Below, piece by piece: positions 1-64,000 of a DNA stretch of 64,000 bases; within the stretch, counting starts at the first letter, position 1, and each line of letters begins with the position of its first letter. Location: NCBI GenBank assembly GCA_020631235.1, contig JAHDHQ010000013.1, positions 1-64,000 on the forward strand. Reading direction: 5' to 3'. The position numbers were made by a program, and so were the translations under genes. Under the pieces are notes generated by a model. That model made no database searches, was not told the DNA's origin, and saw only the letters and a program-made list of their open reading frames with translations. Source of the DNA: Saprospiraceae bacterium (GTDB taxonomy: Bacteria; Bacteroidota; Bacteroidia; Chitinophagales; Saprospiraceae).

Positions 1-53
1 AGAGCATCGGTTTGTGGTACCGAGGGTCGTGGGTTCGAATCCCATCATCCACC
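1..53 (+). tRNA. tRNA-His(GTG), 3' part only
   Basis: The window opens inside a tRNA. The anticodon stem TCGGT/ACCGA (7-11 and 19-23) closes a 7-base loop with anticodon GTG at 14-16, which reads His codons. The T arm follows at 29-45 with the usual TTCGAAT loop, then the 3' acceptor strand. Base 53 is C, as expected for the discriminator of tRNA-His, which pairs with G-1. CCA is not clearly encoded. The 5' acceptor and D arm lie outside the window. Confidence 0.9.
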
Positions 54-58
54 CATAG

Positions 59-90
59 CGGGACATTTCGAAAGATTTGTCCCGTTTTTT
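59..90 (+). terminator. Rho-independent terminator of tRNA-His
   Basis: A perfect 7-bp stem CGGGACA/TGTCCCG (59-65 and 78-84) is followed by six T residues at 85-90, just after the tRNA. Confidence 0.85.
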
Positions 91-250
91 GTTGGTACTT
101 GTTCATAACTAGCTATAAGACATGACTAAGTTGAGTCGAGAAACAAGTGTCGCACATGATCATTATCAAACATGGGCTTATATTCTGAATTGAATAGCTG
201 TTCATTTTCTCTTTTGTTAAAAGATTATAGCTTGTCGGATTTAGAATGAA

Positions 251-1018
251 TTAAGGTTTATGGTAAATGACCTCTAGTGGCAAAACGGGTGAAGCAACTA
301 TTCCGCCTACATTATCTCTCAGCTTGACTTCTAAAACATTATCTCCTTTTTTTAGCCCATGGAGTATGACTGGTTGCCATTTATTTACAGCAAATGATTT
401 TCCATTCAATTTTAATTCCACGGTATGACTTAAACCCAAGGTTGCACCTCGAATGTAAAAATCAAAAATAGCCGTCCCATCTTCATTTACATGCTGGTTA
501 ACATTGCAATTAGCTAAAATGTAAGAATATGGAATCATTTCACCTGAGGCTAATTTTCCATCTTTGATTGAGATTCTTGCTGCCACTTGGGCCTTAGGAT
601 TTTTCACACATATATTATGACTGGTCGAACTAAATACAACTACATCATAGGTCCCATCCTCTAGTGCATATTGAATGGGTGTGCTGTTTGCTTCGATACA
701 ATCTTTTCCTAATATATGTATTTCTATGTGATGTCCAATGTCGCTATTCTTTAAATGTCCAGATCCATTTTCCTCTTTTTCACCCAATCGCATTGACTCA
801 CCTAAAAAATCTAAATCGAACTGGCCATTGGAGTAATTAATGCCAGTTATGCCTACATCTCTATATATATCTTGATATAATAATGGAGTAATCGATGTTT
901 TTTGGACCGCTGTAGTTTTATTTTGGCCATTTTTTTCGGTCGAAATTTCATTACTTTTCGAATTACATGCGTATAAATATATGAAGGGTATTAACAAAGT
1001 GAATCTCAAAAACTTCAA
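251..1018 (-). CDS. Hypothetical lipoprotein
   Basis: A 255-residue protein with a type II signal peptide: hydrophobic stretch 4-16 and lipobox LYAC with the lipidated Cys at 18, so it should be anchored to a membrane facing the periplasm or surface. The reading frame opens with TTG at 1018-1016; no ATG is available ahead of the signal peptide. The C-terminal half is beta-rich with motifs such as GLKKGDNVLEVKL, which suggests an immunoglobulin-like sandwich. I do not recognise the family. It is divergent from the sigma-factor gene, with only a short shared intergenic region, so it may belong to the same physiological locus, but nothing proves this. Confidence 0.7.
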   Translation of the reverse strand: MKFLRFTLLIPFIYLYACNSKSNEISTEKNGQNKTTAVQKTSITPLLYQDIYRDVGITGINYSNGQFDLDFLGESMRLGEKEENGSGHLKNSDIGHHIEIHILGKDCIEANSTPIQYALEDGTYDVVVFSSTSHNICVKNPKAQVAARISIKDGKLASGEMIPYSYILANCNVNQHVNEDGTAIFDFYIRGATLGLSHTVELKLNGKSFAVNKWQPVILHGLKKGDNVLEVKLRDNVGGIVASPVLPLEVIYHKP

Positions 1019-1033
1019 AATATAATAATTTAC

Positions 1034-1063
1034 TTGACGCTAAAATAAACTTGTATAGTTTTG
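1034..1063 (+). promoter_or_regulatory. Bacteroidota-type promoter for the ECF sigma operon
   Basis: TTG at 1034-1036, a 19-base spacer, and TAGTTTTG at 1056-1063, an exact match to the TAnnTTTG -7 element of Bacteroidota. Transcription would begin near 1068. This places the TTG codon at 1061 inside the promoter and shows that the sigma factor must start downstream, at ATG 1100. Confidence 0.75.
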
Positions 1064-1099
1064 TATGCTACTTTTACGCTATTATTATTTCAACGCTTA

Positions 1100-1648
1100 A
1101 TGCCAGATAGACAAGAGCAAATATTAATTTTACTAAAACAAAATAATCAAAAAGGAATTGAGTATCTTTTCAATGATTATTTTGAAATGCTTTGCTTGCG
1201 GAGTATTAGAGTAGTAAAGAAACGTGAGGTTGCCGAAGATCTAGTCCAAGACTTATTTCTGGAAATCTGGAATAAAAGGGAAACTTTAAATATTACAAGC
1301 TCAATTAAATCATATCTTTTTCGTTCGATAGTTAACAGGTCATTAAATTGGTTAAGAGCCAATAAACAAATTTTTGACGAGGTCGATGAAGGTGTGACAA
1401 ATAGAAGTGATGATTATAATATAACTCATACAATGCAGAAAAATGAGTTAGAAGATTATATCACTAGTTGTATCGATGAATTGCCAGAAAAGTGCAGATT
1501 AGTATTTATTTTGAGTAGATTTGAAGAGCTTAGTTATAAAGAAATTGCTAGTAAATTAGAAATTTCTGTAAAAACTGTAGAGAATCAGATAAGTAAGGCA
1601 TTAAAATTGCTTAGAAGTAAGATGGAAATATATTATGAAAATTATTAA
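1100..1648 (+). CDS. RNA polymerase ECF sigma factor (FecI/RpoE-like)
   Basis: An alternative sigma factor of the extracytoplasmic-function group, 182 residues from ATG 1100, the normal family length. Region 2 contains the core-binding and -10 recognition helices (EDLVQDLFLEIWNKR). Region 4 near the C-terminus has the helix-turn-helix LSYKEIASKLEISVKTVENQI. It sits directly ahead of a FecR-like anti-sigma gene and a TonB-dependent receptor, the standard cell-surface signalling order, so it probably switches on the receptor operon when the FecR protein signals. The frame extends to TTG 1061, but that codon lies in the -7 element. The exact signal is unknown. Confidence 0.93.
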   Translation: MPDRQEQILILLKQNNQKGIEYLFNDYFEMLCLRSIRVVKKREVAEDLVQDLFLEIWNKRETLNITSSIKSYLFRSIVNRSLNWLRANKQIFDEVDEGVTNRSDDYNITHTMQKNELEDYITSCIDELPEKCRLVFILSRFEELSYKEIASKLEISVKTVENQISKALKLLRSKMEIYYENY

Positions 1649-1707
1649 TGAATTTTAACAACTTTAGAATAGGGGTTTAATATTAAACTTGTGTCATAAG
1701 AGTATCT

Positions 1708-2733
1708 ATGCCGAATAAAGAACTCATATTATCCATTTTAAGGGAATTAACTAATGATGATTCATTAGTTGATAAATTGCCTTTAGATGCATATCTAAAG
1801 CAAAATCCTGATACGAAGGATGAAGCTGATGTGTTCAAAAATATTTGGGCGGACGCTGATAAATACAAAACAGCAGAAAAGTTTGATGCACAAGCTGCTT
1901 TCAGCAAATTCCAAAATAGAATCGCTGAACAAAAAGAAGCACCTAAAGTTGTTTCCATTAATCAAACATCAAACACAAAGGGTAAAACAGTTCCTTTGTT
2001 TAGCAGAAGACGTTTATTCTCCATAGCTGCAATAGGTCTATTATTGATAGGCGTTTCTTTTTTATTCCTTAACCAAGGTAGTCAGAACATAAATTTTACA
2101 AATAATAATGCTTTGGCTTCACATGAGATTCTTGCTGATGGTACAAAGTTGACCATGGCTCCAAATGCATCTGTAGACATATCTTCTTTATTTGGAAAAA
2201 GAAATCGTGAAACTACTCTAACTAGAGGTCAAGTTTTTTACGATGTTGCAAAAAATAAAGAATTACCTTTCTCTGTGGAAGTGGGGGAGTTAAAAATAGT
2301 CGTAACAGGTACAAGCTTTAATGTTAAGTGGAATAGAACCGTACAAATAGACTTGGTAGAAGGTAGTATAGAGGTGAGTCATAAAGATAAAGACTATTCA
2401 CTTAAGGCTGGAGAACAGCTGATTTTTAATCCTGAAAATCAATCTATTACACTTAATAAGGAGTTAGATCCAAATGCTATAAAATGGCTTGAAAATGGAT
2501 TGTCTTTTAACAGTACTCCGATTACCAAAGTAATTTCCGACATCGAAAGCTTTTATGGTGTCAATATTGATATAAAAACTACAGTTCCAGAAAACTGTCA
2601 TTTTACTTCTCCTGATTTAAGCAATGTTTCATTGAATGATCTTTTTGCCATCCTATTATCCGCACAAGGCATGATATTTGACAGATACAATGATAAGAAT
2701 TATGCTCTTGTAGAAATTTCTTGCAAGGATTAA
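1708..2733 (+). CDS. FecR-family anti-sigma factor
   Basis: A 341-residue single-pass inner-membrane protein. The first 100 residues are cytoplasmic and would bind the sigma factor. One transmembrane helix spans about 103-121. The periplasmic part holds the FecR domain (about 130-225, with ILADGTKLTMAPNASVDI and GTSFNVKW) and a C-terminal DUF4974 domain (about 258-335), an STN-like fold that contacts the receptor. The gene follows the sigma factor by about 60 bases and precedes the TonB receptor, so it should relay receptor occupancy to the sigma factor. Its length and domain order are typical for Bacteroidota. Confidence 0.93.
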   Translation: MPNKELILSILRELTNDDSLVDKLPLDAYLKQNPDTKDEADVFKNIWADADKYKTAEKFDAQAAFSKFQNRIAEQKEAPKVVSINQTSNTKGKTVPLFSRRRLFSIAAIGLLLIGVSFLFLNQGSQNINFTNNNALASHEILADGTKLTMAPNASVDISSLFGKRNRETTLTRGQVFYDVAKNKELPFSVEVGELKIVVTGTSFNVKWNRTVQIDLVEGSIEVSHKDKDYSLKAGEQLIFNPENQSITLNKELDPNAIKWLENGLSFNSTPITKVISDIESFYGVNIDIKTTVPENCHFTSPDLSNVSLNDLFAILLSAQGMIFDRYNDKNYALVEISCKD

Positions 2734-2785
2734 TTTTTCAAAGCTTATCTTTAAGCCATTATTTACTGAGCCCAAAACCTGACAA

Positions 2786-5440
2786 ATGAAGCAAGTGCTT
2801 CACATTGGTTTGTTTTTGTTTGTGTACTTTTTTAGCACAAATTTTTTATTTGCTCAATCAGATTTACCTGATGAGGTTAAAATTGTATACTCCGCATCAA
2901 ACCTCCCAGTCAGCCAAGTCATCAAAGAGATAAGCAGGAAATCTGGAGTAAATATCTCTTTTCAAGACGAAATTTTTCAAGAAGATAAACTTGTCACAGT
3001 CATTTCTAGAGGAAAACCAGTGGGTAGAGTCTTGGAAGATATATTGAAAGATACTGGAGTCAAATACAGAATCATCGGGAATCAAATTGTTCTAGTTAAA
3101 ACCGAAAACATAGACGAAAGTCAAGAGTTTACAATAAGTGGTTATATTTCTGATGCAATATCTGGAGAAAAGTTACCCTTTGGTAGCGTTTATTTACACG
3201 ATAAATCCTCTGGTACAACAGCTAACGAATATGGTTTTTACAGCTTTAAAGTTAAAGCAGGGGAGAAACATATATATTATTCTTACTTAGGGTATAAAAT
3301 TGAAATTGTTGATATTACCATTAAGAAGGACGAACAGATTAACACTCTTTTAAATCCAAACGTGCAATTAAACGAAGTGATCGTCATAGAATCTGCAGAA
3401 ACAGCAGAATCAGAAAATGCAGATGTGGAAGAGATAAGTGTAGATGAATTAAGATCATCGGTACCGCTGGCAGGCGAACCAGATGTTTTAAGAATGTCCT
3501 ATATGAAATCAGGCATCAACACTGGAGCAGATGGTTTTGGAGGTATGTCGGTTCGAGGAGGTTCCATCAATCATAATCTGATCATGTTAGATGGAATACC
3601 TGTTTATAATGTAAATCACGCCTTAGGAGTATTCTCCATATTTAATTCAGATGTGGTTAAATCCACAAAACTCTACAAAGCTGGCTTCCCTTCAAGATAT
3701 AGTGGCCGGTTATCATCTGTCTTGGATGTAATTACCAGAGAAGGAAATGATAAAGAATTTAGAACAAATGCTTCTATAGGATTAATCTCAGCAAAAGCTT
3801 CCATTGAAGGACCACTCGTAAAGAATCAATCAAGTTTTCTGCTCAGTGCAAGACGGACATATTTAGACCCCTGGATTAATTTGTATTCAAGAAATACAAG
3901 CTCTGAAAATGAAACGAATGATACCAGAGCATATTTCTATGATATGAATGGAAAAATGAACTTTACTCTGAATAAAAGAAATAAACTTTTTGTCAGTTTT
4001 TTTAATGGTAAAGATTTATTCCAAAATAACGTTGCGGATATTGATGTCCTAAATAAAATCAAAGATGAAACTAATCTAGAATGGGAGTTTCAAAACACAC
4101 TTGGTACAGTAAGATGGAATTGGCAAGCTTCTAATGCTCTTTTCTTAAAATCATCACTCTACATAACTAGATATAACTTTGAAGCCTTTGATTTAGTAAA
4201 TTATGAGCGAGAAAACGTACAAGATAGTGTAACAACCAGATTGTTTAGAGCTAAACTATTTAATACCCAAATTCAAGACATAGGTATTAAAACGAATGTA
4301 GATTGGATTTATTCTAATAAACACACCTTTCGATTTGGTTATGATTTTGTAAGACATAGATATCGTCCTGGATTATATATAACAGAAAATATCGAAGGAG
4401 AGATTCCACTAGATGAAGAAGTAACCAAATCAGGTATTTATTCACTTTTTGATCAAGAAACGTTTAAAGGGAATGAAGTTAGGTTTTACATCGAAGACCA
4501 AATAAAGCTTTCTCCAAGATGGCGCTTAAATATTGGTATAAACCAGGCTTTTCATATAGTTGATTCTACAACATATGCAGTGCCAGAACCTAGGGCTTCA
4601 TTAATGTATGAAAATGGTGGTACCCTCATTAGAGCTTCATACAGTAGATTATCCCAATTTTCGCATTTATTGTCAAACACAGGAGTAGGATTACCATTGG
4701 ATGTTTGGGTTCCTACAACCTCCAGGATACCACCTGAGAAGGCGTGGATTAGCTCGCTGGAATTGCATCAGCAATTATCCAAGACCACTTCATGTGGTCT
4801 TGAATTTTACTATAAGAAGTTAAGTGATTTAGCCAGGTTTAATGAAGGAAGTAGTTTGGATATAGCAGAGTTTAGAAATTGGCAAACTTCGATTCCGATA
4901 GGTAAAGGAACGGCATATGGGGTAGAGGCTTCACTTGTAAAAGATTTAGGACGATTTACCTTCGGAGCTAATTATACGTGGTCCAAGGCTTTGAGACACT
5001 TCGAAGGTTTTGCTAAAATGGATACTTTTTATTATCGCTTTGATCGCCGCCATGCAGTGAAACTAAACATGATTTATTCCTTGAATGATAATGTGGAAAT
5101 GTCTGTAAATTGGGTGTATGGCTCGGGAAATCCTATTTCCACTCCAGAAGATTACCGAGAAATCTTATTGCCTAATGGGGATGTAACTGTGATTTTGATG
5201 TATGATGGAAAAAACGATGTGAGATTGCAACCTTATCACCGCATGGATGTGGGGATCAGTATCTTTAATAATTATTCTTGGGGAAGACAAAAAATAACCT
5301 TTGGAGCATACAATGCTTACAATCGAAGAAACCCACTTTATATAGATCTGGTACGAGATTTTGAACCTCCGCAATTTGGTTTAGAAGGCATTAGCTTCCT
5401 CGCTATTGTCCCTACTTTCAGTTTTTCTATGTCTTTTTAA
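2786..5440 (+). CDS. TonB-dependent outer-membrane receptor with STN domain
   Basis: An 884-residue outer-membrane transporter. A signal peptide ends near LFAQ (about 24). An STN signalling domain (about 33-105) follows, then a carboxypeptidase-regulatory-like domain (about 115-200), a plug (about 215-320, with MSVRGGSINHNLIMLDGIPV) and a C-terminal 22-strand-type barrel ending in the aromatic SFSMSF. The STN domain marks it as a transducer that talks to the FecR protein encoded just upstream. There is no SusD gene. Instead a DUF4249 lipoprotein follows, a common partner of this receptor subtype. The substrate is not deducible; the subtype is often loosely linked to siderophore or small organic ligand uptake. 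Confidence 0.92.
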   Translation: MKQVLHIGLFLFVYFFSTNFLFAQSDLPDEVKIVYSASNLPVSQVIKEISRKSGVNISFQDEIFQEDKLVTVISRGKPVGRVLEDILKDTGVKYRIIGNQIVLVKTENIDESQEFTISGYISDAISGEKLPFGSVYLHDKSSGTTANEYGFYSFKVKAGEKHIYYSYLGYKIEIVDITIKKDEQINTLLNPNVQLNEVIVIESAETAESENADVEEISVDELRSSVPLAGEPDVLRMSYMKSGINTGADGFGGMSVRGGSINHNLIMLDGIPVYNVNHALGVFSIFNSDVVKSTKLYKAGFPSRYSGRLSSVLDVITREGNDKEFRTNASIGLISAKASIEGPLVKNQSSFLLSARRTYLDPWINLYSRNTSSENETNDTRAYFYDMNGKMNFTLNKRNKLFVSFFNGKDLFQNNVADIDVLNKIKDETNLEWEFQNTLGTVRWNWQASNALFLKSSLYITRYNFEAFDLVNYERENVQDSVTTRLFRAKLFNTQIQDIGIKTNVDWIYSNKHTFRFGYDFVRHRYRPGLYITENIEGEIPLDEEVTKSGIYSLFDQETFKGNEVRFYIEDQIKLSPRWRLNIGINQAFHIVDSTTYAVPEPRASLMYENGGTLIRASYSRLSQFSHLLSNTGVGLPLDVWVPTTSRIPPEKAWISSLELHQQLSKTTSCGLEFYYKKLSDLARFNEGSSLDIAEFRNWQTSIPIGKGTAYGVEASLVKDLGRFTFGANYTWSKALRHFEGFAKMDTFYYRFDRRHAVKLNMIYSLNDNVEMSVNWVYGSGNPISTPEDYREILLPNGDVTVILMYDGKNDVRLQPYHRMDVGISIFNNYSWGRQKITFGAYNAYNRRNPLYIDLVRDFEPPQFGLEGISFLAIVPTFSFSMSF

Positions 5441-5559
5441 CATAATTGTGTTAAAATTAATAGAAAATGAGTCGTTTTTATATTGTATATTAGGCATTAA
5501 ACATAAGAAGTAGTATTTTTATTGTTGAAAACTGTAAGACCAAAATAAATAACCCTAAT

Positions 5560-6540
5560 TTGCTAAGGCCCAAAAAGATATTATTTTTAATCACTGTACT
5601 TTGCTGTCTTTGTACTTTAGGTTGTCGTGATGATGCCTCATACTTAATTGAGAATAACAGTCAGAAACTTTTGGTGATGAGTGAGTTAATTCCTGGCGAA
5701 CAAGTTACAGTTGAAGTTTCTTCTACCATACCCCTTCTTAATAATTATGGATATTTAGAAATAGATGACAACACTGTTGTTAATCTATCTTCTCCTTCCA
5801 ACGAAAATGTGTACACATTAAACTACGAGCGAAGAGGTGAAATGGATCACATAGCTGTTTTTACATTGGATCCTAGTTTTGATGTTGTTCCTGGAGAATA
5901 TTATACGGTTTCTGTAAGTCCACCATTTGAAGATGTAAATGGAGTTGAAGCAATTACTAAAATACCACCAGCTCCAAAATTTGAATTTATCGAAATGGTA
6001 AATTTTGATGGAGTTAAAAATCCGAATAATCCAAAGTCTAGACTCTATACATATGATGTGCAATTGGGTGTTGAACGAGATCCTGAAGATTTAGAATCAA
6101 CTCGATTCTATCATATTATTCCTATGAGAAGAGAGGTGGAAATTGATCAAGGATCAAATGTTCTTCCGTTTTATACTAATATTTTTTACCACCACGAGAA
6201 TTACTATTTTACTTCTGGCGCGAAAGCTTGCTTCCCACTAAAAGACTTATATGGTTTTCTTGTTGATATGGAAGACCTAGATCAAGATGAAATTATACAA
6301 GCTACTTTTACTTCTTTGGAAGAATTAGAAGTAAATAATTATGAGCATAAATATTTACATTTCCTAATATATTCTGTAACAGAAGAATATTATGCTTATC
6401 ACAAAGCGGTAACCAATGCTATTAGTGCAAACTCATTTAATGCGGAAGAGGTAGTACTCGATCGTTCGAATGTGAGAAATGGCAGAGGATTAGTATCAGG
6501 AATGAATGTAAGATTAGACTCCACACGTGTTAAGAATTAA
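5560..6540 (+). CDS. DUF4249 domain-containing lipoprotein
   Basis: A 326-residue lipoprotein with lipobox LGC at about residue 22 and a DUF4249-type body (VPGEYYTVSV, ITKIPPAPKF). DUF4249 proteins in Bacteroidota are encoded next to TonB receptors and are thought to be surface partners. I infer the same role here, possibly as a ligand-binding lid for the receptor encoded 119 bases upstream. The only start that keeps the signal peptide is TTG 5560; there is no ATG upstream before an in-frame stop near 5497. It is the last gene before tRNA-Ser. Confidence 0.8.
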   Translation: MLRPKKILFLITVLCCLCTLGCRDDASYLIENNSQKLLVMSELIPGEQVTVEVSSTIPLLNNYGYLEIDDNTVVNLSSPSNENVYTLNYERRGEMDHIAVFTLDPSFDVVPGEYYTVSVSPPFEDVNGVEAITKIPPAPKFEFIEMVNFDGVKNPNNPKSRLYTYDVQLGVERDPEDLESTRFYHIIPMRREVEIDQGSNVLPFYTNIFYHHENYYFTSGAKACFPLKDLYGFLVDMEDLDQDEIIQATFTSLEELEVNNYEHKYLHFLIYSVTEEYYAYHKAVTNAISANSFNAEEVVLDRSNVRNGRGLVSGMNVRLDSTRVKN

Positions 6541-6573
6541 ATTTTCTCTCTAGATTTATTTTTTCTTTTTCTT

Positions 6574-6604
6574 TTTGTTTAAAATAAAATTGATTGTACA
6601 TTTG
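6574..6604 (+). promoter_or_regulatory. Promoter of tRNA-Ser
   Basis: TTTG at 6574-6577, exactly 19 bases of spacer, and TACATTTG at 6597-6604. Both match the Bacteroidota sigma-ABfr consensus. The mature tRNA begins only 11 bases after the -7 element, so the 5' leader is very short. Confidence 0.85.
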
Positions 6605-6614
6605 CAATCGCTCA

Positions 6615-6702
6615 GGAAGAGTGGCAGAGCTGGTTTAATGCACCGGTCTTGAAAACCGGCGTACGTTAACGCGTACCGGGGGTTCGAATCCCTCCTCTTC
6701 CG
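6615..6702 (+). tRNA. tRNA-Ser(TGA)
   Basis: Acceptor stem GGAAGAG (6615-6621) pairs with CTCTTCC (6695-6701), with G at 6702 as discriminator. Anticodon stem CCGGT/ACCGG (6643-6647 and 6655-6659) encloses loop CTTGAAA with anticodon TGA at 6650-6652. A long variable arm at about 6660-6677 (CGTACG/CGCGTACC region) marks a class II serine tRNA. The T loop TTCGAAT is present. CCA is not encoded. Confidence 0.96.
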
Positions 6703-6705
6703 CAG

Positions 6706-6737
6706 AAGGTTAGTACATTTCGTACTAGCCTTTTTTT
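6706..6737 (+). terminator. Terminator of tRNA-Ser
   Basis: An 11-bp stem with one G-T pair (AAGGTTAGTAC at 6706-6716 with GTACTAGCCTT at 6722-6732) is followed by a run of T residues to 6737. Confidence 0.88.
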
Positions 6738-6751
6738 ATACCTCGCTGTTA

Positions 6752-6964
6752 CTATAAACCTGTACTAGATTCGATGAATGGTATGCCCACTGCAATGAAT
6801 ACTATAAAAAGAATAAACATGATGATAGGCCATTTAAACATCAAAATTAATGTCTTGGCATTGTTTCCATCTTCCTCCCAGGAATGACCTAATAGACTAA
6901 ATACAGATCGTAAAAGTGTCACTATAAATGCGGTAGATATTAATAAAAATATTAAAGGGATCAT
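6752..6964 (-). CDS. Small two-helix membrane protein
   Basis: A 70-residue reading frame from an ATG at 6964. It has a hydrophobic helix at about 2-22, a short polar loop with HSWEEDGNNAK, and a second helix at about 42-62. The alternation of helix, charged loop and helix, and its place alone in an intergenic region behind the tRNA terminator, support a real gene. I do not recognise the family. There is no partner gene in the same orientation nearby. Confidence 0.55.
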   Translation of the reverse strand: MIPLIFLLISTAFIVTLLRSVFSLLGHSWEEDGNNAKTLILMFKWPIIMFILFIVFIAVGIPFIESSTGL

Positions 6965-7136
6965 TGCGTACTATTTTATACTGTCTAATATATTTATAAA
7001 TATAATTTAAGATGGCCAAAAGAATCTAAGTAGCTTTAGATACTTTTGATAGCATGTTAGACTTAAGTAATTTTTCTAGAGCTATTCCGATCCAATAATG
7101 TAATTTTAAGCATAAATCGATCTTTAAAAAATCCAA

Positions 7137-7817
7137 ATGAAAGTTGATCTAATTAAAAACCACATAGCATCATTAACAAATAAGTTGGCTAAGAATGCCC
7201 CATTTAAGCAGCATTTTGCAAGCGATGCTTTGGAGTATTTTTCTTTGCATTGGGATATTGAAGCACTTGATTTTTACAATATGTTTGACAAAGCAATAGA
7301 AAGTAAAATTTCAAGACGTTTGTGGAACAAAGAAGATTGGTTTCCTAAGAAAGTCATGCTTGAATTTATAGAAACAGATAAAGAATTTGTGCGTTCAATG
7401 TTTCGAGATCTTTTTAATGAACAAAAAGATTTAAATATGAGGTGCTCAAGATTTTTACTGCATTGCGACGAATTATTGGCGGTTAAACAAAGAAAGGATA
7501 AAGCCATTATTGAACACTATCATAGCAATTATCAGATGATATTTCTTTATTTACACTTACATAATCCTGAAAAATATTGTCTATATGATTATGATTTGTT
7601 TATCAGGTTCTTAAAGTCAGTATCCTCCCGACAAATCCCAGTAATACATGACCCTGAACAGTTTGTGAAAATGTGTAATGTTTTCATGCGATTCTTATCC
7701 AAAGATGATCCGTTTATGAAAGAAAGTATTTCAGCTCTAAAGAGAAATGGTTTTCAAGAAGTCCCTCTAAGTTATTGGATACCAAATTTGTTAAAAGAAT
7801 CAAATGTCAAGCATTAA
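7137..7817 (+). CDS. Unrecognised 226-residue protein
   Basis: A soluble-looking, largely helical protein rich in aromatic and charged residues, with no signal peptide. The segment NYQMIFLYLHLHNPEKYCLYDYDLF faintly recalls N-terminal helical domains in some McrB-like proteins, but I see no nuclease or ATPase motif and do not assign it. Its last 14 bases overlap the start of the gamma-glutamyltranspeptidase-like gene, which implies translational coupling and perhaps a joint function. The start is ATG 7137. Confidence 0.75.
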   Translation: MKVDLIKNHIASLTNKLAKNAPFKQHFASDALEYFSLHWDIEALDFYNMFDKAIESKISRRLWNKEDWFPKKVMLEFIETDKEFVRSMFRDLFNEQKDLNMRCSRFLLHCDELLAVKQRKDKAIIEHYHSNYQMIFLYLHLHNPEKYCLYDYDLFIRFLKSVSSRQIPVIHDPEQFVKMCNVFMRFLSKDDPFMKESISALKRNGFQEVPLSYWIPNLLKESNVKH

Positions 7818-9297
7818 CAAAAGGATAAAATATGCAGTGGCAACTGGTCATCATTTAACCAGTAAAGTTGCATATGATATTTTAGAAGCAGGAGGAAATG
7901 CATTTGATGCTACAGTGGCAGCATTTTTATTAATGTCAATAACCGAACCAGCCATGAGTTCTGCTTTTGCTGGTGGCTTTGTAAATATTCATTCCGTAGA
8001 AAGAGGAAATCTATTGATAGATTATTTTACTCAAACACCTGTAAGTAAGCAATTAGCTAAACCGAAGTATGAAGAAATTATTGTGGATTTCGGGGCAAGC
8101 AAAGAATCATTTTATGCTGGACCTGCTTCAATGGCTGTTTCTGGAGCCATGTATATGATCCATCATTTGATCGATCATTTTTGCACGATGCCACTAAAGG
8201 AATTAGCAAAACCTGCTCAAGAGTACGCAGTGAATGGTGTTGCACTTACAAACTTTCAAGCAGTGGATTTAGAATTACTCAAATCTATTTTTGGGCTTAA
8301 TGAGTCAGGAAGAAATATATTTTTTAATATGGACGGTCTCAAAAAGCAGGGAGATTTTATAAAAATGTCTGCTTACAGTGACTTTCTTGAATCTTTTGCT
8401 AGAGAAAAACAAGACTGGGTGTATAGAGGTGAAATTGCCCATTCTTTAGTTAAACACTGTGAGGAAAATGGTGGGTATCTAACACATGCAGATTTTGAAA
8501 GTTACCAGTTGAAGATCTCGAAACCATTTATGTTTAAATTGGGTGATATAGACATAAGTGTTCCTGGATTGCCATCGCTAGGAGGAGGTTTGATGTATAA
8601 ATACACAAAGGCTCTTTGGAAAGATGTAAATGCATCCAACACAAAAGAATATTTTGCAAGAAGCGTAGAGGCTTTTGACCTGTGTGAGCCTTACTTAAAA
8701 GACGGTACCAAGTTATTTGAAGACATTGCGTATAATGGACATTCAATGTCATCTAATATCATGACTAATGGAACGTCTCATTTTAATATTTTGGATAAAA
8801 AAGGTAACGCTGTCTCCTTGTCTGTATCTATTGGAGAGGGTAGCGGATACTTTATTCCGAATACGGATATACATGTAAATAATATGCTCGGAGAAACCGC
8901 ATTGTTACCTAATGGTCTAGATTCTTGGCAATTAAATCAAAGACTTTCTTCTATGATGTGTCCTTTATTAGCTTATCAGGATCATAGACTTATCATGTCT
9001 GCTGGAACTGGAGGGGCCACAAGAATTCCTTTTTCGCTAGCCCAAGTACTATACAATAGATTCAAACTAAACAAAAGCCTTTTAGAGGCAATAAAGGCAC
9101 CAAGAATGTATAAGAATAGCCAAGTATGTTATCTTGAATCGGGCATTAATTATACTGAGGAACTTATAGATGTGGATGTTAAACAATGGAGCGAACCCGA
9201 ACTTCTCTTTGGGGGAGTGCATGGAATCGACATGCTAGAAGGAGAAGCGCAAGGTGATAGTAGGAGAGAAGGAAATGCTCTTATAAAATATACCTAG
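7804..9297 (+). CDS. Gamma-glutamyltranspeptidase-family protein
   Basis: A 497-residue N-terminal-nucleophile hydrolase of the GGT family, which normally matures by self-cleavage before a Thr. The likely cleavage site is N-G-T-S-H with the nucleophile Thr at about 324, followed by FNILDKKGNAVSLSVSIGEG, the usual start of the small subunit. The small-subunit signature GTGGATRIP lies near residue 400. The N-terminus has the family pattern ATGHHLTSKVAYDILEAGGNAFDAT. It is shorter than classic GGT (about 550-580) and has no signal peptide, so it may be cytoplasmic and act on a different gamma-glutamyl substrate than glutathione. It overlaps the upstream gene by 14 bases and is followed one base later by the DinB-like gene. 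Confidence 0.85.
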   Translation: MSSINKRIKYAVATGHHLTSKVAYDILEAGGNAFDATVAAFLLMSITEPAMSSAFAGGFVNIHSVERGNLLIDYFTQTPVSKQLAKPKYEEIIVDFGASKESFYAGPASMAVSGAMYMIHHLIDHFCTMPLKELAKPAQEYAVNGVALTNFQAVDLELLKSIFGLNESGRNIFFNMDGLKKQGDFIKMSAYSDFLESFAREKQDWVYRGEIAHSLVKHCEENGGYLTHADFESYQLKISKPFMFKLGDIDISVPGLPSLGGGLMYKYTKALWKDVNASNTKEYFARSVEAFDLCEPYLKDGTKLFEDIAYNGHSMSSNIMTNGTSHFNILDKKGNAVSLSVSIGEGSGYFIPNTDIHVNNMLGETALLPNGLDSWQLNQRLSSMMCPLLAYQDHRLIMSAGTGGATRIPFSLAQVLYNRFKLNKSLLEAIKAPRMYKNSQVCYLESGINYTEELIDVDVKQWSEPELLFGGVHGIDMLEGEAQGDSRREGNALIKYT

Positions 9298-9298
9298 T

Positions 9299-9841
9299 AT
9301 GAATATGGAAACATTACAATATCCAATAGGAAGATTTCATTATCCTAATGATGTAGATGAGAAGCAATTGGCTTTATTTAAAGAAACCATACATGCATTC
9401 CCAGAAGATATAACTCGAGCTTTAAACGGCTTAAGTAAAGAAGCACTTAGTTGGACTTATAGGCCCAAAGGATGGAATATTATCCAATTGGTACACCACT
9501 GTGCAGATAGTCACATAAATAGCCTCATTAGGTTTAAATGGACACTGACAGAAAACAAACCAACGATCAAAACGTACAATGAGGCCGATTGGTCAAAGTT
9601 AATCGATGGTAATTCGATAGATTTAGAACCCAGTCTTCAAATATTAAAAGGAATTCATCAAAGATGGTCATTGTTATTAAATGCTTTCGGTGAAGATGAA
9701 TGGAAAAGAAAATTGATTCATCCAGAAATGAAGAAAACCATAAATTTAGCACAACTTGCAGCTCAGTATAGCTGGCATTGTACACATCATTTGGCACACA
9801 TAAATTTAGCTAAAGAATCAAAAGGAAAATATAATGTTTAA
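9299..9841 (+). CDS. YfiT/BstA-like DinB-superfamily protein
   Basis: A 180-residue four-helix-bundle protein of the YfiT type, whose Bacillus member is the bacillithiol S-transferase BstA. The N-terminus YPIGRFHYP is characteristic. The three metal-binding His residues fall at 67, 160 and 164 (HHCADSH and HCTHHLAH). It probably binds a divalent metal and transfers or hydrolyses a thiol or amide substrate in the cytoplasm. Its position just behind a GGT-like gene is suggestive of thiol or gamma-glutamyl metabolism, which is inference only. The next gene overlaps it by 8 bases. A start at ATG 9305 is equally possible. Confidence 0.88.
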   Translation: MNMETLQYPIGRFHYPNDVDEKQLALFKETIHAFPEDITRALNGLSKEALSWTYRPKGWNIIQLVHHCADSHINSLIRFKWTLTENKPTIKTYNEADWSKLIDGNSIDLEPSLQILKGIHQRWSLLLNAFGEDEWKRKLIHPEMKKTINLAQLAAQYSWHCTHHLAHINLAKESKGKYNV

Positions 9842-10214
9842 GTTTTTATCATGGCTGAAAAGTATGTTTACTTATAAATGTCCAAGGTGTAGACAAGATG
9901 ACTTGTTTATTAAACCATTAGACATTAAATCGCCTTTAGCGATGAATGAGAAATGCACTCAATGTCACCAAAGTTTTGAGCCTGAGCCGGGGTATTATTA
10001 TGGAGCGATGTTTTTGTCGTATATCGTAGGCTCGTTTATACTCTTACCGATCGCCTTAATCATGGTGTTTTACTTTAACAAAGGAGTGGAAGCGACCATG
10101 GGTTGGATGATTTTACTTGGCGCCTTGATGTATTTAAAATTATTACGTGGCTCTAGATCACTATGGATTCATCTCATGATTAAATATGAAGGCAAAGATG
10201 CAAAACCTAAATAA
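9834..10214 (+). CDS. DUF983 zinc-ribbon membrane protein
   Basis: A 126-residue protein of the DUF983 family. The N-terminal cytoplasmic part carries a zinc ribbon with CPRC (about 16-19) and CTQCH (about 41-45), then the conserved EPGYYYGAMF motif and two transmembrane helices (about 58-80 and 88-106). The family is frequent in Bacteroidota and alphaproteobacteria but has no settled function. It overlaps the upstream DinB-like gene by 8 bases and ends 3 bases from the convergent response-regulator gene. Confidence 0.9.
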   Translation: MFKFLSWLKSMFTYKCPRCRQDDLFIKPLDIKSPLAMNEKCTQCHQSFEPEPGYYYGAMFLSYIVGSFILLPIALIMVFYFNKGVEATMGWMILLGALMYLKLLRGSRSLWIHLMIKYEGKDAKPK

Positions 10215-10217
10215 GCA

Positions 10218-10853
10218 TCAGTTGAGTAAGTCTTTTTTCTCTATAGCCCACTTTAATAAACTATTGTGGCCACCTTCTAATTTAAGCTTTTTGCAAATGT
10301 TGCTTCGATGATTCTCCACAGTTTTTTTACTGATAAATAAAAGTTCTGAGATTTCTGAACTTGTTTTAGCCTGAGATACCAATTGCAAAACTTTTTTCTC
10401 CGTTGGAGTAAAAGAATCATATTCTGGAATGGTTTCTTTAGTTTCGAGAACATCATTCAGTTTATTGCTAAAATAAAAATCACCTTCTTGCACTGTTTGG
10501 ATACACTCCTTTATTTCATCCAATGCAAATTCTTTTAGCAAATATCCATGGCAACCTAAATTCTTAGCCTCTTCAAATAAGTCTTTTTCTTTGTGTAAAG
10601 TTAAGATCACCATTTTGGTTTCTTTGCCGATTGATTTGACCTTTTTTACGACTTCTAATCCGCTAAAATAGGGCATATCAATATCAAGGATGGCTATATC
10701 TATTTCTTGTTCTATAATGGTATTTAGAGCTTGCATACCATTGCTAACTTGTGCCATAACTGCACAGTTATCAATATTTTGAACATAATCCGCTAGTCCG
10801 TTCAATAAGATTGGATGGTCATCTGCTAAGAGGAGTTTTATTTTATCTTCCAT
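10218..10853 (-). CDS. NarL/LuxR-type response regulator
   Basis: A 211-residue two-component response regulator. The receiver domain (1-122) has the acidic pair DD at 11-12, the phosphoacceptor Asp57 in LDIDMP and the conserved Lys in YLLKEF. The C-terminal LuxR helix-turn-helix (about 148-205) has FTPTEKKVLQLV and SSEISELLFISKKTVENHRSNI. No histidine kinase is encoded beside it. The adjacent gene upstream on the same strand encodes a propeller protein of the kind usually fused to kinases, so the cognate kinase must be elsewhere. It probably binds DNA as a phosphorylated dimer. Confidence 0.93.
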   Translation of the reverse strand: MEDKIKLLLADDHPILLNGLADYVQNIDNCAVMAQVSNGMQALNTIIEQEIDIAILDIDMPYFSGLEVVKKVKSIGKETKMVILTLHKEKDLFEEAKNLGCHGYLLKEFALDEIKECIQTVQEGDFYFSNKLNDVLETKETIPEYDSFTPTEKKVLQLVSQAKTSSEISELLFISKKTVENHRSNICKKLKLEGGHNSLLKWAIEKKDLLN

Positions 10854-10941
10854 AAGTGTATGGTTGACGAATAACTATTTATTCATCAAACTGTTTGGGT
10901 TAACTATAGGCACAATATAGTAAGTATTAAGAATAAGTAGT

Positions 10942-12765
10942 TTAGATTTTCAAAATCTTAATTTCAACCCGCTGATTTTTCTTTCTTCCGGAAGCATTAT
11001 CATTGGATGCAATAGGATTTCTTTTTCCATAACCCTTATGTTCTATTCGATTAGTTTCAATACCCTTATTATACAAGTACTTGGCAACTTCTTCAGCCCT
11101 GGCGGCAGAAATTTGATCGCAATATTCATGAGGAGGTATGCTATTGGTGTGTCCACCGACCTCAATTATAATATCTTTATTTTCATTCAGAAACTCATAA
11201 ACTTCATCTAATACTTCAAAAGAGTTAATACTTATTGTACTAGAGTCGGCTTCAAAAAATAATTCGACCAGCCTCAAAGTCTGACCAACTACAATTTTCT
11301 CTCTTTCTAAGTCAGCAATTTTCTTTGGTTTTTTAATTTCAATCTCTAATTGCTCTGAACAGCCTTGAGCATCTACTACAGATACAGTGTGTATACCAAA
11401 TGCTAATTTTCGAGCAATATTACCGTTTTCCCCATTGTCCCAATTCATAGTATAAGGCGCAGCTCCACCGCGAACATTTATTTTGCAATAACCATCTCTC
11501 GTCAATGTTTTGGATACTCTTTTAATTTCACCAACTTCAATTACAATTGGATTCGCTTCATTTATAGTAATATCAGCGTTTGTCGTAATGCCAAATGCAT
11601 CTGTTATGCTCACTGCATAATTACCTGGGCCTACATTTTGAGGGTTACTTCCTACTAAGGCTTCATCACTCCATTTAAAAGAATATGGAGCTGTACCACC
11701 TGTGACACCTACTAACACTGTTGCATCTTGCTGGCCTTCACATGAAATGGAAGATTCCAGGATTATACTGGCTCTTAATGCTTCTGGATCTCTTGTTTTC
11801 TCTCCTTCGTTTGCCGTTTTGTTTTTCAATTCTTTATAAATTTTAAATAAGCCGGCATCAGAGGTTCCAAGCCAAATTATATTTTCTTTATCGCATTCTA
11901 AGGAAAGACATTTTTTACTAGCAATACCTAAAATATTTGTGTATTGCTCAGTGAGATTTTGATAAGGATCGAAACGCACCAGAATATCTGAGGCAATATA
12001 AATCGATCCATCATTATCTACAGCAATGTCATTAATTTCTCCTTGATAAAGACCTTTTTTAAGTCCCACATCCACCCATCGATTATCGGTTGATTCTATG
12101 AGCCACATAAATTGGTCTGAAATTAACCAGATGCCTTCTTGATTTTCACAAGCAGCAATGTAATCCAGCTTTGAATCATAATTTTTTGAAAAGTCAACTT
12201 CATTCTTCTTTTGGACTAAAATGCCATTTTTTGTGCCCACCCATAATCGGTCTTCTGAATCAGAAAAAATAAAATTTATTTTATTAGATCGCAGTTGAGA
12301 ATTTCTGGTTGTATAATGCTTCTTGAACTTGTTCGAACCTAAATCATATTTGTATAAACCATTCGTCGTGCCCACAAAAACAGATTGTTTATGTATTTCA
12401 ATGTCGGTGATCATTTCATCACTGTCTTCTGCCGAATGCATTAATGCATCATCTACCGTCAAAGTATTGTCAGAGTAAGCGATGTATTTTTTTCCGGAAT
12501 CACTGATTTTTATGACTGTCGGTTCCTTTCCTGCATTTCTCTTATCTGGAGCAGCATCTGCATTTTTTATAGTGGAGATACCGTCCGCACTGGCTACCCA
12601 TATCGTATTGTTTTTGTCGATAAAAAGATCCGATATTCGTTCATTGGATTTAAACCCTTCCATTGGCTCTAGAAACAATTCTGCTTGAGCAATTAATGCC
12701 TGAGATGAAGCTGCAATGAACAGTATAAGTATATATCGAGTAATTTGTTGTAAGCTAAGATTCAT
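10942..12765 (-). CDS. Beta-propeller / SprB-repeat / OmpA-like fusion protein
   Basis: A 607-residue exported protein, starting at ATG 12765 just ahead of the signal peptide (cleavage near ALIAQA). The first half holds two-component-regulator-propeller-type blades (IWVASADGIS, LWVGTKNGILV, IWLGTSDAGLF). Two SprB-like repeats follow (GTAPYSFKWSD; GAAPYTMNWDNG). The C-terminus is an OmpA peptidoglycan-binding domain (FFEADSSTI, then SAARAEEVAKYLYNKGI and GRKKNQRVEI). It is therefore probably held in the outer membrane or periplasm against the cell wall. This order is odd: the propeller normally precedes a kinase. The reading frame extends upstream to 12822 but that extension lacks a plausible signal. 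The response-regulator gene follows by 88 bases. Confidence 0.85.
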   Translation of the reverse strand: MNLSLQQITRYILILFIAASSQALIAQAELFLEPMEGFKSNERISDLFIDKNNTIWVASADGISTIKNADAAPDKRNAGKEPTVIKISDSGKKYIAYSDNTLTVDDALMHSAEDSDEMITDIEIHKQSVFVGTTNGLYKYDLGSNKFKKHYTTRNSQLRSNKINFIFSDSEDRLWVGTKNGILVQKKNEVDFSKNYDSKLDYIAACENQEGIWLISDQFMWLIESTDNRWVDVGLKKGLYQGEINDIAVDNDGSIYIASDILVRFDPYQNLTEQYTNILGIASKKCLSLECDKENIIWLGTSDAGLFKIYKELKNKTANEGEKTRDPEALRASIILESSISCEGQQDATVLVGVTGGTAPYSFKWSDEALVGSNPQNVGPGNYAVSITDAFGITTNADITINEANPIVIEVGEIKRVSKTLTRDGYCKINVRGGAAPYTMNWDNGENGNIARKLAFGIHTVSVVDAQGCSEQLEIEIKKPKKIADLEREKIVVGQTLRLVELFFEADSSTISINSFEVLDEVYEFLNENKDIIIEVGGHTNSIPPHEYCDQISAARAEEVAKYLYNKGIETNRIEHKGYGKRNPIASNDNASGRKKNQRVEIKILKI

Positions 12766-12922
12766 GTTACGTTTATAAGTGTTTTTAGTCAACGAGATAT
12801 TGAAAATAAGCCATCTGAGCATAGATATAAAATCTTAGACTAAGTATTTACCAAAACACTTGGGCTTAGATCCAATAATAAACGAAAATGGAAAGGGGAA
12901 ATAGTATGCAGAGCGAAAATTT

Positions 12923-13471
12923 TTAATTAAGACTTAACCATCCCAGCGCATATTCATTCGCAATGTAATATTTCTCATGAAGATTGGCTAAGCGAAAAAT
13001 AGTCCTAGTTTCATAGCCATAGTTTTGCTGAACAATTTCGACATGTTGGTCTCCAACTTCGGCAATGATGCCTATATGACCATAAGGATTGTATTTGTCT
13101 CTTGCAAAAACGAGTATGTCGCCCTTTTTAGGGATTGCATAATTGCCATTACGATATTGATAAAGCCCTCTTTTTTCATTAAAGACTCTCCAATCATTGT
13201 TAATCCTCCAATCATAAAAATCTTTAGCATGACCATAGGTGTATGGCATTTCATGTCCATAATGTTCGTAGTAATATCGTTTGATAAATTCTACACATTG
13301 ATACTTGAGCCCGAGATTGTAGCCAGTTTCAGTGACATTTCGACCAAAGACATTCTCGATGTCTCCGTTGTAAAAAATTGAAACCCCATCCAATTGATCA
13401 ATGACATCGCCTACGTTAGGTTTTGTAGACGTAAACGAAAGGAATAGTAAGCCTATAAGTAAATATTTCAT
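12923..13471 (-). CDS. CHAP-domain amidase/peptidase, secreted
   Basis: A 182-residue protein from ATG 13471, directly ahead of a hydrophobic signal segment (MKYLLIGLLFLSF). The CHAP fold has the catalytic Cys in YQCVEFIKRYY (about 59), the His in YGHIGIIAEV (about 132) and a following polar residue, the layout of NlpC/P60-related cysteine hydrolases. The closest subtype is the glutathionylspermidine-amidase-like CHAP group. It likely cuts peptidoglycan peptides or amide bonds in the periplasm. A frame extension to 13486 adds five residues with no benefit. Confidence 0.85.
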   Translation of the reverse strand: MKYLLIGLLFLSFTSTKPNVGDVIDQLDGVSIFYNGDIENVFGRNVTETGYNLGLKYQCVEFIKRYYYEHYGHEMPYTYGHAKDFYDWRINNDWRVFNEKRGLYQYRNGNYAIPKKGDILVFARDKYNPYGHIGIIAEVGDQHVEIVQQNYGYETRTIFRLANLHEKYYIANEYALGWLSLN

Positions 13472-13649
13472 GGAATCGCATTGCAAATAAGCATAAATAT
13501 AATATATTAAATAAATACATAATATATAAATGCCACTTTTTATCTTCCTCGTAAAAATATATTTTTATCTCAGTTTTACAAATGTTGTAGCTCGTTAAAT
13601 TTTACATTTTCTTTTGTCATATATAAATTGTCCAACAATAACGTTTGAC

Positions 13650-13683
13650 TTGACATAACTAGCTATTAAGAATAGTATATTTG
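13650..13683 (+). promoter_or_regulatory. Putative promoter of ffh
   Basis: TATATTTG at 13676-13683 matches TAnnTTTG exactly, 34 bases ahead of the ffh ATG. A TTG at 13650-13652 is a possible -33 element with a 23-base spacer, which is longer than ideal. The rest of the 13472-13717 region is very AT-rich, and I see no other element in it. Confidence 0.55.
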
Positions 13684-13717
13684 TACACTTTTTAAGACGG
13701 ATTTAATTTTACCATAT

Positions 13718-15055
13718 ATGTTCGAGTCATTAAACGAAAAACTAGAAAGCGCCTTTAAAAATCTAAGTGGAGAAGGCAAATTAACGGAGATTAATATTGC
13801 TCAATCAATCAAGGAAATACGTAGAGCCTTGGTTAGTGCAGATGTTAATTATTCCATCGCTAAAGAATTTACAGACAAGGTTAAAGATGAGGCATTAGGC
13901 CAATCCAACGTTCTAAAAGCTGTGAAGCCAGGCGAGTTGATGGTGAAAATAGTGATGGATGAAATGATTGAGTTGATGGGCGGCCAATCCGTGGGAATAA
14001 ATGTAAAAGGCTCACCAGGTGTTGTTTTGATATCTGGATTACAAGGTTCAGGTAAAACCACATTTTCAGCGAAATTGGCCAAATACCTAAAAGATAAAAA
14101 GAGATTAAAGGTATTATTAGTTGCTTGTGATGTATATAGGCCAGCAGCCATCAATCAATTGACGGTTTTAGCCGAGCAAATTGGAGCTGGAATTTACAAA
14201 GAACCCGAAAATAAAAACCCTGTTTCTATTGCTGAAAATGCAATTGTACATGCTTCACAAAACCAATACAATGTGGTTATTGTGGATACTGCGGGCCGAT
14301 TAGCCGTAGATGAAGAAATGATGAATGAAATCGAATCGATTCGATATGCAATCTCTCCTACGGAAACTTTATTTGTAGTCGATTCCATGACCGGACAAGA
14401 TGCAGTAAACACCGCCAAGGCTTTTAATGATCGGATTAATTTTGATGGAGTTGTACTCACTAAGCTTGATGGTGATACTAGAGGAGGAGCGGCATTATCC
14501 GTAAAATATACAGTCGGTAAACCCATTAAATTTATATCCACAGGAGAAACCTTAGAAACACTAGATGTTTTTCATCCGGATAGGATGGCACAGCGGATTT
14601 TAGGGATGGGGGACATTGTGAGTTTTGTAGAAAAAGCTCAAGAGCAATTTGATGAAAAAGAAACGAAGCGACTCGAAAAGAAAATCAGGAAGAATAAATT
14701 TGATTTTAATGATTTTTTAAGTCAGATCAACCAAATAAAAAAAATGGGCGATCTGAAAAGCTTAATGAACATGATTCCTGGAGTAGGTAAAATGACTAAG
14801 AATATGGACATAGATGATTCTGCTTTTAATAAAGTAGAAGCCATTATATTTTCCATGACCCCACATGAGCGTAGTCATCCAGAGGTCCTAAATATGAGCA
14901 GGAAAAAGCGCATTGCTAGAGGTTGTGGACAAAAGATTCACGAAATAAATATGTTCATCAAACAGTTTGACCAAATGAAAAAAATGATGCACATGATGAG
15001 CAAAGGAAAGGGCATGAATCAAATGATGAACCAATTTCCCGGCATGAAAAGATAG
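13718..15055 (+). CDS. ffh: Signal recognition particle protein Ffh
   Basis: A 445-residue SRP54 GTPase that binds signal sequences of nascent membrane proteins and docks with FtsY. The N domain (1-90) and G domain (about 95-295) carry G1 GLQGSGKTT, G3 DTAGR and G4 TKLDGD. The M domain at the C-terminus binds 4.5S RNA through SRKKRIARGCG and ends in a Met-rich tail (KKMMHMMSKGKGMNQMMNQF). Length and motifs are normal. It stands alone with its own -7 element. Confidence 0.98.
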   Translation: MFESLNEKLESAFKNLSGEGKLTEINIAQSIKEIRRALVSADVNYSIAKEFTDKVKDEALGQSNVLKAVKPGELMVKIVMDEMIELMGGQSVGINVKGSPGVVLISGLQGSGKTTFSAKLAKYLKDKKRLKVLLVACDVYRPAAINQLTVLAEQIGAGIYKEPENKNPVSIAENAIVHASQNQYNVVIVDTAGRLAVDEEMMNEIESIRYAISPTETLFVVDSMTGQDAVNTAKAFNDRINFDGVVLTKLDGDTRGGAALSVKYTVGKPIKFISTGETLETLDVFHPDRMAQRILGMGDIVSFVEKAQEQFDEKETKRLEKKIRKNKFDFNDFLSQINQIKKMGDLKSLMNMIPGVGKMTKNMDIDDSAFNKVEAIIFSMTPHERSHPEVLNMSRKKRIARGCGQKIHEINMFIKQFDQMKKMMHMMSKGKGMNQMMNQFPGMKR

Positions 15056-15132
15056 GATGTCTAGTATAATATTTGGTTTTAGTTGGCTATATCCATATTT
15101 TTAGTTCTAATTAAAACAAAACCAGAAATACT

Positions 15133-18100
15133 ATGACAAAACAGTTCCTATCAATCCTATTTTTTATTGGATTTACCCTACAAATTTCAGCACAATCAAC
15201 AGCTTCTGATTGGACGCTTTCCGACATTGATGGTAATAGTCACCATTTATATGACGTATTAGAAAGTGGCAAAGGCGCCATTATAGATTTTTCTACAACT
15301 TGGTGTGGACCTTGTTGGAGTTATCATAACACGGGTATTCTTGAGGATATGTACGAAGATTATGGGCCTACAGGAAGTGATGAAATCATGGTTTATTTTC
15401 TCGAATCAGATGGTGGGACTAATACAAGTTGTCTGTATGGACCTTCAGGTTGTGTCGGTGGCACTCAAGGAGATTGGGTCACAGGCACAGAGTATCCTAT
15501 CATAGATTTGATGGGTTCGGACCTAAGTATCGTTAATAATTATGGTGTAACTGCTTATCCTACACTTTTCGCCGTTGGACCTAACAAAAAGAAATACAAT
15601 ATCGGACAAGCTTCTTATAATACCTGGGTAGATTGGATGATTGGATCTTTTCAGATGGATGCAACAGCCGTAGTGAATGACATTCCTTGTATAGGTGGAG
15701 TCGGATCAATTGAGTTGACAGCAGTTAATGGTTACGGAGATATTGATTACGATTGGAGCAATGGAGCCTCTGGGCCGATTGCCACGGATTTACCTTTAGG
15801 AGTATATTATTGTACTCTTACAGATGAGCATAATTATGACAAAGTAGTGGGACCTTTTACAGTGAGCCAAGGTGGTACTTCAACACTCTTTGTGATTCCT
15901 GAAATCGAGGAAGGTCCATCGTGTCCTGGTTATGCAAATGGGGCTATAGGTATCAATTCAAATGTTATAGATGATTCTTTTGCATGGAGCAATGGAGACT
16001 CAGGTGGGTTTATATCTAATCTTCAAGAAGGTACATATACTGTTACGGTAACCGATAACTCGAATGGATGTTCGATTACAGAAACTTTCGAAATCCAAGA
16101 CCCTCCAGCTATTCAAGCAACATCATCTACCATTGATGCTGGTTGCCTGGGTAATGAAGGTAGTATTGAGATATCAGGTTCGGGAGGGACAGGTACTTTA
16201 TATTACAGCATTGGAGATGGTTTTTCGGAGGAGTCTACATTTGATGGTTTAGCAAAAGGAATCTATGAAATAGAAATATCTGATGATAATAATTGTTTTG
16301 AAGATTTTAATGTCGAGGTTCAAGGACCTGACATTATGGTATCCATGGCCAACAATGAAGACACACTTACATGTCTGGCCTTACAAGCAGAACTTACCAG
16401 TATTGGTTCTTCTTCCGGTGCATCAGTAAAGTACTTTTGGTCTAATGGTGATGGAGACGAAGTAGGTAAAGAAGATACCATTTATGTGGATAGTCCAGAT
16501 GATTATATATTGTATGTATTAGATACATTGTCTGGTTGTGACGCTTATGACACAGTTAGTGTGATGGCCAATGTTGCTACTCCTGTGTTAACCGGTTCGG
16601 AAAATGTCACCTTAAACTGTCTCATTGAAAGTACAAGTTTATTAGCTACAACTGAAGATACTCTCGGTTTGGAAAGCTATGCTTGGACTACTATGGATGG
16701 CACTATTGAAGATGATGCCAGCGAACTGAGCATTGATGTGGATATGCCTGGGACATATACATTTACAGCGGTAAATCTTACATCAGGATGTGAGTCGCAG
16801 TTCGATATTGCTATTGATCAAAATTTAGATACTCCAGATATTAACATTGATTCACCAGATGAATTGAATTGTGAAAATGAATCAGTAAGTCTCAATGGAA
16901 ATTCTATGACTGGGTCAATGGACGAAACCTACCAGTGGACTACTACAAATGGTTTGATAGAAGGAGATGATGACGTATTAAATATTGATGTGAGTGCAGC
17001 AGGTGAGTATTTCTTAACGGCAGTTAATAATTTGAGTGGTTGTATGAGCTCTACTTCAGTAGTAGTGGCTGCTAATGAAGATCTGCCTGTAATTGCTGCA
17101 GCTGTTTCTAATACTTTAGATTGCAATAATGGTGAAAGTACAATCTCTGTCGATGGAGATGGTAGTTATGACTATACATGGTATGATGTCGACGGTAATG
17201 CTTTAGGAAATGACACCACTTACGATGTGGATAAAGCTGGAGTATATTTAGTAGAAGCAGTGAATGCTTCAAATGGATGTACTACTTCGCAAACCATAGA
17301 AGTTAGTGAAGATTTTGAGGCACCAACAGCAAATATAGATGGCAACCTAGCTATTTGTTCTGGTAATGAAACAACTTTATGTGCAGACGTTAGCGAAGGA
17401 GCAAACTTCCAATGGGAAGTAAATGGTGAAATTTTAACTGACCAATGCATCACTATTGCAGAGGTGGCGGATGTTCGTTTATTTGCTATCAATGATAATG
17501 GTTGTGATGCTAGTGCTGAAAGCAGTATTTCTGTTGACAATAGTTTGGATAATGTTTCTATTTCAGGAGATACAGAGGTTTGTGAAGGAGATGTAGCTAC
17601 TTGGTGTGTAGACGATGCATTTGCTGGACAGATACAATGGATGAACGCAGCAGGTGAAGTTATTTCTATGGAGTCTTGTATCAGTACAGATTTAGCCGGT
17701 GAATACACCGCCAATTTCAGAACCGATCTTGGATGTACAACTTCTCTTTCTGGCAGTGTTACCATAAATTCGATTCCATCTGTAGAAATCACAGAAGCTT
17801 ATGAGGTTAATTGTCTAAACTTAGAATTGGATCTTGATGTCGCACACCTTATGGAAGAAGGCATTAGCTCTATCGATTGGACGAGCACTGATGGAACGAT
17901 TGTTAGCGATGAAGATTTTAAACCTACGGTTTCATCTGCAGGGATTTATACAGCAAGTTTTGTCACAGATGCAGGATGTCTAGGTTCTTTTGATGTCAAT
18001 GTAACAGAGTACTTTAATTATGCAGAAAGTTCATTCGCGTCATCCGCAGATTACGAAACAGTAAGTTTTACAGACATGTCTTCGGGTGATCCTTCAAGCT

Positions 18101-18981
18101 GGTCTTGGGATTTTGGCAATGGTACTAGCTCCAATGATCAAAATCCGACCATCACTTATGATGTGTCTGGAATCTACACGGTTTGTTTAGAAGTAGAGAA
18201 TGAGTGCGGGAAAAACCAAATGTGTGAAGATATTGATGTGTTTGTTCCATTACCACTTACCATTAATGAGCAATACACAGATGTTGTTTGTTATGGGGAA
18301 AATAATGGATCCATTAGCTTAGATATTATGGGTGGCGTAGAAGAATATATTATTGCCTGGACTGGACCTAATGGGTTTACTTCAGACCAAGCCTCTTTGA
18401 CGGATTTAGGTCCTGGAATATATGAGTACAATTTAACAGATCAGATCAATAACGAGTGGTCAAATAGTTTCGAAATATTGGAGCCGGCAGAAATGTTTAT
18501 TCAAGGAGCGAGCATAAATGATGACTATGATAGTGAGGGTGTAGGAAGTATTGATATTGATTTTGTTGGAGGTATTGCACCTTACGAATACGAATGGAGC
18601 AATGGCGCAACTACAGAAGACATCACAGATTTAAATGAAGGCGAATACACCATTGTGATAACGGATGCAAATGGATGCGAGTTTAGTCAGACATTCGAGG
18701 TAATGAATGAGTTGCCGAGTGATTTAGATGAATTAGGTTTGACAGACCTTGCAGTATATCCAAATCCAGTGTCCACTGAATTAACGATTACTGCATCATC
18801 ATTAACTGCGATGGAAAGAACCATAGAAATCGTTGATTTACAAGGCCAACTAGTTTTCAAGCAACAGTTGAAAGAAAACATAAACCTTGTGATTAACACA
18901 GAAATGTGGACGGCAGGGTTGTATATGCTTAAAGTGTCTAATGCTTCGACTTCGTTCTCAGAACGAATCATTAAGCAATAA
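15133..18981 (+). CDS. T9SS-secreted protein with N-terminal thioredoxin domain
   Basis: A 1282-residue secreted protein. The signal peptide ends near ISAQS (21). A TlpA/thioredoxin-like domain (about 24-165) has a redox motif W-C-G-P-C with Cys58 and Cys61. Then come SprB-like repeats (DIDYDWSNGASG and similar), several Cys-containing Ig-like segments, one PKD domain (about 970-1035, WSWDFGNGTSS), two more SprB-like repeats and a type A T9SS sorting tail (about 1207-1282, AVYPNPVSTELTI, ending FSERIIKQ). It should be exported and attached at the surface or released. A redox-active domain on a surface adhesin is unusual; it may be structural, or may shuffle disulfides in other secreted Cys-rich proteins. 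Confidence 0.9.
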   Translation: MTKQFLSILFFIGFTLQISAQSTASDWTLSDIDGNSHHLYDVLESGKGAIIDFSTTWCGPCWSYHNTGILEDMYEDYGPTGSDEIMVYFLESDGGTNTSCLYGPSGCVGGTQGDWVTGTEYPIIDLMGSDLSIVNNYGVTAYPTLFAVGPNKKKYNIGQASYNTWVDWMIGSFQMDATAVVNDIPCIGGVGSIELTAVNGYGDIDYDWSNGASGPIATDLPLGVYYCTLTDEHNYDKVVGPFTVSQGGTSTLFVIPEIEEGPSCPGYANGAIGINSNVIDDSFAWSNGDSGGFISNLQEGTYTVTVTDNSNGCSITETFEIQDPPAIQATSSTIDAGCLGNEGSIEISGSGGTGTLYYSIGDGFSEESTFDGLAKGIYEIEISDDNNCFEDFNVEVQGPDIMVSMANNEDTLTCLALQAELTSIGSSSGASVKYFWSNGDGDEVGKEDTIYVDSPDDYILYVLDTLSGCDAYDTVSVMANVATPVLTGSENVTLNCLIESTSLLATTEDTLGLESYAWTTMDGTIEDDASELSIDVDMPGTYTFTAVNLTSGCESQFDIAIDQNLDTPDINIDSPDELNCENESVSLNGNSMTGSMDETYQWTTTNGLIEGDDDVLNIDVSAAGEYFLTAVNNLSGCMSSTSVVVAANEDLPVIAAAVSNTLDCNNGESTISVDGDGSYDYTWYDVDGNALGNDTTYDVDKAGVYLVEAVNASNGCTTSQTIEVSEDFEAPTANIDGNLAICSGNETTLCADVSEGANFQWEVNGEILTDQCITIAEVADVRLFAINDNGCDASAESSISVDNSLDNVSISGDTEVCEGDVATWCVDDAFAGQIQWMNAAGEVISMESCISTDLAGEYTANFRTDLGCTTSLSGSVTINSIPSVEITEAYEVNCLNLELDLDVAHLMEEGISSIDWTSTDGTIVSDEDFKPTVSSAGIYTASFVTDAGCLGSFDVNVTEYFNYAESSFASSADYETVSFTDMSSGDPSSWSWDFGNGTSSNDQNPTITYDVSGIYTVCLEVENECGKNQMCEDIDVFVPLPLTINEQYTDVVCYGENNGSISLDIMGGVEEYIIAWTGPNGFTSDQASLTDLGPGIYEYNLTDQINNEWSNSFEILEPAEMFIQGASINDDYDSEGVGSIDIDFVGGIAPYEYEWSNGATTEDITDLNEGEYTIVITDANGCEFSQTFEVMNELPSDLDELGLTDLAVYPNPVSTELTITASSLTAMERTIEIVDLQGQLVFKQQLKENINLVINTEMWTAGLYMLKVSNASTSFSERIIKQ

Positions 18982-19002
18982 TAGATTTAAAATAGTTAAA
19001 GG

Positions 19003-19042
19003 AAAAGATCCTGGTTAGATTTGTTCTTCCAGGATCTTTTTT
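19003..19042. terminator. Bidirectional terminator between the T9SS gene and mutS
   Basis: A 12-bp perfect stem AAAAGATCCTGG/CCAGGATCTTTT (19003-19014 and 19029-19040) with T-rich flank on the plus strand and A-rich flank for the minus strand. Its right arm lies inside the last codons of mutS, so both convergent genes can use it. Confidence 0.85.
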
Positions 19043-21639
19043 ATTTCTGCCAGTTTCATCATACAGTCTAATGGAGTCATTGCGTTAATGTTTAGCTTCA
19101 TTAGTTCGTCAATAATTGCTTTTTGATCTGGGTCTAAAGATTCGTAAATATTTAACTCGTATTTGTGGTTATCAGGAATATTTACTGTTTTAGGGCTGCT
19201 TTCTTCGTCTCGTATTGATTTTTGTTCTAAAGAACTCAGTATTTCATTGGCACGAGAAACAATACTTCTAGGCATGCCTGCCATTTCAGCTACATGGATG
19301 CCAAAACTATGCTCACTTCCGCCAGCCGTTAATTTTCTTAAAAAGATCACTTGATTACCGACTTCTTTGGTAGCAATGTGGTAGTTCTTAATTCTCTCGA
19401 ACCTGTTGGCTAATTCGTTTAATTCGTGATAGTGCGTAGCAAACAAAGTTTTAGGTTTTACCTTATCTCTTTGATGCAAATATTCGGCAATAGACCATGC
19501 GATTGAGATTCCATCATAGGTGCTTGTGCCTCGACCTATTTCATCCAGTAAAATGAGGCTTTTGTTGCACATATTATTCATGATACTAGAAGTCTCATTC
19601 ATTTCCACCATAAAGGTTGATTCGCCCGAGCTGATATTGTCAGAAGCACCGACTCGTGTAAAGATTTTTTCTAAGATACCTAAAGTGGCCTCCTTTGCCG
19701 GAATGTAAGAACCCATTTGGGCCATAATGCAAATGAGTGCTGTCTGTCTCAGAACTGCGGATTTACCAGACATGTTAGGTCCTGTAATCATCATTATCTG
19801 TTGAGTCTTATCATCAAGATAAATATCATTTGCTATATAAGCCGTACGGTGTTCCAGTTGACACTCAATAACCGGATGCCTGCCTTCTTTTATATCAATG
19901 ACATTACTATCATTAATCGCAGGCTTACAATAGTTATTAACAGACGCCAAATGAGCAAAGGAACACAAACAATCCAGCTTGGCTAGTAGATTCGCATTGT
20001 TGAGCATGCTCTCTATGTAACTTTGGCAAAATGCCAAAACTTCCTCATAGATTTCTTCCCTGAGCACATCTATTTTTGACTGAGCATTCAAAATCTTTTC
20101 TTCTACTTCTTTAAGTTCGGCAGAGATGTATCGTTCTGCACTAGTTAATGTTTGTTTTCTGATCCAATGTTCTGGAACTAAACCTTGATTTTTATATTTA
20201 TTGGTTACCTCTAAGTAATATCCAAAAACATTATTAAATCCAATTTTTAGATTGGCTATTCCTGTAGCATTGATTTCTTTTTGCTGGATTTCCAAAAGCA
20301 CTGACTTGCTGTCATCAACCAGTTTTTGGTATTCGTCCATTTCTATATGGTAACCATCCCGGATGACTTTACCCTTCTTAAAATTCACGGGTGGTTCGTC
20401 GACTAAAGCTTCTTTGATTTTTTCAATGAAAGCATGACAAGGGATCATTTGATCTGAAAGGACGCTGAGCGCTTTATTTTTTTTACTTTTTATAATACGC
20501 ACTAGTTCATTAGCGAGTTCCATAGAGTAGGCAAGGGAAGCTAATTCTTTTGGATTTATTCTTCCTATAGATAATTTAGATGCATAGCGTTCTAGGTCTC
20601 CTAATTTTTGCAGTATCTCCTTGACATCACTTTGTAAGGCATCATCTTCAATTAGTAAAGAAACAATCGCATGTCGTGAAGTAATAGCTGGTTTTGAAAC
20701 CAAGGGCATTAATATCCATTTTTTGATCATACGTGCGCCCATTGGAGATCGGGTATGATCCATAACATCTAGCAATGACTTTCCTCCTTGATGTTGCGAA
20801 AAAATGAGTTCTAAGTTTCTAATAGTAAATTGATCCAGCCAGATAAATGATTCATTGGAGATGCGCTGAATATTGCTTACATGAGCCAGTTTTTCTTGAT
20901 GATTACTGGCTAAATAGTGAAGTATAGTTCCCGCCGCAATTTGACCATTTTTAAGTTTTTCAATGCCGAAACCTTTAAAGTTCTTTACCTTAAAATGATC
21001 GGATAGTTTTTCTATTGCATAGTCTTCAGAATATACCCATTCGTCTAATGGGTATTGGTATAAATCTGGGCTTATGGTAGCTTGTATTAGCTTTTTTTTA
21101 TTTCTAGCATAGATCACTTCAGTAGGTTGGTATGATTGCAACAATTTAGTTAGCAAAGCCGGGTCACCTTCTGAAATGTAAAACTCACCAGTAGAAATAT
21201 CAATGAAGGCCATACCAAAATTACCTTTTGGATCTATATGGATGGAAGCAAGAAAGTTATTTGATTTGTGGTCGAGGATGGTGTCGTTAAAAGTAACACC
21301 TGGGGTGACTACATCAGTGACTCCTCTTTTAACAATCTTCTTTTCCTTGCTTGGCTTTTCCAATTGTTCGCAAATAGCCACTCGAAATCCTGACTTCACC
21401 AATTTCGGTAGATATAAATCTAGTGAATGATATGGGAATCCAGCTAGTTCTATGGGTTCGCCTCCATTGTTTCTAGCCGTTAAAACAATACCTAATGCAT
21501 TCGAACATTTTATGGCGTCTTCACCAAATGTCTCATAAAAATCTCCCACTCGAAATAATAACAGCGCATCCGGATGTTTCGATTTTACATCGAAATATTG
21601 CTGCATTAAGGGAGTTACTTTTTTTGTTTTTTTGCTCAT
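19015..21639 (-). CDS. mutS: DNA mismatch repair protein MutS
   Basis: An 874-residue mismatch-recognition ATPase. The mismatch-contacting Phe-x-Glu is at 34-36 (DFYETF). The connector, lever and clamp domains follow, and the ATPase carries Walker A GPNMSGKS (near 620), a Walker B with ILLDEIGRGTSTYDG and the switch FATHYHEL. The C-terminal dimerisation helices end the protein. Length is normal for MutS1. It is monocistronic, divergent from rpsP, and shares a terminator with the convergent T9SS gene. Confidence 0.98.
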   Translation of the reverse strand: MSKKTKKVTPLMQQYFDVKSKHPDALLLFRVGDFYETFGEDAIKCSNALGIVLTARNNGGEPIELAGFPYHSLDLYLPKLVKSGFRVAICEQLEKPSKEKKIVKRGVTDVVTPGVTFNDTILDHKSNNFLASIHIDPKGNFGMAFIDISTGEFYISEGDPALLTKLLQSYQPTEVIYARNKKKLIQATISPDLYQYPLDEWVYSEDYAIEKLSDHFKVKNFKGFGIEKLKNGQIAAGTILHYLASNHQEKLAHVSNIQRISNESFIWLDQFTIRNLELIFSQHQGGKSLLDVMDHTRSPMGARMIKKWILMPLVSKPAITSRHAIVSLLIEDDALQSDVKEILQKLGDLERYASKLSIGRINPKELASLAYSMELANELVRIIKSKKNKALSVLSDQMIPCHAFIEKIKEALVDEPPVNFKKGKVIRDGYHIEMDEYQKLVDDSKSVLLEIQQKEINATGIANLKIGFNNVFGYYLEVTNKYKNQGLVPEHWIRKQTLTSAERYISAELKEVEEKILNAQSKIDVLREEIYEEVLAFCQSYIESMLNNANLLAKLDCLCSFAHLASVNNYCKPAINDSNVIDIKEGRHPVIECQLEHRTAYIANDIYLDDKTQQIMMITGPNMSGKSAVLRQTALICIMAQMGSYIPAKEATLGILEKIFTRVGASDNISSGESTFMVEMNETSSIMNNMCNKSLILLDEIGRGTSTYDGISIAWSIAEYLHQRDKVKPKTLFATHYHELNELANRFERIKNYHIATKEVGNQVIFLRKLTAGGSEHSFGIHVAEMAGMPRSIVSRANEILSSLEQKSIRDEESSPKTVNIPDNHKYELNIYESLDPDQKAIIDELMKLNINAMTPLDCMMKLAEIKKILEEQI

Positions 21640-21752
21640 TAAAATGGCTTCAGTATGGCTTATTTAGGCAATAAAAGTACTATATATTTTCACCCATAAA
21701 ATCAGGTAAACAAAGAAATGAAAATTTATAAGAATGGTAGTTAGAAATTTAC

Positions 21753-21760
21753 TATTTTTG
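21753..21760 (+). promoter_or_regulatory. -7 element of the rpsP promoter
   Basis: TATTTTTG fits TAnnTTTG. No convincing -33 TTTG lies at the right distance. Transcription from here leaves a leader of about 64 bases holding a weak interrupted hairpin at 21773-21800. Confidence 0.45.
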
Positions 21761-21829
21761 CAGCGTTAAAATCCTGGTGCTTGTTGTCAAGGTAGTCAGG
21801 TATGGTTTTATCCAAATAAATTTTAATTA

Positions 21830-22372
21830 ATGCCAGTAAAAATACGATTGGCCCGAAGAGGTCGAAAAAAACAACCTTTCTACCATGTGGTGATAGCAGA
21901 TGCAAGAGCACCAAGAGATGGTAAATTCATTGAAAAAATAGGATCTTATAACCCCATGACAAGTCCTGCAACTATTGAAATCGATAGAGACAAGGCTTTT
22001 GATTGGTTAAAGAAAGGTGCTCAACCAACGGATACAGTGAGAGCAATGCTTAGATTCAAAGGCGTATATTACAGACGTCATTTAATGCGAGGTGTCGCTA
22101 AAGGTGCCTTTTCTGAGGAAAAAGCTATGGAGATGTATCAAGATTGGATTGATGCGAAAGAAGCTAAAATTGCGGCAAGGTTTGAAGAAACACGACTGAA
22201 AAAAGAGCAATTTTATAAGGAACTTTCTGGAGAAATCAAGAAAGTTACCAAAGTGGCTGTCGCAGCTGAAACACAAGAAGCTTTTAGAGAGACATCCGAG
22301 GATGCCCCTGCAGATGAAGCGGCTACAACTGATGCTCCAGCAGCAGAAGCAGCATCAGGAGAAGAAGAATAG
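21830..22372 (+). CDS. rpsP: 30S ribosomal protein bS16, with long C-terminal extension
   Basis: The first 80 or so residues are bS16 ([34 protein letters not shown]), which binds 16S rRNA early in 30S assembly. The remaining 100 residues form a charged helix and an Ala/Glu-rich low-complexity tail ([18 protein letters not shown]). Such extensions are usual for Bacteroidota bS16, so the 180-residue length is not a fusion error. The start is ATG 21830. Unlike in Proteobacteria, rimM and trmD do not follow. Confidence 0.97.
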
Positions 22373-22380
22373 ATCAGACT

Positions 22381-22399
22381 AAGGAAGTTATACTTCCTT
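22381..22399. other. Perfect hairpin after rpsP
   Basis: AAGGAAGT and ACTTCCTT form an 8-bp perfect stem with a TAT loop. It lacks a T tract, so it may protect the mRNA 3' end or pause polymerase ahead of the terminator. Confidence 0.5.
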
Positions 22400-22418
22400 G
22401 ACATATTAACTTATAACG

Positions 22419-22464
22419 AACCTGGCCAGGCTTAAATGTCTAGCCGGGTTTCATTTTATTTTAG
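22419..22464 (+). terminator. Probable terminator of rpsP
   Basis: AACCTGGC (22419-22426) pairs with GCCGGGTT (22443-22450) with one G-T pair, followed by T-rich sequence to 22462. The loop is long, so this is a moderate call. Confidence 0.55.
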
Positions 22465-22481
22465 GCAAATATTATAATCTA

Positions 22482-23867
22482 ATGGAAGCATTACACGCAA
22501 ACTATCAAACACATCTAGATGCCATCGCAAAGGCAATTCAAGAATCAGACATTTTATCTAAATACTTGGAAGAAGAGGGCGATGAAGAATATAAAGCACT
22601 CATAGATGCTTTTGAGCCCAGTATCCATCAGTTATACGAAGTGGTGGCTACTAATCATCCTTTACAATTAGAAAGTCTTGAAAAGGCCATCTGTGTGGAT
22701 GATTTTGAAGGTTTGTATTTGCCAAGAGTAATTGGTTATTCTGTATTGCGTGGCCAGATTGATGAAGAAAAAGTTAAGTATCATCGTCCACAAAATCATT
22801 TCAAGGACATCTTGATGTTTATTTGCCAGTCATCGAACTTTGAGCAAATTCAATTGAGGATTGGTCAAGCTGTACAAATAGGTTTTGCCTTGAGCAGTGA
22901 TATTTGGATCACAAATATCATCGAAAGTTTTACAAATAAGCAAGTAAAGACTTTTCTGCAGACGCAAAAACTACATAGATTTAGAGATTTAAAGTTGAGA
23001 TGGACAGGTTTAACTAAATACAGAAGACAGTTCCATAGCTTAAATTATTATACGGCTGAATTCCCATCAAATCCTACTGAGTTAAAAGTAGAATTAGATC
23101 TTTTGAAGCATTTTGTGATGTATCGTACATCTAAGAAATTAGAGAATGCTACACTGGTACCATATATAACTGAAATGCTCAATAATGAATCTTTGCAATC
23201 TCAAAGAGAGATGCTTGAGTTGATGATCATATTTGGTTTGTACATTGAGTTAGACGACAAGGCTAAGAAAGCATATGCTTCTGCCTTTAAAAATATGAAT
23301 GCTAACATCACTGATTTTAGCAGTATGTATTTTGATGTTTTAAGAAGTCATTGGGAAGAAGAATTAGAAATAGACCCAGCTGCAGAAAAAAGACTTTCGG
23401 CCTTGATTCCAAGAAAAGTCAATACAGACGTGGATGAATACTATAGTTTAATTGATATCATCCATGGTAAAGGCTACGTGCATGAAGATGCGATAGAAGC
23501 AGTAAACAGCTATTATTATAAGCACGAAGGGAGATCTGACGAGAATTTTTGTGTCCGAAGCACTATTCTTTCTTACTTAAGGAAATTCTTGAATAATCTA
23601 GATGAGCAGAGTTATACTGACTATTTTGATATATACAAAATAATCACCTTATACATCAATACATTTAGTAACCAACGATTTAATCAAAGTATCAAGGAAC
23701 TAAGTGTAAGCTATGTTAAACGATTACTTAAGGTGTATATTGATAAGCGAGGAAAAGATTATCAAGACATAAAGAAATTTGTTCGGGCAACATTCTTAGA
23801 TTTAGGATTTATGAAAGAAAAAGAGCTGACAGAGTTCTTTAAAACTAAAAGAAAGAAAAAAGCTTAG
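22482..23867 (+). CDS. Unrecognised 461-residue helical protein
   Basis: A soluble, mostly alpha-helical protein with no signal peptide or transmembrane segment and a lysine-rich C-terminus (FFKTKRKKKA). Repeating helical pairs in the middle suggest an armadillo or TPR-like solenoid. I do not recognise a catalytic motif or named family. It starts at ATG 22482 behind the rpsP terminator, and its stop lies 6 bases from the EI24 gene start, so the two are probably cotranscribed. That points to a link with a membrane transporter or assembly function, but this is only inferred. Confidence 0.8.
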   Translation: MEALHANYQTHLDAIAKAIQESDILSKYLEEEGDEEYKALIDAFEPSIHQLYEVVATNHPLQLESLEKAICVDDFEGLYLPRVIGYSVLRGQIDEEKVKYHRPQNHFKDILMFICQSSNFEQIQLRIGQAVQIGFALSSDIWITNIIESFTNKQVKTFLQTQKLHRFRDLKLRWTGLTKYRRQFHSLNYYTAEFPSNPTELKVELDLLKHFVMYRTSKKLENATLVPYITEMLNNESLQSQREMLELMIIFGLYIELDDKAKKAYASAFKNMNANITDFSSMYFDVLRSHWEEELEIDPAAEKRLSALIPRKVNTDVDEYYSLIDIIHGKGYVHEDAIEAVNSYYYKHEGRSDENFCVRSTILSYLRKFLNNLDEQSYTDYFDIYKIITLYINTFSNQRFNQSIKELSVSYVKRLLKVYIDKRGKDYQDIKKFVRATFLDLGFMKEKELTEFFKTKRKKKA

Positions 23868-23873
23868 TCTTCC

Positions 23874-24614
23874 ATGATCACTTCTTTGATTAAAGGAGCT
23901 TTAGCCTATTTAAAAGTATTTCCTTCCATATCTAAATATGGATTATGGAAATATGTCTTTTTAAGTGGTGCTATCAGTTTTGTTGTATACAGTGCATTGG
24001 TCTGGGTTTTTTGGAATACATCAGATAATGCTGCCGCATGGTTAGTTGATTTTTATCCATTTGATAAAGGGGCTCAGATACTTGAAAAAACAATTAATTT
24101 CATCACTTTTCTCTCACTATTGATTGGTTTTACGATCATTTATAAATACATTGTTTTAATCATCTTAGCACCTCTCATGGGCAGTGTTTCGGAGAAGATA
24201 GAACGAGCTCATCATCCAGCCGTAAGTTTTAAGCAAAACATCATTGGCTTTACTAAAAATATCATTCGAGGTATTCGTATTTCTTTGCGAAACATTAGTA
24301 AGGAATTAGTATACACATTGATTTTACTTATCATTGGTTGGATTGTTCCAGGTGCTATAATAATCACAACACCACTCATCTTCCTCATTCAAGCCTATTA
24401 TGTGGGAGCTGGCAATTTTGATTATTATCTAGAAAGGAGAACCGATGTAAGAGAGAGTGTCCATTTTACCCGGAGTCACCGTTGGTTAGCTATAGGGAAT
24501 GGTTCTGTTTTTTTAGCCTTGCTGTTAGTGCCTATCATCGGCCCTGTTTTCGCACCTATTTTTGGTACTGTTGCAGCTACTTTGGAAGTGGATAAGATCG
24601 TTTACGATTATTAA
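23874..24614 (+). CDS. EI24 (CysZ-like) membrane protein
   Basis: A 246-residue inner-membrane protein of the EI24/CysZ family. Four main hydrophobic segments can be seen: about 27-49, 73-100, 143-168 and 207-240, with the family motif ILAPLMGSVSEKIE in the middle. CysZ imports sulfate in enterobacteria, but Bacteroidota members are functionally uncertain and there are no sulfate-assimilation genes beside it here. It follows the unrecognised 461-residue gene by 6 bases. Its TAA stop shares bases with the stop of the convergent gene (TTAA at 24611-24614). Confidence 0.85.
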   Translation: MITSLIKGALAYLKVFPSISKYGLWKYVFLSGAISFVVYSALVWVFWNTSDNAAAWLVDFYPFDKGAQILEKTINFITFLSLLIGFTIIYKYIVLIILAPLMGSVSEKIERAHHPAVSFKQNIIGFTKNIIRGIRISLRNISKELVYTLILLIIGWIVPGAIIITTPLIFLIQAYYVGAGNFDYYLERRTDVRESVHFTRSHRWLAIGNGSVFLALLLVPIIGPVFAPIFGTVAATLEVDKIVYDY

Positions 24615-27600
24615 AACCGGAGTATTTTAAAAGCTTTTGAGGCTTTTTTGTTAAAAGGATGTATAACTAAGTAATAGACCCCGGGTACGAGATTACCTAA
24701 AGAATTATGAAAAGTTGTACTCTCGCAAATTGTCGAATAAACCAATGATCCATTCGTATCATAAATTTTTATTTCTCCAGGAAAAAGTGATGACTCAATG
24801 TGGATTGATTCGTCACTTGGATTAGGATAAATCCTTGTAAAAAGGGATTCTTCTGTATCAAAAGTAGGGTTTATTAAGCCAAGCTCTATTATTGTATCTA
24901 GCACACAGTTATTTTGATCGATAATGGATAAAGGGTATAATCCCGGACTTAACTGGCTAAAGTGATTATTAGAAGTATATACCTCGCTATCATCCCATTT
25001 AAATCTATAAGGTGACTTACCTCCTTGCGGGAAAATTTGTACTTCTCCATCATGAGCTGGAGAACTATCAGTAATAACAGCTTCGAATGATAGTATATCT
25101 GGACTGCTTATAATAATTTCTTCAGAAACGATCTGGCAATTCTTTTCATCTGAAATGATTAATTTGTATGGGCCATTGGGTAGTTGGTCAACAAAGTCTC
25201 CGTTATAACCATGAAACCAGGTAAGCGTTTTGTCGCCCGTACCACCTTGCACTTCGATCCTAATTTCGCCTAAGGAATCACCATAACAAAGGTTATTTTT
25301 TTTCTCAATGTTTGATAAAACAATTTGGTCTGGTTGGTCTACCATGATATTATCGATGCCCACACATCCATTATTATCAGTGATTGTAATGGTATAGCTT
25401 CCAGAAGATATTCCATTTTTATTGAAATTCGATTGATTTTGTGTGCTTAGGGAGCCAAAGTCCCAATTAGCAAGGAGTGGTAATTCTTCGGAATCAACCT
25501 GGATATTGATGATGGCATTCGAATCCCCAAAACAATCTAAAGGTTGTATCACACTCGTAGTCACTTCCAATTCGTTAGCTTCTGTACTCACAAAAATATT
25601 TTGCATGTCATTCTTGCAACCCAGTTCGTCTACGACTGTAACCGAGTAAAAATTAGAAACAACATTGGCCAAAATAGCTGTATTTACAAAATTAGTATCA
25701 CTCCAGTAATAAGTATAAGCACCACTACCACCCGCAACATCAATACTCAAATAAGCATCTGTACTGGCAATACAGGTAGAATTCGAAATAGAGTCAATCT
25801 CAATGGTTAATTCCTCGCCTTCTGTTACTCTAATAGGCGCAGTTTCATAACTACAGCCATTAATATCAGAAACGGTCAAAGCGTAAAATCCTGCACTCAA
25901 GTTAGAAATATCATCATTGAGCGAACCATTACTCCATAAGAAAGAGTAGGGTGCTTCACCACCAATTGCAGTGACTTGAATACTGCCATCTTGATTATTG
26001 TAACACAAGTTATTTTCTATATTGTTAACGACTATTTCTAAGCGATCAGGCTGTTTAATTTCAATGTCTTTCAAAATCTGTTCGCACCCCATTGCATCAA
26101 TAATAGTCACTGTATAAAGTCCTCTTGAGAGCTGACTAACTTCTGCGGTATTCGGCCCGTGGGCCCATTGATACTCAAAAGGTTCTGTGCCTGAATTTGC
26201 ATTTACTCGGATAACCCCATTTTGATTAGCAAAACAATCTATATGTTTGATAAACTCGACACCTGCATCCAAACTATTATCAATACTAAGATCAAAGGTT
26301 TCAGTAATCAATTGACAGCCAGCTGCATCACTGACCGATGCCCAATACAAACCACTAGGCAAATGATCAATACTAGACCCTGATTCTCCATTATTCCACT
26401 GATACTCGTATGGTGGAACACCATTTCCTGCAATAATAGAAATAGCACCATCATCAGCCCCTAAACAATCAGGTGTTTCTAAGGTCTGCACGCTAATTAA
26501 TAATTGATGATCGGAATCTACAAAAGTGGAATCAGTGATGCTAATACATCCAGAAGCATCATTTATAGTGCAATTGTAGAGTCCCTCTCTCAGGTTAAAA
26601 AGGCTAGGCGCAGTGGTGAGCATTCCATTACTCCACGCAAATTCGTAAGGGGCCGTCCCGCTGATTATTTCTAAGTTAATCGAACCATCTGATGAGCCGA
26701 AACACGCTTCAGGGTTTACTGAAATAAGTTCATATTCTAGTGGTGTTTCGAAGATGTCATCGGCCATACCATTACAATTGTCGTCTAATAAGTTGCACAA
26801 GATCTCGTCCATACCCGGATTTATGGAAGCGTTAGTATCATCACAATCTTCACCATTGGTTACGTGGTTAGGAATGGGTATGGAAGAACAAATGATTAAG
26901 GTTTCATCCGCATTACCATAGCCGTCTTGATCGCTGTCTTTAAAATAACTAATACCCTTACCGAGTGACTCTAAGCCACTTAGTACGATTTCGTCGAGCG
27001 CTATATCCGCAAAATTATTAGCGCCTGTATTAGCTAAGAATCTTAATCGAATCAATTTTCCATCATAAGCACTAAAGTCTACTCTGTGCTGCTGCCATTT
27101 CGTATTTTGAGCGCCTTCAAAACTGAGTATTTCCTCCCAGGATTGGCTTCCTTCAACCAAGATTTCAAGGCTTAGACGGTTTATCCCGATGCCATTCATG
27201 TGATACCAAAAAGACATATCACAACCATTATAGAGGCTGCTCACTCTCAGACAAGAAGAAATGAGTATGGCTTCAGCATCTGTATTGCATATCTCGGTTT
27301 GGTTTTCGAGATAAATGTAATGACCCACATTATGAATCGCCTGATCTGGTCCAGTAAATAGAGTAGGCGTTTCTCTAGAATTTACTTTCCAATCCAGATC
27401 GTCATATCTCGCATTTGTCCATACTCCACTGATGTCACAATTTTCTAAGCAAGATCGATCGCAAATCGAATCACGATCAAAACTACTGGTCGTCAAAGGA
27501 ATGCTACATAAAGTTTTTACTGGGAAAGGACATGAGTATGGAGATTCTTGATTGCTACATTCTGCATTAATATAGATATCATATTCAGTGTCTGGAACCA

Positions 27601-28618
27601 AATTGTTTAGAACAAAAGAAGTACTATCACAATCGACATACTCTAAATCGCCCATCAGGGGGTCTATGCCTCTTAAGCCATAACTTAACTTTATTTCTTC
27701 ACAAGTGGTTTGGGTCCATGCTATTTTAACCGAAGTGTCACTAAGTTCCTCAATACTCACCACCTTAGGCACAGCACAAGTTATTTCGTTAAATGATAAT
27801 TCTATGTGTTTAAGTAAGCCTTCATCACCGTTAGCTCTATCACAAATACCTAGTGTCCAAACCCCATCAGGACTTTGATTGGCATATAAATCACTGATGG
27901 ACTGATCTGGAATAAAGCTTCCAATTAATTGGCCATTGTTAGCATTAACATGACTACAGGCCAAATCAGAAAAGCTCATCAATTGGTTGCACAACTCATC
28001 ATCTGGGTTTCCAAAATGTCTAGCATATAAGCCTTTATGTTGCGATAAAGTGATGCTTTTTCCTGAGGGTTCGGTCAGCTCGATTTTTAGATCTGGTGGC
28101 CAAGGGTGATCAATCATTAAAGCAACATTGGACAAGAAAATATTATTCCCTAATTGCTTTTCATTGAAGCCTTCCACAAATATTCTAAATTCATCGCCAC
28201 TGGGACAACTATCGTCTGAAATATCAAAGCTGAGATTGCAATCGCTTGCTTTATTGTCGATGTCAGTATTAAAAAAATAAGGACCATTCCATGTACTTGA
28301 ATCAGCAGCACACTTTGTTCTTATATTAAACTTGTATGATTTTCCAGCTAATAAACCAGTGTATAAGTATTCGCTTGTTGATATCCCTGATACCGTAGGC
28401 ACAGACATAAATGAGCTATCTTTAAGGACCATTTCGATATCAAAAGTGGTTGGCTCATTTGTGTTTACAAACCAATCAACATGGACAGATGCTATACTCA
28501 TCGGAGAAATGGAGCTCACTACGGGTTGAGGGCAATCTTGCGCGGTCAAACAATGAGCATTTATCCAGCTAATTACTCCTAGGAGTAGGATTTGTATATT
28601 TTGCTGGATTCTTTGCAT
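24611..28618 (-). CDS. Multidomain T9SS-secreted protein with SprB repeats
   Basis: A 1335-residue exported protein. The signal peptide ends near LTAQD (27). Domains in order: fibronectin III (about 31-120), a proprotein-convertase P domain (about 133-280, with SPDGVWTLGICD), a second fibronectin III (about 285-370), a MAM/jelly-roll-like domain (about 375-545, LDEIVLSGL), a MopE-type metal-binding motif (about 555-620, CDDTNASINPGMDEI), eight SprB repeats (about 630-1250, core PYEFAWSNG) and a T9SS sorting tail (IYPNPSDESIHI, ending KAFKILRF). It is likely a surface adhesin. It lies 8 bases behind leuS on the same strand, so it may be cotranscribed with it. Confidence 0.9.
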   Translation of the reverse strand: MQRIQQNIQILLLGVISWINAHCLTAQDCPQPVVSSISPMSIASVHVDWFVNTNEPTTFDIEMVLKDSSFMSVPTVSGISTSEYLYTGLLAGKSYKFNIRTKCAADSSTWNGPYFFNTDIDNKASDCNLSFDISDDSCPSGDEFRIFVEGFNEKQLGNNIFLSNVALMIDHPWPPDLKIELTEPSGKSITLSQHKGLYARHFGNPDDELCNQLMSFSDLACSHVNANNGQLIGSFIPDQSISDLYANQSPDGVWTLGICDRANGDEGLLKHIELSFNEITCAVPKVVSIEELSDTSVKIAWTQTTCEEIKLSYGLRGIDPLMGDLEYVDCDSTSFVLNNLVPDTEYDIYINAECSNQESPYSCPFPVKTLCSIPLTTSSFDRDSICDRSCLENCDISGVWTNARYDDLDWKVNSRETPTLFTGPDQAIHNVGHYIYLENQTEICNTDAEAILISSCLRVSSLYNGCDMSFWYHMNGIGINRLSLEILVEGSQSWEEILSFEGAQNTKWQQHRVDFSAYDGKLIRLRFLANTGANNFADIALDEIVLSGLESLGKGISYFKDSDQDGYGNADETLIICSSIPIPNHVTNGEDCDDTNASINPGMDEILCNLLDDNCNGMADDIFETPLEYELISVNPEACFGSSDGSINLEIISGTAPYEFAWSNGMLTTAPSLFNLREGLYNCTINDASGCISITDSTFVDSDHQLLISVQTLETPDCLGADDGAISIIAGNGVPPYEYQWNNGESGSSIDHLPSGLYWASVSDAAGCQLITETFDLSIDNSLDAGVEFIKHIDCFANQNGVIRVNANSGTEPFEYQWAHGPNTAEVSQLSRGLYTVTIIDAMGCEQILKDIEIKQPDRLEIVVNNIENNLCYNNQDGSIQVTAIGGEAPYSFLWSNGSLNDDISNLSAGFYALTVSDINGCSYETAPIRVTEGEELTIEIDSISNSTCIASTDAYLSIDVAGGSGAYTYYWSDTNFVNTAILANVVSNFYSVTVVDELGCKNDMQNIFVSTEANELEVTTSVIQPLDCFGDSNAIINIQVDSEELPLLANWDFGSLSTQNQSNFNKNGISSGSYTITITDNNGCVGIDNIMVDQPDQIVLSNIEKKNNLCYGDSLGEIRIEVQGGTGDKTLTWFHGYNGDFVDQLPNGPYKLIISDEKNCQIVSEEIIISSPDILSFEAVITDSSPAHDGEVQIFPQGGKSPYRFKWDDSEVYTSNNHFSQLSPGLYPLSIIDQNNCVLDTIIELGLINPTFDTEESLFTRIYPNPSDESIHIESSLFPGEIKIYDTNGSLVYSTICESTTFHNSLGNLVPGVYYLVIHPFNKKASKAFKILRF

Positions 28619-28626
28619 GTGCGCAT

Positions 28627-31482
28627 TTATTTTACCACGAAGTTGACCATTTTATTAGGCACTACTATGATTTTTACTACTTGTTTGCCGTCAAGCCATC
28701 TGTCTAAATCTGGCAATTCTTTGGCCATTTTTTCAATTTCTTCTTTAGCTAGACCATTAGCAACTTTTAATAGTGATCGCTTTTTACCATTAACGCAAAT
28801 AGGGTAGGTAATGGTGTCCTCCACTAAGTAAGATTCTTGAAATTCTGGATACTCTGAATGATGCACTGAGTGTTCATGTCCTAATTTGCTCCAAAGCTCT
28901 TCGGCTAAGAACGGTGCAAAAGGAGCGATTAGACGCACTAGATCTTTTAAGATGACCTCTGAAGAAGTATTTTGCTTTTTGAGTTCATTGACTAGCATCA
29001 TAAACTGGCTGATGCAAGTATTAAAGGAAAAGGCTTCCAAGTCCTTTCTGATCTTTTTGATGGCAGCATGTAAGGCTTTTAACTCCACTTTGTTAGGGCT
29101 GTCATTAGTCACTCGCCATTCACCATCTGTATAATACAATGACCATAATCTTTTTATAAACTTAGCCACTCCTTCTATTCCTTGTGTATCCCAAGGTTTT
29201 GATTGTTCTATAGGGCCCAGAAACATCTCATACATTCGAAAACAATCAGCTCCATAGCGTTCGACAATAGTATCTGGGTTCACAACATTAAAATATCTTT
29301 TGGACATTTTGCCGACTTCTGATTCTGTATAAAGCATGGAGTCTGTAGCATCTGATTTTGATTTAAAGCTCCCCATGTCGTAAGTGCCTAAACCACACTC
29401 GTAGATAGCGTCTTTGTACTCTGGCCGCCATTGGATAAACGCTTCTATACCTGCTCGATTTATATAAGAGTTGTGACTGCCATAGTCTTCTACAAAATCA
29501 ACATGGATAGGTAGTTTACTAAAATTATCTACTCCTTGTTGTTGAGCTATTTTTGAACATACAAATTTACTTCTGCCGTTTGTCTTTTCTTTGGCTAAAT
29601 AGATGTATTCGATGACTCCTTGAATCATCCCTTGGTTGATTAACTTTTTAAAAGGTTCCTCCACGCGCACTTCTCCAATATCGAACAAAAATTTTGTCCA
29701 AAAACGACTGTACATGAGGTGTCCCACTGCATGCTCTGTTCCGCCGATGTATAGATCTACATCTTGCCAGTAATCCAATGCTTTTTGAGATGCAAAAGAC
29801 TGATTATTCAGCGCATCCATATATCGGAAAAAATACCAACTGGATCCAGCATAACCTGGCATTGTATCTGTTTCTCGAGTACCATCAGGAGTATTTACCC
29901 AATCTGTAACTTTTGCTAGGGGTGATTTGCCTTCCGCAGTCGGTTTAAAATCATCCAATGAAGGTAGTTCTACAGGCAAGTTGTCAAAAGACTCAGCCAC
30001 AGAAACACCATCTTTTATTTTGATAGGAAAGGGTTCGCCCCAATATCTTTGGCGACTAAAATTAGCATCCCTCAGTCTGTAATTGGTATATCTTTTTCCA
30101 ATGCCATGATCGTATAATTGTTTAGCCGATTCTTTGATGGCATCTTTAACTTTCAGTCCGTTTAAAAAATCAGAGTTAATCATCACGCCGACTTTGTCTC
30201 CGATTCCTGCATCAGGATATCCAGATTTATCAACAATCTCCACGATTTCCAAATCAAATTTCTCGGCAAATTTCCGATCCCTTGCATCGTCAGCAGGCAC
30301 AGCCATTATAGCGCCTGTTCCATAATCTTTTAGCACATAATCACTGATGTAAATCGGTATTTTTTTCTGAGTGAAAGGATGCAGAGCATAAGCTCCTGTA
30401 AAGCATCCACTGACTGTTTTTCCTTCAGCCATTCGTTCGATCTCTGATTTTTTACCCGCTTCTGTAACATAAGCAGCAATGGCGGACTTTTGCTCATCGG
30501 TACAGATACTTGCCACTAAATCATGTTCTGGGGCAAGCACCATAAAGCTTACACCAAATATTGTGTCAGGTCTGGTGGTAAAGACCTCAATTTTATCATC
30601 CGAATCAGCGAGTTGGAAAAAAACTTGTGCACCTGTAGATTTTCCTATCCAATTCCGCTGCATGGTTTTCATAGATTCCGACCAATCTAGTTTATTTAAG
30701 CCTTCAAGCAATCGCTCTGCATAAGCGGTAATTCGCAAAGCCCATTGCATCATAGGTCGCTTTTCTACAGGATGTCCTCCTCGTTCGGACAGACCATCTT
30801 TAACTTCATCATTAGCCAGTACAGTACCTAGTGCTTCACACCAATTAACGTAAGCTACCTTTCTGAAAGCTAATCGATAATTCATCAGTATCTCATCCTT
30901 AGCTTTAGCTGTCATCTGACTCCACTCTTCAGCACTAAAATCCGTTTCATTGGCGTGAGAGGCTTTTACACTGGCTGAACCTCCTTCTCCAAACAATTTA
31001 ATCAGTTCACTTATAGGTTTGGCTTTCTTTTCGCCTGTGTCGTAGTAATGTTCGAAAAGTTTGATAAAAATCCATTGTGTCCATTTGTAGTAAGATGGAT
31101 CACAGGTTTTTACTTGTCGATCCCAGTCATAATTAAAACCGATGTTATCCAGTTGGGCTCGATACATCTTGATATTTTTATCGGTCGAGTCTGCTGGATG
31201 CACACCTGTTTGTATAGCATACTGCTCAGCTGGCAAACCAAAGGCATCATAGCCCATGGGGTGCAATACATTGAATCCAGTTTGTCGCTTATATCTGGCG
31301 TAAATATCAGAGGCGATATAACCCAAAGGATGACCCACATGTAATCCTGCACCTGAAGGATAAGGAAACATGTCTAAGACATAAAACTTAGGTTTTGACG
31401 GGTCTATGGACACTTTGTATGTCTCATTATCGGCCCAAAATGCTTTGCACCGTTTCTCTACTTCTTTATGATTAAAATCCAT
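28627..31482 (-). CDS. leuS: Leucyl-tRNA synthetase
   Basis: A 951-residue class I synthetase that charges tRNA-Leu. The HIGH-like motif appears as HVGHPLGY near residue 48, the CP1 editing domain (about 230-430) has the TTRPDTIFG motif, and the KMSKS loop is KMSKRYFN near 690. An anticodon-binding domain and C-terminal domain complete it. The length and an insertion before KMSKS are typical of Bacteroidota LeuRS. It sits between a lipoprotein gene 12 bases upstream and a T9SS protein gene 8 bases downstream. Confidence 0.98.
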   Translation of the reverse strand: MDFNHKEVEKRCKAFWADNETYKVSIDPSKPKFYVLDMFPYPSGAGLHVGHPLGYIASDIYARYKRQTGFNVLHPMGYDAFGLPAEQYAIQTGVHPADSTDKNIKMYRAQLDNIGFNYDWDRQVKTCDPSYYKWTQWIFIKLFEHYYDTGEKKAKPISELIKLFGEGGSASVKASHANETDFSAEEWSQMTAKAKDEILMNYRLAFRKVAYVNWCEALGTVLANDEVKDGLSERGGHPVEKRPMMQWALRITAYAERLLEGLNKLDWSESMKTMQRNWIGKSTGAQVFFQLADSDDKIEVFTTRPDTIFGVSFMVLAPEHDLVASICTDEQKSAIAAYVTEAGKKSEIERMAEGKTVSGCFTGAYALHPFTQKKIPIYISDYVLKDYGTGAIMAVPADDARDRKFAEKFDLEIVEIVDKSGYPDAGIGDKVGVMINSDFLNGLKVKDAIKESAKQLYDHGIGKRYTNYRLRDANFSRQRYWGEPFPIKIKDGVSVAESFDNLPVELPSLDDFKPTAEGKSPLAKVTDWVNTPDGTRETDTMPGYAGSSWYFFRYMDALNNQSFASQKALDYWQDVDLYIGGTEHAVGHLMYSRFWTKFLFDIGEVRVEEPFKKLINQGMIQGVIEYIYLAKEKTNGRSKFVCSKIAQQQGVDNFSKLPIHVDFVEDYGSHNSYINRAGIEAFIQWRPEYKDAIYECGLGTYDMGSFKSKSDATDSMLYTESEVGKMSKRYFNVVNPDTIVERYGADCFRMYEMFLGPIEQSKPWDTQGIEGVAKFIKRLWSLYYTDGEWRVTNDSPNKVELKALHAAIKKIRKDLEAFSFNTCISQFMMLVNELKKQNTSSEVILKDLVRLIAPFAPFLAEELWSKLGHEHSVHHSEYPEFQESYLVEDTITYPICVNGKKRSLLKVANGLAKEEIEKMAKELPDLDRWLDGKQVVKIIVVPNKMVNFVVK

Positions 31483-31494
31483 ACCTTACTACAA

Positions 31495-32151
31495 TTATTT
31501 CAGTGCTTCAATTTTTTCTGTTTCTCTATATCTTACCGTTTTGGGAATTTTGTCTCTAAAACCCCAACTCAACTTCCATTTTCCATCTGGATCCCTAGAC
31601 GTAATATCGTGCGTTTCTGTAAATATTAGTTCATTATTAGCATCAATAGCGGCCATAGACGTTTCATTGCCCATTTCGTCAAATCCAAATCGAAAGCTTT
31701 GATTTACTATAGAGTTTGCATCGAGAATTTCTTTCATTGTTCGATTGCCCAAATCATCATATTCAAAACGTTCGATACGCAGTAATTCGCCGCTTTCTGC
31801 TTCATAGGCTACACTCCTGATTCGGTTGCCTTCCGCATCGTAGAAAAACTCATAATAGCTGAGTTTCGCACCCGAAGGATCGATATAATCAGAAGAAATG
31901 CACTGACCATTAGCATCATAGGCGTAAACCTCGGTGGCTTTTTCAGACCCATCCTTATTAAAAAAACGTCTTTCCACTAAGCGATCATCTTCCGAGTAAT
32001 AGTTAACTTCCTTGTAAATCAATTGGTCTCTATGGTATTTCATATCGCCTCTTCGAACCGTATAAGTTTCGATGATTTCTTTCTTCCAATTTTTATCAGG
32101 TATGCATGAGCAACATACAAAAAACAGTAATATATACAGTAGATTCTTCAA
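31495..32151 (-). CDS. Lipoprotein with YD-like repeats
   Basis: A 218-residue lipoprotein: hydrophobic signal, lipobox CCSC with lipidation near Cys16. The mature part is a series of about seven beta-hairpin repeats resembling RHS/YD or MORN-like units (YAYDANGQCI, FFYDAEGNRI, FEYDDLGNRT, FGFDEMGNET). Function unknown; such repeats form extended beta structures. The signal peptide requires the TTG start at 32151-32149; no ATG is available. The gene is the first of a probable three-gene transcript with leuS. A -7 element on the minus strand lies at 32171-32178. Confidence 0.8.
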   Translation of the reverse strand: MKNLLYILLFFVCCSCIPDKNWKKEIIETYTVRRGDMKYHRDQLIYKEVNYYSEDDRLVERRFFNKDGSEKATEVYAYDANGQCISSDYIDPSGAKLSYYEFFYDAEGNRIRSVAYEAESGELLRIERFEYDDLGNRTMKEILDANSIVNQSFRFGFDEMGNETSMAAIDANNELIFTETHDITSRDPDGKWKLSWGFRDKIPKTVRYRETEKIEALK

Positions 32152-32170
32152 TGTCTCTAGATTAAGTATG

Positions 32171-32178
32171 CAAATATA
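32171..32178 (-). promoter_or_regulatory. -7 element for the lipoprotein-leuS transcript
   Basis: Read on the minus strand this is TATATTTG, an exact TAnnTTTG match, 20 bases ahead of the TTG start. No clear -33 element is visible. A perfect palindrome TCTAAGTACTTAGA (32181-32194) occupies the place of the spacer. Confidence 0.5.
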
Positions 32179-32255
32179 TATCTAAGTACTTAGAAAGGCT
32201 TGATTATACCTCAAGATAATGTCGCAACAAAACTGTTAGGCTCTTGTTTAAAGTG

Positions 32256-32263
32256 TAACTTTG
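32256..32263 (+). promoter_or_regulatory. -7 element for the secreted endonuclease/phosphatase gene
   Basis: TAACTTTG matches TAnnTTTG and lies 25 bases before ATG 32288. It overlaps a TTG codon at 32261 that would otherwise extend the reading frame, which excludes that codon as start. Confidence 0.5.
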
Positions 32264-32287
32264 GAAATTAGTAACAGCAGAAAGATT

Positions 32288-34012
32288 ATGAGGCAGCTCA
32301 GCTATACATTCACTTTTTTGATTTTTTTGTTCAATGTCGTTTTCGTCACAGGACAAACGGGTATTCTTATCGATGATACCTATGAAGATTGGGACGACAT
32401 TGGCACACAAAATGATAATACTGGCGAGGTTAATGGTCTAGACATATTAAAAGCCTCAGTAACTGATTCTGAAGACTATATTTATTTCTATCTGAAGATA
32501 GACCGTGAAATAAAAATATATGATGATCAATACGGTAATGATGAAATAAAACTATACATAGACACCGATAATGATGCGTCGACAGGCAAACCATTTAATG
32601 GGATAGGAGCTGAGATAGAAATTGATTTCGTGGAGCGCGAGTATTTTCATCATTATCCTGCGATTAGCAATTGGTCGCGTTGGTTATCGGATTTGGATTT
32701 TGAAATTGCACCTACCACTACTTCAGATGAATTCGAAATTAGATTGATTAAAAATGCGGAAGCAAATGGCAATCCTATTTTTGTCAGTCCGAAAATGAGC
32801 TATTTATTTTCTTCCAAAACCGGAGATTATGGACCCGATGAAATAGAGGTGTATGAATGGAATAATTATGATTGGACATATACGCCAGTAGACATAAGCA
32901 GTCAGGTAAATAATACCATTAGAGTGATGAGTCATAATACGCTCAATGAAGGTTTAGAACTAAGTGAATTATACCCAAGTTATGAGCGAATTTACAGTAA
33001 GGTAAGACCGGAAGTTGTGATATTTAACGAGTCCGACGTGTCTACAAGTTTAGTCGAAGATTTGATGAATCAATGGGTTCCTAGCGAGAATGCTTGGACT
33101 GCGGTAAAGCGAAATTCGCGCACTGTGATTGCTTCTAGCTTTCCGATTATCGATAGTGAATATGTGAGTTATCGAATTACAGGTGTAAAAATAGATTTGC
33201 CTGATGATGAGTACAATACAGATCTTTTAGTCATCGGTATGCATGCGCCTTGTTGTGAAAATGATGCTGATCGCCAGGTCGAAGCAGATCGTTTTGCTCG
33301 TTATGTATTAGACTTAAAGAGCAATCAAACAGAGATAAATGTAGAAGAAGGGACACCTATTGTTGCGGGAGGAGATTTAAATTTAGTGGGATATAAACAG
33401 CAGCTGACTACTTTTCTGACAGGTGATATACAGTATACAAGCACTTTTGGAGATGGTGGACCCTTGGACTGGGATAACACTTCCTTGGCACAAGTGGTTG
33501 CCTTAGAATCTGACAGACCATTGTACCACACATGGGATGGTTCTAATTCTTCTTGGCCTAATAGTAAATTAGATTATATTCTTTATTCCGATTCTCAAGT
33601 AAAAGCGAAGAAATCCTTTGTCATTAATACGGATGGGATGAGTAATGAACGTTTGAATGTGTATAATTTTCAATACTATGATACAGATGTTATGTCAGAT
33701 CATTACCCCATTGTAGCTGATCTAGAACTACAGTCAAACATTAATGTTGCGACAGTCGAACCAACACGAATCAACATAGAAATGAATATAAATAATCCAT
33801 TCAGTGATTATTTATCGATTGATTTAGAGGGAACAGAAGAGACGCTTAATTTACGTTTACTAAGCCGAGATGGAAAGCTGGTTAAGCAAACAACCATCCC
33901 TTCAGGCACGCAATTCGTGCAAATAGAAACCCACGATTTAGCAAGCGGTGTTTATTGGTTACATCTTCAAACAGTTCAACAATCTATTGCATTGAAACTA
34001 GTTAAAATTTAA
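32288..34012 (+). CDS. Secreted endonuclease/exonuclease/phosphatase-fold protein with T9SS tail
   Basis: A 574-residue protein from ATG 32288, directly ahead of the signal peptide (cleavage near VTGQ). The N-terminal part (about 25-215) is a beta-sandwich that resembles a sugar-binding or cohesin-like domain (DTDNDASTGKPFNGIGAEIEI). The middle (about 216-490) has EEP-superfamily motifs: SHNTLNEG, GGDLNLVG, and the C-terminal catalytic SDHYPIVADL. It ends in a T9SS sorting tail (about 500-574). It probably cleaves extracellular nucleic acid or a phosphodiester. It converges on the cytochrome gene with a shared stop (TTAA, 34009-34012). Confidence 0.87.
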   Translation: MRQLSYTFTFLIFLFNVVFVTGQTGILIDDTYEDWDDIGTQNDNTGEVNGLDILKASVTDSEDYIYFYLKIDREIKIYDDQYGNDEIKLYIDTDNDASTGKPFNGIGAEIEIDFVEREYFHHYPAISNWSRWLSDLDFEIAPTTTSDEFEIRLIKNAEANGNPIFVSPKMSYLFSSKTGDYGPDEIEVYEWNNYDWTYTPVDISSQVNNTIRVMSHNTLNEGLELSELYPSYERIYSKVRPEVVIFNESDVSTSLVEDLMNQWVPSENAWTAVKRNSRTVIASSFPIIDSEYVSYRITGVKIDLPDDEYNTDLLVIGMHAPCCENDADRQVEADRFARYVLDLKSNQTEINVEEGTPIVAGGDLNLVGYKQQLTTFLTGDIQYTSTFGDGGPLDWDNTSLAQVVALESDRPLYHTWDGSNSSWPNSKLDYILYSDSQVKAKKSFVINTDGMSNERLNVYNFQYYDTDVMSDHYPIVADLELQSNINVATVEPTRINIEMNINNPFSDYLSIDLEGTEETLNLRLLSRDGKLVKQTTIPSGTQFVQIETHDLASGVYWLHLQTVQQSIALKLVKI

Positions 34013-34374
34013 AGACAATCTTTGAGGTTTTCTTCGATTTCGTTTATGGTTTGGACTTTGGAATTATTACCCCAAGATGTATTGATGTAGTTTATGATAT
34101 TGGCTATTTCGTAGGCAGTTAAATCTATGTATCCGGGCATGGCTAAAAAACTGGTATCGGGTACTCCTTTTCTGATTAAGCAAGGAAGTAAGTCTTGATT
34201 GTTTTTTATATAAGATGAAGCGGCTAAATTAGGTATGACAGCTTCTAAGCCTGAGCCATCTTCCATATGACATGATTGACATAAATCTTCGTAATAGCGC
34301 TTTCCTTGAACAAAAGTAGTATCATGGCAAGACATTAGTAAACATGTCAATAATATGAGGCAACTACTTTTCAT
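34009..34374 (-). CDS. Small c-type cytochrome lipoprotein
   Basis: A 121-residue periplasmic monohaem cytochrome c. Lipobox LMSC with Cys16, haem motif C-Q-S-C-H at 32-36, and the distal Met ligand at about 79 in FLAMPGY. The C-terminal helix (YEIANIINYINTSWG) is typical for class I cytochromes. It overlaps the SCO gene by 11 bases, so it is the last member of a three-gene set with SCO and a His/Met-rich lipoprotein. It likely donates electrons to a terminal oxidase or participates in copper-site assembly. Confidence 0.9.
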   Translation of the reverse strand: MKSSCLILLTCLLMSCHDTTFVQGKRYYEDLCQSCHMEDGSGLEAVIPNLAASSYIKNNQDLLPCLIRKGVPDTSFLAMPGYIDLTAYEIANIINYINTSWGNNSKVQTINEIEENLKDCL

Positions 34375-34981
34375 ACTCTTTGAGTAGTTGTTTTACTTTG
34401 GGTATAAACTGCTTTACTTCTTCGGCATCAGTACCTTCACAAAAAGCTCTTACATGACCTTCTTTATCAACTAAAATAATTTTTCCACTGTGGTCAAATC
34501 CTCCTGGAGCTTCTGGGTCTTCCAAAGCTACCACAAAATATTCGTCAGCTATATCCAATAATTCATCCTTATCGCCTGTCAAGAAAAACCACCTATCGTG
34601 ATCTACACCCAGATTTGTGGCGTATGATTTTAATTGGGCTGGGGTATCTCTTTTGGGATCTATGGTATGATTAACCAAGATTATTTCTTTTTCATCTTTA
34701 AACTCTTCATATATATTCAGCATGCTTTTCATGACCTTAGGACAAATAGAAGGACAAGAAGTAAAGAAAAAATCGGTAATGTAAATCTGGGAAGAGAGAC
34801 TTTCATTATTGACAAGCATGCTATCCTGATTTATAAAAGAAAAGGGTGGTATTTTATGATACAGTGTATCTCCATTCTCTATAATGACGTTACCAATTTT
34901 TGGTAGTTTAGTTTCTGTGGGTGTTTGACAGGCTTGCAAGTACAGACAAGTAAACAATAAAATGGCTATTTTATTTTTCAT
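34364..34981 (-). CDS. SCO1/SenC-family copper chaperone lipoprotein
   Basis: A 205-residue thioredoxin-fold protein. The lipidated Cys is at 18 (LQAC). Copper ligands are Cys76 and Cys80 in C-P-S-I-C and the distal His in FDHSGKI (about 165). SCO proteins deliver copper to the CuA centre of cytochrome oxidase or act as thiol-disulfide reductases for it. The gene overlaps its neighbours on both sides by 11 bases, which indicates translational coupling with the upstream lipoprotein and the downstream cytochrome c. Confidence 0.95.
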   Translation of the reverse strand: MKNKIAILLFTCLYLQACQTPTETKLPKIGNVIIENGDTLYHKIPPFSFINQDSMLVNNESLSSQIYITDFFFTSCPSICPKVMKSMLNIYEEFKDEKEIILVNHTIDPKRDTPAQLKSYATNLGVDHDRWFFLTGDKDELLDIADEYFVVALEDPEAPGGFDHSGKIILVDKEGHVRAFCEGTDAEEVKQFIPKVKQLLKEYEK

Positions 34982-35396
34982 CGATGATAGATTCTGCTTG
35001 TGTCATAGCATCTTTGATTTGTTTGTTCATAGCTGCAACACTAATTAATTCTTTATTTAGATAACTAATTTTGTCTTTTTCTCCCACGTTTTCAGGCATT
35101 TTGAATTCTGCCATCCAGTCCATCATACGCTCATCGGCTTTGGTAAGATCAGTAACGGCTTGCATAATTTGATCATTGTTTCCTTTTGCAAGCAGTTGTT
35201 TTCTATACCTTCTCATTGTAGACATTTCGGGCATTACTTCATCGTGAATCCTCATGATTTCATTGTATTTTTCCTTGATTACATCACTTTCTAATTGGAC
35301 ATTTTGATCAGCATGTTTTTCGCAATGTTTACTAGAATTAGATTGGCAGGCAAAAAATGAGAAGCTTATAAAAAGAGGGATTATGTATAATTTCAT
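34971..35396 (-). CDS. Helical lipoprotein upstream of SCO
   Basis: A 141-residue lipoprotein with lipobox FFAC (about Cys17), followed by a Ser/Lys-rich linker with CEKHADQN and two long helices rich in Met (IMRIHDEVMPEMSTMRR, ERMMDWMAEFKMPE). Similar proteins in Bacteroidota have been labelled 'viral A-type inclusion protein', a name without functional meaning. The Met, His and Cys content together with the coupling to SCO suggests a metal-binding helper, which is inference. It overlaps the SCO gene by 11 bases. Confidence 0.8.
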   Translation of the reverse strand: MKLYIIPLFISFSFFACQSNSSKHCEKHADQNVQLESDVIKEKYNEIMRIHDEVMPEMSTMRRYRKQLLAKGNNDQIMQAVTDLTKADERMMDWMAEFKMPENVGEKDKISYLNKELISVAAMNKQIKDAMTQAESIIDEK

Positions 35397-35468
35397 CGTG
35401 TATTTTTATGCTTTTGTTAGAACGTTTTTAAAAGAAAGTTGTTTATTTATAAACCACAAATATACAAC

Positions 35469-36812
35469 ATGCGAAAGGTGATTCATTGGTTTAGAAATGA
35501 TTTAAGAGTTCATGATAACGAAGCCCTTACCGATGCCATCCAATTAGCAGATGAAATCATACCGGTTTATATATTTGATGAGCGTATTTTCTCTAATACC
35601 ACGAGGTATGGATTTGCTAAAACAAATAAGTATCGATGTAAATTTGTTATCGAATCTGTCCAAAATTTAAGAGCAAATTTGGAAAAGTTAGGCTTACGCT
35701 TGATTGTTCGAATTGGTAAGCCAGAATCCATATTATTTGATATTGCAAAGGATCTAAAATCAAGTTGGGTTTTTTGCAACAGAGAACGTACGCACGAAGA
35801 AGTATTGGTACAGGATGCATTGGAAGAAAAACTCTGGACCATAGGGCAGGAGCTTAGATATTACCGTGGTAAGATGCTGTATTACACAAGTGATTTACCT
35901 TTTCCGATTACACACTGTCCTGATGTTTTTACCCAGTTTAGAAAGGAAGTAGAGAAGTTTGTCCCTGTGAGAGATCCTTATCCGATTCCAGCGTTTAACC
36001 AGCATAAATTTTATTCGAATATTGAAGAGGGAAGAATGCCTAGTTTATCTGATTTTGGTTGGGAAGATTTTGAGATTACTAAGGGCATGTCTTTCCAAGG
36101 AGGAGAGGATGCTGCTCTAAAGGAGTTAAACTACTATCTGTGGGATACATCATTAATCGAGGATTATTTTAATTCAAGGAATGGTTTGTTAGGTAGAGAT
36201 TTTTCTTCGAAGTTATCACCTTATCTTGCTCAAGGCTGTATATCGCCCAAGCAAGTTTATTTTGAGGTAAAGAAGTATGAAAAAGAGCGGACTGAAAATA
36301 AATCTACTTATTGGATGATATTTGAGTTGTTGTGGCGAGATTTCTTCCGATTTATGGGTAAAAAGCATAAGAACAAAATCTTTTTTAGATCTGGCACTAA
36401 AGATATCCGCAGGGAACCAATTGCAGCTGACTGGAGTAAAATTCAAGGCTGGATGAATGGAGAAACAGGTGTCCCTTTTGTGGATGCTAATATGCGCGAA
36501 CTAAAAACGACTGGGTTTATGTCTAATCGTGGTAGGCAAAATGTTGCTAGTTATTTTGTTAACGAACTTGGACAGGATTGGTTGATTGGAGCCGAATACT
36601 TTGAATCTTTATTGGTGGATTATGATCCTTGCAGTAATTATGGCAACTGGAATTATTTGGCTGGTGTAGGTTCAGATCCTAGAGAATCTCGCAAATTTAA
36701 TATCCATACTCAGGCAAAGAAATATGACCCAGAAGGTTTGTACACTAAATATTGGCTCGATGAAATGCAAGATGTAGATAGCAAGGATTTACTAGCGATG
36801 AACGAAGTGTAA
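35469..36812 (+). CDS. Cryptochrome DASH
   Basis: A 447-residue flavoprotein of the photolyase/cryptochrome family, DASH group, which repairs cyclobutane dimers in single-stranded or looped DNA using FAD and a folate antenna. The N-terminal photolyase domain begins VIHWFRNDLRVHDNEAL. The FAD domain has GRDFSSKLSPYLAQGCISP, ELLWRDFFRFMG and the DASH-type C-terminal GNWNYLAGVGSDPRESRKFNI. The start is ATG 35469, where the Rossmann strand begins; the frame opens at 35439 without homology. After the stop the same frame continues into a T9SS-like remnant. Confidence 0.95.
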   Translation: MRKVIHWFRNDLRVHDNEALTDAIQLADEIIPVYIFDERIFSNTTRYGFAKTNKYRCKFVIESVQNLRANLEKLGLRLIVRIGKPESILFDIAKDLKSSWVFCNRERTHEEVLVQDALEEKLWTIGQELRYYRGKMLYYTSDLPFPITHCPDVFTQFRKEVEKFVPVRDPYPIPAFNQHKFYSNIEEGRMPSLSDFGWEDFEITKGMSFQGGEDAALKELNYYLWDTSLIEDYFNSRNGLLGRDFSSKLSPYLAQGCISPKQVYFEVKKYEKERTENKSTYWMIFELLWRDFFRFMGKKHKNKIFFRSGTKDIRREPIAADWSKIQGWMNGETGVPFVDANMRELKTTGFMSNRGRQNVASYFVNELGQDWLIGAEYFESLLVDYDPCSNYGNWNYLAGVGSDPRESRKFNIHTQAKKYDPEGLYTKYWLDEMQDVDSKDLLAMNEV

Positions 36813-36899
36813 ATAGTTTACGACATTGAACTAAAAAACAAAATTATAGTGTTCGAAAATCCAGCTTCAGATCTTGTCGAGATAATAGCAAAAGATTAG
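36813..36899 (+). pseudogene. Possible relic of a T9SS sorting tail
   Basis: After the cryptochrome stop the same frame reads 28 codons to TAG at 36897-36899. The middle reads KIIVFENPASDLVEI, very like the start of a T9SS C-terminal domain (typical form: hhVYPNPASDxhxI). There is no room for the rest of the domain. This may be what is left of a deleted secreted-protein gene, or chance. Cryptochrome itself is cytoplasmic, so a functional tail makes no sense here. Confidence 0.35.
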
Positions 36900-36957
36900 C
36901 TAAATTCCGATAGAGAAAGCGGGAATCATCGTTCTGGAATATTAAAAAAATCAGCTT

Positions 36958-37629
36958 ATGGAAATACTTTCATTAAGATTACTTACGCATCAACTAGATC
37001 AACAATATGCCTTTTTTAAAAACACCTTAGGGCTTACAGTTTCTAAAGGGGAAAACGCATTCTCGGCAAGGGTAGGAAACACAGAGCTTATTTTTGCTTC
37101 AAGCGAAGAAGCGTACCAATACCATTACTGTTTTCTTATTCCAAGGAATAAGTTGAATGAAGCAAAATTGTGGTTTTCTGAGCGGATGGACTTGGTTCCG
37201 GTCAAACCGAAAGAGTATATAGTTCGTTTCGATGCATGGAATGCTGAGTCCTTTTACTTCTGGGATGGAGGAGGCAATTTAGCCGAGTGTATTGTTCGCC
37301 ATGATTACCCAAATGATGCTTCTTCGGTTTTTGATCAAAATAGTTTGTTGAATGTAAATGAAATAGGTGTATGCACATCGGGGACCTTGGGCTCATTAGA
37401 TACTTTCTTGAAAAACGAGTTAGGCACAAGCTTTTACAAAGGTAATTTAGAACGTTTTGGAACGCATGGTGACGAACAAGGGATTTTCTTGTTGATTAAT
37501 AATTTACTTAAAGAAAACTGGTTTCCAACTGATTTGGGCACCCAAGCTAGCCCTTTTGAAATTACGCTCAGACAATCATCAAGGCTATATTCTTTGCAGT
37601 ATGATGGTACTTCTTTTAGATTTATATGA
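36958..37629 (+). CDS. VOC-superfamily (glyoxalase/dioxygenase-like) protein
   Basis: A 223-residue protein with vicinal-oxygen-chelate repeats. The first begins MEILSLRLLTHQLDQQYAFFKNTLGL and continues to SFYFWDGGGNLAECIVRHD. A second, weaker repeat starts at about 130 (NEIGVCTSGTLGSLDTFLKNELG). Glu and His residues of the usual metal site are partly present (AECIVRH). The reaction is unknown. It lies alone between cryptochrome and the convergent DUF389 gene. Confidence 0.8.
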   Translation: MEILSLRLLTHQLDQQYAFFKNTLGLTVSKGENAFSARVGNTELIFASSEEAYQYHYCFLIPRNKLNEAKLWFSERMDLVPVKPKEYIVRFDAWNAESFYFWDGGGNLAECIVRHDYPNDASSVFDQNSLLNVNEIGVCTSGTLGSLDTFLKNELGTSFYKGNLERFGTHGDEQGIFLLINNLLKENWFPTDLGTQASPFEITLRQSSRLYSLQYDGTSFRFI

Positions 37630-37658
37630 AGGCGCGGCCGAGCATTAAGGCTTTCATT

Positions 37659-39086
37659 TTACTGGTAGTAAAAACTTAAGTCATCTCCTTTTGGGATTTT
37701 TAGTGCAAACCAGCTTTCGATGGCTGTTTTTTCGCTTTTCTTTAGAGAGCGACGCACATTGAGTAGTATGTGCATGGTTTCGCTAGATAAGGTGTCTGAT
37801 AGTGGCAATGCGGTTAAATTACCCAAGTATATGTGTTCAATTTCAGGAAAAAGGAGGCTTGCTTCTTTTGTGATTTCTGAACAAAGTAAGCTGTCTAAAC
37901 TTTTTGCTTCTATTTGTGCTTCCATCATGGAAATCATTTGCTCTTTCTGTTTTTGTTCTTCTTTGGCAACTTGTAATTGATCTTTAATTTGAGCAACACC
38001 ATCCAATTTAGATTCTATTTGATCGAGTCTATCTAATTTTATATCTGAAGTAGGAATAAGTTCTACCGCTACATTTTCTAATTCGTATTTTTTTAGGCCT
38101 TCATAAAAAGTAGGCAAACTCTGCTGGTTTATTTTTTGTCCATAGACTTTTAGGACTAAACGATTAATGTCTTCCCCTGGGATATACTGAAAATCATCAA
38201 GATAAAGCCGATCTTCTCCGACATATTCCTCAATGAAGTTGTTCACTTTTACTTCAGTTTGAAATTCTTCAAATACTTGTCTAAATATTAATATACTCGG
38301 AACAATGATTACAATACTAATGATGACGGAAATCAGCGAATTACGTCTTTTCTCCTTGGCATTAACATAATTTTTATAGGGAAAACGTAAATATCGAACC
38401 AACAAATACGAAGAACCAGCTACGAAAAAAGTATTCAAAAAGAAAAGATAGAAAGAAGAAAAAGCAATGTTCCATTCTCCATTAGCCAAGCCAAAACCAG
38501 TCACACACAGTGGCGGCATCAAAGCTGTAGCAATGGCTACTCCCGGTATGGTTGTACTGATATCTTTTCTAGCCACCGATATAATTCCCGCAATACCTCC
38601 AAACAAAGCAATAAAAACATCCAAGAATGTCGGTGTAGTTCTAGCTTCTATTTCAGGTGTTATTTCGCCAAAGGGTGACAAATAAAAATATAAAGTCGAC
38701 GCTACAATAGCGATAAAGATCGCTATAGAAAAGTGTAACAAGGAACTTCTTATAGTTTCCCAATCATTAATCGCAGCCCCTAAACCCATACCCAAGATAG
38801 GTGACATCAGCGGGGATATAAGCATGGCTCCAATGATTACTGCGGTACTATTTGTATCTAATCCAATGCTTGCAATCATGATCGAACACATTAGCATCCA
38901 AGCATTGGCACCACTCATAGATTTTTTATTCTTTATCTCGTGTATGGTGTTCCTTTTATCGACGCCCTCTTCTAGGTGAAGGATACTGTGCAGTACATCT
39001 TTAAATTGGCGGAAAAAGCTGGCCGTTTTAGTAATTGGCTTAGAGTTGTTATCGGTGTTGCCTGATATGTTGGGCGTTTGGTTCAT
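37659..39086 (-). CDS. DUF389 (TIGR00341-like) membrane protein
   Basis: A 475-residue protein. The N-terminal half has about six hydrophobic helices (from about 55 to 265), containing the hallmark STAVIIGAMLISPLMSPILG and GVAIATALMPPLCVTGFGLA. The C-terminal half is soluble and holds a coiled coil (about 360-400). The role of DUF389 proteins is not settled. It begins 2 bases after the ABC ATPase gene on the same strand, so the pair is probably cotranscribed, though DUF389 is not a known ABC permease. Confidence 0.9.
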   Translation of the reverse strand: MNQTPNISGNTDNNSKPITKTASFFRQFKDVLHSILHLEEGVDKRNTIHEIKNKKSMSGANAWMLMCSIMIASIGLDTNSTAVIIGAMLISPLMSPILGMGLGAAINDWETIRSSLLHFSIAIFIAIVASTLYFYLSPFGEITPEIEARTTPTFLDVFIALFGGIAGIISVARKDISTTIPGVAIATALMPPLCVTGFGLANGEWNIAFSSFYLFFLNTFFVAGSSYLLVRYLRFPYKNYVNAKEKRRNSLISVIISIVIIVPSILIFRQVFEEFQTEVKVNNFIEEYVGEDRLYLDDFQYIPGEDINRLVLKVYGQKINQQSLPTFYEGLKKYELENVAVELIPTSDIKLDRLDQIESKLDGVAQIKDQLQVAKEEQKQKEQMISMMEAQIEAKSLDSLLCSEITKEASLLFPEIEHIYLGNLTALPLSDTLSSETMHILLNVRRSLKKSEKTAIESWFALKIPKGDDLSFYYQ

Positions 39087-39088
39087 TT

Positions 39089-39745
39089 TTATTGTACAGA
39101 TAACTGGCCATTTTGCATATTTAGGACACGATCACTTAGCTGAGCTAATTCGAGATTATGTGTAACTATGACTATAGCTTGGTTAAAATCATCTCTTAAT
39201 TTAATGAATAATTGATGTAATTGTTCAGAGGCTTCTTGATCCAAATTGCCCGTAGGTTCGTCCGCAAAAATAATTTGGGGTTGATTCATTAGTGCTCTGG
39301 CCACAGCAACTCTTTGTTGCTCCCCTCCAGACAGTTGCCCGGGTTTATGGTCGAAGCGATGGGCTAGTCCCAAATAATCTAATAGCTCTTTAGCTCTTTT
39401 TTCGGCGTCTATTTTATTTGTTTGTTGGATTAAAGCAGGGATGTAGACATTCTCTACAGCAGTAAACTCATTTAATAGATGATGAAATTGAAAAACAAAA
39501 CCTAAGGTGTTATTTCTGACTTTAGCTAATTTTTTCTCAGATAGTTGATGGATTTCCTGATTATTTATGATAAGACTACCTTGATCAAAATCATCCAAGG
39601 TGCCTAGAATGTGTAATAAAGTACTTTTTCCAGAGCCGGATTTGCCTATAATACTGACTATTTCGGCCTCATTTAGTTCGAAATGTACGCCTTTAAGCAC
39701 TTCTACATTACCATAAGATTTCCATATGTTTTTAGCTGTCAACAT
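39089..39745 (-). CDS. ABC transporter ATP-binding protein, LolD/MacB type
   Basis: A 218-residue ATPase. Walker A is GKSGSGKST at about 34, the Q loop lies in FVFQFHHLLNEF, the signature is LSGGEQQRVAVARAL (about 138), and Walker B is IIFADEPTGNLD. The sequence is closest to LolD, which drives lipoprotein release to the outer membrane, as expected in a lipoprotein-rich organism. No permease gene (LolC/E) is beside it, so a MacB-like role remains possible. Confidence 0.9.
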   Translation of the reverse strand: MLTAKNIWKSYGNVEVLKGVHFELNEAEIVSIIGKSGSGKSTLLHILGTLDDFDQGSLIINNQEIHQLSEKKLAKVRNNTLGFVFQFHHLLNEFTAVENVYIPALIQQTNKIDAEKRAKELLDYLGLAHRFDHKPGQLSGGEQQRVAVARALMNQPQIIFADEPTGNLDQEASEQLHQLFIKLRDDFNQAIVIVTHNLELAQLSDRVLNMQNGQLSVQ

Positions 39746-39807
39746 ATTTCAAAATTAGTAATATTTTGATTATCTGCTAAATTTGTCGCTTTTGAAACAA
39801 GATTGGA

Positions 39808-39815
39808 TATATTTG
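39808..39815 (+). promoter_or_regulatory. -7 element for the glycosyltransferase pair
   Basis: TATATTTG matches TAnnTTTG, 69 bases ahead of ATG 39885. A TTTG at 39782-39785 gives a 22-base spacer. A second -7-like TAAATTTG at 39778-39785 overlaps that TTTG. Moderate support only. Confidence 0.4.
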
Positions 39816-39884
39816 TCTCGCATCATCTACAAAACGATCCAAATTAATCGTTTATGAGATAGTGTTTACTCAGAAATCGACGAT

Positions 39885-41138
39885 ATGAAAATTCTTCAGC
39901 TTTGTAAAAAGTTCCCATATCCTCTAAATGATGGAGAGTCCATCGCCGTAAGCTTCTTATCCAAAGGATTAGCCGAGCTGGGGCATTCTGTGGATTTATT
40001 ATCCATGAACACAAGTAAGCATTATACTAAAATAGCGGAGGTAGAAGATGATATCCCTTATTTTAATCAAATAAACACAGTAGACATTGACAACCGACTA
40101 AAGGTAAGTCATGCCTTTTTTAACTTATTTAGCAAAAAATCATACCATGTAGTTCGTTTTGAGTCGAGAGCATACCGAAAGCGATTGGAAGAAATACTAC
40201 AAAATAATCGTTATGATATCGTACAGTTAGAAACACCTTACCTAGCTTTATATCTCGATACTATCAGGAAGTATAGTGATGCTAAGGTAGTGTTGAGAGC
40301 TCACAATATTGAACATGAAATATGGGAGCGTGTTTCTCAAAATGAAGCATCTCTAGCTAAAAAGAAATATCTAGAACTTTGTACTCGGAGGCTTAAGAAA
40401 TTTGAGTTGGAGAAGATGAATCAATTTGATTTTCTAGCAGCCATCACACAGCGTGATTTTGATGCCTTCAATGCATTAGGCTACAAGAAAGAAGGTTGTA
40501 TTTTACCGGTTGGTCTTGACATTAAGGAATACGAACCACATTACCGTAATAATAAACAAATAAGTCTATGTTTTATAGGTTCATTAGATTGGATGCCAAA
40601 TACGCATGGACTCAGTTGGTTTATAGAAAATGTATGGCCTGAGATACATCGTTTAAACCCAAAGATCCAATTCCATATTGCAGGTAAGAACCCTGGGGAT
40701 CGTATTACGAATTTACGCCGCAAAAACATAGTAATCCATGGGGAAGTGCCTAATGCGATCGACTTTATAAATCGTCATGATATCTTAGTGGTTCCATTAT
40801 TTTCCGGTTCAGGTATGCGGGTGAAAATCCTAGAAGGCATGGCATTGGGCAAAACCATTATCACTACGGGAATCGGTGTAGAAGGGATCGAAGCGGAAAA
40901 TGGAAAGCATATTTTAGTTGCTGACACTAAGGAGCAATTTACAGCATGTGTAAGTAAATATTTAAAAGATAAGACAGAGCTTAATAAAATAAGTGCTCAA
41001 GCTCGTCAATTAGTGGAACAGAAGTATGATTACATTTTCAGAGCAAAATCTTTAGCCAACGAATATGAATCATTGTTGACTTACCGTAACTTAGCTCCTA
41101 AGAATAAGGTCGGAAGTATTGCGACAAAACTTGGATAA
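39885..41138 (+). CDS. Glycosyltransferase family 4 (GT-B) protein
   Basis: A 417-residue GT-B glycosyltransferase. The N-terminal domain begins MKILQLCKKFPYPLNDGE, an acceptor-side pattern. The C-terminal nucleotide-sugar domain carries FIGSLDWMPN, HGEVPN and PLFSGSGMRVKILEGMALGK, with the E-x7-E-type donor site. It probably transfers a sugar to a lipid-linked or polysaccharide acceptor at the inner membrane. The next gene, a family 2 transferase, starts 11 bases later. Confidence 0.92.
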   Translation: MKILQLCKKFPYPLNDGESIAVSFLSKGLAELGHSVDLLSMNTSKHYTKIAEVEDDIPYFNQINTVDIDNRLKVSHAFFNLFSKKSYHVVRFESRAYRKRLEEILQNNRYDIVQLETPYLALYLDTIRKYSDAKVVLRAHNIEHEIWERVSQNEASLAKKKYLELCTRRLKKFELEKMNQFDFLAAITQRDFDAFNALGYKKEGCILPVGLDIKEYEPHYRNNKQISLCFIGSLDWMPNTHGLSWFIENVWPEIHRLNPKIQFHIAGKNPGDRITNLRRKNIVIHGEVPNAIDFINRHDILVVPLFSGSGMRVKILEGMALGKTIITTGIGVEGIEAENGKHILVADTKEQFTACVSKYLKDKTELNKISAQARQLVEQKYDYIFRAKSLANEYESLLTYRNLAPKNKVGSIATKLG

Positions 41139-41149
41139 ACCCTCGATCA

Positions 41150-42328
41150 TTGATCACAGCTAAGCTTTTATTTTGGATATCGTGTATTTTATTGTGTTAT
41201 CACTATGTGATATATCCTTTATGTTTAGCCTTTTTTTACAGTTTTAAAACCAAGCGGAACAAAGAATATGATCAATCGCCCAATTTCCCTTTTTCTATAA
41301 TCATCCCTGCTCATAATGAAGAGGCCTGTATTGCAGATAAGTTAGATTCCATATTGGCTAACAACATTGACCCACAAAAATATGAGGTCCTTATAGGTTC
41401 GGATAACTCTACAGACCAAACTGTGCAAATAGTCCAAGCGTACGTAGATAAGTACCCTCAGATGCAGCTTTATGAGTTTAAAGAGCGGCAAGGGAAAATT
41501 AATTTAGTAGAAAAATTAGTGGAGTATGCCCAGTATGAAATATTAATTCATACCGATGCAAATGTTTTATTTAAAGATGATTGTATAGCAAGGTTGGTGA
41601 ATGTTTTCGAAGATCAAAGTATAGGTGTTGTAGGCGCTAATATTGTAAATACGGAAGTGACCACAGATGGTATTTCCGTGCCAGAGTCTTCTTATATTTC
41701 TATCGAAAACCGAATAAAGTACTGGGAAGGTGAATTGATGGGGACCATGATGGGCGCTTTCGGCGGGTGTTTTGCCATGAGGAAGTCTTTGATGGCATCT
41801 ATCCCTAACAATTTTATAGTCGATGATTTTTATTTGACCTTCAAAGTGATGGAGCAAGGCTACCAATCTATTTATGATTTAAAAGCTGTATGTTATGAAG
41901 ATGTATCCAATGATTGGCGAGAAGAATTTCGGCGAAAATTGAGGATTGGTATCGGTAATTACCAAAACTTATTGTATTTCAAATCGTGGATAATAAAGCC
42001 TTTTTCGGCTATAGGCTTCAGTTTCAATTCTCACAAGGTTTTGCGGTGGTTAGGCTGGTTTTTTATCTTGTTGATGTTTATGAGCTCAGCATATCTTGCC
42101 ATACATTCCTCTTTGTATTATTGGATTTTTGTGGGATTGGTGTTGACTCTGTTACTGATACCGATAGATTTACTTTTGAGCCGTTTAAATATCCATATAA
42201 AAGCCTTTAGATACATTTTTCATTTTTACATGATGAATGTTGCTTTAGGTGGTTCTTTTTTTAAGTTCTTAACCGGTGTAAAGAGTAATATTTGGACGCC
42301 CACAAAGCGGCATCAATCGAATAAATAG
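41150..42328 (+). CDS. Membrane glycosyltransferase family 2
   Basis: A 392-residue GT-A transferase with an N-terminal helix (about 5-25), the family 2 domain (FSIIIPAHNEEACIADKLDSIL, then DNSTDQT, a DxD equivalent in HTDANVLF, and WREEFRRKLRIGIG) and three C-terminal helices (about 290-370). It resembles processive or membrane-bound GT2 enzymes that build surface polysaccharide. Start is TTG 41150; there is no ATG before the first transmembrane helix. It is cotranscribed with the upstream GT4 gene and ends one base from the convergent PorP/SprF gene. Confidence 0.9.
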   Translation: MITAKLLFWISCILLCYHYVIYPLCLAFFYSFKTKRNKEYDQSPNFPFSIIIPAHNEEACIADKLDSILANNIDPQKYEVLIGSDNSTDQTVQIVQAYVDKYPQMQLYEFKERQGKINLVEKLVEYAQYEILIHTDANVLFKDDCIARLVNVFEDQSIGVVGANIVNTEVTTDGISVPESSYISIENRIKYWEGELMGTMMGAFGGCFAMRKSLMASIPNNFIVDDFYLTFKVMEQGYQSIYDLKAVCYEDVSNDWREEFRRKLRIGIGNYQNLLYFKSWIIKPFSAIGFSFNSHKVLRWLGWFFILLMFMSSAYLAIHSSLYYWIFVGLVLTLLLIPIDLLLSRLNIHIKAFRYIFHFYMMNVALGGSFFKFLTGVKSNIWTPTKRHQSNK

Positions 42329-42329
42329 T

Positions 42330-43382
42330 CTAGAACTCTGGACAAAAATTAAATTCATTTTCGTGTTCTCCTATAAACCGTAAACTCAATTCGAATGCGT
42401 TTAAGCCAGTATTTCCGTTTAGTGTTTCTCCCATGTACACATCATAACTTAAACCCACTAGAAAAGCATTTTTTTCGAAGCCTACCATTGGAGAAAAGAA
42501 TTGTGGAGCTAGACCATCGACTCCATGGACAGATTTAAGCATCAGGCCGAGGTGGAAGGATGATTTTTGTTCAATGTAGTCCCACTTTACATTGGCTGCT
42601 ATATCTGCTTCTGATTGATTACCGTGTTGGATGTAAATGAATCTAGGGCTGAGGCTAAAAAAGGTGCCTAACTTGAAATTAAAACTCCCATGGGCTGTGA
42701 ATTTGGGAGCATATCGGTAATCGACATCTGTATCTGGATTTATAAATTGTGACTGAGCAAAGAAACTTAGGCTGGGTCTATTAAAGTGATGCAAGGCAAA
42801 ACCCAGGTGGTATTTCATAATATCAGAAGGTGTGGAACTATAGGTTACTCCCAATCCTAAATCAAGAAAACCAAAATTATTAGGTGGTAAAATTTCGCTG
42901 GTGGTCTGATCGAAAGCATTTATTTCATTAAACTCATCACCGAAATTTAAATTGTCGTAGTTAATGTTTCTTTGTTGGACACCGACTTCAACACCTGCGG
43001 AGAGGTAGCTACTATTTCGACGATTGATTAATTTATGATAAGCTGCTTGGATACCCAGCTTGTTAGTATTCATTTTAAATAATTGTCCACGATCGGTATA
43101 AAAGAAGACACCAAGTCCAGCTTTATCCGCACCTCTTGTTTTACCAAAATTCATATTAAACTTCGTATCTCCACCTACACCATAACTTTTCATGGGAAGT
43201 TCTAAACCTGTACGCCATTGGTCCTTGTAAATGGACATAATACGATAAGTCCCTTCGATGTTACCTGAAAGGGCTGGGTTTAAATTTTGAGGAGCAGCAT
43301 AACTTTGGGTAAAGTGCACATCTTGCCCTTTGAGAACAAAACATGAAAACACAAGAAAGAAAACTATAATTAAACTTCGCAC
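42330..43382 (-). CDS. PorP/SprF-family type IX secretion protein
   Basis: A 350-residue outer-membrane beta-barrel. A signal peptide ends near LKGQD, followed by the family hallmark VHFTQSYAAPQNLNPALSGN and the barrel with YRIMSIYKDQWR. PorP/SprF proteins help secrete or anchor specific T9SS cargo. Usually a large cargo gene lies just upstream; here none does, so the client must be encoded elsewhere. Start is GTG 43382; a -7 element lies at 43414-43421. Confidence 0.93.
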   Translation of the reverse strand: MRSLIIVFFLVFSCFVLKGQDVHFTQSYAAPQNLNPALSGNIEGTYRIMSIYKDQWRTGLELPMKSYGVGGDTKFNMNFGKTRGADKAGLGVFFYTDRGQLFKMNTNKLGIQAAYHKLINRRNSSYLSAGVEVGVQQRNINYDNLNFGDEFNEINAFDQTTSEILPPNNFGFLDLGLGVTYSSTPSDIMKYHLGFALHHFNRPSLSFFAQSQFINPDTDVDYRYAPKFTAHGSFNFKLGTFFSLSPRFIYIQHGNQSEADIAANVKWDYIEQKSSFHLGLMLKSVHGVDGLAPQFFSPMVGFEKNAFLVGLSYDVYMGETLNGNTGLNAFELSLRFIGEHENEFNFCPEF

Positions 43383-43413
43383 ATTTTTTGTTTAGATAAA
43401 CATGACAAAAATA

Positions 43414-43421
43414 CAAATGTA
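43414..43421 (-). promoter_or_regulatory. -7 element of the PorP/SprF gene
   Basis: On the minus strand this reads TACATTTG, 31 bases ahead of the GTG start. A TTGG on the minus strand at 43437-43440 could be the -33 region with a short spacer. Confidence 0.45.
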
Positions 43422-43478
43422 TTAGAATAACGGATTCCAATCACTAAGATTCTTAAATTCGTGATAAATAATAAAAAA

Positions 43479-44291
43479 ATGAGCCCTAGGTATGGGATGT
43501 GTAAGGTAAGTGTTTCTCCATTGAGGAAAACAGCTAATGATCGTTCGGAGATGGTCAGTCAGTTGCTCTTTGGCGAATGTGTGGAGCTGCTGGAGAAAAA
43601 AGGGCGCAGTTGGATTTTTGTTCGGGTCTTGCACGATGCTTATGAAGCTTGGATGGACCCCAAGCAATTGCATCTTTTTGAAGAAAAGGAATTAATGCAG
43701 TTTCAATCTGCCAATCATATAGCATTAGAGCTTGTAGAATCGGTTAAATCGACGGATCAGGCTTTACCCATTTTGATAGGATCATCTCTGCCTAAATTTG
43801 ATGGCTTGTCTATGAAGCTACCTTTTGGCAAATACCAATATTCGGGTTTATCCATCCATCTATTGGAGCCATTTAACAAGGTGGACATATTGCTCAATAT
43901 TGCTAAAAAGTATCTCCATGCCCCTTATTTATGGGGCGGACGAAGTCCATTTGGGATTGATTGTTCGGGCTATGTCCAAGTTGTCTTTAAAACCATAGGT
44001 TTAGCTTTGCCTAGAGACGCAAAAGAACAAGTAAAAGAAGGCATCCCGGTTAACTTTGTGACAGAAGTATTACCGGGAGACTTAGCTTTTTTTCACAATC
44101 AGGACGGACGTATCCACCATGTGGGTATCATGCTAGAGCAGGGTAGAATTCTACACGCTTCAGGCAAAGTTAGACTGGATCCAATGGATCATTACGGTAT
44201 TTATAACAACGAGTTGAAAAAATACACGCATCGTTTGCGAATCATCAAGCGGCTAGCTATTGGTTTGGGTTCAGAGGCCGAACTAGTCTAA
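43479..44291 (+). CDS. NlpC/P60 cysteine peptidase with SH3 domains
   Basis: A 270-residue peptidoglycan peptidase of the C40 family. The first 140 residues form bacterial SH3-like domains (VSVSPLRKTANDRSEMVSQLLFGE, WIFVRVLHDAYEAWMD). The catalytic domain has the Cys in FGIDCSGYVQ, the His in IHHVGIMLE and the third polar residue His in LHASGKVRL. It cleaves stem peptides of the cell wall. No signal peptide is evident from ATG 43479; the frame extends to GTG 43461. Some Bacteroidota homologues act in the cytoplasm on imported muropeptides. It overlaps the convergent synthase gene by 9 bases. Confidence 0.9.
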   Translation: MSPRYGMCKVSVSPLRKTANDRSEMVSQLLFGECVELLEKKGRSWIFVRVLHDAYEAWMDPKQLHLFEEKELMQFQSANHIALELVESVKSTDQALPILIGSSLPKFDGLSMKLPFGKYQYSGLSIHLLEPFNKVDILLNIAKKYLHAPYLWGGRSPFGIDCSGYVQVVFKTIGLALPRDAKEQVKEGIPVNFVTEVLPGDLAFFHNQDGRIHHVGIMLEQGRILHASGKVRLDPMDHYGIYNNELKKYTHRLRIIKRLAIGLGSEAELV

Positions 44292-45263
44292 AAAGTCATT
44301 TTCCTTCATCCATTCGTCATTGTAGATCTTGGCTACGTATCGACTTCCATGATCATGGAAAATAATGACAACTACATCATCGGCAGTTAATTGTTCGCCC
44401 ATTTGTAAGCATCCTGCTAAAGCGGCACCACAACTGTATCCCAGTAAAAGACCTTCCTTACGCGCTAAGTCTCTAGCTCGCAATGCGGCGTCTTTATCTG
44501 TCACTTTTTCAAAATGATCTATCAGGTCGAAGTCTACATTTTCTGGTAAAATATCTTCACCTACACCTTCTAATTTGTAAGGATAAATTTCATTTTTATC
44601 AAAAATGCCTGTTTCCTTATATTTCTTAAATACAGAACCATATGAGTCAATACCCCATACTTTAATGTTAGGATTTTTCTCTTTTAAGTATTTCGAAGTA
44701 CCACAAATCGTACCTCCTGTTCCCACTGGTGCAATCAAGTGGGTGATTTTACCTTCTGTTTGTTCCCAAATTTCAGGTCCAGTAGATGCATAATGACCTT
44801 TAGAATTTGATTTATTGTCATACTGGTTACACCAAAAAGAGTTTTCGATTTCAGTCGATAAACGTTCAGCCACACTATAGTATGATCTTGGGTCTTCAGG
44901 CTCCACATCGGTAGGGCATACGTGTACTACTCCACCTAAGGCACGTAGCATATCTATTTTTTGCTTAGCTTGTTTATCGGTAGTTGTGAAGATGCATTTG
45001 TATCCACGTACACAGGCAGTTAGTGCGATTCCCATTCCGGTATTTCCAGATGTACATTCAATGATTGTTCCACCGGGTTTTAATAATCCAGCTGCTTCTG
45101 CATCGTCAATCATTTGGATGGCCATTCTGTCCTTTATGCTATTCCCAGGATTAAAGTACTCTACTTTACCTAATACAGTAGCAGGAAGATGACTCGTTAC
45201 TTTGTTTAATTTAATGAGAGGTGTGTTTCCTACAGCCTCCAAAATATTGTTTAAATACTTCAT
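44283..45263 (-). CDS. PLP-dependent cysteine/cystathionine beta-synthase
   Basis: A 326-residue fold type II PLP enzyme. The PLP Lys is at 44 (NSIKDR), the substrate loop is SGNTGMGIAL, and the phosphate cup is PVGTGGT. The segment PEDPRSYYSVAERL and the absence of the C-terminal regulatory CBS domain place it between CysK and cystathionine beta-synthase; I lean to the latter group. It makes cysteine from O-acetylserine, or cystathionine from serine and homocysteine. The stop region overlaps the NlpC/P60 gene. A -7 element TACCTTTG lies 20 bases upstream. Confidence 0.92.
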   Translation of the reverse strand: MKYLNNILEAVGNTPLIKLNKVTSHLPATVLGKVEYFNPGNSIKDRMAIQMIDDAEAAGLLKPGGTIIECTSGNTGMGIALTACVRGYKCIFTTTDKQAKQKIDMLRALGGVVHVCPTDVEPEDPRSYYSVAERLSTEIENSFWCNQYDNKSNSKGHYASTGPEIWEQTEGKITHLIAPVGTGGTICGTSKYLKEKNPNIKVWGIDSYGSVFKKYKETGIFDKNEIYPYKLEGVGEDILPENVDFDLIDHFEKVTDKDAALRARDLARKEGLLLGYSCGAALAGCLQMGEQLTADDVVVIIFHDHGSRYVAKIYNDEWMKENDFLD

Positions 45264-45282
45264 GTTTTGTCAATTAGAGGCG

Positions 45283-45290
45283 CAAAGGTA
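45283..45290 (-). promoter_or_regulatory. -7 element of the cysteine/cystathionine synthase gene
   Basis: Minus-strand TACCTTTG, an exact TAnnTTTG match 20 bases before the ATG. It sits between the LysM gene stop (45293) and the synthase start, so the synthase has its own promoter. No -33 match is obvious. Confidence 0.45.
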
Positions 45291-45292
45291 CA

Positions 45293-46141
45293 TTATTCAA
45301 AGTATTTCATTTCTACTAAAAATCGAGAATCTAGTGCACCCAGTTGTTTTGCTGTGGCTGGTGAGAGAATTACGTCTATATCATCAGGATAAGTGTTGCG
45401 CGGAATATGGGCAACAACCTTAGCCATGGTACGTATTCCTTGGACAGGATTATATAATTCTATTTCAGAATTAACCTTAGCTGTTTTATGCAAAACGAAT
45501 AGCTGATTTGTTGCGCTTGATTTATCCCAATAGGCTATGCCTTTCTTGTATTTAGGTTTAATGACCACAAAGCTTGTGTCTATTCTTGCTATGGAGTCTT
45601 CTACAGTTTCTACTATTACGCTATCTAAGTCCATATTTTCTTGTTCGAGTGTACTTCCAGTATTTATTTTAAACCATCCAATGGTTAAATACTGTCCGAT
45701 GTCTAGTTTATCTTCAGTCAGTTGATTGTTTGATTTTAGTTGGTCTGTTTCAATATCGAAATAGATTCTTGAAATTCTAAAAATGGTTTCTTTTGATTTC
45801 ACTTTGTAGACCACCGGAATATAGTCTTCGACATTAGCGGGTTTGTCTGTGCGAATTAGATTGTCTCTTAAAGGAATAAAGATTTCTTGATTTAGGTCCA
45901 ATGCCGCATCCTTTTCCAGTCGGTTAATCTTCCTTAAATATGTGACGGGTAATTCAAAGAGTTTAGCAATACTGTATAAGGTTTGTTTAGCTTTAACTTT
46001 ATGTGGATAAACTTTTTGTAAATCTTTGGTGAGTAGAACTTTGATCGAATCTTGTGTATTCAGAATTTCTACAGGAATATCTTGTGCCACTATTACGTTT
46101 GAAAAGGCGGCAAACAAGAGGAGGCTTAGTATTTTTTTCAT
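45293..46141 (-). CDS. LysM-domain secreted protein
   Basis: A 282-residue exported protein. The start is ATG 46141 with a signal peptide ending at VIVAQD. Two LysM domains bind peptidoglycan (about 50-93, HKVKAKQTLYSIAKLFELP, and about 105-150, YKVKSKETIFRISRIYF). The C-terminal third (about 195-282) is a double-psi-barrel-like domain (VNSEIELYNP and VVAHIPRNTYPDDIDVILS), as in RlpA-like proteins. It is probably a cell-wall-bound factor. The frame runs on to 46162, but that lies in the -7 element at 46160-46167. Confidence 0.87.
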   Translation of the reverse strand: MKKILSLLLFAAFSNVIVAQDIPVEILNTQDSIKVLLTKDLQKVYPHKVKAKQTLYSIAKLFELPVTYLRKINRLEKDAALDLNQEIFIPLRDNLIRTDKPANVEDYIPVVYKVKSKETIFRISRIYFDIETDQLKSNNQLTEDKLDIGQYLTIGWFKINTGSTLEQENMDLDSVIVETVEDSIARIDTSFVVIKPKYKKGIAYWDKSSATNQLFVLHKTAKVNSEIELYNPVQGIRTMAKVVAHIPRNTYPDDIDVILSPATAKQLGALDSRFLVEMKYFE

Positions 46142-46159
46142 AGCTTCGAATATGAGGTA

Positions 46160-46167
46160 CAAAGATA
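46160..46167 (-). promoter_or_regulatory. -7 element of the LysM gene
   Basis: Minus-strand TATCTTTG matches TAnnTTTG, 19 bases ahead of ATG 46141. It argues against a start at 46162. Confidence 0.5.
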
Positions 46168-46222
46168 TTAATACTTTTTGTAATATATATAATTCACTTT
46201 TTTATAGATTTAACACTTAATT

Positions 46223-46960
46223 ATGCGCATCATTTCCATCATACCTGCTCGACTAGCCTCGACTCGATTAGCTAAAAAAGTATTGAGAGAGATTAGTGGT
46301 AAAACTATGTTAGAACGAGTATGGGCATCAGTTAAGTCTGTAGCAGGTATTGATGAGGTGTTTATCGCTACGGATCATCTAGAAATAGAAGAGGCAGGGA
46401 GATCTTTTGGGGCGCAGGTTATCATGACCAGTGCAGATCATATATGTGGCACAGATAGGATCATTGAGGCTAGTAAAAAAGTGGGAGCGTTTGACTACAT
46501 AATCAACGTCCAAGCAGATGAAGTACTCATAAAGGAGCGTCATTTATCACCCATTATTCGCTACATTGAGCAACATAAACCCAGCATAGTAACGCCTCAC
46601 TTTGCTAATGATTCCTTAGCAGATTTTAGAAACCCTAATAAGGTTAAATTAGTGAAAACTCATCAATCCAAAGTACTATATTTTAGCAGGTCATCCATTC
46701 CATTTACACGAGATTTGCCCCATGGATTTTCAGGATCTTTTGATCAACATGCAGGCATCTATGCCTTTTCGACGAAGGTGCTTCAGCAAATAGCCACTTT
46801 AGATTCGAGTCCATTAGAGCTCGCTGAAAAACTAGAGCAACTCCGATGGTTAGAAAACAATATAGAAATACACACTGTGAGCATTCCTGGTGATTTAGTT
46901 GGTGTAGACACACTTGAAGATTTGGAGAAAGTTAGCTTGTTAATCAGTGATGACGAATAA
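46223..46960 (+). CDS. kdsB: 3-deoxy-manno-octulosonate cytidylyltransferase
   Basis: A 245-residue enzyme that activates Kdo to CMP-Kdo for lipopolysaccharide core synthesis in the cytoplasm. The nucleotide-binding N-terminus is IIPARLASTRLAKKVL, followed by VFIATDHLEIEEAGRSFG, NVQADEV and the substrate-site YFSRSSIPF and QHAGIYAFS. Length is normal. It is divergent from the LysM gene and appears to be alone; no other Kdo genes lie in the window. Confidence 0.95.
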   Translation: MRIISIIPARLASTRLAKKVLREISGKTMLERVWASVKSVAGIDEVFIATDHLEIEEAGRSFGAQVIMTSADHICGTDRIIEASKKVGAFDYIINVQADEVLIKERHLSPIIRYIEQHKPSIVTPHFANDSLADFRNPNKVKLVKTHQSKVLYFSRSSIPFTRDLPHGFSGSFDQHAGIYAFSTKVLQQIATLDSSPLELAEKLEQLRWLENNIEIHTVSIPGDLVGVDTLEDLEKVSLLISDDE

Positions 46961-47105
46961 ATGATGATTAGCAAGGCAGTCATCCATACGAGAAAAGTAT
47001 TTCGCTACGTCATTATAAATGGGTTCCGCCATATCGATTAAACGAAGCTAGAGATGGTGGTTTTAGAAGGGTGTTTAGTAAATTTCTTTAGGCGTTTTTA
47101 CACGA

Positions 47106-47582
47106 TCACTTAAACTGAAAATAGAGAGGGATCAGTGATTTGATTGAATCAAAAACATACACAACATTTGTTTTAGCTACTAAATATATTTTCATATTGC
47201 TAGCTTGTCTATGCTCTTGTTCGAGAATAATTTGTCGACATGCTCCGCAAGGAGAAACGGGTAGTTCGAAACCTTCTTTGTCGGTTTTTACTGCTACAGC
47301 CATCGCTGTGACGGTGCTTTTAGGATGAGCCATCATGGCATGATTTAAGCATACTTGTTCCGCACAATTGCAAAGTGGATAAGAAGCATTTTCTTGATTA
47401 GCTCCCTTAAGAATGGTTTGATCGTCTAATAATACAGCAGCTCCAACATAGAATTCTGAATAAGGAGCATGCGAAAGGCTAGTAGCTTCTCGCGCGGATT
47501 GGATAAGCTTTTGTTCTAAAGGGTCAAAAGCACTTAAGTCCTTGTGTTCTGTATACTCAATTTTAATTTGCTTGGTCAACAT
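47106..47582 (-). CDS. cdd: Cytidine deaminase
   Basis: A 158-residue zinc hydrolase that converts cytidine and deoxycytidine to uridine forms. Zinc ligands are Cys73 of C-A-E (with catalytic Glu75) and Cys112 and Cys115 of P-C-G-A-C. The substrate motif is NQENASYPL. Length is typical of the homotetrameric type. It stands alone, divergent from the sulfotransferase gene. Confidence 0.95.
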   Translation of the reverse strand: MLTKQIKIEYTEHKDLSAFDPLEQKLIQSAREATSLSHAPYSEFYVGAAVLLDDQTILKGANQENASYPLCNCAEQVCLNHAMMAHPKSTVTAMAVAVKTDKEGFELPVSPCGACRQIILEQEHRQASNMKIYLVAKTNVVYVFDSIKSLIPLYFQFK

Positions 47583-47641
47583 ACTACTAAGTGTGTATTC
47601 ATTTATACGCAGTAATTGATGATTAGATACATTTTTCTGTC

Positions 47642-47649
47642 TAATTTTG
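47642..47649 (+). promoter_or_regulatory. -7 element immediately before the sulfotransferase ATG
   Basis: TAATTTTG matches TAnnTTTG and ends only 4 bases before ATG 47654, so the transcript would begin at or next to the start codon. A possible -33 TTG at 47616-47618 has a long 23-base spacer. Confidence 0.4.
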
Positions 47650-47653
47650 ACCC

Positions 47654-48640
47654 ATGTATTTATTAATGGGTGGTTCTGGAAGTACAGGTAGTTCTTTACT
47701 ACGCCAACGACTCAATAGACATTCTCAAATATACATCACCAACGAATGGCATCTTTTCTGCAAACCATCCTTGTATCAAGATTGGAACAAAAACAAATCC
47801 AAACTTTTTAGACGGTGGATTTTTGGCTTGAGAAGCAGTGGAATTAAACAGTTTACGGGCTTAGATACCGAAAATGTAAAAGAGCAAAGGGATATTTTAG
47901 ATGCTTTGAATGCTTCGTCATTTAAAGCATTTTGTGATTCTTTGTATGGTCAATATCAAAAAAATCAAGATGAGGCTTTTATTTGGGGAGACAAAACGCC
48001 TGCTAATAGCTACCATTTTCAAGATTTTATAAACACATTTCCAGAGGCTAAATGTATCCTAACGATCCGTAACCCTCTGGATAGTATAGCTTCGATGCAT
48101 CGGCGTGGAATTAGTGTTTTCCTCAGCACCGCCATCTACCTACTGAACACAGCGCATGGCTTATCCATGGATCCGCACAAACAATTACTAAAGCTTAAGT
48201 ACGAAGCACTCATCGAAGAACCTACGAGGGTGCTTCAGCAAATGTGCACTTTTTTAAAAGTTCCTTATGAGGCAGCAATGCTTATGGAAAGTAAGGCAGA
48301 CACGCAAAAAATCACCAAGCTCGATAGTTGGGCATTTGATGAGTCTACACGTATACAAAATGCAGAGGTGTCATCCTTTGACCGTTTGTCAGGCCTTCAA
48401 AAAAAGAGCGTTTTAAACGCTATTTACTCCATACAGATAAAAAATAGCTGGAAAGAAAAACATCAATTAAGACATACAAATATTCCAGAAATAGCCGACT
48501 ATTTACAATATTCCATACCATCCTTTACACCCATAAAGTCTAAAGAACTCATCCGAGAAAAGAACATCGATCAATGGAATCATAGCCTTAAAGCATATCC
48601 CATTAATCATTTAAATTACCCTATAGAGATCCATGGATAG
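47654..48640 (+). CDS. Sulfotransferase-family protein
   Basis: A 328-residue protein with the PAPS-binding 5' loop MGGSGSTGSSLL near the N-terminus and the 3'-phosphate segment CILTIRNPLDSIASMH (about 138-150). These enzymes move sulfate from PAPS to a hydroxyl of a lipid, sugar or peptide. The acceptor is unknown. It may decorate surface glycans or lipids, as two glycosyltransferases and kdsB are encoded within 8 kb, though this is circumstantial. The prmC gene overlaps its end by 8 bases. Confidence 0.9.
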   Translation: MYLLMGGSGSTGSSLLRQRLNRHSQIYITNEWHLFCKPSLYQDWNKNKSKLFRRWIFGLRSSGIKQFTGLDTENVKEQRDILDALNASSFKAFCDSLYGQYQKNQDEAFIWGDKTPANSYHFQDFINTFPEAKCILTIRNPLDSIASMHRRGISVFLSTAIYLLNTAHGLSMDPHKQLLKLKYEALIEEPTRVLQQMCTFLKVPYEAAMLMESKADTQKITKLDSWAFDESTRIQNAEVSSFDRLSGLQKKSVLNAIYSIQIKNSWKEKHQLRHTNIPEIADYLQYSIPSFTPIKSKELIREKNIDQWNHSLKAYPINHLNYPIEIHG

Positions 48641-49439
48641 TGCTCAAATAAAACGAATATTTTTAGATGCCTTAACACCTATTTTAGGTATGGAAGAAGC
48701 ACAGGGCATGTTTAAACACTACAAGTTACATTTATTAGCTCAAAAAGATATTAGCTCAGAACAGCTTAAAGAAGATATCCATCAGCTGAGTTTAAAACGA
48801 CCTATTCAATATGTACTCGGAAAAACTTTTTTTTACTCTTCAGAATTCCGGGTAAATGAATCAGTACTCATTCCAAGACCTGAGACGGAAGAACTGGTAC
48901 GCATGATCTTGGAAAAAAATCAGAAAGAAAGTGAACTATCGATTATAGACATAGGCACAGGGAGCGGTTGTATTTTACTAAGTTTATTGAAGGAATTGCC
49001 CAAGGCTCGCGGTATAGGAATAGATATCAGTGAATCCGCTTTGAAGCTAGCTCAGCAGAATGCAAAGGATCTGGGGATTATTGCGGATTTTAAGTGTTTG
49101 GATATCCGAGAGGAACACTTGTGGACTGAACTTGAGTCATTTGATGTCATTGTTAGTAACCCACCTTATATTGATCCTTTAGAAAGTGATAGAATGGGAG
49201 AGAGTACACTTGCCTACGAACCGGATGTTGCATTATTTAGTCCAGGTGATCCAGAATTATTTTATAAAAAAATAGCCAAAATTGGTAAAACTCATTTATC
49301 CAAAAAAGGTGAAATCTGGTGTGAAATGAACGAATATCGGGCGACCCAAATCCAAGAGGTATTCCGTTCCCGAGGCTACGAAACAGAAACCTTTCAAGAT
49401 ATGCAAGGTAAAGATCGAGTCATTTTAGCCAAATTGTAA
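48633..49439 (+). CDS. prmC: Peptide chain release factor N5-glutamine methyltransferase
   Basis: A 268-residue SAM-dependent methyltransferase that methylates the Gln of the GGQ motif in release factors. The N-terminal helical domain includes RPIQYVLGKTFFYSSEFRVNE. The SAM site is DIGTGSGC, and the glutamine-binding motif is NPPYIDP. Length is normal for PrmC (HemK). It overlaps the sulfotransferase gene by 8 bases. Confidence 0.96.
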   Translation: MDSAQIKRIFLDALTPILGMEEAQGMFKHYKLHLLAQKDISSEQLKEDIHQLSLKRPIQYVLGKTFFYSSEFRVNESVLIPRPETEELVRMILEKNQKESELSIIDIGTGSGCILLSLLKELPKARGIGIDISESALKLAQQNAKDLGIIADFKCLDIREEHLWTELESFDVIVSNPPYIDPLESDRMGESTLAYEPDVALFSPGDPELFYKKIAKIGKTHLSKKGEIWCEMNEYRATQIQEVFRSRGYETETFQDMQGKDRVILAKL

Positions 49440-49514
49440 AAAAATATCAAGCTATTTCATAAGTTGAATTTGTGACATAAGTAGTTTCTAAAATTAAGTT
49501 TATCGAAAAAACAC

Positions 49515-49549
49515 TTAACAAAAATGCAACAGTGTTGCATTTTTGTTAA
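49515..49549. promoter_or_regulatory. Perfect palindromic operator, 16-bp arms
   Basis: Arms at 49515-49530 and 49534-49549 are exact reverse complements around AGT; the core is TGCAACAGTGTTGCA. It overlaps the -7 element at 49547-49554 and would block RNA polymerase if a dimeric repressor bound. The T tract in the right arm is short, so a terminator reading is less likely. The genes behind it (acidic lipoprotein and ZnuD-like receptor) suggest a metal-responsive Fur-family repressor such as Zur, which is inference. Confidence 0.75.
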
Positions 49550-49554
49550 TTTTG
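49547..49554 (+). promoter_or_regulatory. -7 element of the lipoprotein/TonB-receptor operon
   Basis: TAATTTTG fits TAnnTTTG, 13 bases ahead of ATG 49567. It overlaps the right end of the palindrome. Confidence 0.6.
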
Positions 49555-49566
49555 AAAAAAAAAATT

Positions 49567-50127
49567 ATGAGACACTTATTAAAATTAAGTTTTTTTAGCC
49601 TTTTAGCTCTTTTAAGTATTTCATCATGTGATAAGGATGACCCAGATGTAGTCGACCCGCCTGAGTTGATCACAACAGTAAATGTGACTTTAACTCCAAG
49701 CATTGGTGGAGCAGCGGTTAACCTGAGTTTCCAAGACTTAGATGGAGACGGAGGAGATGATCCTATTGTTTCTGGAGGGACTTTATCTGCAAACACAAAT
49801 TATGTTGGTACCATAGATTTACTTAACGAGTCGGTATCACCCACTGAAAGCATTACAGAAGAGATCGAAGAAGAGGATGAAGATCATCAGTTTTTCTTCA
49901 ATTCAGATATTGCAGATATAAATATATTATATAATGACCAAGATGATAATAGTCAACCCGTAGGTCTAAGTTTTATTATGGATACGGGGGCAGAGGCTAC
50001 AGGAAACATGACGATCACTTTAAGGCATGAGCCAAATAAAAGTGGTGAAGGTGTAGCAGCAGGTGAAATAGCCAATGCAGGTGGTGAAACAGACATAGAA
50101 GTTACTTTTCCGATTGATGTTGAGTAA
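49567..50127 (+). CDS. Acidic lipoprotein paired with a TonB receptor
   Basis: A 186-residue lipoprotein with lipobox SSC (Cys21), starting at ATG 49567; an upstream TTG at 49543 lies within the operator. The mature protein is strongly acidic, with DGDGGDD and a cluster TEEIEEEDEDHQFFF (about 98-112), a pattern suited to metal binding. I recall similar small lipoproteins beside TonB receptors in Bacteroidota, sometimes named 'type 1 periplasmic binding fold', but I cannot confirm the family. Its stop overlaps the receptor gene by 11 bases, so it is translationally coupled to it. Confidence 0.82.
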   Translation: MRHLLKLSFFSLLALLSISSCDKDDPDVVDPPELITTVNVTLTPSIGGAAVNLSFQDLDGDGGDDPIVSGGTLSANTNYVGTIDLLNESVSPTESITEEIEEEDEDHQFFFNSDIADINILYNDQDDNSQPVGLSFIMDTGAEATGNMTITLRHEPNKSGEGVAAGEIANAGGETDIEVTFPIDVE

Positions 50128-52444
50128 ATCCATTTGGATATTTGTTAGCACATTATGGTGTTTAAACTCAGCTTTGGCTCAAGAATGTGCATTAACTGTA
50201 AGAGGCCAGGTCCTTGATGAGGTTTCTGGCTCACCTTTATCATATGCTAATGTGTATATCCAGGAAACCCAGATAGGCACAATAACAGATGATGATGGTG
50301 GGTTTATTTTGTCCAATGTTTGTCCTGGACATTACCATATTATAATCTCTCACATAGGATGTGCAAGTGAAAAGTTTCATTTCGATATAGAGCAGGATAC
50401 TAGTTTAAGTATCCTGCTTACTCATACACCCACTGAGCTGGGGACAGTAGTCATTGCGGGAACGAAAGACGATTATGGTAAACAAGCAAGCTCGGCAATA
50501 AGCCGGTCTAAAATTGAGGATAATAGTCATAAGAATCTCTCAGGATTATTAGAAAACGAAACAGGCGTGCATCTCCTGAAGAATGGCAATGGGATAGCAA
50601 AGCCTGTGGTTCATGGTTTATATGGAAATCGATTAATGATCCTTAATAATGGTATTTTACAGAGTGGGCAACAATGGGGTAATGATCATAGTCCAGAAAT
50701 AGATCCTTTCGCAGCGGATAAGATTACAGTCTTAAAGGGAGCTAGTGTTGTAGAAATAGGAGGCGCCAATGTGGGGAGTATTGTTTTAATAGAACCCAAA
50801 AGAATAGAGAGAGAGCCTCATTTACATGGTCAAGTAAATTACATTTTCGAAAGCAATGGCAGAGGGAACACCTTGAATGTACGTTTAGGTAAGTACAGTG
50901 AAAATATTGCTTGGCGAGTGAACGGAACACTTAAGAAATATGGTGATCGAAGATCGGCCAATTACTTTTTAAATAATACGGGAGTCGAAGAAGCAAATAT
51001 AGCTGTACAGCTTGAAAAAACAATCAATGATCGATTGTTTGTAGATTTTTATGCCAGCACTTTTAATACCACATTAGGTATACTTCGCGGTTCTCAGATC
51101 GGCAATTTGACCGATTTACAATCGGCTTTAAGTAAGGATGTGCCTTTTTATACAGAAAGTGATTTTAGCTACGCTATAGAAGCACCGAAACAAAAGGTTT
51201 CTCATCATTTGCTTAAAGCCAAAGCAAAGTATTTCATTGCTGAAGATCAATGGGTCGAAGTCCAAACTGCAGGACAAGTAAACGACCGAAAAGAATTTGA
51301 TATACGACGAAGTGGCCGAACGAGTATACCTTCATTGAGCCTATTTCAGTGTAACATCAACACAAAGTTAAGTTATAAAAACACAGTAAATAAGCGGTAT
51401 CATTGGAAAGTGGGCTTTCAAAATGTGGTGACAGACAACAGCAATAATCCGGAAACAGGAATACTTCCTTTAATACCAGATTACTTAGCTTGGCAAAATG
51501 GCATCTTTGGGAAAATTCGTTATCAAAAGGCACAATTTATTTTAGATTTTGGAGCTAGATATGATTACAATCGACAAACCGTTTTAGCGATTAGTACTAC
51601 TATCCCTCGGGAGATCATTCGCTATGAAAATGCTTTCCATAATACCAGTGGAGTCCTTGCGATCAATCGATCGTTAGGCACGAAGCAATCGTTAGCTTAT
51701 AGTTTGGGGTTTAGTATGCGAAATCCTGGAATCAATGAATTATATAGCCAAGGTTTGCACCAAGGAGTAAGTGGAATAGAAGAGGGTGATACTGACCTTA
51801 GCATGGAGCGAGCTTTGAAAAACACCTTAGAATATACATTTGTGCCTAACTCAAATGTAGCTATTAACCTGTTAGGGTATCATCAATATTTTAATGATTA
51901 TATTTTTTTAAACCCTCAAGAAGAAATTCGTTTGACCATTAGAGGTGCTTTTCCAGTGTTTAGATACGAACAAACAAATGCAGCTATTTATGGTGTAGAT
52001 TTATCTACTCAATTTACCTTGCATCCCACCATGTTATTGGTGTTTAAGTATAGCTATTTGAAGGGGCAAGATTTGTCTAATGATTTACCTTTGGTTTTTA
52101 TGCCCCCTAATCGTTTATTTGGAAGCTTTACCTATAGGCTTAATACATTAAAAGGCTTAAAACGATTTAAGCTGGAAAACCCAGAAATAGAGCTCACAAA
52201 TCGATATGTATGGCGTCAAGGGAATTTATCAGCATCACAAGACTTTGTAGAAGCTCCGGGAGCTTACAATTTATTAGGATTAAAATGTTCGGCAGATTTA
52301 ATTACACAAGCTTTAAAAATACGTTGTTTTATAAAGGCAGACAATGTTTTAAATACTAGATACAGAGATTATTTAAATAGACAGCGATACTTTGCGGACG
52401 ACCTTGGTTTTAGCCTTATTACTGGGATAAATGTAAAGTTTTAG
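50117..52444 (+). CDS. TonB-dependent receptor, ZnuD-like
   Basis: A 775-residue outer-membrane transporter. A signal peptide ends near ALAQE, followed by a carboxypeptidase-regulatory-like domain (about 25-105), plug (about 115-230) and barrel. The plug pattern GIAKPVVHGLYGNRLMILNNG and the following HSPEIDPFAADKITVLKGAS resemble ZnuD-type zinc receptors rather than SusC. There is no STN domain, so no sigma/FecR signalling. Start is ATG 50117; TTG 50114 is one codon upstream. The palindrome ahead of the operon fits repression by a metal sensor. Zinc is my first guess; copper or another metal is possible. Confidence 0.88.
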   Translation: MLSKSIWIFVSTLWCLNSALAQECALTVRGQVLDEVSGSPLSYANVYIQETQIGTITDDDGGFILSNVCPGHYHIIISHIGCASEKFHFDIEQDTSLSILLTHTPTELGTVVIAGTKDDYGKQASSAISRSKIEDNSHKNLSGLLENETGVHLLKNGNGIAKPVVHGLYGNRLMILNNGILQSGQQWGNDHSPEIDPFAADKITVLKGASVVEIGGANVGSIVLIEPKRIEREPHLHGQVNYIFESNGRGNTLNVRLGKYSENIAWRVNGTLKKYGDRRSANYFLNNTGVEEANIAVQLEKTINDRLFVDFYASTFNTTLGILRGSQIGNLTDLQSALSKDVPFYTESDFSYAIEAPKQKVSHHLLKAKAKYFIAEDQWVEVQTAGQVNDRKEFDIRRSGRTSIPSLSLFQCNINTKLSYKNTVNKRYHWKVGFQNVVTDNSNNPETGILPLIPDYLAWQNGIFGKIRYQKAQFILDFGARYDYNRQTVLAISTTIPREIIRYENAFHNTSGVLAINRSLGTKQSLAYSLGFSMRNPGINELYSQGLHQGVSGIEEGDTDLSMERALKNTLEYTFVPNSNVAINLLGYHQYFNDYIFLNPQEEIRLTIRGAFPVFRYEQTNAAIYGVDLSTQFTLHPTMLLVFKYSYLKGQDLSNDLPLVFMPPNRLFGSFTYRLNTLKGLKRFKLENPEIELTNRYVWRQGNLSASQDFVEAPGAYNLLGLKCSADLITQALKIRCFIKADNVLNTRYRDYLNRQRYFADDLGFSLITGINVKF

Positions 52445-52592
52445 AAGTATGTTAAATGTAACTTCACTTAGCATGTAACAGCTTGTGCTTATGGAAGGCC
52501 TCTTGAAAAGACATCAATAACTTATGGCAGTGTGTAGTAAAATGATAAGTGAATTATATTCTTTTTTTATGGGTATTTAACAGAGGTTTATT

Positions 52593-52958
52593 TTATCCTC
52601 CAGCCATTTTTACGTCTTTGACACCTAATTTTTGGAGGTGTTGCATGATTTTTTCACGGTTATTACCTTGTATAATGATTTCACCATTTTTGCAAGCACC
52701 ACCTACGCCACAAACTTTTTTTAAGTCTTTAGAAAGGTCTTTTAGTTCTTCGCTACTCAGCTTTAGTCCTCGGATTATGGACGCCGTTTTGCCACCTCTT
52801 TTTTTCTTTTCTAGGTGTATTCTAACTACGAAAGTGCCAAAGCGTTTTGCTAGTTTGGGTGTTTCTTCATGATCTTCAAATCGGGGGGCATTTTCAGGGC
52901 TCCCCAACGCCTGAAAATCCTCCCAATTCAAAGATTTAGACTTTTGCTTTTTCGACAT
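52593..52958 (-). CDS. SUI1/eIF1-like translation factor (YciH family)
   Basis: A 121-residue protein. The N-terminal 45 residues are polar and disordered. The SUI1 domain (about 45-121) has RIHLEKKKRGGKTASIIRGL and KKVCGVGGACKNGEIIIQG, with the GGACK loop that in eIF1 and YciH meets the ribosomal P site. Bacterial members are thought to affect start-site fidelity. It is alone on the minus strand, with 148 bases of unannotated sequence upstream of its stop. Confidence 0.93.
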   Translation of the reverse strand: MSKKQKSKSLNWEDFQALGSPENAPRFEDHEETPKLAKRFGTFVVRIHLEKKKRGGKTASIIRGLKLSSEELKDLSKDLKKVCGVGGACKNGEIIIQGNNREKIMQHLQKLGVKDVKMAGG

Positions 52959-53012
52959 GATTCGTATGTTTCTTCAAAGATACAAACCAAGATTCCAAAG
53001 CTAAAGTTTCTC

Positions 53013-56000
53013 TTACCTAGAAATTACCATTTTGGCAGTAATTCGTTTATTATTTCCTATCATCTCCAAGAAGTATATACCAGCAGGGTATTCAAATGTC
53101 ATTGTATGATCATTTACGCTAGGATATCTTTCAATGGTTTTACCATTCGGATCGAATATTCTCATTACAGCTACTTCATCTGGATTATCAAAGGTGATAC
53201 TATTGTCGTGTATGATGTACTGAATTTCTGGATCGAAGATTTGATCTTCTTCATCTTCTTCGACAAATTCATCACAGTCTTGACCAAAGTACACATGCAT
53301 GGAACAAGTTGGGTCATCCGTGTCTATTAGTAGTATATCATGGGTGTCTGATTCGCTACCTTGAAATGGCCCCAACTCTATGCTTCCATCATAATCATGT
53401 GTGCCTTGATACTCATTATTTAGATACAAGTTATAGGCAGTACCTAATCCTTCATGCTGAGTGCTCACTTCGATAAAATATTGACCTTCTTCACAGGCAA
53501 AGTAATCGATCCCTACACTTTCTATAGAACAGGCTGGCACATCACCACAACACACCGGTTCTTCAAGTTCTAAAACTGCAAAGCAAGAATCTTGTCCATT
53601 ATCCACGAGGACAAATTCGTACAATGTTTCACAATCTGCATCCAATCCTTGAATGTAAATGAGTTCGAGCGGGTAGGCAAAATAACCATAGTCATTGCCA
53701 TTACCATAAACATTAATGCCAGAGCCTGAGCCAAAATTAGCATCTACTTCCATAAGTATATCAAACTGCCCTGCTGCATTACAATCGTAAACAGTATATT
53801 CTACTATATCAATCGAACAATCAACATCTCCATCACAAGGAATATCGAAATAAGCAGTAATGCAACATGACTCATCTTGTCCGTCACAAATTTCAAAAGA
53901 AATAGTCCCTTCTTGGACATTAGGGGTAGCTAAGCTGAGATCTATCGGCTCAGAAAAATCATAAATTCCTAAATAAACATCATCATAGATGATATGATAT
54001 TGGTCACCATTGCTTCCTCCCACTGCTAAGTCAATGATAGTCAAAATCGAATCATTGCAGTAATATTCCGAATACCCATATTCCAACATGCAATCTCCAT
54101 CACAACATATAGGTTCGTCAAAATAGGTTTCATTGCGACAATTCTCAATATCATTATGAATCAAGACGAACTCATATAAAGTTTCGCAATCTGCATCCAA
54201 GGGGCCGATGAGCACATTGTTGCTGCTGTTGAACTCAAAATCACCGTAATCATTTCCATTACCTACAACACTAAAACTGCCTTCTGTACCATCTGAATCA
54301 AAATATATCAATGCGTAAAACATGCCCTCGTAACATTCGACTGCTTCAAGCTCTAACCAGGAAAAAGGACAGCCATCAGATTCGTGACATGGATTATCAA
54401 TTTGGTATTCATTGAAACATTCCATCTCATATTCCTGATCACATAACATTAAGTTTATGGTCGGACCATCCACTAGAAACTGATTGATCCCAAAATTTAC
54501 AGGTAAGTCAGTATAAGCAAAAGTAGCTACTATAGTAACCCCGTTTACAACCACGTTGAATGAGTCACTAGCTCCAACATGTTCCACATTAAAATTTGAA
54601 AAATAGATACTGCTTTCACAACTTATAACGTCAACATCATACTCCCCAAAGAAGCAATCCAGCGGTTCACAACACACAGGTTCACCCAAAGAAAAAGTAT
54701 ATGAGCAACATGGGTCTTCAGCATCTAATAGAGTAAAGTCGTAAATGATATCGCAGTTCCCTGGAATGTCTTCTAAATAAAGATATCCATTGGGACTGTA
54801 TGGAAATGGGCCTCTACTATCGCCATCAAACAAGACATAAAAGCTTTCAGAGCTTGGCTCGACAACATTATAATAAATATTTAAACCGAATAAACCTTCA
54901 TTATCACATTCTTCAACTTCCCATTCTATCCATTCCCATTGACAATCTCCTCCAGTTTGGTTAAAACATGGATTATAAAATTCTATATCATTCTCGCAGA
55001 AATCTTCTATTTGGAAGGATAGTACAAAACCTTCTTCGATTAGATTTTGTGGTATGTTTAAGGTGATAGGCTCATCTTTAGTAAGATCAAAATACGGCTG
55101 GCCGTTTAAGTACAAGGTAATGTTTTCAATGTCGCTTAAATATTCAGTAACAACTAAATCATAGATGATAAAATATTCTTCATTACAATCTGTCCCAGAC
55201 CAAATTGGATTAGGTATGTAACAGTCGTCATCACAACAAATCGCTTCTACAACACCCAAAGAAGAGCACTCGTCACTCGAATTGTCAACAATGAGTACTT
55301 CCATAAATTCGCCGCAATAAGAGGCAAGATAAGGACCTATTTCATAAACACTTTGTCCATAATTTGCTGTAAATAGAACATCATTAACATATACTCTAAA
55401 TGTTTCTTCGCTATTAACAGGATCATCAAATGTTAGCACAATATATGCTAAGCTATCTTCGGCGCAAGCAAAAGGCTGGATGGATACATTATCCAAGTAA
55501 CAATCAGATGATTGATTGCAATTAATTCCCGGCACAACTACTGTATAACAACAATTCAGCGCGTCAGATTCGCAAAAGGTAAAGTATGCCTCTTCATTAT
55601 AGGCTAATTCATAATGGTTTAATGGAAAAGATGCTGCGGGCACTGTTTCAGAATAGGCTCCATTAATGTATACATCTACTAGATCATCAATGCCGTCTTC
55701 TTCAAAAAATTCGCTGTCAAATGTCAAGTTTACGGTAGAATCAAGACACATCGTATCCACAAGACCTACATACACTAGCTCGCATTCAAAACCACAACAT
55801 GCAGGTTCTTCCATGAAAAAATCTACATAACAACTATCAGGACCATTATCTATAACTGAAAAATTATATTGAGTTTGACAATCTGCAATGATCTCATAAA
55901 GAATGTAATTGTCTTGGCCGTAGTCGTACTCTCCGTAAAAGATATCATTAACAAACACACTAAACGAGTTGGATCCCATTTCTGCGGTTACACCTATGTT

Positions 56001-56120
56001 TGCCTCGATAAAATCGCCAGAGCACTCACCCCATTCCACATATTGGATGGAAAGTTCGCATTCATTTTGTGCGGCTAATGAGAAAGATAAAAGAAGGAAA
56101 AGATAGCTTAAGTATTTCAT
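53013..56120 (-). CDS. Giant Cys-rich module protein, T9SS-secreted (paralogue 1)
   Basis: A 1035-residue exported protein, starting at ATG 56120 ahead of the signal peptide (ending SLAAQN). The body is ten modules of about 90-100 residues. Each opens with a Cys, has a second Cys about 12 residues later, and ends in Cys or Cys-Cys (EEPVCC, EPICC). The repeating core is SFxVxxNGxxYGxFxY, then an 'ADCETLYEFVL' style strand. A T9SS-like tail (about 965-1035, VAVMRIFDPNGKTIERYPS and ITAKMVISR) ends it. The neighbour at 56249 has the same module type. I do not know a named family. It probably forms a disulfide-stabilised surface fibre or adhesin. Confidence 0.88.
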   Translation of the reverse strand: MKYLSYLFLLLSFSLAAQNECELSIQYVEWGECSGDFIEANIGVTAEMGSNSFSVFVNDIFYGEYDYGQDNYILYEIIADCQTQYNFSVIDNGPDSCYVDFFMEEPACCGFECELVYVGLVDTMCLDSTVNLTFDSEFFEEDGIDDLVDVYINGAYSETVPAASFPLNHYELAYNEEAYFTFCESDALNCCYTVVVPGINCNQSSDCYLDNVSIQPFACAEDSLAYIVLTFDDPVNSEETFRVYVNDVLFTANYGQSVYEIGPYLASYCGEFMEVLIVDNSSDECSSLGVVEAICCDDDCYIPNPIWSGTDCNEEYFIIYDLVVTEYLSDIENITLYLNGQPYFDLTKDEPITLNIPQNLIEEGFVLSFQIEDFCENDIEFYNPCFNQTGGDCQWEWIEWEVEECDNEGLFGLNIYYNVVEPSSESFYVLFDGDSRGPFPYSPNGYLYLEDIPGNCDIIYDFTLLDAEDPCCSYTFSLGEPVCCEPLDCFFGEYDVDVISCESSIYFSNFNVEHVGASDSFNVVVNGVTIVATFAYTDLPVNFGINQFLVDGPTINLMLCDQEYEMECFNEYQIDNPCHESDGCPFSWLELEAVECYEGMFYALIYFDSDGTEGSFSVVGNGNDYGDFEFNSSNNVLIGPLDADCETLYEFVLIHNDIENCRNETYFDEPICCDGDCMLEYGYSEYYCNDSILTIIDLAVGGSNGDQYHIIYDDVYLGIYDFSEPIDLSLATPNVQEGTISFEICDGQDESCCITAYFDIPCDGDVDCSIDIVEYTVYDCNAAGQFDILMEVDANFGSGSGINVYGNGNDYGYFAYPLELIYIQGLDADCETLYEFVLVDNGQDSCFAVLELEEPVCCGDVPACSIESVGIDYFACEEGQYFIEVSTQHEGLGTAYNLYLNNEYQGTHDYDGSIELGPFQGSESDTHDILLIDTDDPTCSMHVYFGQDCDEFVEEDEEDQIFDPEIQYIIHDNSITFDNPDEVAVMRIFDPNGKTIERYPSVNDHTMTFEYPAGIYFLEMIGNNKRITAKMVISR

Positions 56121-56197
56121 ATTTACGTTTTTTATCAAATGGTAAAATGTTCTATACTCAATAGACATTGGCCAAAATAAACGTTGCGTTAATACTC

Positions 56198-56234
56198 AAA
56201 AAAAAATGGCGACCCCACAGGAATCGCCATTTTT
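56198..56234 (-). terminator. Terminator between the two Cys-rich genes
   Basis: AAAAATGGCGA (56202-56212) and TCGCCATTTTT (56224-56234) form an 11-bp perfect stem. Read on the minus strand it is followed by a run of T residues at 56206-56198, so it ends the 56249-60754 transcript just before the next gene. Confidence 0.88.
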
Positions 56235-56248
56235 AAAAGCTTTCTTTT

Positions 56249-59200
56249 TTAGTGTTTCAATATTTTTTTATGATATAAACGACCTTGAAACTCATAAGAA
56301 ATAATATAAATACTAGCATCTAATGTTTCCATGGAATACTGGCCTGATTCCGGTAGGTCATAATGACCCACAAAACGCCCTGAAGATTGGAATAATTTAA
56401 ATCTAAAGTCGGCAGGAGCATTGGAAACGTAAATGGTATTGTCGAAAAACTCCAAACTAAACAAAGGGGCTTCACAACACACTGGCCCTAAAATATCTTC
56501 CACAGCACAAGCTCCTGATTGATCCTCTAAGTACAATAAATATTCTGTATTACAATCACCCTCAAGGTCACTAATCGTGTAATAATCCTCGCCATAAGTA
56601 AAAGTGCCCACCATGTCATCATTTAAATAAACCAAAAAAGAATCTGAACTTGGATCGATCATATCAAACCAGAAATCTATATTAAATAATCCATCATCAG
56701 AACACTCACTAATCTCAATAACCAAGTCAGAAAATGTACATGCTTCTGATGATTCACATGCTGGCGACTCTACTTCTATTTCTGCACAGCAATCCTCTGT
56801 ATCATTAATGCATATGGTCAAAACGACATCACTGCCTATAGCCATTCCGTCTATAAACAAAGGTAATTCTTCAAGTAAATAATAGTCATAATATTCGTCA
56901 TCTATCCATACTTCGAAGAAGTCGTTGCCTGCATTATCTACTTCAAAATCTACATAAAAACTGTATGAAGCCTCATCATCACAATTGATGTCAAAAACAA
57001 TTAATTCACTGATCTCACAAATTTCTTCTTCACAACATACGGGACCAAATGAACTTTCAATATTGCATTCGTTATTGATTTCATCTTCAAGATATAGAGT
57101 ATATTCTGTAACGCAATCTCCATCAAAAGGACCTACTGTGTAGTAGTCCTCACCATACACTAAATTTGCTAAGAAGACACCATTTACATAGGCATTAAAT
57201 GATCCAGCATCTGGAAATTCGACATTGAATTCAAAATCAATAAAGAAATTCTCATCTGAATCGCAGCCATATGTTTCAATGTATAATTCTGTAAATAAAC
57301 ACTCACCATCGTCTTCTTCACAGTTAGGCGGCTCTACTTCTAAAATAGCGCAACAATCTTCATTGTCATTAATACAAACCTCTATAAGCGTATATCCATC
57401 AATAATTACTTCATCGACAAAAAGCGGGAGTTCTTCTAAACTATAAAAACCCACAAAATCTCCATCGACCCACAAATCAAAGAAGTCATTGTCCGCACCT
57501 TCTACACTAAAATTGATGTAAAGGGAATAACTTTCTTCGGATATACATTCCAGGTCAAAAGCTTCTAAATCATAAATTTCACAAGTACCTTCATCATCGC
57601 AGCAAACTGGCCCGAAACTCCCTTCGATGGTACAACCATCATTGAGCTCGTCGTACAACTGAATGCTATATTGAGTTTCACAATCTCCATCAAAGGGACC
57701 AATGGTGTAAAATCCTTCTCCATATGGGTAGTTGCCATAAAAATCACCATTGATATGTACATTAAAGGAACCAGCATCAGGATCTAGAATTTCGAAGGCA
57801 AAATCAATGAGGAAATTACCTTCTTCATCACATTCGTAAGTTTCGACAACCAAGCCGTCGAACATGCACTCACCCTCGTCTTCTTCACAGTTAGGCGGCT
57901 CTACTTCTAAGATAGCGCAACAATCTTCATTGTCATTAATACAGACTTCTATAAGCGTATAACCATCAATAATTACTTCATCGACAAAAAGCGGGAGTTC
58001 TTCTAAACTATAAAAACCCACAAAATCTCCATCGACCCACAAATCAAAGAAGTCATTGTCCGCACCTTCTACACTAAAATTGATGTAAAGGGAATAACTT
58101 TCTTCGGATATACATTCCAGGTCAAAAGCTTCTAAATCATAAATTTCACAAGTACCTTCATCATCGCAGCAAACTGGCCCGAAACTCCCTTCGATGGTAC
58201 AACCATCATTGAGCTCGTCGTACAACTGAATGCTATATTGAGTTTCACAATCTCCATCAAAGGGACCAATGGTGTAAAATCCTTCTCCATATGGGTAGTT
58301 GCCATAAAAATCACCATTGATATGTACATTAAAGGAACCAGCATCAGGATCTAGAATTTCGAAGGCAAAATCAATGAGGAAATTACCTTCTTCATCACAT
58401 TCGTAAGTTTCGACAACCAAGCCGTCGAACATGCACTCACCCTCGTCTTCTTCACAGTTAGGCGGCTCTACTTCTAAGATAGCGCAACAATCTTCATTGT
58501 CATTAATACAGACTTCTATAAGCGTATAACCATCAATAATTACTTCATCGACAAAAAGCGGGAGTTCTTCTAAACTATAAAAACCCACAAAATCTCCATC
58601 GACCCACAAATCAAAGAAGTCATTGTCCGCACCTTCTACACTAAAATTGATGTAAAGGGAATAACTTTCTTCGGATATACATTCCAGGTCAAAAGCTTCT
58701 AAATCATAAATTTCACAAGTACCTTCATCATCGCAGCAAACTGGCCCGAAACTCCCTTCGATGGTACAACCATCATTGAGCTCGTCGTACAACTGAATGC
58801 TATATTGAGTTTCACAATCTCCATCAAAGGGACCAATGGTGTAAAATCCTTCTCCATATGGGTAGTTGCCATAAAAATCACCATTGATATGTACATTAAA
58901 GGAACCAGCATCAGGATCTAGAATTTCGAAGGCAAAATCAATGAGGAAATTACCTTCTTCATCACATTCGTAAGTTTCGACAACCAAGCCGTCGAACATG
59001 CACTCACCCTCGTCTTCTTCACAGTTAGGCGGCTCTACTTCTAAGATAGCGCAACAATCTTCATTGTCATTAATACAGACTTCTATAAGCGTATAACCAT
59101 CAATAATTACTTCATCGACAAAAAGCGGGAGTTCTTCTAAACTATAAAAACCCACAAAATCTCCATCGACCCACAAATCAAAGAAGTCATTGTCCGCACC

Positions 59201-60754
59201 TTCTACACTAAAATTGATGTAAAGGGAATAACTTTCTTCGGATATACATTCCAGGTCAAAAGCTTCTAAATCATAAATTTCACAAGCGCTTTCTTCATCG
59301 CAGCAAACAGCATCGATGACTTCATTTAGGACGCAAAGTTCAGAACTCCAGTCCTGGATAAAGATGTTATAGTCCGTTTCGCAATCTCCATTAAAAGGGC
59401 CTATCGTATAAAAGTCTTCACCATAGTCAAATGCATCTAAAAAATCATCATTGATGTAAACGGCAAAAGAATCGCTGAGTGGGTTTTCGTAATCAAACTC
59501 AAAGTCCACTAAAAATTGATTATTCTCATCACATGCATACGTTTCATAAAAGAAATCAAAAAGATTACAAGCTAAATCTTCATCACAGCAAGGAATGATA
59601 AATCCTTGTTCGATAAAACAAGTGGAATCTAGCACATCTATTAAAGTAATAGTGGAAACTTCGCTACAATCACTAGCCAAGGGGCCGATGGTATAGCTCT
59701 CTTCTCCGTACGGCAGATTTTCAATGTAATTTCCTTCTACATAGACTTCAAAAGAGTCTGCGATAGGATTTTCTATCGTAATTTCAAAATCCACATAAAA
59801 TTGATCATCTTCATTACAGGCTCCTGATTCTGCAACCAACTCAGTAAATGAGCATTCAGCTTCATCCGGGCACATAGGCGGTTCGATAGTTGCACTGGCA
59901 CAGCAATCTTCTACATCATTGATACACACATCGATGACGCTGGTAAGACCTGTAGATAGAGGCCCTATTTCTACTGGCAACTCTATCAACAGGAAATAAT
60001 CAAAATATATATCATCTATCCAGACTTCGAAGTAGTCATTTCCTGGATTTTCCACATGGAAGTTGATGAATGTGGTATAGGTCCCATCTTCACCGCATAT
60101 TTGATCAAAGTACTCAAGATCAGTAATCGTACATTCAAGTTCACAGCAAACCGCTTCTTCTAAACTCAATTCAAGACTACATTCAGGATCTTCATTATCT
60201 TCTAAAACAAAAACATATATGGTTTCGCAGTCACCAATTAAATCTTCCACCACAACGAATGGTTCTTCATAAGAAAAATCATCGCCATAGACATCTCCAT
60301 TTACATACACTGTAAATGTGGCGGCCTCATTATTCTCAACTTCAAAGGTCAGGTATACATCAAAGGTGCCGTCTTCATTACACAAGGTAGGATCAGGAAA
60401 TCCTTCTATCCAATTGCAAGTACAGCAAGGGGCATCTACAAACTCCTCAATAGCACAATCCGAATCATCAACATCCTCCAAGAAAATGAATACATCTAAC
60501 TCACCACAATAACCATCAAATGGGCCAATTGTATAAAAATCTTCGCCATAATTAAAGGTAGTAATATACGTTTCATCCTCTTCAAGCAAATATACATTGA
60601 AACTCCCATCGGCTGAACTTTCAAATTGAAAATCGATGGTGTACTGATCATCTTCATTACAGGCGCTTGCTTCAGTGACTATGTTTTCAAACATACAATC
60701 TTGGGCGCTCAGATACCAAGGGAAAAATAGAAGTAATAGTAAATGTCTTTTCAT
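56249..60754 (-). CDS. Giant Cys-rich module protein with tandem repeat, T9SS-secreted (paralogue 2)
   Basis: A 1501-residue exported protein from ATG 60754 (signal peptide ends YLSAQD). It has about fifteen modules in alternating subtypes. Subtype B ends in CC (GPVCC) with NGDFYGNYPYGEGFYTIGPF; subtype A has an internal CC and ends in a single Cys (DCCAILEVEPPNC). A and B pairs from about residue 490 to 1148 are almost identical copies. The very acidic composition (many D and E) suggests calcium binding or life in seawater. A T9SS tail ends the protein (about 1425-1501, LYHKKILKH). Function is not known; a surface fibre is the best guess. Confidence 0.9.
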   Translation of the reverse strand: MKRHLLLLLFFPWYLSAQDCMFENIVTEASACNEDDQYTIDFQFESSADGSFNVYLLEEDETYITTFNYGEDFYTIGPFDGYCGELDVFIFLEDVDDSDCAIEEFVDAPCCTCNWIEGFPDPTLCNEDGTFDVYLTFEVENNEAATFTVYVNGDVYGDDFSYEEPFVVVEDLIGDCETIYVFVLEDNEDPECSLELSLEEAVCCELECTITDLEYFDQICGEDGTYTTFINFHVENPGNDYFEVWIDDIYFDYFLLIELPVEIGPLSTGLTSVIDVCINDVEDCCASATIEPPMCPDEAECSFTELVAESGACNEDDQFYVDFEITIENPIADSFEVYVEGNYIENLPYGEESYTIGPLASDCSEVSTITLIDVLDSTCFIEQGFIIPCCDEDLACNLFDFFYETYACDENNQFLVDFEFDYENPLSDSFAVYINDDFLDAFDYGEDFYTIGPFNGDCETDYNIFIQDWSSELCVLNEVIDAVCCDEESACEIYDLEAFDLECISEESYSLYINFSVEGADNDFFDLWVDGDFVGFYSLEELPLFVDEVIIDGYTLIEVCINDNEDCCAILEVEPPNCEEDEGECMFDGLVVETYECDEEGNFLIDFAFEILDPDAGSFNVHINGDFYGNYPYGEGFYTIGPFDGDCETQYSIQLYDELNDGCTIEGSFGPVCCDDEGTCEIYDLEAFDLECISEESYSLYINFSVEGADNDFFDLWVDGDFVGFYSLEELPLFVDEVIIDGYTLIEVCINDNEDCCAILEVEPPNCEEDEGECMFDGLVVETYECDEEGNFLIDFAFEILDPDAGSFNVHINGDFYGNYPYGEGFYTIGPFDGDCETQYSIQLYDELNDGCTIEGSFGPVCCDDEGTCEIYDLEAFDLECISEESYSLYINFSVEGADNDFFDLWVDGDFVGFYSLEELPLFVDEVIIDGYTLIEVCINDNEDCCAILEVEPPNCEEDEGECMFDGLVVETYECDEEGNFLIDFAFEILDPDAGSFNVHINGDFYGNYPYGEGFYTIGPFDGDCETQYSIQLYDELNDGCTIEGSFGPVCCDDEGTCEIYDLEAFDLECISEESYSLYINFSVEGADNDFFDLWVDGDFVGFYSLEELPLFVDEVIIDGYTLIEVCINDNEDCCAILEVEPPNCEEDDGECLFTELYIETYGCDSDENFFIDFEFNVEFPDAGSFNAYVNGVFLANLVYGEDYYTVGPFDGDCVTEYTLYLEDEINNECNIESSFGPVCCEEEICEISELIVFDINCDDEASYSFYVDFEVDNAGNDFFEVWIDDEYYDYYLLEELPLFIDGMAIGSDVVLTICINDTEDCCAEIEVESPACESSEACTFSDLVIEISECSDDGLFNIDFWFDMIDPSSDSFLVYLNDDMVGTFTYGEDYYTISDLEGDCNTEYLLYLEDQSGACAVEDILGPVCCEAPLFSLEFFDNTIYVSNAPADFRFKLFQSSGRFVGHYDLPESGQYSMETLDASIYIISYEFQGRLYHKKILKH
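57310..59285. repeat. 567-bp tandem repeat, about 3.5 copies
   Basis: Unit length is exactly 567 bp (189 codons, one A plus one B module). The copies beginning near 57878, 58445 and 59012 look identical by eye, including third codon positions. The copy nearest 57310 differs by a few bases (for example AAAATA against AAGATA). Identity stops sharply near 57309 and 59285. This indicates recent amplification or gene conversion, and the true number of copies may be miscounted in an assembly. Confidence 0.93.
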
Positions 60755-60772
60755 GTGGCTTGTTTTTAACAT

Positions 60773-61220
60773 AGATATGAAATGTTAACATTTCGCTGCT
60801 TTGGCCTTTCATTTTACAAAATACTTAAAACACTTTTAAAGCCCTATTTTCAGGAAGGTGATTGTTCATTAGCTATTTTTTGTAAGTATATATTGCACGT
60901 ATTCAGTTATATATATATTACGGTTATATGCAATGTGTTTTGATGGTCCAATGTCGATTCTCCATCGTTTTTACCATAAAATGATCATATCTGGATTTCA
61001 CTTCCAAAAATGCTAAGTTTTTTTTTCTTTTTTTTCAATGTTGGATTTTGTGCTTAAAATATGAGAGACAAATACATACACTTTAGCTAAAAATATAATC
61101 TGTTTTCATATTAAAAAAGCTCATCATTTGATATTCAGTTTGGAATAAATCTTGGTCTTTAGAACTCGATATTACTTTTTAAAGGCTTATCGTCGGCTTA
61201 CACAATTGGCGATAGGTCTC
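60773..61220. other. Long intergenic region between divergent giant genes
   Basis: About 450 bases between divergent surface-protein genes, strongly AT-rich, with a T-rich run near 61020-61036 and an alternating TA tract near 60909-60920. Apart from the palindrome at 60779-60794 I see no gene, RNA or consensus promoter here. Confidence 0.5.
60779..60794. promoter_or_regulatory. Perfect 16-bp palindrome upstream of the giant repeat gene
   Basis: GAAATGTTAACATTTC lies 25 bases ahead of ATG 60754 (minus strand). A near-match to a -7 element (TATCTATG on the minus strand) lies between them. It could be a repressor or activator site for the gene. No second copy was noticed in the window. Confidence 0.4.
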
Positions 61221-64000
61221 ATGAGTAGAAACGAATTTTTCAAAAACCGAAAATCGATGAGAAGACCATTACTTACACTATGTAAACGGTTATCCAAAAC
61301 TCAGCTAAACAGATTTACTCAGATCTGTTTAATCCTATTATTCACTTCTAGTGTCTCCATCCTTTCAGCGCAATTTACGTTTGATTATGAACGTATCTGT
61401 AACGTTGAATGTGATGACGGATGTAGATTCCTAGTTGAAGTCTGCTTTGATGACAATGATCCTATTGAAAATGGGGATTATACTGTTTCAGAGTATGGTG
61501 GCATTATACCAGTTGTATTTGCAGCTGATCAATGTTCACCTCCCTTAACATTTCCGACTCCATTTACGGTGTCAGATTCAGATGGTGATGATATTTATTG
61601 CTTTGAAGCATATATGGCATCATCTGGAGAAGCTGCTTATGTAGAGTTTGAAAGAGGGGATGATAGCACTCCAAGTCCTGTTGATTATCAAGATTGTCCA
61701 GTCTTGGCCATTAATGGACCATCTACTGTTTGCTTTAATAGCGATGGGGTAAGTATGGTTAAAGACTATACCGTTCCAGGTGCTATTGCGGACTTAAATG
61801 ATGCTGGCTGGGCTATAGACCCACCGGTTGCTGGTGCTTTACCAGTTGATGTAGACAACAATACGGTAAGTATTGATTGGTCTGCTTATGCGGGTGCTTA
61901 TTTACCAGAACCCGTATTTACCTTAAGCTTCACAGGAGAAGACGAATGGGGATGTGAGATCGAAGAGGAGATCGAAGTCACCCTGTACGACTTAAGCGAT
62001 AGAGCTTTAGTAAGTGGTGCTAATACGGTGGTTTGTGGTGCAGATGAGCATTACGATTTATTAAATGTTTTAGATCCAAATGATGCCTTATCATTAACAT
62101 GGACCGTGACTGGAGCAGGAAATGTTCTGACCATGCCCCCAGGTTCTTTAGGAGAAGCAAACATTGTATTTGATGCAGGAGTAGGAACCTATACTATAGA
62201 AGTAATGGGTGTTTCTGCGGGAGGATGCGAATTTTCTGTGGATTATGAAGTCGAAGTCATTAATGATCCTATGGATCTTGATTTGATATTTTTCGAGCCG
62301 GCTGAGCCTGTTTGTTATGGCCAGAAGATTAAATTTTGGTTTGATGATGCAGACCTACCAAGTCCTGCCGATGTCAGTTCACTTAATTGGACTTTTGATC
62401 CTCCACATGATGGTGTGATTATCGAAGTGGTTGAGCCATTTGATGATACCGTTTGTGTGACGGTTAATTTTGATCCGACCTTTGTCGGCGTACCTAATAC
62501 TATCAATATAGATGTTGATGGTTTATATGCTGCAGGTGGTGTATGTGGATTTTCTGATTTTGTAACTGTCGATTTATATAATTATAGTATCAATGGAAGC
62601 ATTGAAGGTGAGGATATGCCTCAATGTGGTGCTTCTGAGTTATATACTTTATCAGGCATAGACATGGCTGATCTAGCAGCTGCACCGGTATGGACTGTGA
62701 TGAACGGTTCTGCAGGAGCAACTACTTCATCTGATTTAACTTTTATGGTTGATTGGGATGCAGGTATAGGGGCTGGAACAGTTGCTGTTACAGCAGAGAC
62801 CATGGATGGTTGTGATATTTACGTAGAATTTACGACCACTGTCCTAGATTTAGGAGAAGTTGATATCGAAGGTGACACCTATGTGTGTGCTGGAGATGTT
62901 GTTTGTTATTCTTTACCTATTGGTGATGTCATACCGAGTGGTACTAATTTGATTTGGACTTTAGATGCTGATGGTATTACCAATGATGTAAATACAACAA
63001 CAGCGGGAGTAACGAATGTAGGTGCCGATTTAACGATTACCGAAACAGCGGGAAGTGAAATTGAAGCATGTATAACATTTGGTGCTGCAATGGCAGATGA
63101 AGTAATGACACTTACTGTTTCACCAGCAGCAGCAGACCCTTGTTTTGCAGCTACAGCTTTATTGCCTATACAATTAGTAAACAGTCCTACACCAATACAA
63201 TTAGCTTGTAACAATTCTGTGAATATTTCTGTAAATGGCTTATGTGAATTAGCTATTACAGCGGATATGATCTTAGAAGGAGATTACGGAGGTAACTACG
63301 ATCAGTTTGATCTAATTATCAAAGATGCGGCTACTGGTGTGATGATTCCTGATGGAGTTTTGGATGCATCATACATTGGTACAACACTTGAAGTAATGGT
63401 CCAACAAGATTGTTCACCTAACTCATGTTGGGGATACATTGTTGTAGAAGATAAATCAGTACCTACACCACCGTGTGGTGATGATATTAACACGAATGCT
63501 ACTCCGAGTGCGGGAGATTTTACTATTGATGTAGGAGCAGGAGATGGTGATGCAAGAGTGGGAGACTTTATAAATGATTTTACTATTGATCTTACAAGTT
63601 CGAATAATGGAGTATCGGATGATGCATCGGCTTGTTTTACAGTAACCATTGACGGAACAGTTAACTTCGAATGGACTTATTTAAGCTATAACAGTGAAGC
63701 AGCATGTGACCCTTTTGGGTATAGTATTGACCCAGATGGAGCAGGTCCTATGCCAGCAGTTTATACGCAATTAACAACTGGAGTGGCCTGTGATTTAGTT
63801 CCAGACAACGACTTAGAACAATCAGGTGCTGAAGCTGTGGATGTCACTTTGGGTGCTGAATTTTGTTTCATTGCTTCAACTCAAGATGCAGCCCTGGGTC
63901 AAGCGGTAACTGCTGTAACTAATGTTTCTGTAAATGATTGGGTAGCATGTTCGTATGTAGAAACAGGTGACCCTAGTTCACTTAATTTTGATCCAGGAGT
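61221..64000 (+). CDS. Giant secreted adhesin, 3' end beyond the window
   Basis: An open frame of 926 codons from ATG 61221 with no stop before the window edge. A signal segment (about 40-54, LILLFTSSVSILSAQ) follows a positively charged N-terminal extension of about 35 residues; ATG 61257 is an alternative start. The body is a chain of Ig/PKD-like domains with paired Cys and short WTV or WTF strands. At about 660-760 is a segment of the Saprospiria adhesin type (ITADMILEGDYGGNYDQFDL, then SCWGYIVVEDKSVPTPPC). A T9SS tail probably lies downstream. It probably acts as a very long surface adhesin. Confidence 0.85.
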   Translation, partial: MSRNEFFKNRKSMRRPLLTLCKRLSKTQLNRFTQICLILLFTSSVSILSAQFTFDYERICNVECDDGCRFLVEVCFDDNDPIENGDYTVSEYGGIIPVVFAADQCSPPLTFPTPFTVSDSDGDDIYCFEAYMASSGEAAYVEFERGDDSTPSPVDYQDCPVLAINGPSTVCFNSDGVSMVKDYTVPGAIADLNDAGWAIDPPVAGALPVDVDNNTVSIDWSAYAGAYLPEPVFTLSFTGEDEWGCEIEEEIEVTLYDLSDRALVSGANTVVCGADEHYDLLNVLDPNDALSLTWTVTGAGNVLTMPPGSLGEANIVFDAGVGTYTIEVMGVSAGGCEFSVDYEVEVINDPMDLDLIFFEPAEPVCYGQKIKFWFDDADLPSPADVSSLNWTFDPPHDGVIIEVVEPFDDTVCVTVNFDPTFVGVPNTINIDVDGLYAAGGVCGFSDFVTVDLYNYSINGSIEGEDMPQCGASELYTLSGIDMADLAAAPVWTVMNGSAGATTSSDLTFMVDWDAGIGAGTVAVTAETMDGCDIYVEFTTTVLDLGEVDIEGDTYVCAGDVVCYSLPIGDVIPSGTNLIWTLDADGITNDVNTTTAGVTNVGADLTITETAGSEIEACITFGAAMADEVMTLTVSPAAADPCFAATALLPIQLVNSPTPIQLACNNSVNISVNGLCELAITADMILEGDYGGNYDQFDLIIKDAATGVMIPDGVLDASYIGTTLEVMVQQDCSPNSCWGYIVVEDKSVPTPPCGDDINTNATPSAGDFTIDVGAGDGDARVGDFINDFTIDLTSSNNGVSDDASACFTVTIDGTVNFEWTYLSYNSEAACDPFGYSIDPDGAGPMPAVYTQLTTGVACDLVPDNDLEQSGAEAVDVTLGAEFCFIASTQDAALGQAVTAVTNVSVNDWVACSYVETGDPSSLNFDPG

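Follow-up and report, generated by a model that had tools for sequence, protein, structure and literature searches.

Two adjacent giant genes of a Saprospiraceae bacterium encode tandem arrays of a Cys-rich module predicted to have an FN3-type fold

The stretch of DNA analyzed here (the window) comprises 64,000 nucleotides from a Saprospiraceae bacterium and carries two adjacent giant genes, here called P1 and P2, that are transcribed from the same strand. Both reading frames are open and show no interruption. The open reading frame of P2 was listed as 56249-60772, but translation probably begins at an inner ATG, 60754, the coordinate used in the earlier note; from this ATG the signal peptide reads MKRHLLLLLFFPWYLSAQ. 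For P1, listed as 53013-56168, the likely start is the ATG at 56120. The features of the region are the following:

53013..56168, minus strand: P1, signal peptide, 10 modules and T9SS type A sorting domain
53022..53198, minus strand: T9SS type A sorting domain of P1 (TIGR04183, NCBIfam)
53268..56063, minus strand: P1 modules 1-10 (types A, B, A, O, A, O, A, B, A, O)
56202..56234, minus strand: intrinsic-terminator-like hairpin between P2 and P1, 15-pair stem and T run
56249..60754, minus strand: P2, signal peptide, 15 modules and weak T9SS-like tail
56252..56461, minus strand: tail of P2, with weak similarity to T9SS sorting domains (local profile)
56462..56743, minus strand: P2 module 15, type A
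56744..57022, minus strand: P2 module 14, type B
57023..57304, minus strand: P2 module 13, type A
57305..57871, minus strand: P2 modules 11 (A) and 12 (B), four silent and one coding codon change relative to the preceding units
57872..58438, minus strand: P2 modules 9 (A) and 10 (B), no codon differences from unit 7-8
58439..59005, minus strand: P2 modules 7 (A) and 8 (B), the structure-predicted pair and first of three near-identical 567-nt units
59006..59287, minus strand: P2 module 6, type B
59288..59572, minus strand: P2 module 5, type A
59573..59857, minus strand: P2 module 4, type A
59858..60136, minus strand: P2 module 3, type B
60137..60421, minus strand: P2 module 2, type A
60422..60700, minus strand: P2 module 1, type A, six Cys
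61152..64000, plus strand: divergent neighbour, start of the gene of a 2139-aa T9SS protein with HYR and weak dockerin-like matches, which ends beyond the window

Because a hairpin with a T run sits between the two genes, a single P2-P1 transcript is disfavoured and separate transcripts are likelier, though intrinsic-terminator-like sites are rarer in this region than in shuffled sequences (one versus a mean of 4.2, a count without statistical significance). Two sister species retain the tandem pair along with its neighbours.

The earlier note had described both products as exported T9SS-type proteins built from about ten and fifteen copies of one Cys-rich module. Export is borne out by the signal peptide, and the T9SS assignment holds for P1 by one of two libraries, given that its C-terminal domain passes the cut-off of NCBIfam TIGR04183 (24.9 versus 23 bits) and falls below that of Pfam (19.6 versus 27 bits). 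The tail of P2 gave no sorting-domain match in Pfam or NCBIfam and lies below every curated cut-off; a profile built from 30 T9SS tails of the same genome reached 13.2 bits (E 0.014). By a local profile, 48 of the 72 distinct module ORFs have a T9SS tail, P1 included and P2 not. Like the T9SS type A cargo proteins, both have a signal peptide and a giant repetitive body, and P1 has the C-terminal sorting domain, whereas P2 differs from them by its divergent tail.

The arrays contain exactly 10 modules in P1 and 15 in P2, all of them homologous. The best module scored E 3.7e-32 with a profile that contains that module, and P2 alone as a query found matches in other genera down to E 4.4e-104; judged by these scores, the homology of the modules is far beyond chance. 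Four Cys (profile columns 1, 13, 79 and 90) are present in all 20 aligned module rows, from which five identical or near-identical copies were omitted. The modules were assigned to three types: A, with extra Cys at columns 63 and 91; B, with extra Cys at columns 72 and 80; and O, in which neither extra pair is complete. P2 has 90 Cys, that is 15 times 6, and P1 has 56, with four to seven per module. The two subtypes of the earlier note, with a closing or an internal CC, are real, since no module carries both extra Cys 63 and 72 (see below); their alternation applies to P2 from module 5 onward (AABAABABABABABA) and is not strict in P1 (ABAOAOABAO). The P2 of a sister species, about 54% identical, has the same order of types. 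Part of the regularity of P2 reflects recent copying, because the 567-nt units A7B8, A9B10 and A11B12 differ from each other by zero to five codons. A direct repeat search showed these units; Tandem Repeats Finder, with a maximum period of 500, returned no rows.

Covariation of the Cys was analyzed in 598 distinct modules, after 59 of 657 near-full modules were dropped as identical to others. The module sets took in no ORF with a run of X, so that one sister species (L026/L060, with 100 N at 4138-4237) is represented there without its P2. Cys 63 occurs in 51 of the 598 modules, and all 51 have the closing CC, compared with 7 of the 547 without Cys 63. Cys 72 is found in 253 modules, 246 of which have Cys 80, as against 1 of the 345 that lack Cys 72; Cys 63 and Cys 72 occur together in none of the 598. 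Among 320 representatives at 45% identity, the 72/80 pairing is seen in 109 of 114 versus 1 of 206 modules, and the 63/91 pairing in 12 of 22 versus 0 of 298, counting only aligned column 91, which is often cut by the alignment edge. The two extra Cys pairs are gained and lost as units, and no module has both. A direct-coupling analysis of the 598 modules, which was swamped by alignment edges, placed 72-80 in the top 45 pairs and 63-91 outside them. Of the eight modules without C13 in place, whose substitutes were read by eye from the aligned rows, five carry a Cys within a [FILV]PC motif close to the E-F loop, two have the Cys in a shifted position and one has no substitute. C1 and C79 are both lost in one module; 36 others retain C79 and lack C1, some through alignment edges and others truly, and C1-C79 is for this reason the weakest of the proposed pairs.

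AlphaFold2 predicted a single module as a seven-strand FN3-type sandwich (pLDDT 96.2, pTM 0.85). The best structural match of this model had a Z score of 9.6 (2.5 A over 87 of 95 residues), and most of the 50 matches listed are FN3 domains or binders derived from them, with Z of 8.3-9.6 and an rmsd that is mostly 2.1-3.0 A over 78-93 residues. A Foldseek search with one module gave weak matches, none at E 0.001. The pair formed by modules 7 and 8 of P2 was predicted with a pLDDT of 95.2 and a pTM of 0.64 and matched solved FN3 chains with Z up to 10.0. The predicted A-B-C-C'-E-F-G order matches solved FN3 chains among the families in the match lists. The A-B pair prediction suggested in the earlier note gave well-modelled modules, but their relative orientation is not confident, and a pTM of 0.64 gives no backing for a rigid junction.

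In the libraries searched, modules taken singly found no family in Pfam or NCBIfam and no relative among PDB sequences; NCBIfam gave no match above cut-off in the module region, and Pfam fn3 was not found among 111 modules (E 0.05), 20 modules (E 1) or the whole proteins (E 1). Weak Pfam matches of single modules (Imm75, YmcE and others) were taken as chance, as were the results of profile searches of the PDB (a best E of 8.2, none, and 0.21 to a nucleoporin). Whole P2 scored 45.4 bits with PF13364, the beta-galactosidase ABD2 family, against a cut-off of 23, a score that is only a sum of sub-threshold pieces: none of its stretches passes alone, and the best piece covers 29 of 112 positions. 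PF13364 matched 2 of 20 single modules (best E 0.062) and 1 of 111 (E 0.0097). Since no single stretch of P2 exceeds the cut-off, this was not counted as a clear match to a named domain, the outcome that would have told against the earlier note. The new family that had been proposed holds, for the libraries searched, at the level of sequence, while its fold, by prediction, is of the already known FN3 type.

The modules share with FN3 domains (human fibronectin FN4-7, 6mfa; the FN3 domain of GH84C, 2w1n) the predicted seven-strand order, a length of about 95 residues and an arrangement in tandem with short linkers, which in P2 span 3-5 residues from the closing CC to the next Cys. They differ in their low identity (6-17% in the matches listed, with no fn3 profile match), in a four-Cys core that is joined by one or the other of two exchangeable pairs, and, for P2, in modules that lack Lys and Arg. 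The beta-sandwich of beta-glucuronidase shows a single-domain structural likeness (8ges, Z 8.6, 2.8 A over 93 residues).

The modules of P2 contain no Lys or Arg in 1409 residues and those of P1 contain 4 in 932, with charges of about -373 and -182, respectively, and a pI of 4.05. The Lys/Arg-free stretch of P2 (1447 residues) is the longest among the 2617 ORFs examined, duplicates included. Such a stretch of at least 300 residues occurs in 57 ORFs, 37 of which are module ORFs, although these account for only 77 of the 2617; after removal of identical ORFs the figures are 35 of 55, against a background of 72 of 2508. Lys/Arg exclusion is not a rule of the family, because relatives carry up to 12% K+R (L041, 11.4%; L032, 7.5%; the short L065, 12.0%; L063 and L080, 8.7%), which also rules it out as a property of the fold. 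No calcium-motif profile was among the Pfam matches of P1 and P2, and the negative charge does not by itself establish the calcium-rich fibre proposed in the earlier note. The Lys/Arg-free modules of P2, the covarying Cys pairs and the spread of the family were absent from the earlier note.

Taking these observations together, we consider it probable that P1 and P2 are exported arrays of FN3-type modules of about 95 residues, with poles stiffened by disulfides and an extreme negative charge, that form anionic rods of the surface or matrix. From the FN3 topology and the covariation we infer the pairs C1-C79, at the N-terminal pole, and C13-C90, at the C-terminal pole, in every module; type A would add C63-C91 at the C-terminal pole, and type B would add C72-C80 at the N-terminal pole, so the extra staples would meet at each A-to-B junction. 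The Cys pattern is consistent with disulfides within modules, in line with the disulfide locking proposed earlier, and the fibre character then given to the arrays would follow the same reading. Both proteins may cross the inner membrane by Sec and then use the type 9 secretion system, in the case of P2 with its divergent tail. The rods may project from the outer membrane or form part of the matrix, and they could become hydrated and bridge cations. Trypsin-like proteases, which are specific for Lys and Arg, would be unable to cut the modules of P2.

Other roles were considered for the same arrays. SprB is a precedent for T9SS cargo carried along a gliding track, and P1 and P2, as giant T9SS-type repeat proteins from a phylum rich in gliders, might be moving adhesins of this kind; this is unlikely, given that no SprB-type match was found in either protein at E up to 1 in Pfam, which presumably includes a SprB model, and that the tail of P1 matches a type A sorting domain. 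A kinship with the grappling hook GhpA of Aureispira, a member of Saprospiraceae, would make them prey-catching filaments. A GhpA fragment (9flw, by its PDB title) came 25th among the Foldseek matches of the module pair (E 1.5e-3), but its TM-scores of 0.29 and 0.13 are not above those of the surrounding FN3 and Ig chains, and searching PDB sequences with a module profile gave no GhpA chain at E values up to 10; with no sequence relation found, this reading is very improbable.

The chemistry of the modules can also be read in other ways. A Cys content of 6% alongside acidic residues, the CC pairs, and a sub-threshold match of P2 to the metal-binding CueP (15.5 bits versus a cut-off of 60) would suit metal binding or a redox or metal store; we regard this as quite unlikely, since the extra Cys appear and vanish in pairs, at sites that lie close on the FN3 topology, and exported proteins are normally oxidised. 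A likelier possibility, though still short of even odds, is that the lack of Lys and Arg is a mere salt-adapted acidic surface composition with no special role. Other T9SS proteins of this genome are also acidic and poor in both residues, and an unrelated-looking one (L105) has neither in 458 residues. Against this reading, P2 lies well under the K+R median of 3.9% for the best 30 of 150 listed T9SS proteins of the genome (for the part of the body covered), AT-rich DNA (GC about 37%) would favour Lys codons, and module ORFs are in excess among those with long Lys/Arg-free runs.

Module matches are concentrated in Saprospiraceae; the seeds for scanning named genomes were two type-B peptide patterns, a choice that favours relatives with type B modules. 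Two sister species and five other loci have a homologue of the 2139-aa T9SS neighbour close to their module genes. In 23 of the 70 module loci compared, an uncharacterised cytosolic protein of about 490 aa divergently adjoins the module gene, and its paralogues are divergent from other T9SS-tail genes in 35 of 41 copies, a hand-picked selection, versus 4 of 325 control ORFs. In the window, the giant T9SS gene occupies the place of this partner. Tentatively, with the chances somewhat short of even, the module giants may be one lineage of a genome-wide system of Saprospiraceae and relatives with many pairs per genome, in which each TPR-like cytosolic protein of about 490 aa is divergent from, and dedicated to controlling or chaperoning, one T9SS surface protein; in the clade of the window a divergent T9SS giant would have replaced the partner and the modules would have gained the type A staples. 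The module, Lys/Arg-free surface repeats and the partner were all absent from the titles and abstract openings searched, PMC12635249 among them, in a literature set with few subscription papers.

These proteins add a family missing from the searched libraries to bacteria whose surface proteins are little known, together with a disulfide grammar in which a four-Cys core is combined with two exchangeable pairs, one per pole, in a conserved order. They offer a test case for how bacteria may stiffen tandem FN3-type rods, for the oxidative folding of T9SS cargo, and for building a protein of about 1400 residues that lacks Lys and Arg. Should the partner family prove functional, it would provide a means of managing individual T9SS cargo that is undescribed in the titles and abstract openings searched.

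Two adjoining minus-strand genes, their listed ORFs 80 nt apart, encode exported-type proteins made of a Cys-rich module of about 95 residues:

53013-56168, minus strand: P1, 10 modules
56249-60754, minus strand: P2, 15 modules

To delimit the modules, both proteins were cut where each unit has its first Cys. Every module of P2 has exactly six Cys (90 in total), and those of P1 have 4 to 7 apiece (56 in total). With five identical or nearly identical copies set aside, a profile was built from the other 20 modules; it recovers all 15 of P2 and all 10 of P1. The module counts, gene coordinates and Cys subtypes claimed in the earlier note are correct, and the module arrays are real, not a product of chance. 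The linkers from the last Cys of a module to the first of the next have 1-6 residues in P2 and 3-7 in P1.

The combined set comprises 663 modules in 77 ORFs (657 near-full, 598 distinct). Numbered by profile columns, the core Cys 1, 13, 79 and 90 are each present in 90-99% of modules; type A modules carry an additional pair at columns 63 and 91 (a closing CC) and type B modules a pair at 72 and 80 (an internal CC). In the first set of 299 near-full modules the members of each pair co-occur, with phi 0.89 for 63 and 91 and 0.96 for 72 and 80. Among the 598 distinct modules, the closing CC is found in 51/51 modules with Cys 63 versus 7/547 others, Cys 80 in 246/253 modules with Cys 72 versus 1/345 others, and Cys 63 and Cys 72 never together. 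This covariation persists after thinning to 320 representatives.

With P2 as query, matches were obtained in 24 of 60 genomes at E 0.001, and with a 111-row module profile in 30 of 60 at 1e-6, its own genome included in both cases. Across the phylum, the same profile matched 7 of 395 drawn genomes at 0.001: four in the family of the window (its own genome included) and three with one weak match each (6e-6 to 4e-4). Scanning named genomes with type B peptides as seeds confirmed 41 module loci in source records that are mostly metagenome bins and possibly mislabelled. Most of the titles read Saprospiraceae and a few Chitinophagales, Flavobacteriaceae (and the named strain Aureisphaera galaxeae), Flavisolibacter or Draconibacterium; all 41 titles name groups that we take to be Bacteroidota. 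Four lipoprotein-like relatives (L085, L087, L091 and L093; three titled Flavobacteriaceae, one Aureisphaera) have two or three modules beside Cys-rich repeats that by eye resemble Kazal inhibitors and give no Pfam Kazal match. In the proteins of L050, L052, L054 and L056, several modules lack the first Cys, and successive modules are separated by stretches some 98 residues long; L050 has PKD and plastocyanin-type matches in these.

The module is absent from Pfam and NCBIfam as far as scanned (NCBIfam with P1 and P2 only), although whole P2 exceeds the PF13364 cut-off when the scores of its pieces are added up, no single piece reaching it. A single A module was predicted with pLDDT 96.2 and pTM 0.85 (strands 3-11, 19-29, 35-40, 43-49, 55-61, 68-74 and 77-86), and an A-B pair with 95.2 and 0.64. 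Foldseek with one module gave zero matches at E 0.001, the best (5e-3) being weak and among mixed Ig and FN3 chains; the pair gave 14 at that threshold, the best (2.8e-5) to the FN3-like modules of CbhA. A second structure aligner placed the single module on human fibronectin with Z 9.6, aligning 87 of 95 residues at 2.5 A, and the majority of the 50 matches it listed are FN3 domains or FN3-derived binders. The pair reached Z 10.0 against a predicted fibronectin model with a large rmsd, which suggests that the hinge angles of the two models differ. By prediction the module is of a known fold, and its sequence family is missing from the libraries searched.

In the FN3 topology the N terminus and the F-G loop lie at one pole, and the A-B loop, the E-F loop and the C terminus at the other. 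This would place the putative disulfides C1-C79 and C72-C80 at the N-terminal pole and C13-C90 and C63-C91 at the opposite one; four of these staples would meet at an A-to-B junction, where the P2 linkers have 3-5 residues, and two at a B-to-A junction. Eight modules lack C13 in place. In five of them another Cys stands near the E-F loop, as expected if C13 and its replacement can both reach C90; in two C13 is shifted, and the last has no substitute. C1 and C79 are lost together in one module, and 36 modules without C1 retain C79; C1-C79 is thus the least secure pair.

The order of types was compared with shuffling within proteins (72 distinct proteins, 509 adjacent pairs). A-B neighbours were observed 27 times versus 14.6 expected (sd 2.2), B-A 25 versus 14.6, and A-A 8 versus 22.4; type A is present in only 10 of the 72 proteins, and since these are related the shuffle overstates the significance. 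The P2 order AABAABABABABABA is identical in the window and one sister species, the P2 of the second being omitted because of a gap of N. Three consecutive A-B units of P2 are almost identical DNA, with zero codon differences between the first two and four silent and one coding codon changed in the third; their copy number is that of a draft genome, in which misassembly is possible.

P2, P1, the divergent giant and a gene for a SUI1-like factor stand in the same order in two sister species:

61152-64000, plus strand, continuing to L024:17572: divergent giant, a 2139-aa T9SS protein that matches HYR and has a weak dockerin-like stretch; a related large gene comes next

Outside the genus, homologues of the giant (single-linkage BLAST) occur close to module genes at five loci. 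Four of these (L027, L032, L048 and L089) have the homologue upstream and divergent, and L033 has it downstream. Type A modules are present in every locus of this group but L033 and in just one further locus, L030, which shares its genome with L048.

Of the 70 module loci compared, 25 share a gene whose product, some 490 residues long and with no signal peptide by eye, is probably cytosolic; many of the others are cut short or have different neighbours. At 23 of these 25 loci the gene adjoins the module gene on its upstream side and lies on the opposite strand. P1 and P2 of the window have no such partner. Libraries gave it no clear match, only weak TPR-like ones. The family was recorded as follows:

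Partner family: L029, L031, L033, L037-L042, L044, L049, L070-L072, L075, L076, L078, L079, L081, L086, L092, L095 and L098; other copies in L151-L190

Paralogues are numerous: the family is found in 53 of 60 genomes, five of them with at least 26 matches. Forty DNA stretches were compared, 39 of which surround listed copies in other places. A divergent T9SS-tail gene lies upstream of 35 of the 41 copies with a readable upstream neighbour, versus 4 of 325 other ORFs in these stretches; by coordinates, both copies in the window's genome adjoin such genes divergently. Scanning ten of the partner-adjacent cargo proteins showed a diverse set (cohesin, DUF7619, FG-GAP, dockerin-like and others). 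A quick tree of 67 partners has a branch with 24 members, 23 of them from the 25 module-adjacent ones; the remaining member, L160, has by eye a transporter-like gene as neighbour where the others have a module gene. Plain vertical inheritance of the gene pair would explain this tree; it leaves the many partner-cargo pairs per genome unexplained. The association would be explained if the partner were a dedicated regulator or chaperone of its cargo.

The module region of P2 (1409 residues) has 178 Asp, 195 Glu, 4 His and zero Lys or Arg, and that of P1 has 4 Lys/Arg in 932 residues. The Lys/Arg-free stretch of P2, 1447 residues, is the longest among 2617 ORFs examined. The median body K+R of the genome's T9SS proteins is 3.9% (30 best-scoring of 150 listed, up to 465 residues each). 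Among module ORFs, which were sorted into classes with a local profile plus a simple pattern and are in many cases cut by contig ends, the median is 0.95% in 48 distinct ones with a T9SS-like tail (exceptions up to 11.4%), 3.4% in 10 lipoprotein-like ones and 0.55% in the 14 remaining, P2 included. Many members have thus either been selected for Lys/Arg exclusion or inherited it, and the fold does not demand it. This genome of 4.2 Mb has at least 150 T9SS sorting domains above cut-off (150 scored of 302 candidates). Two other T9SS-tail proteins are a 1282-aa one at 15133-18981 (L102), whose examined part has 0.9% K+R and 3.3% Cys, and L105, around 321612 of C26 in the same genome. L105, one of the 30 best-scoring, is like P2 in having neither Lys nor Arg, here over 458 residues of its body, with 38% Asp+Glu and 4.8% Cys.

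The use of P1 and P2 is probably of a known kind, that of a surface or matrix rod, and any mechanism beyond it is one that we infer. What is surprising is the disulfide grammar of the module and the long stretch of P2 that is free of Lys and Arg.
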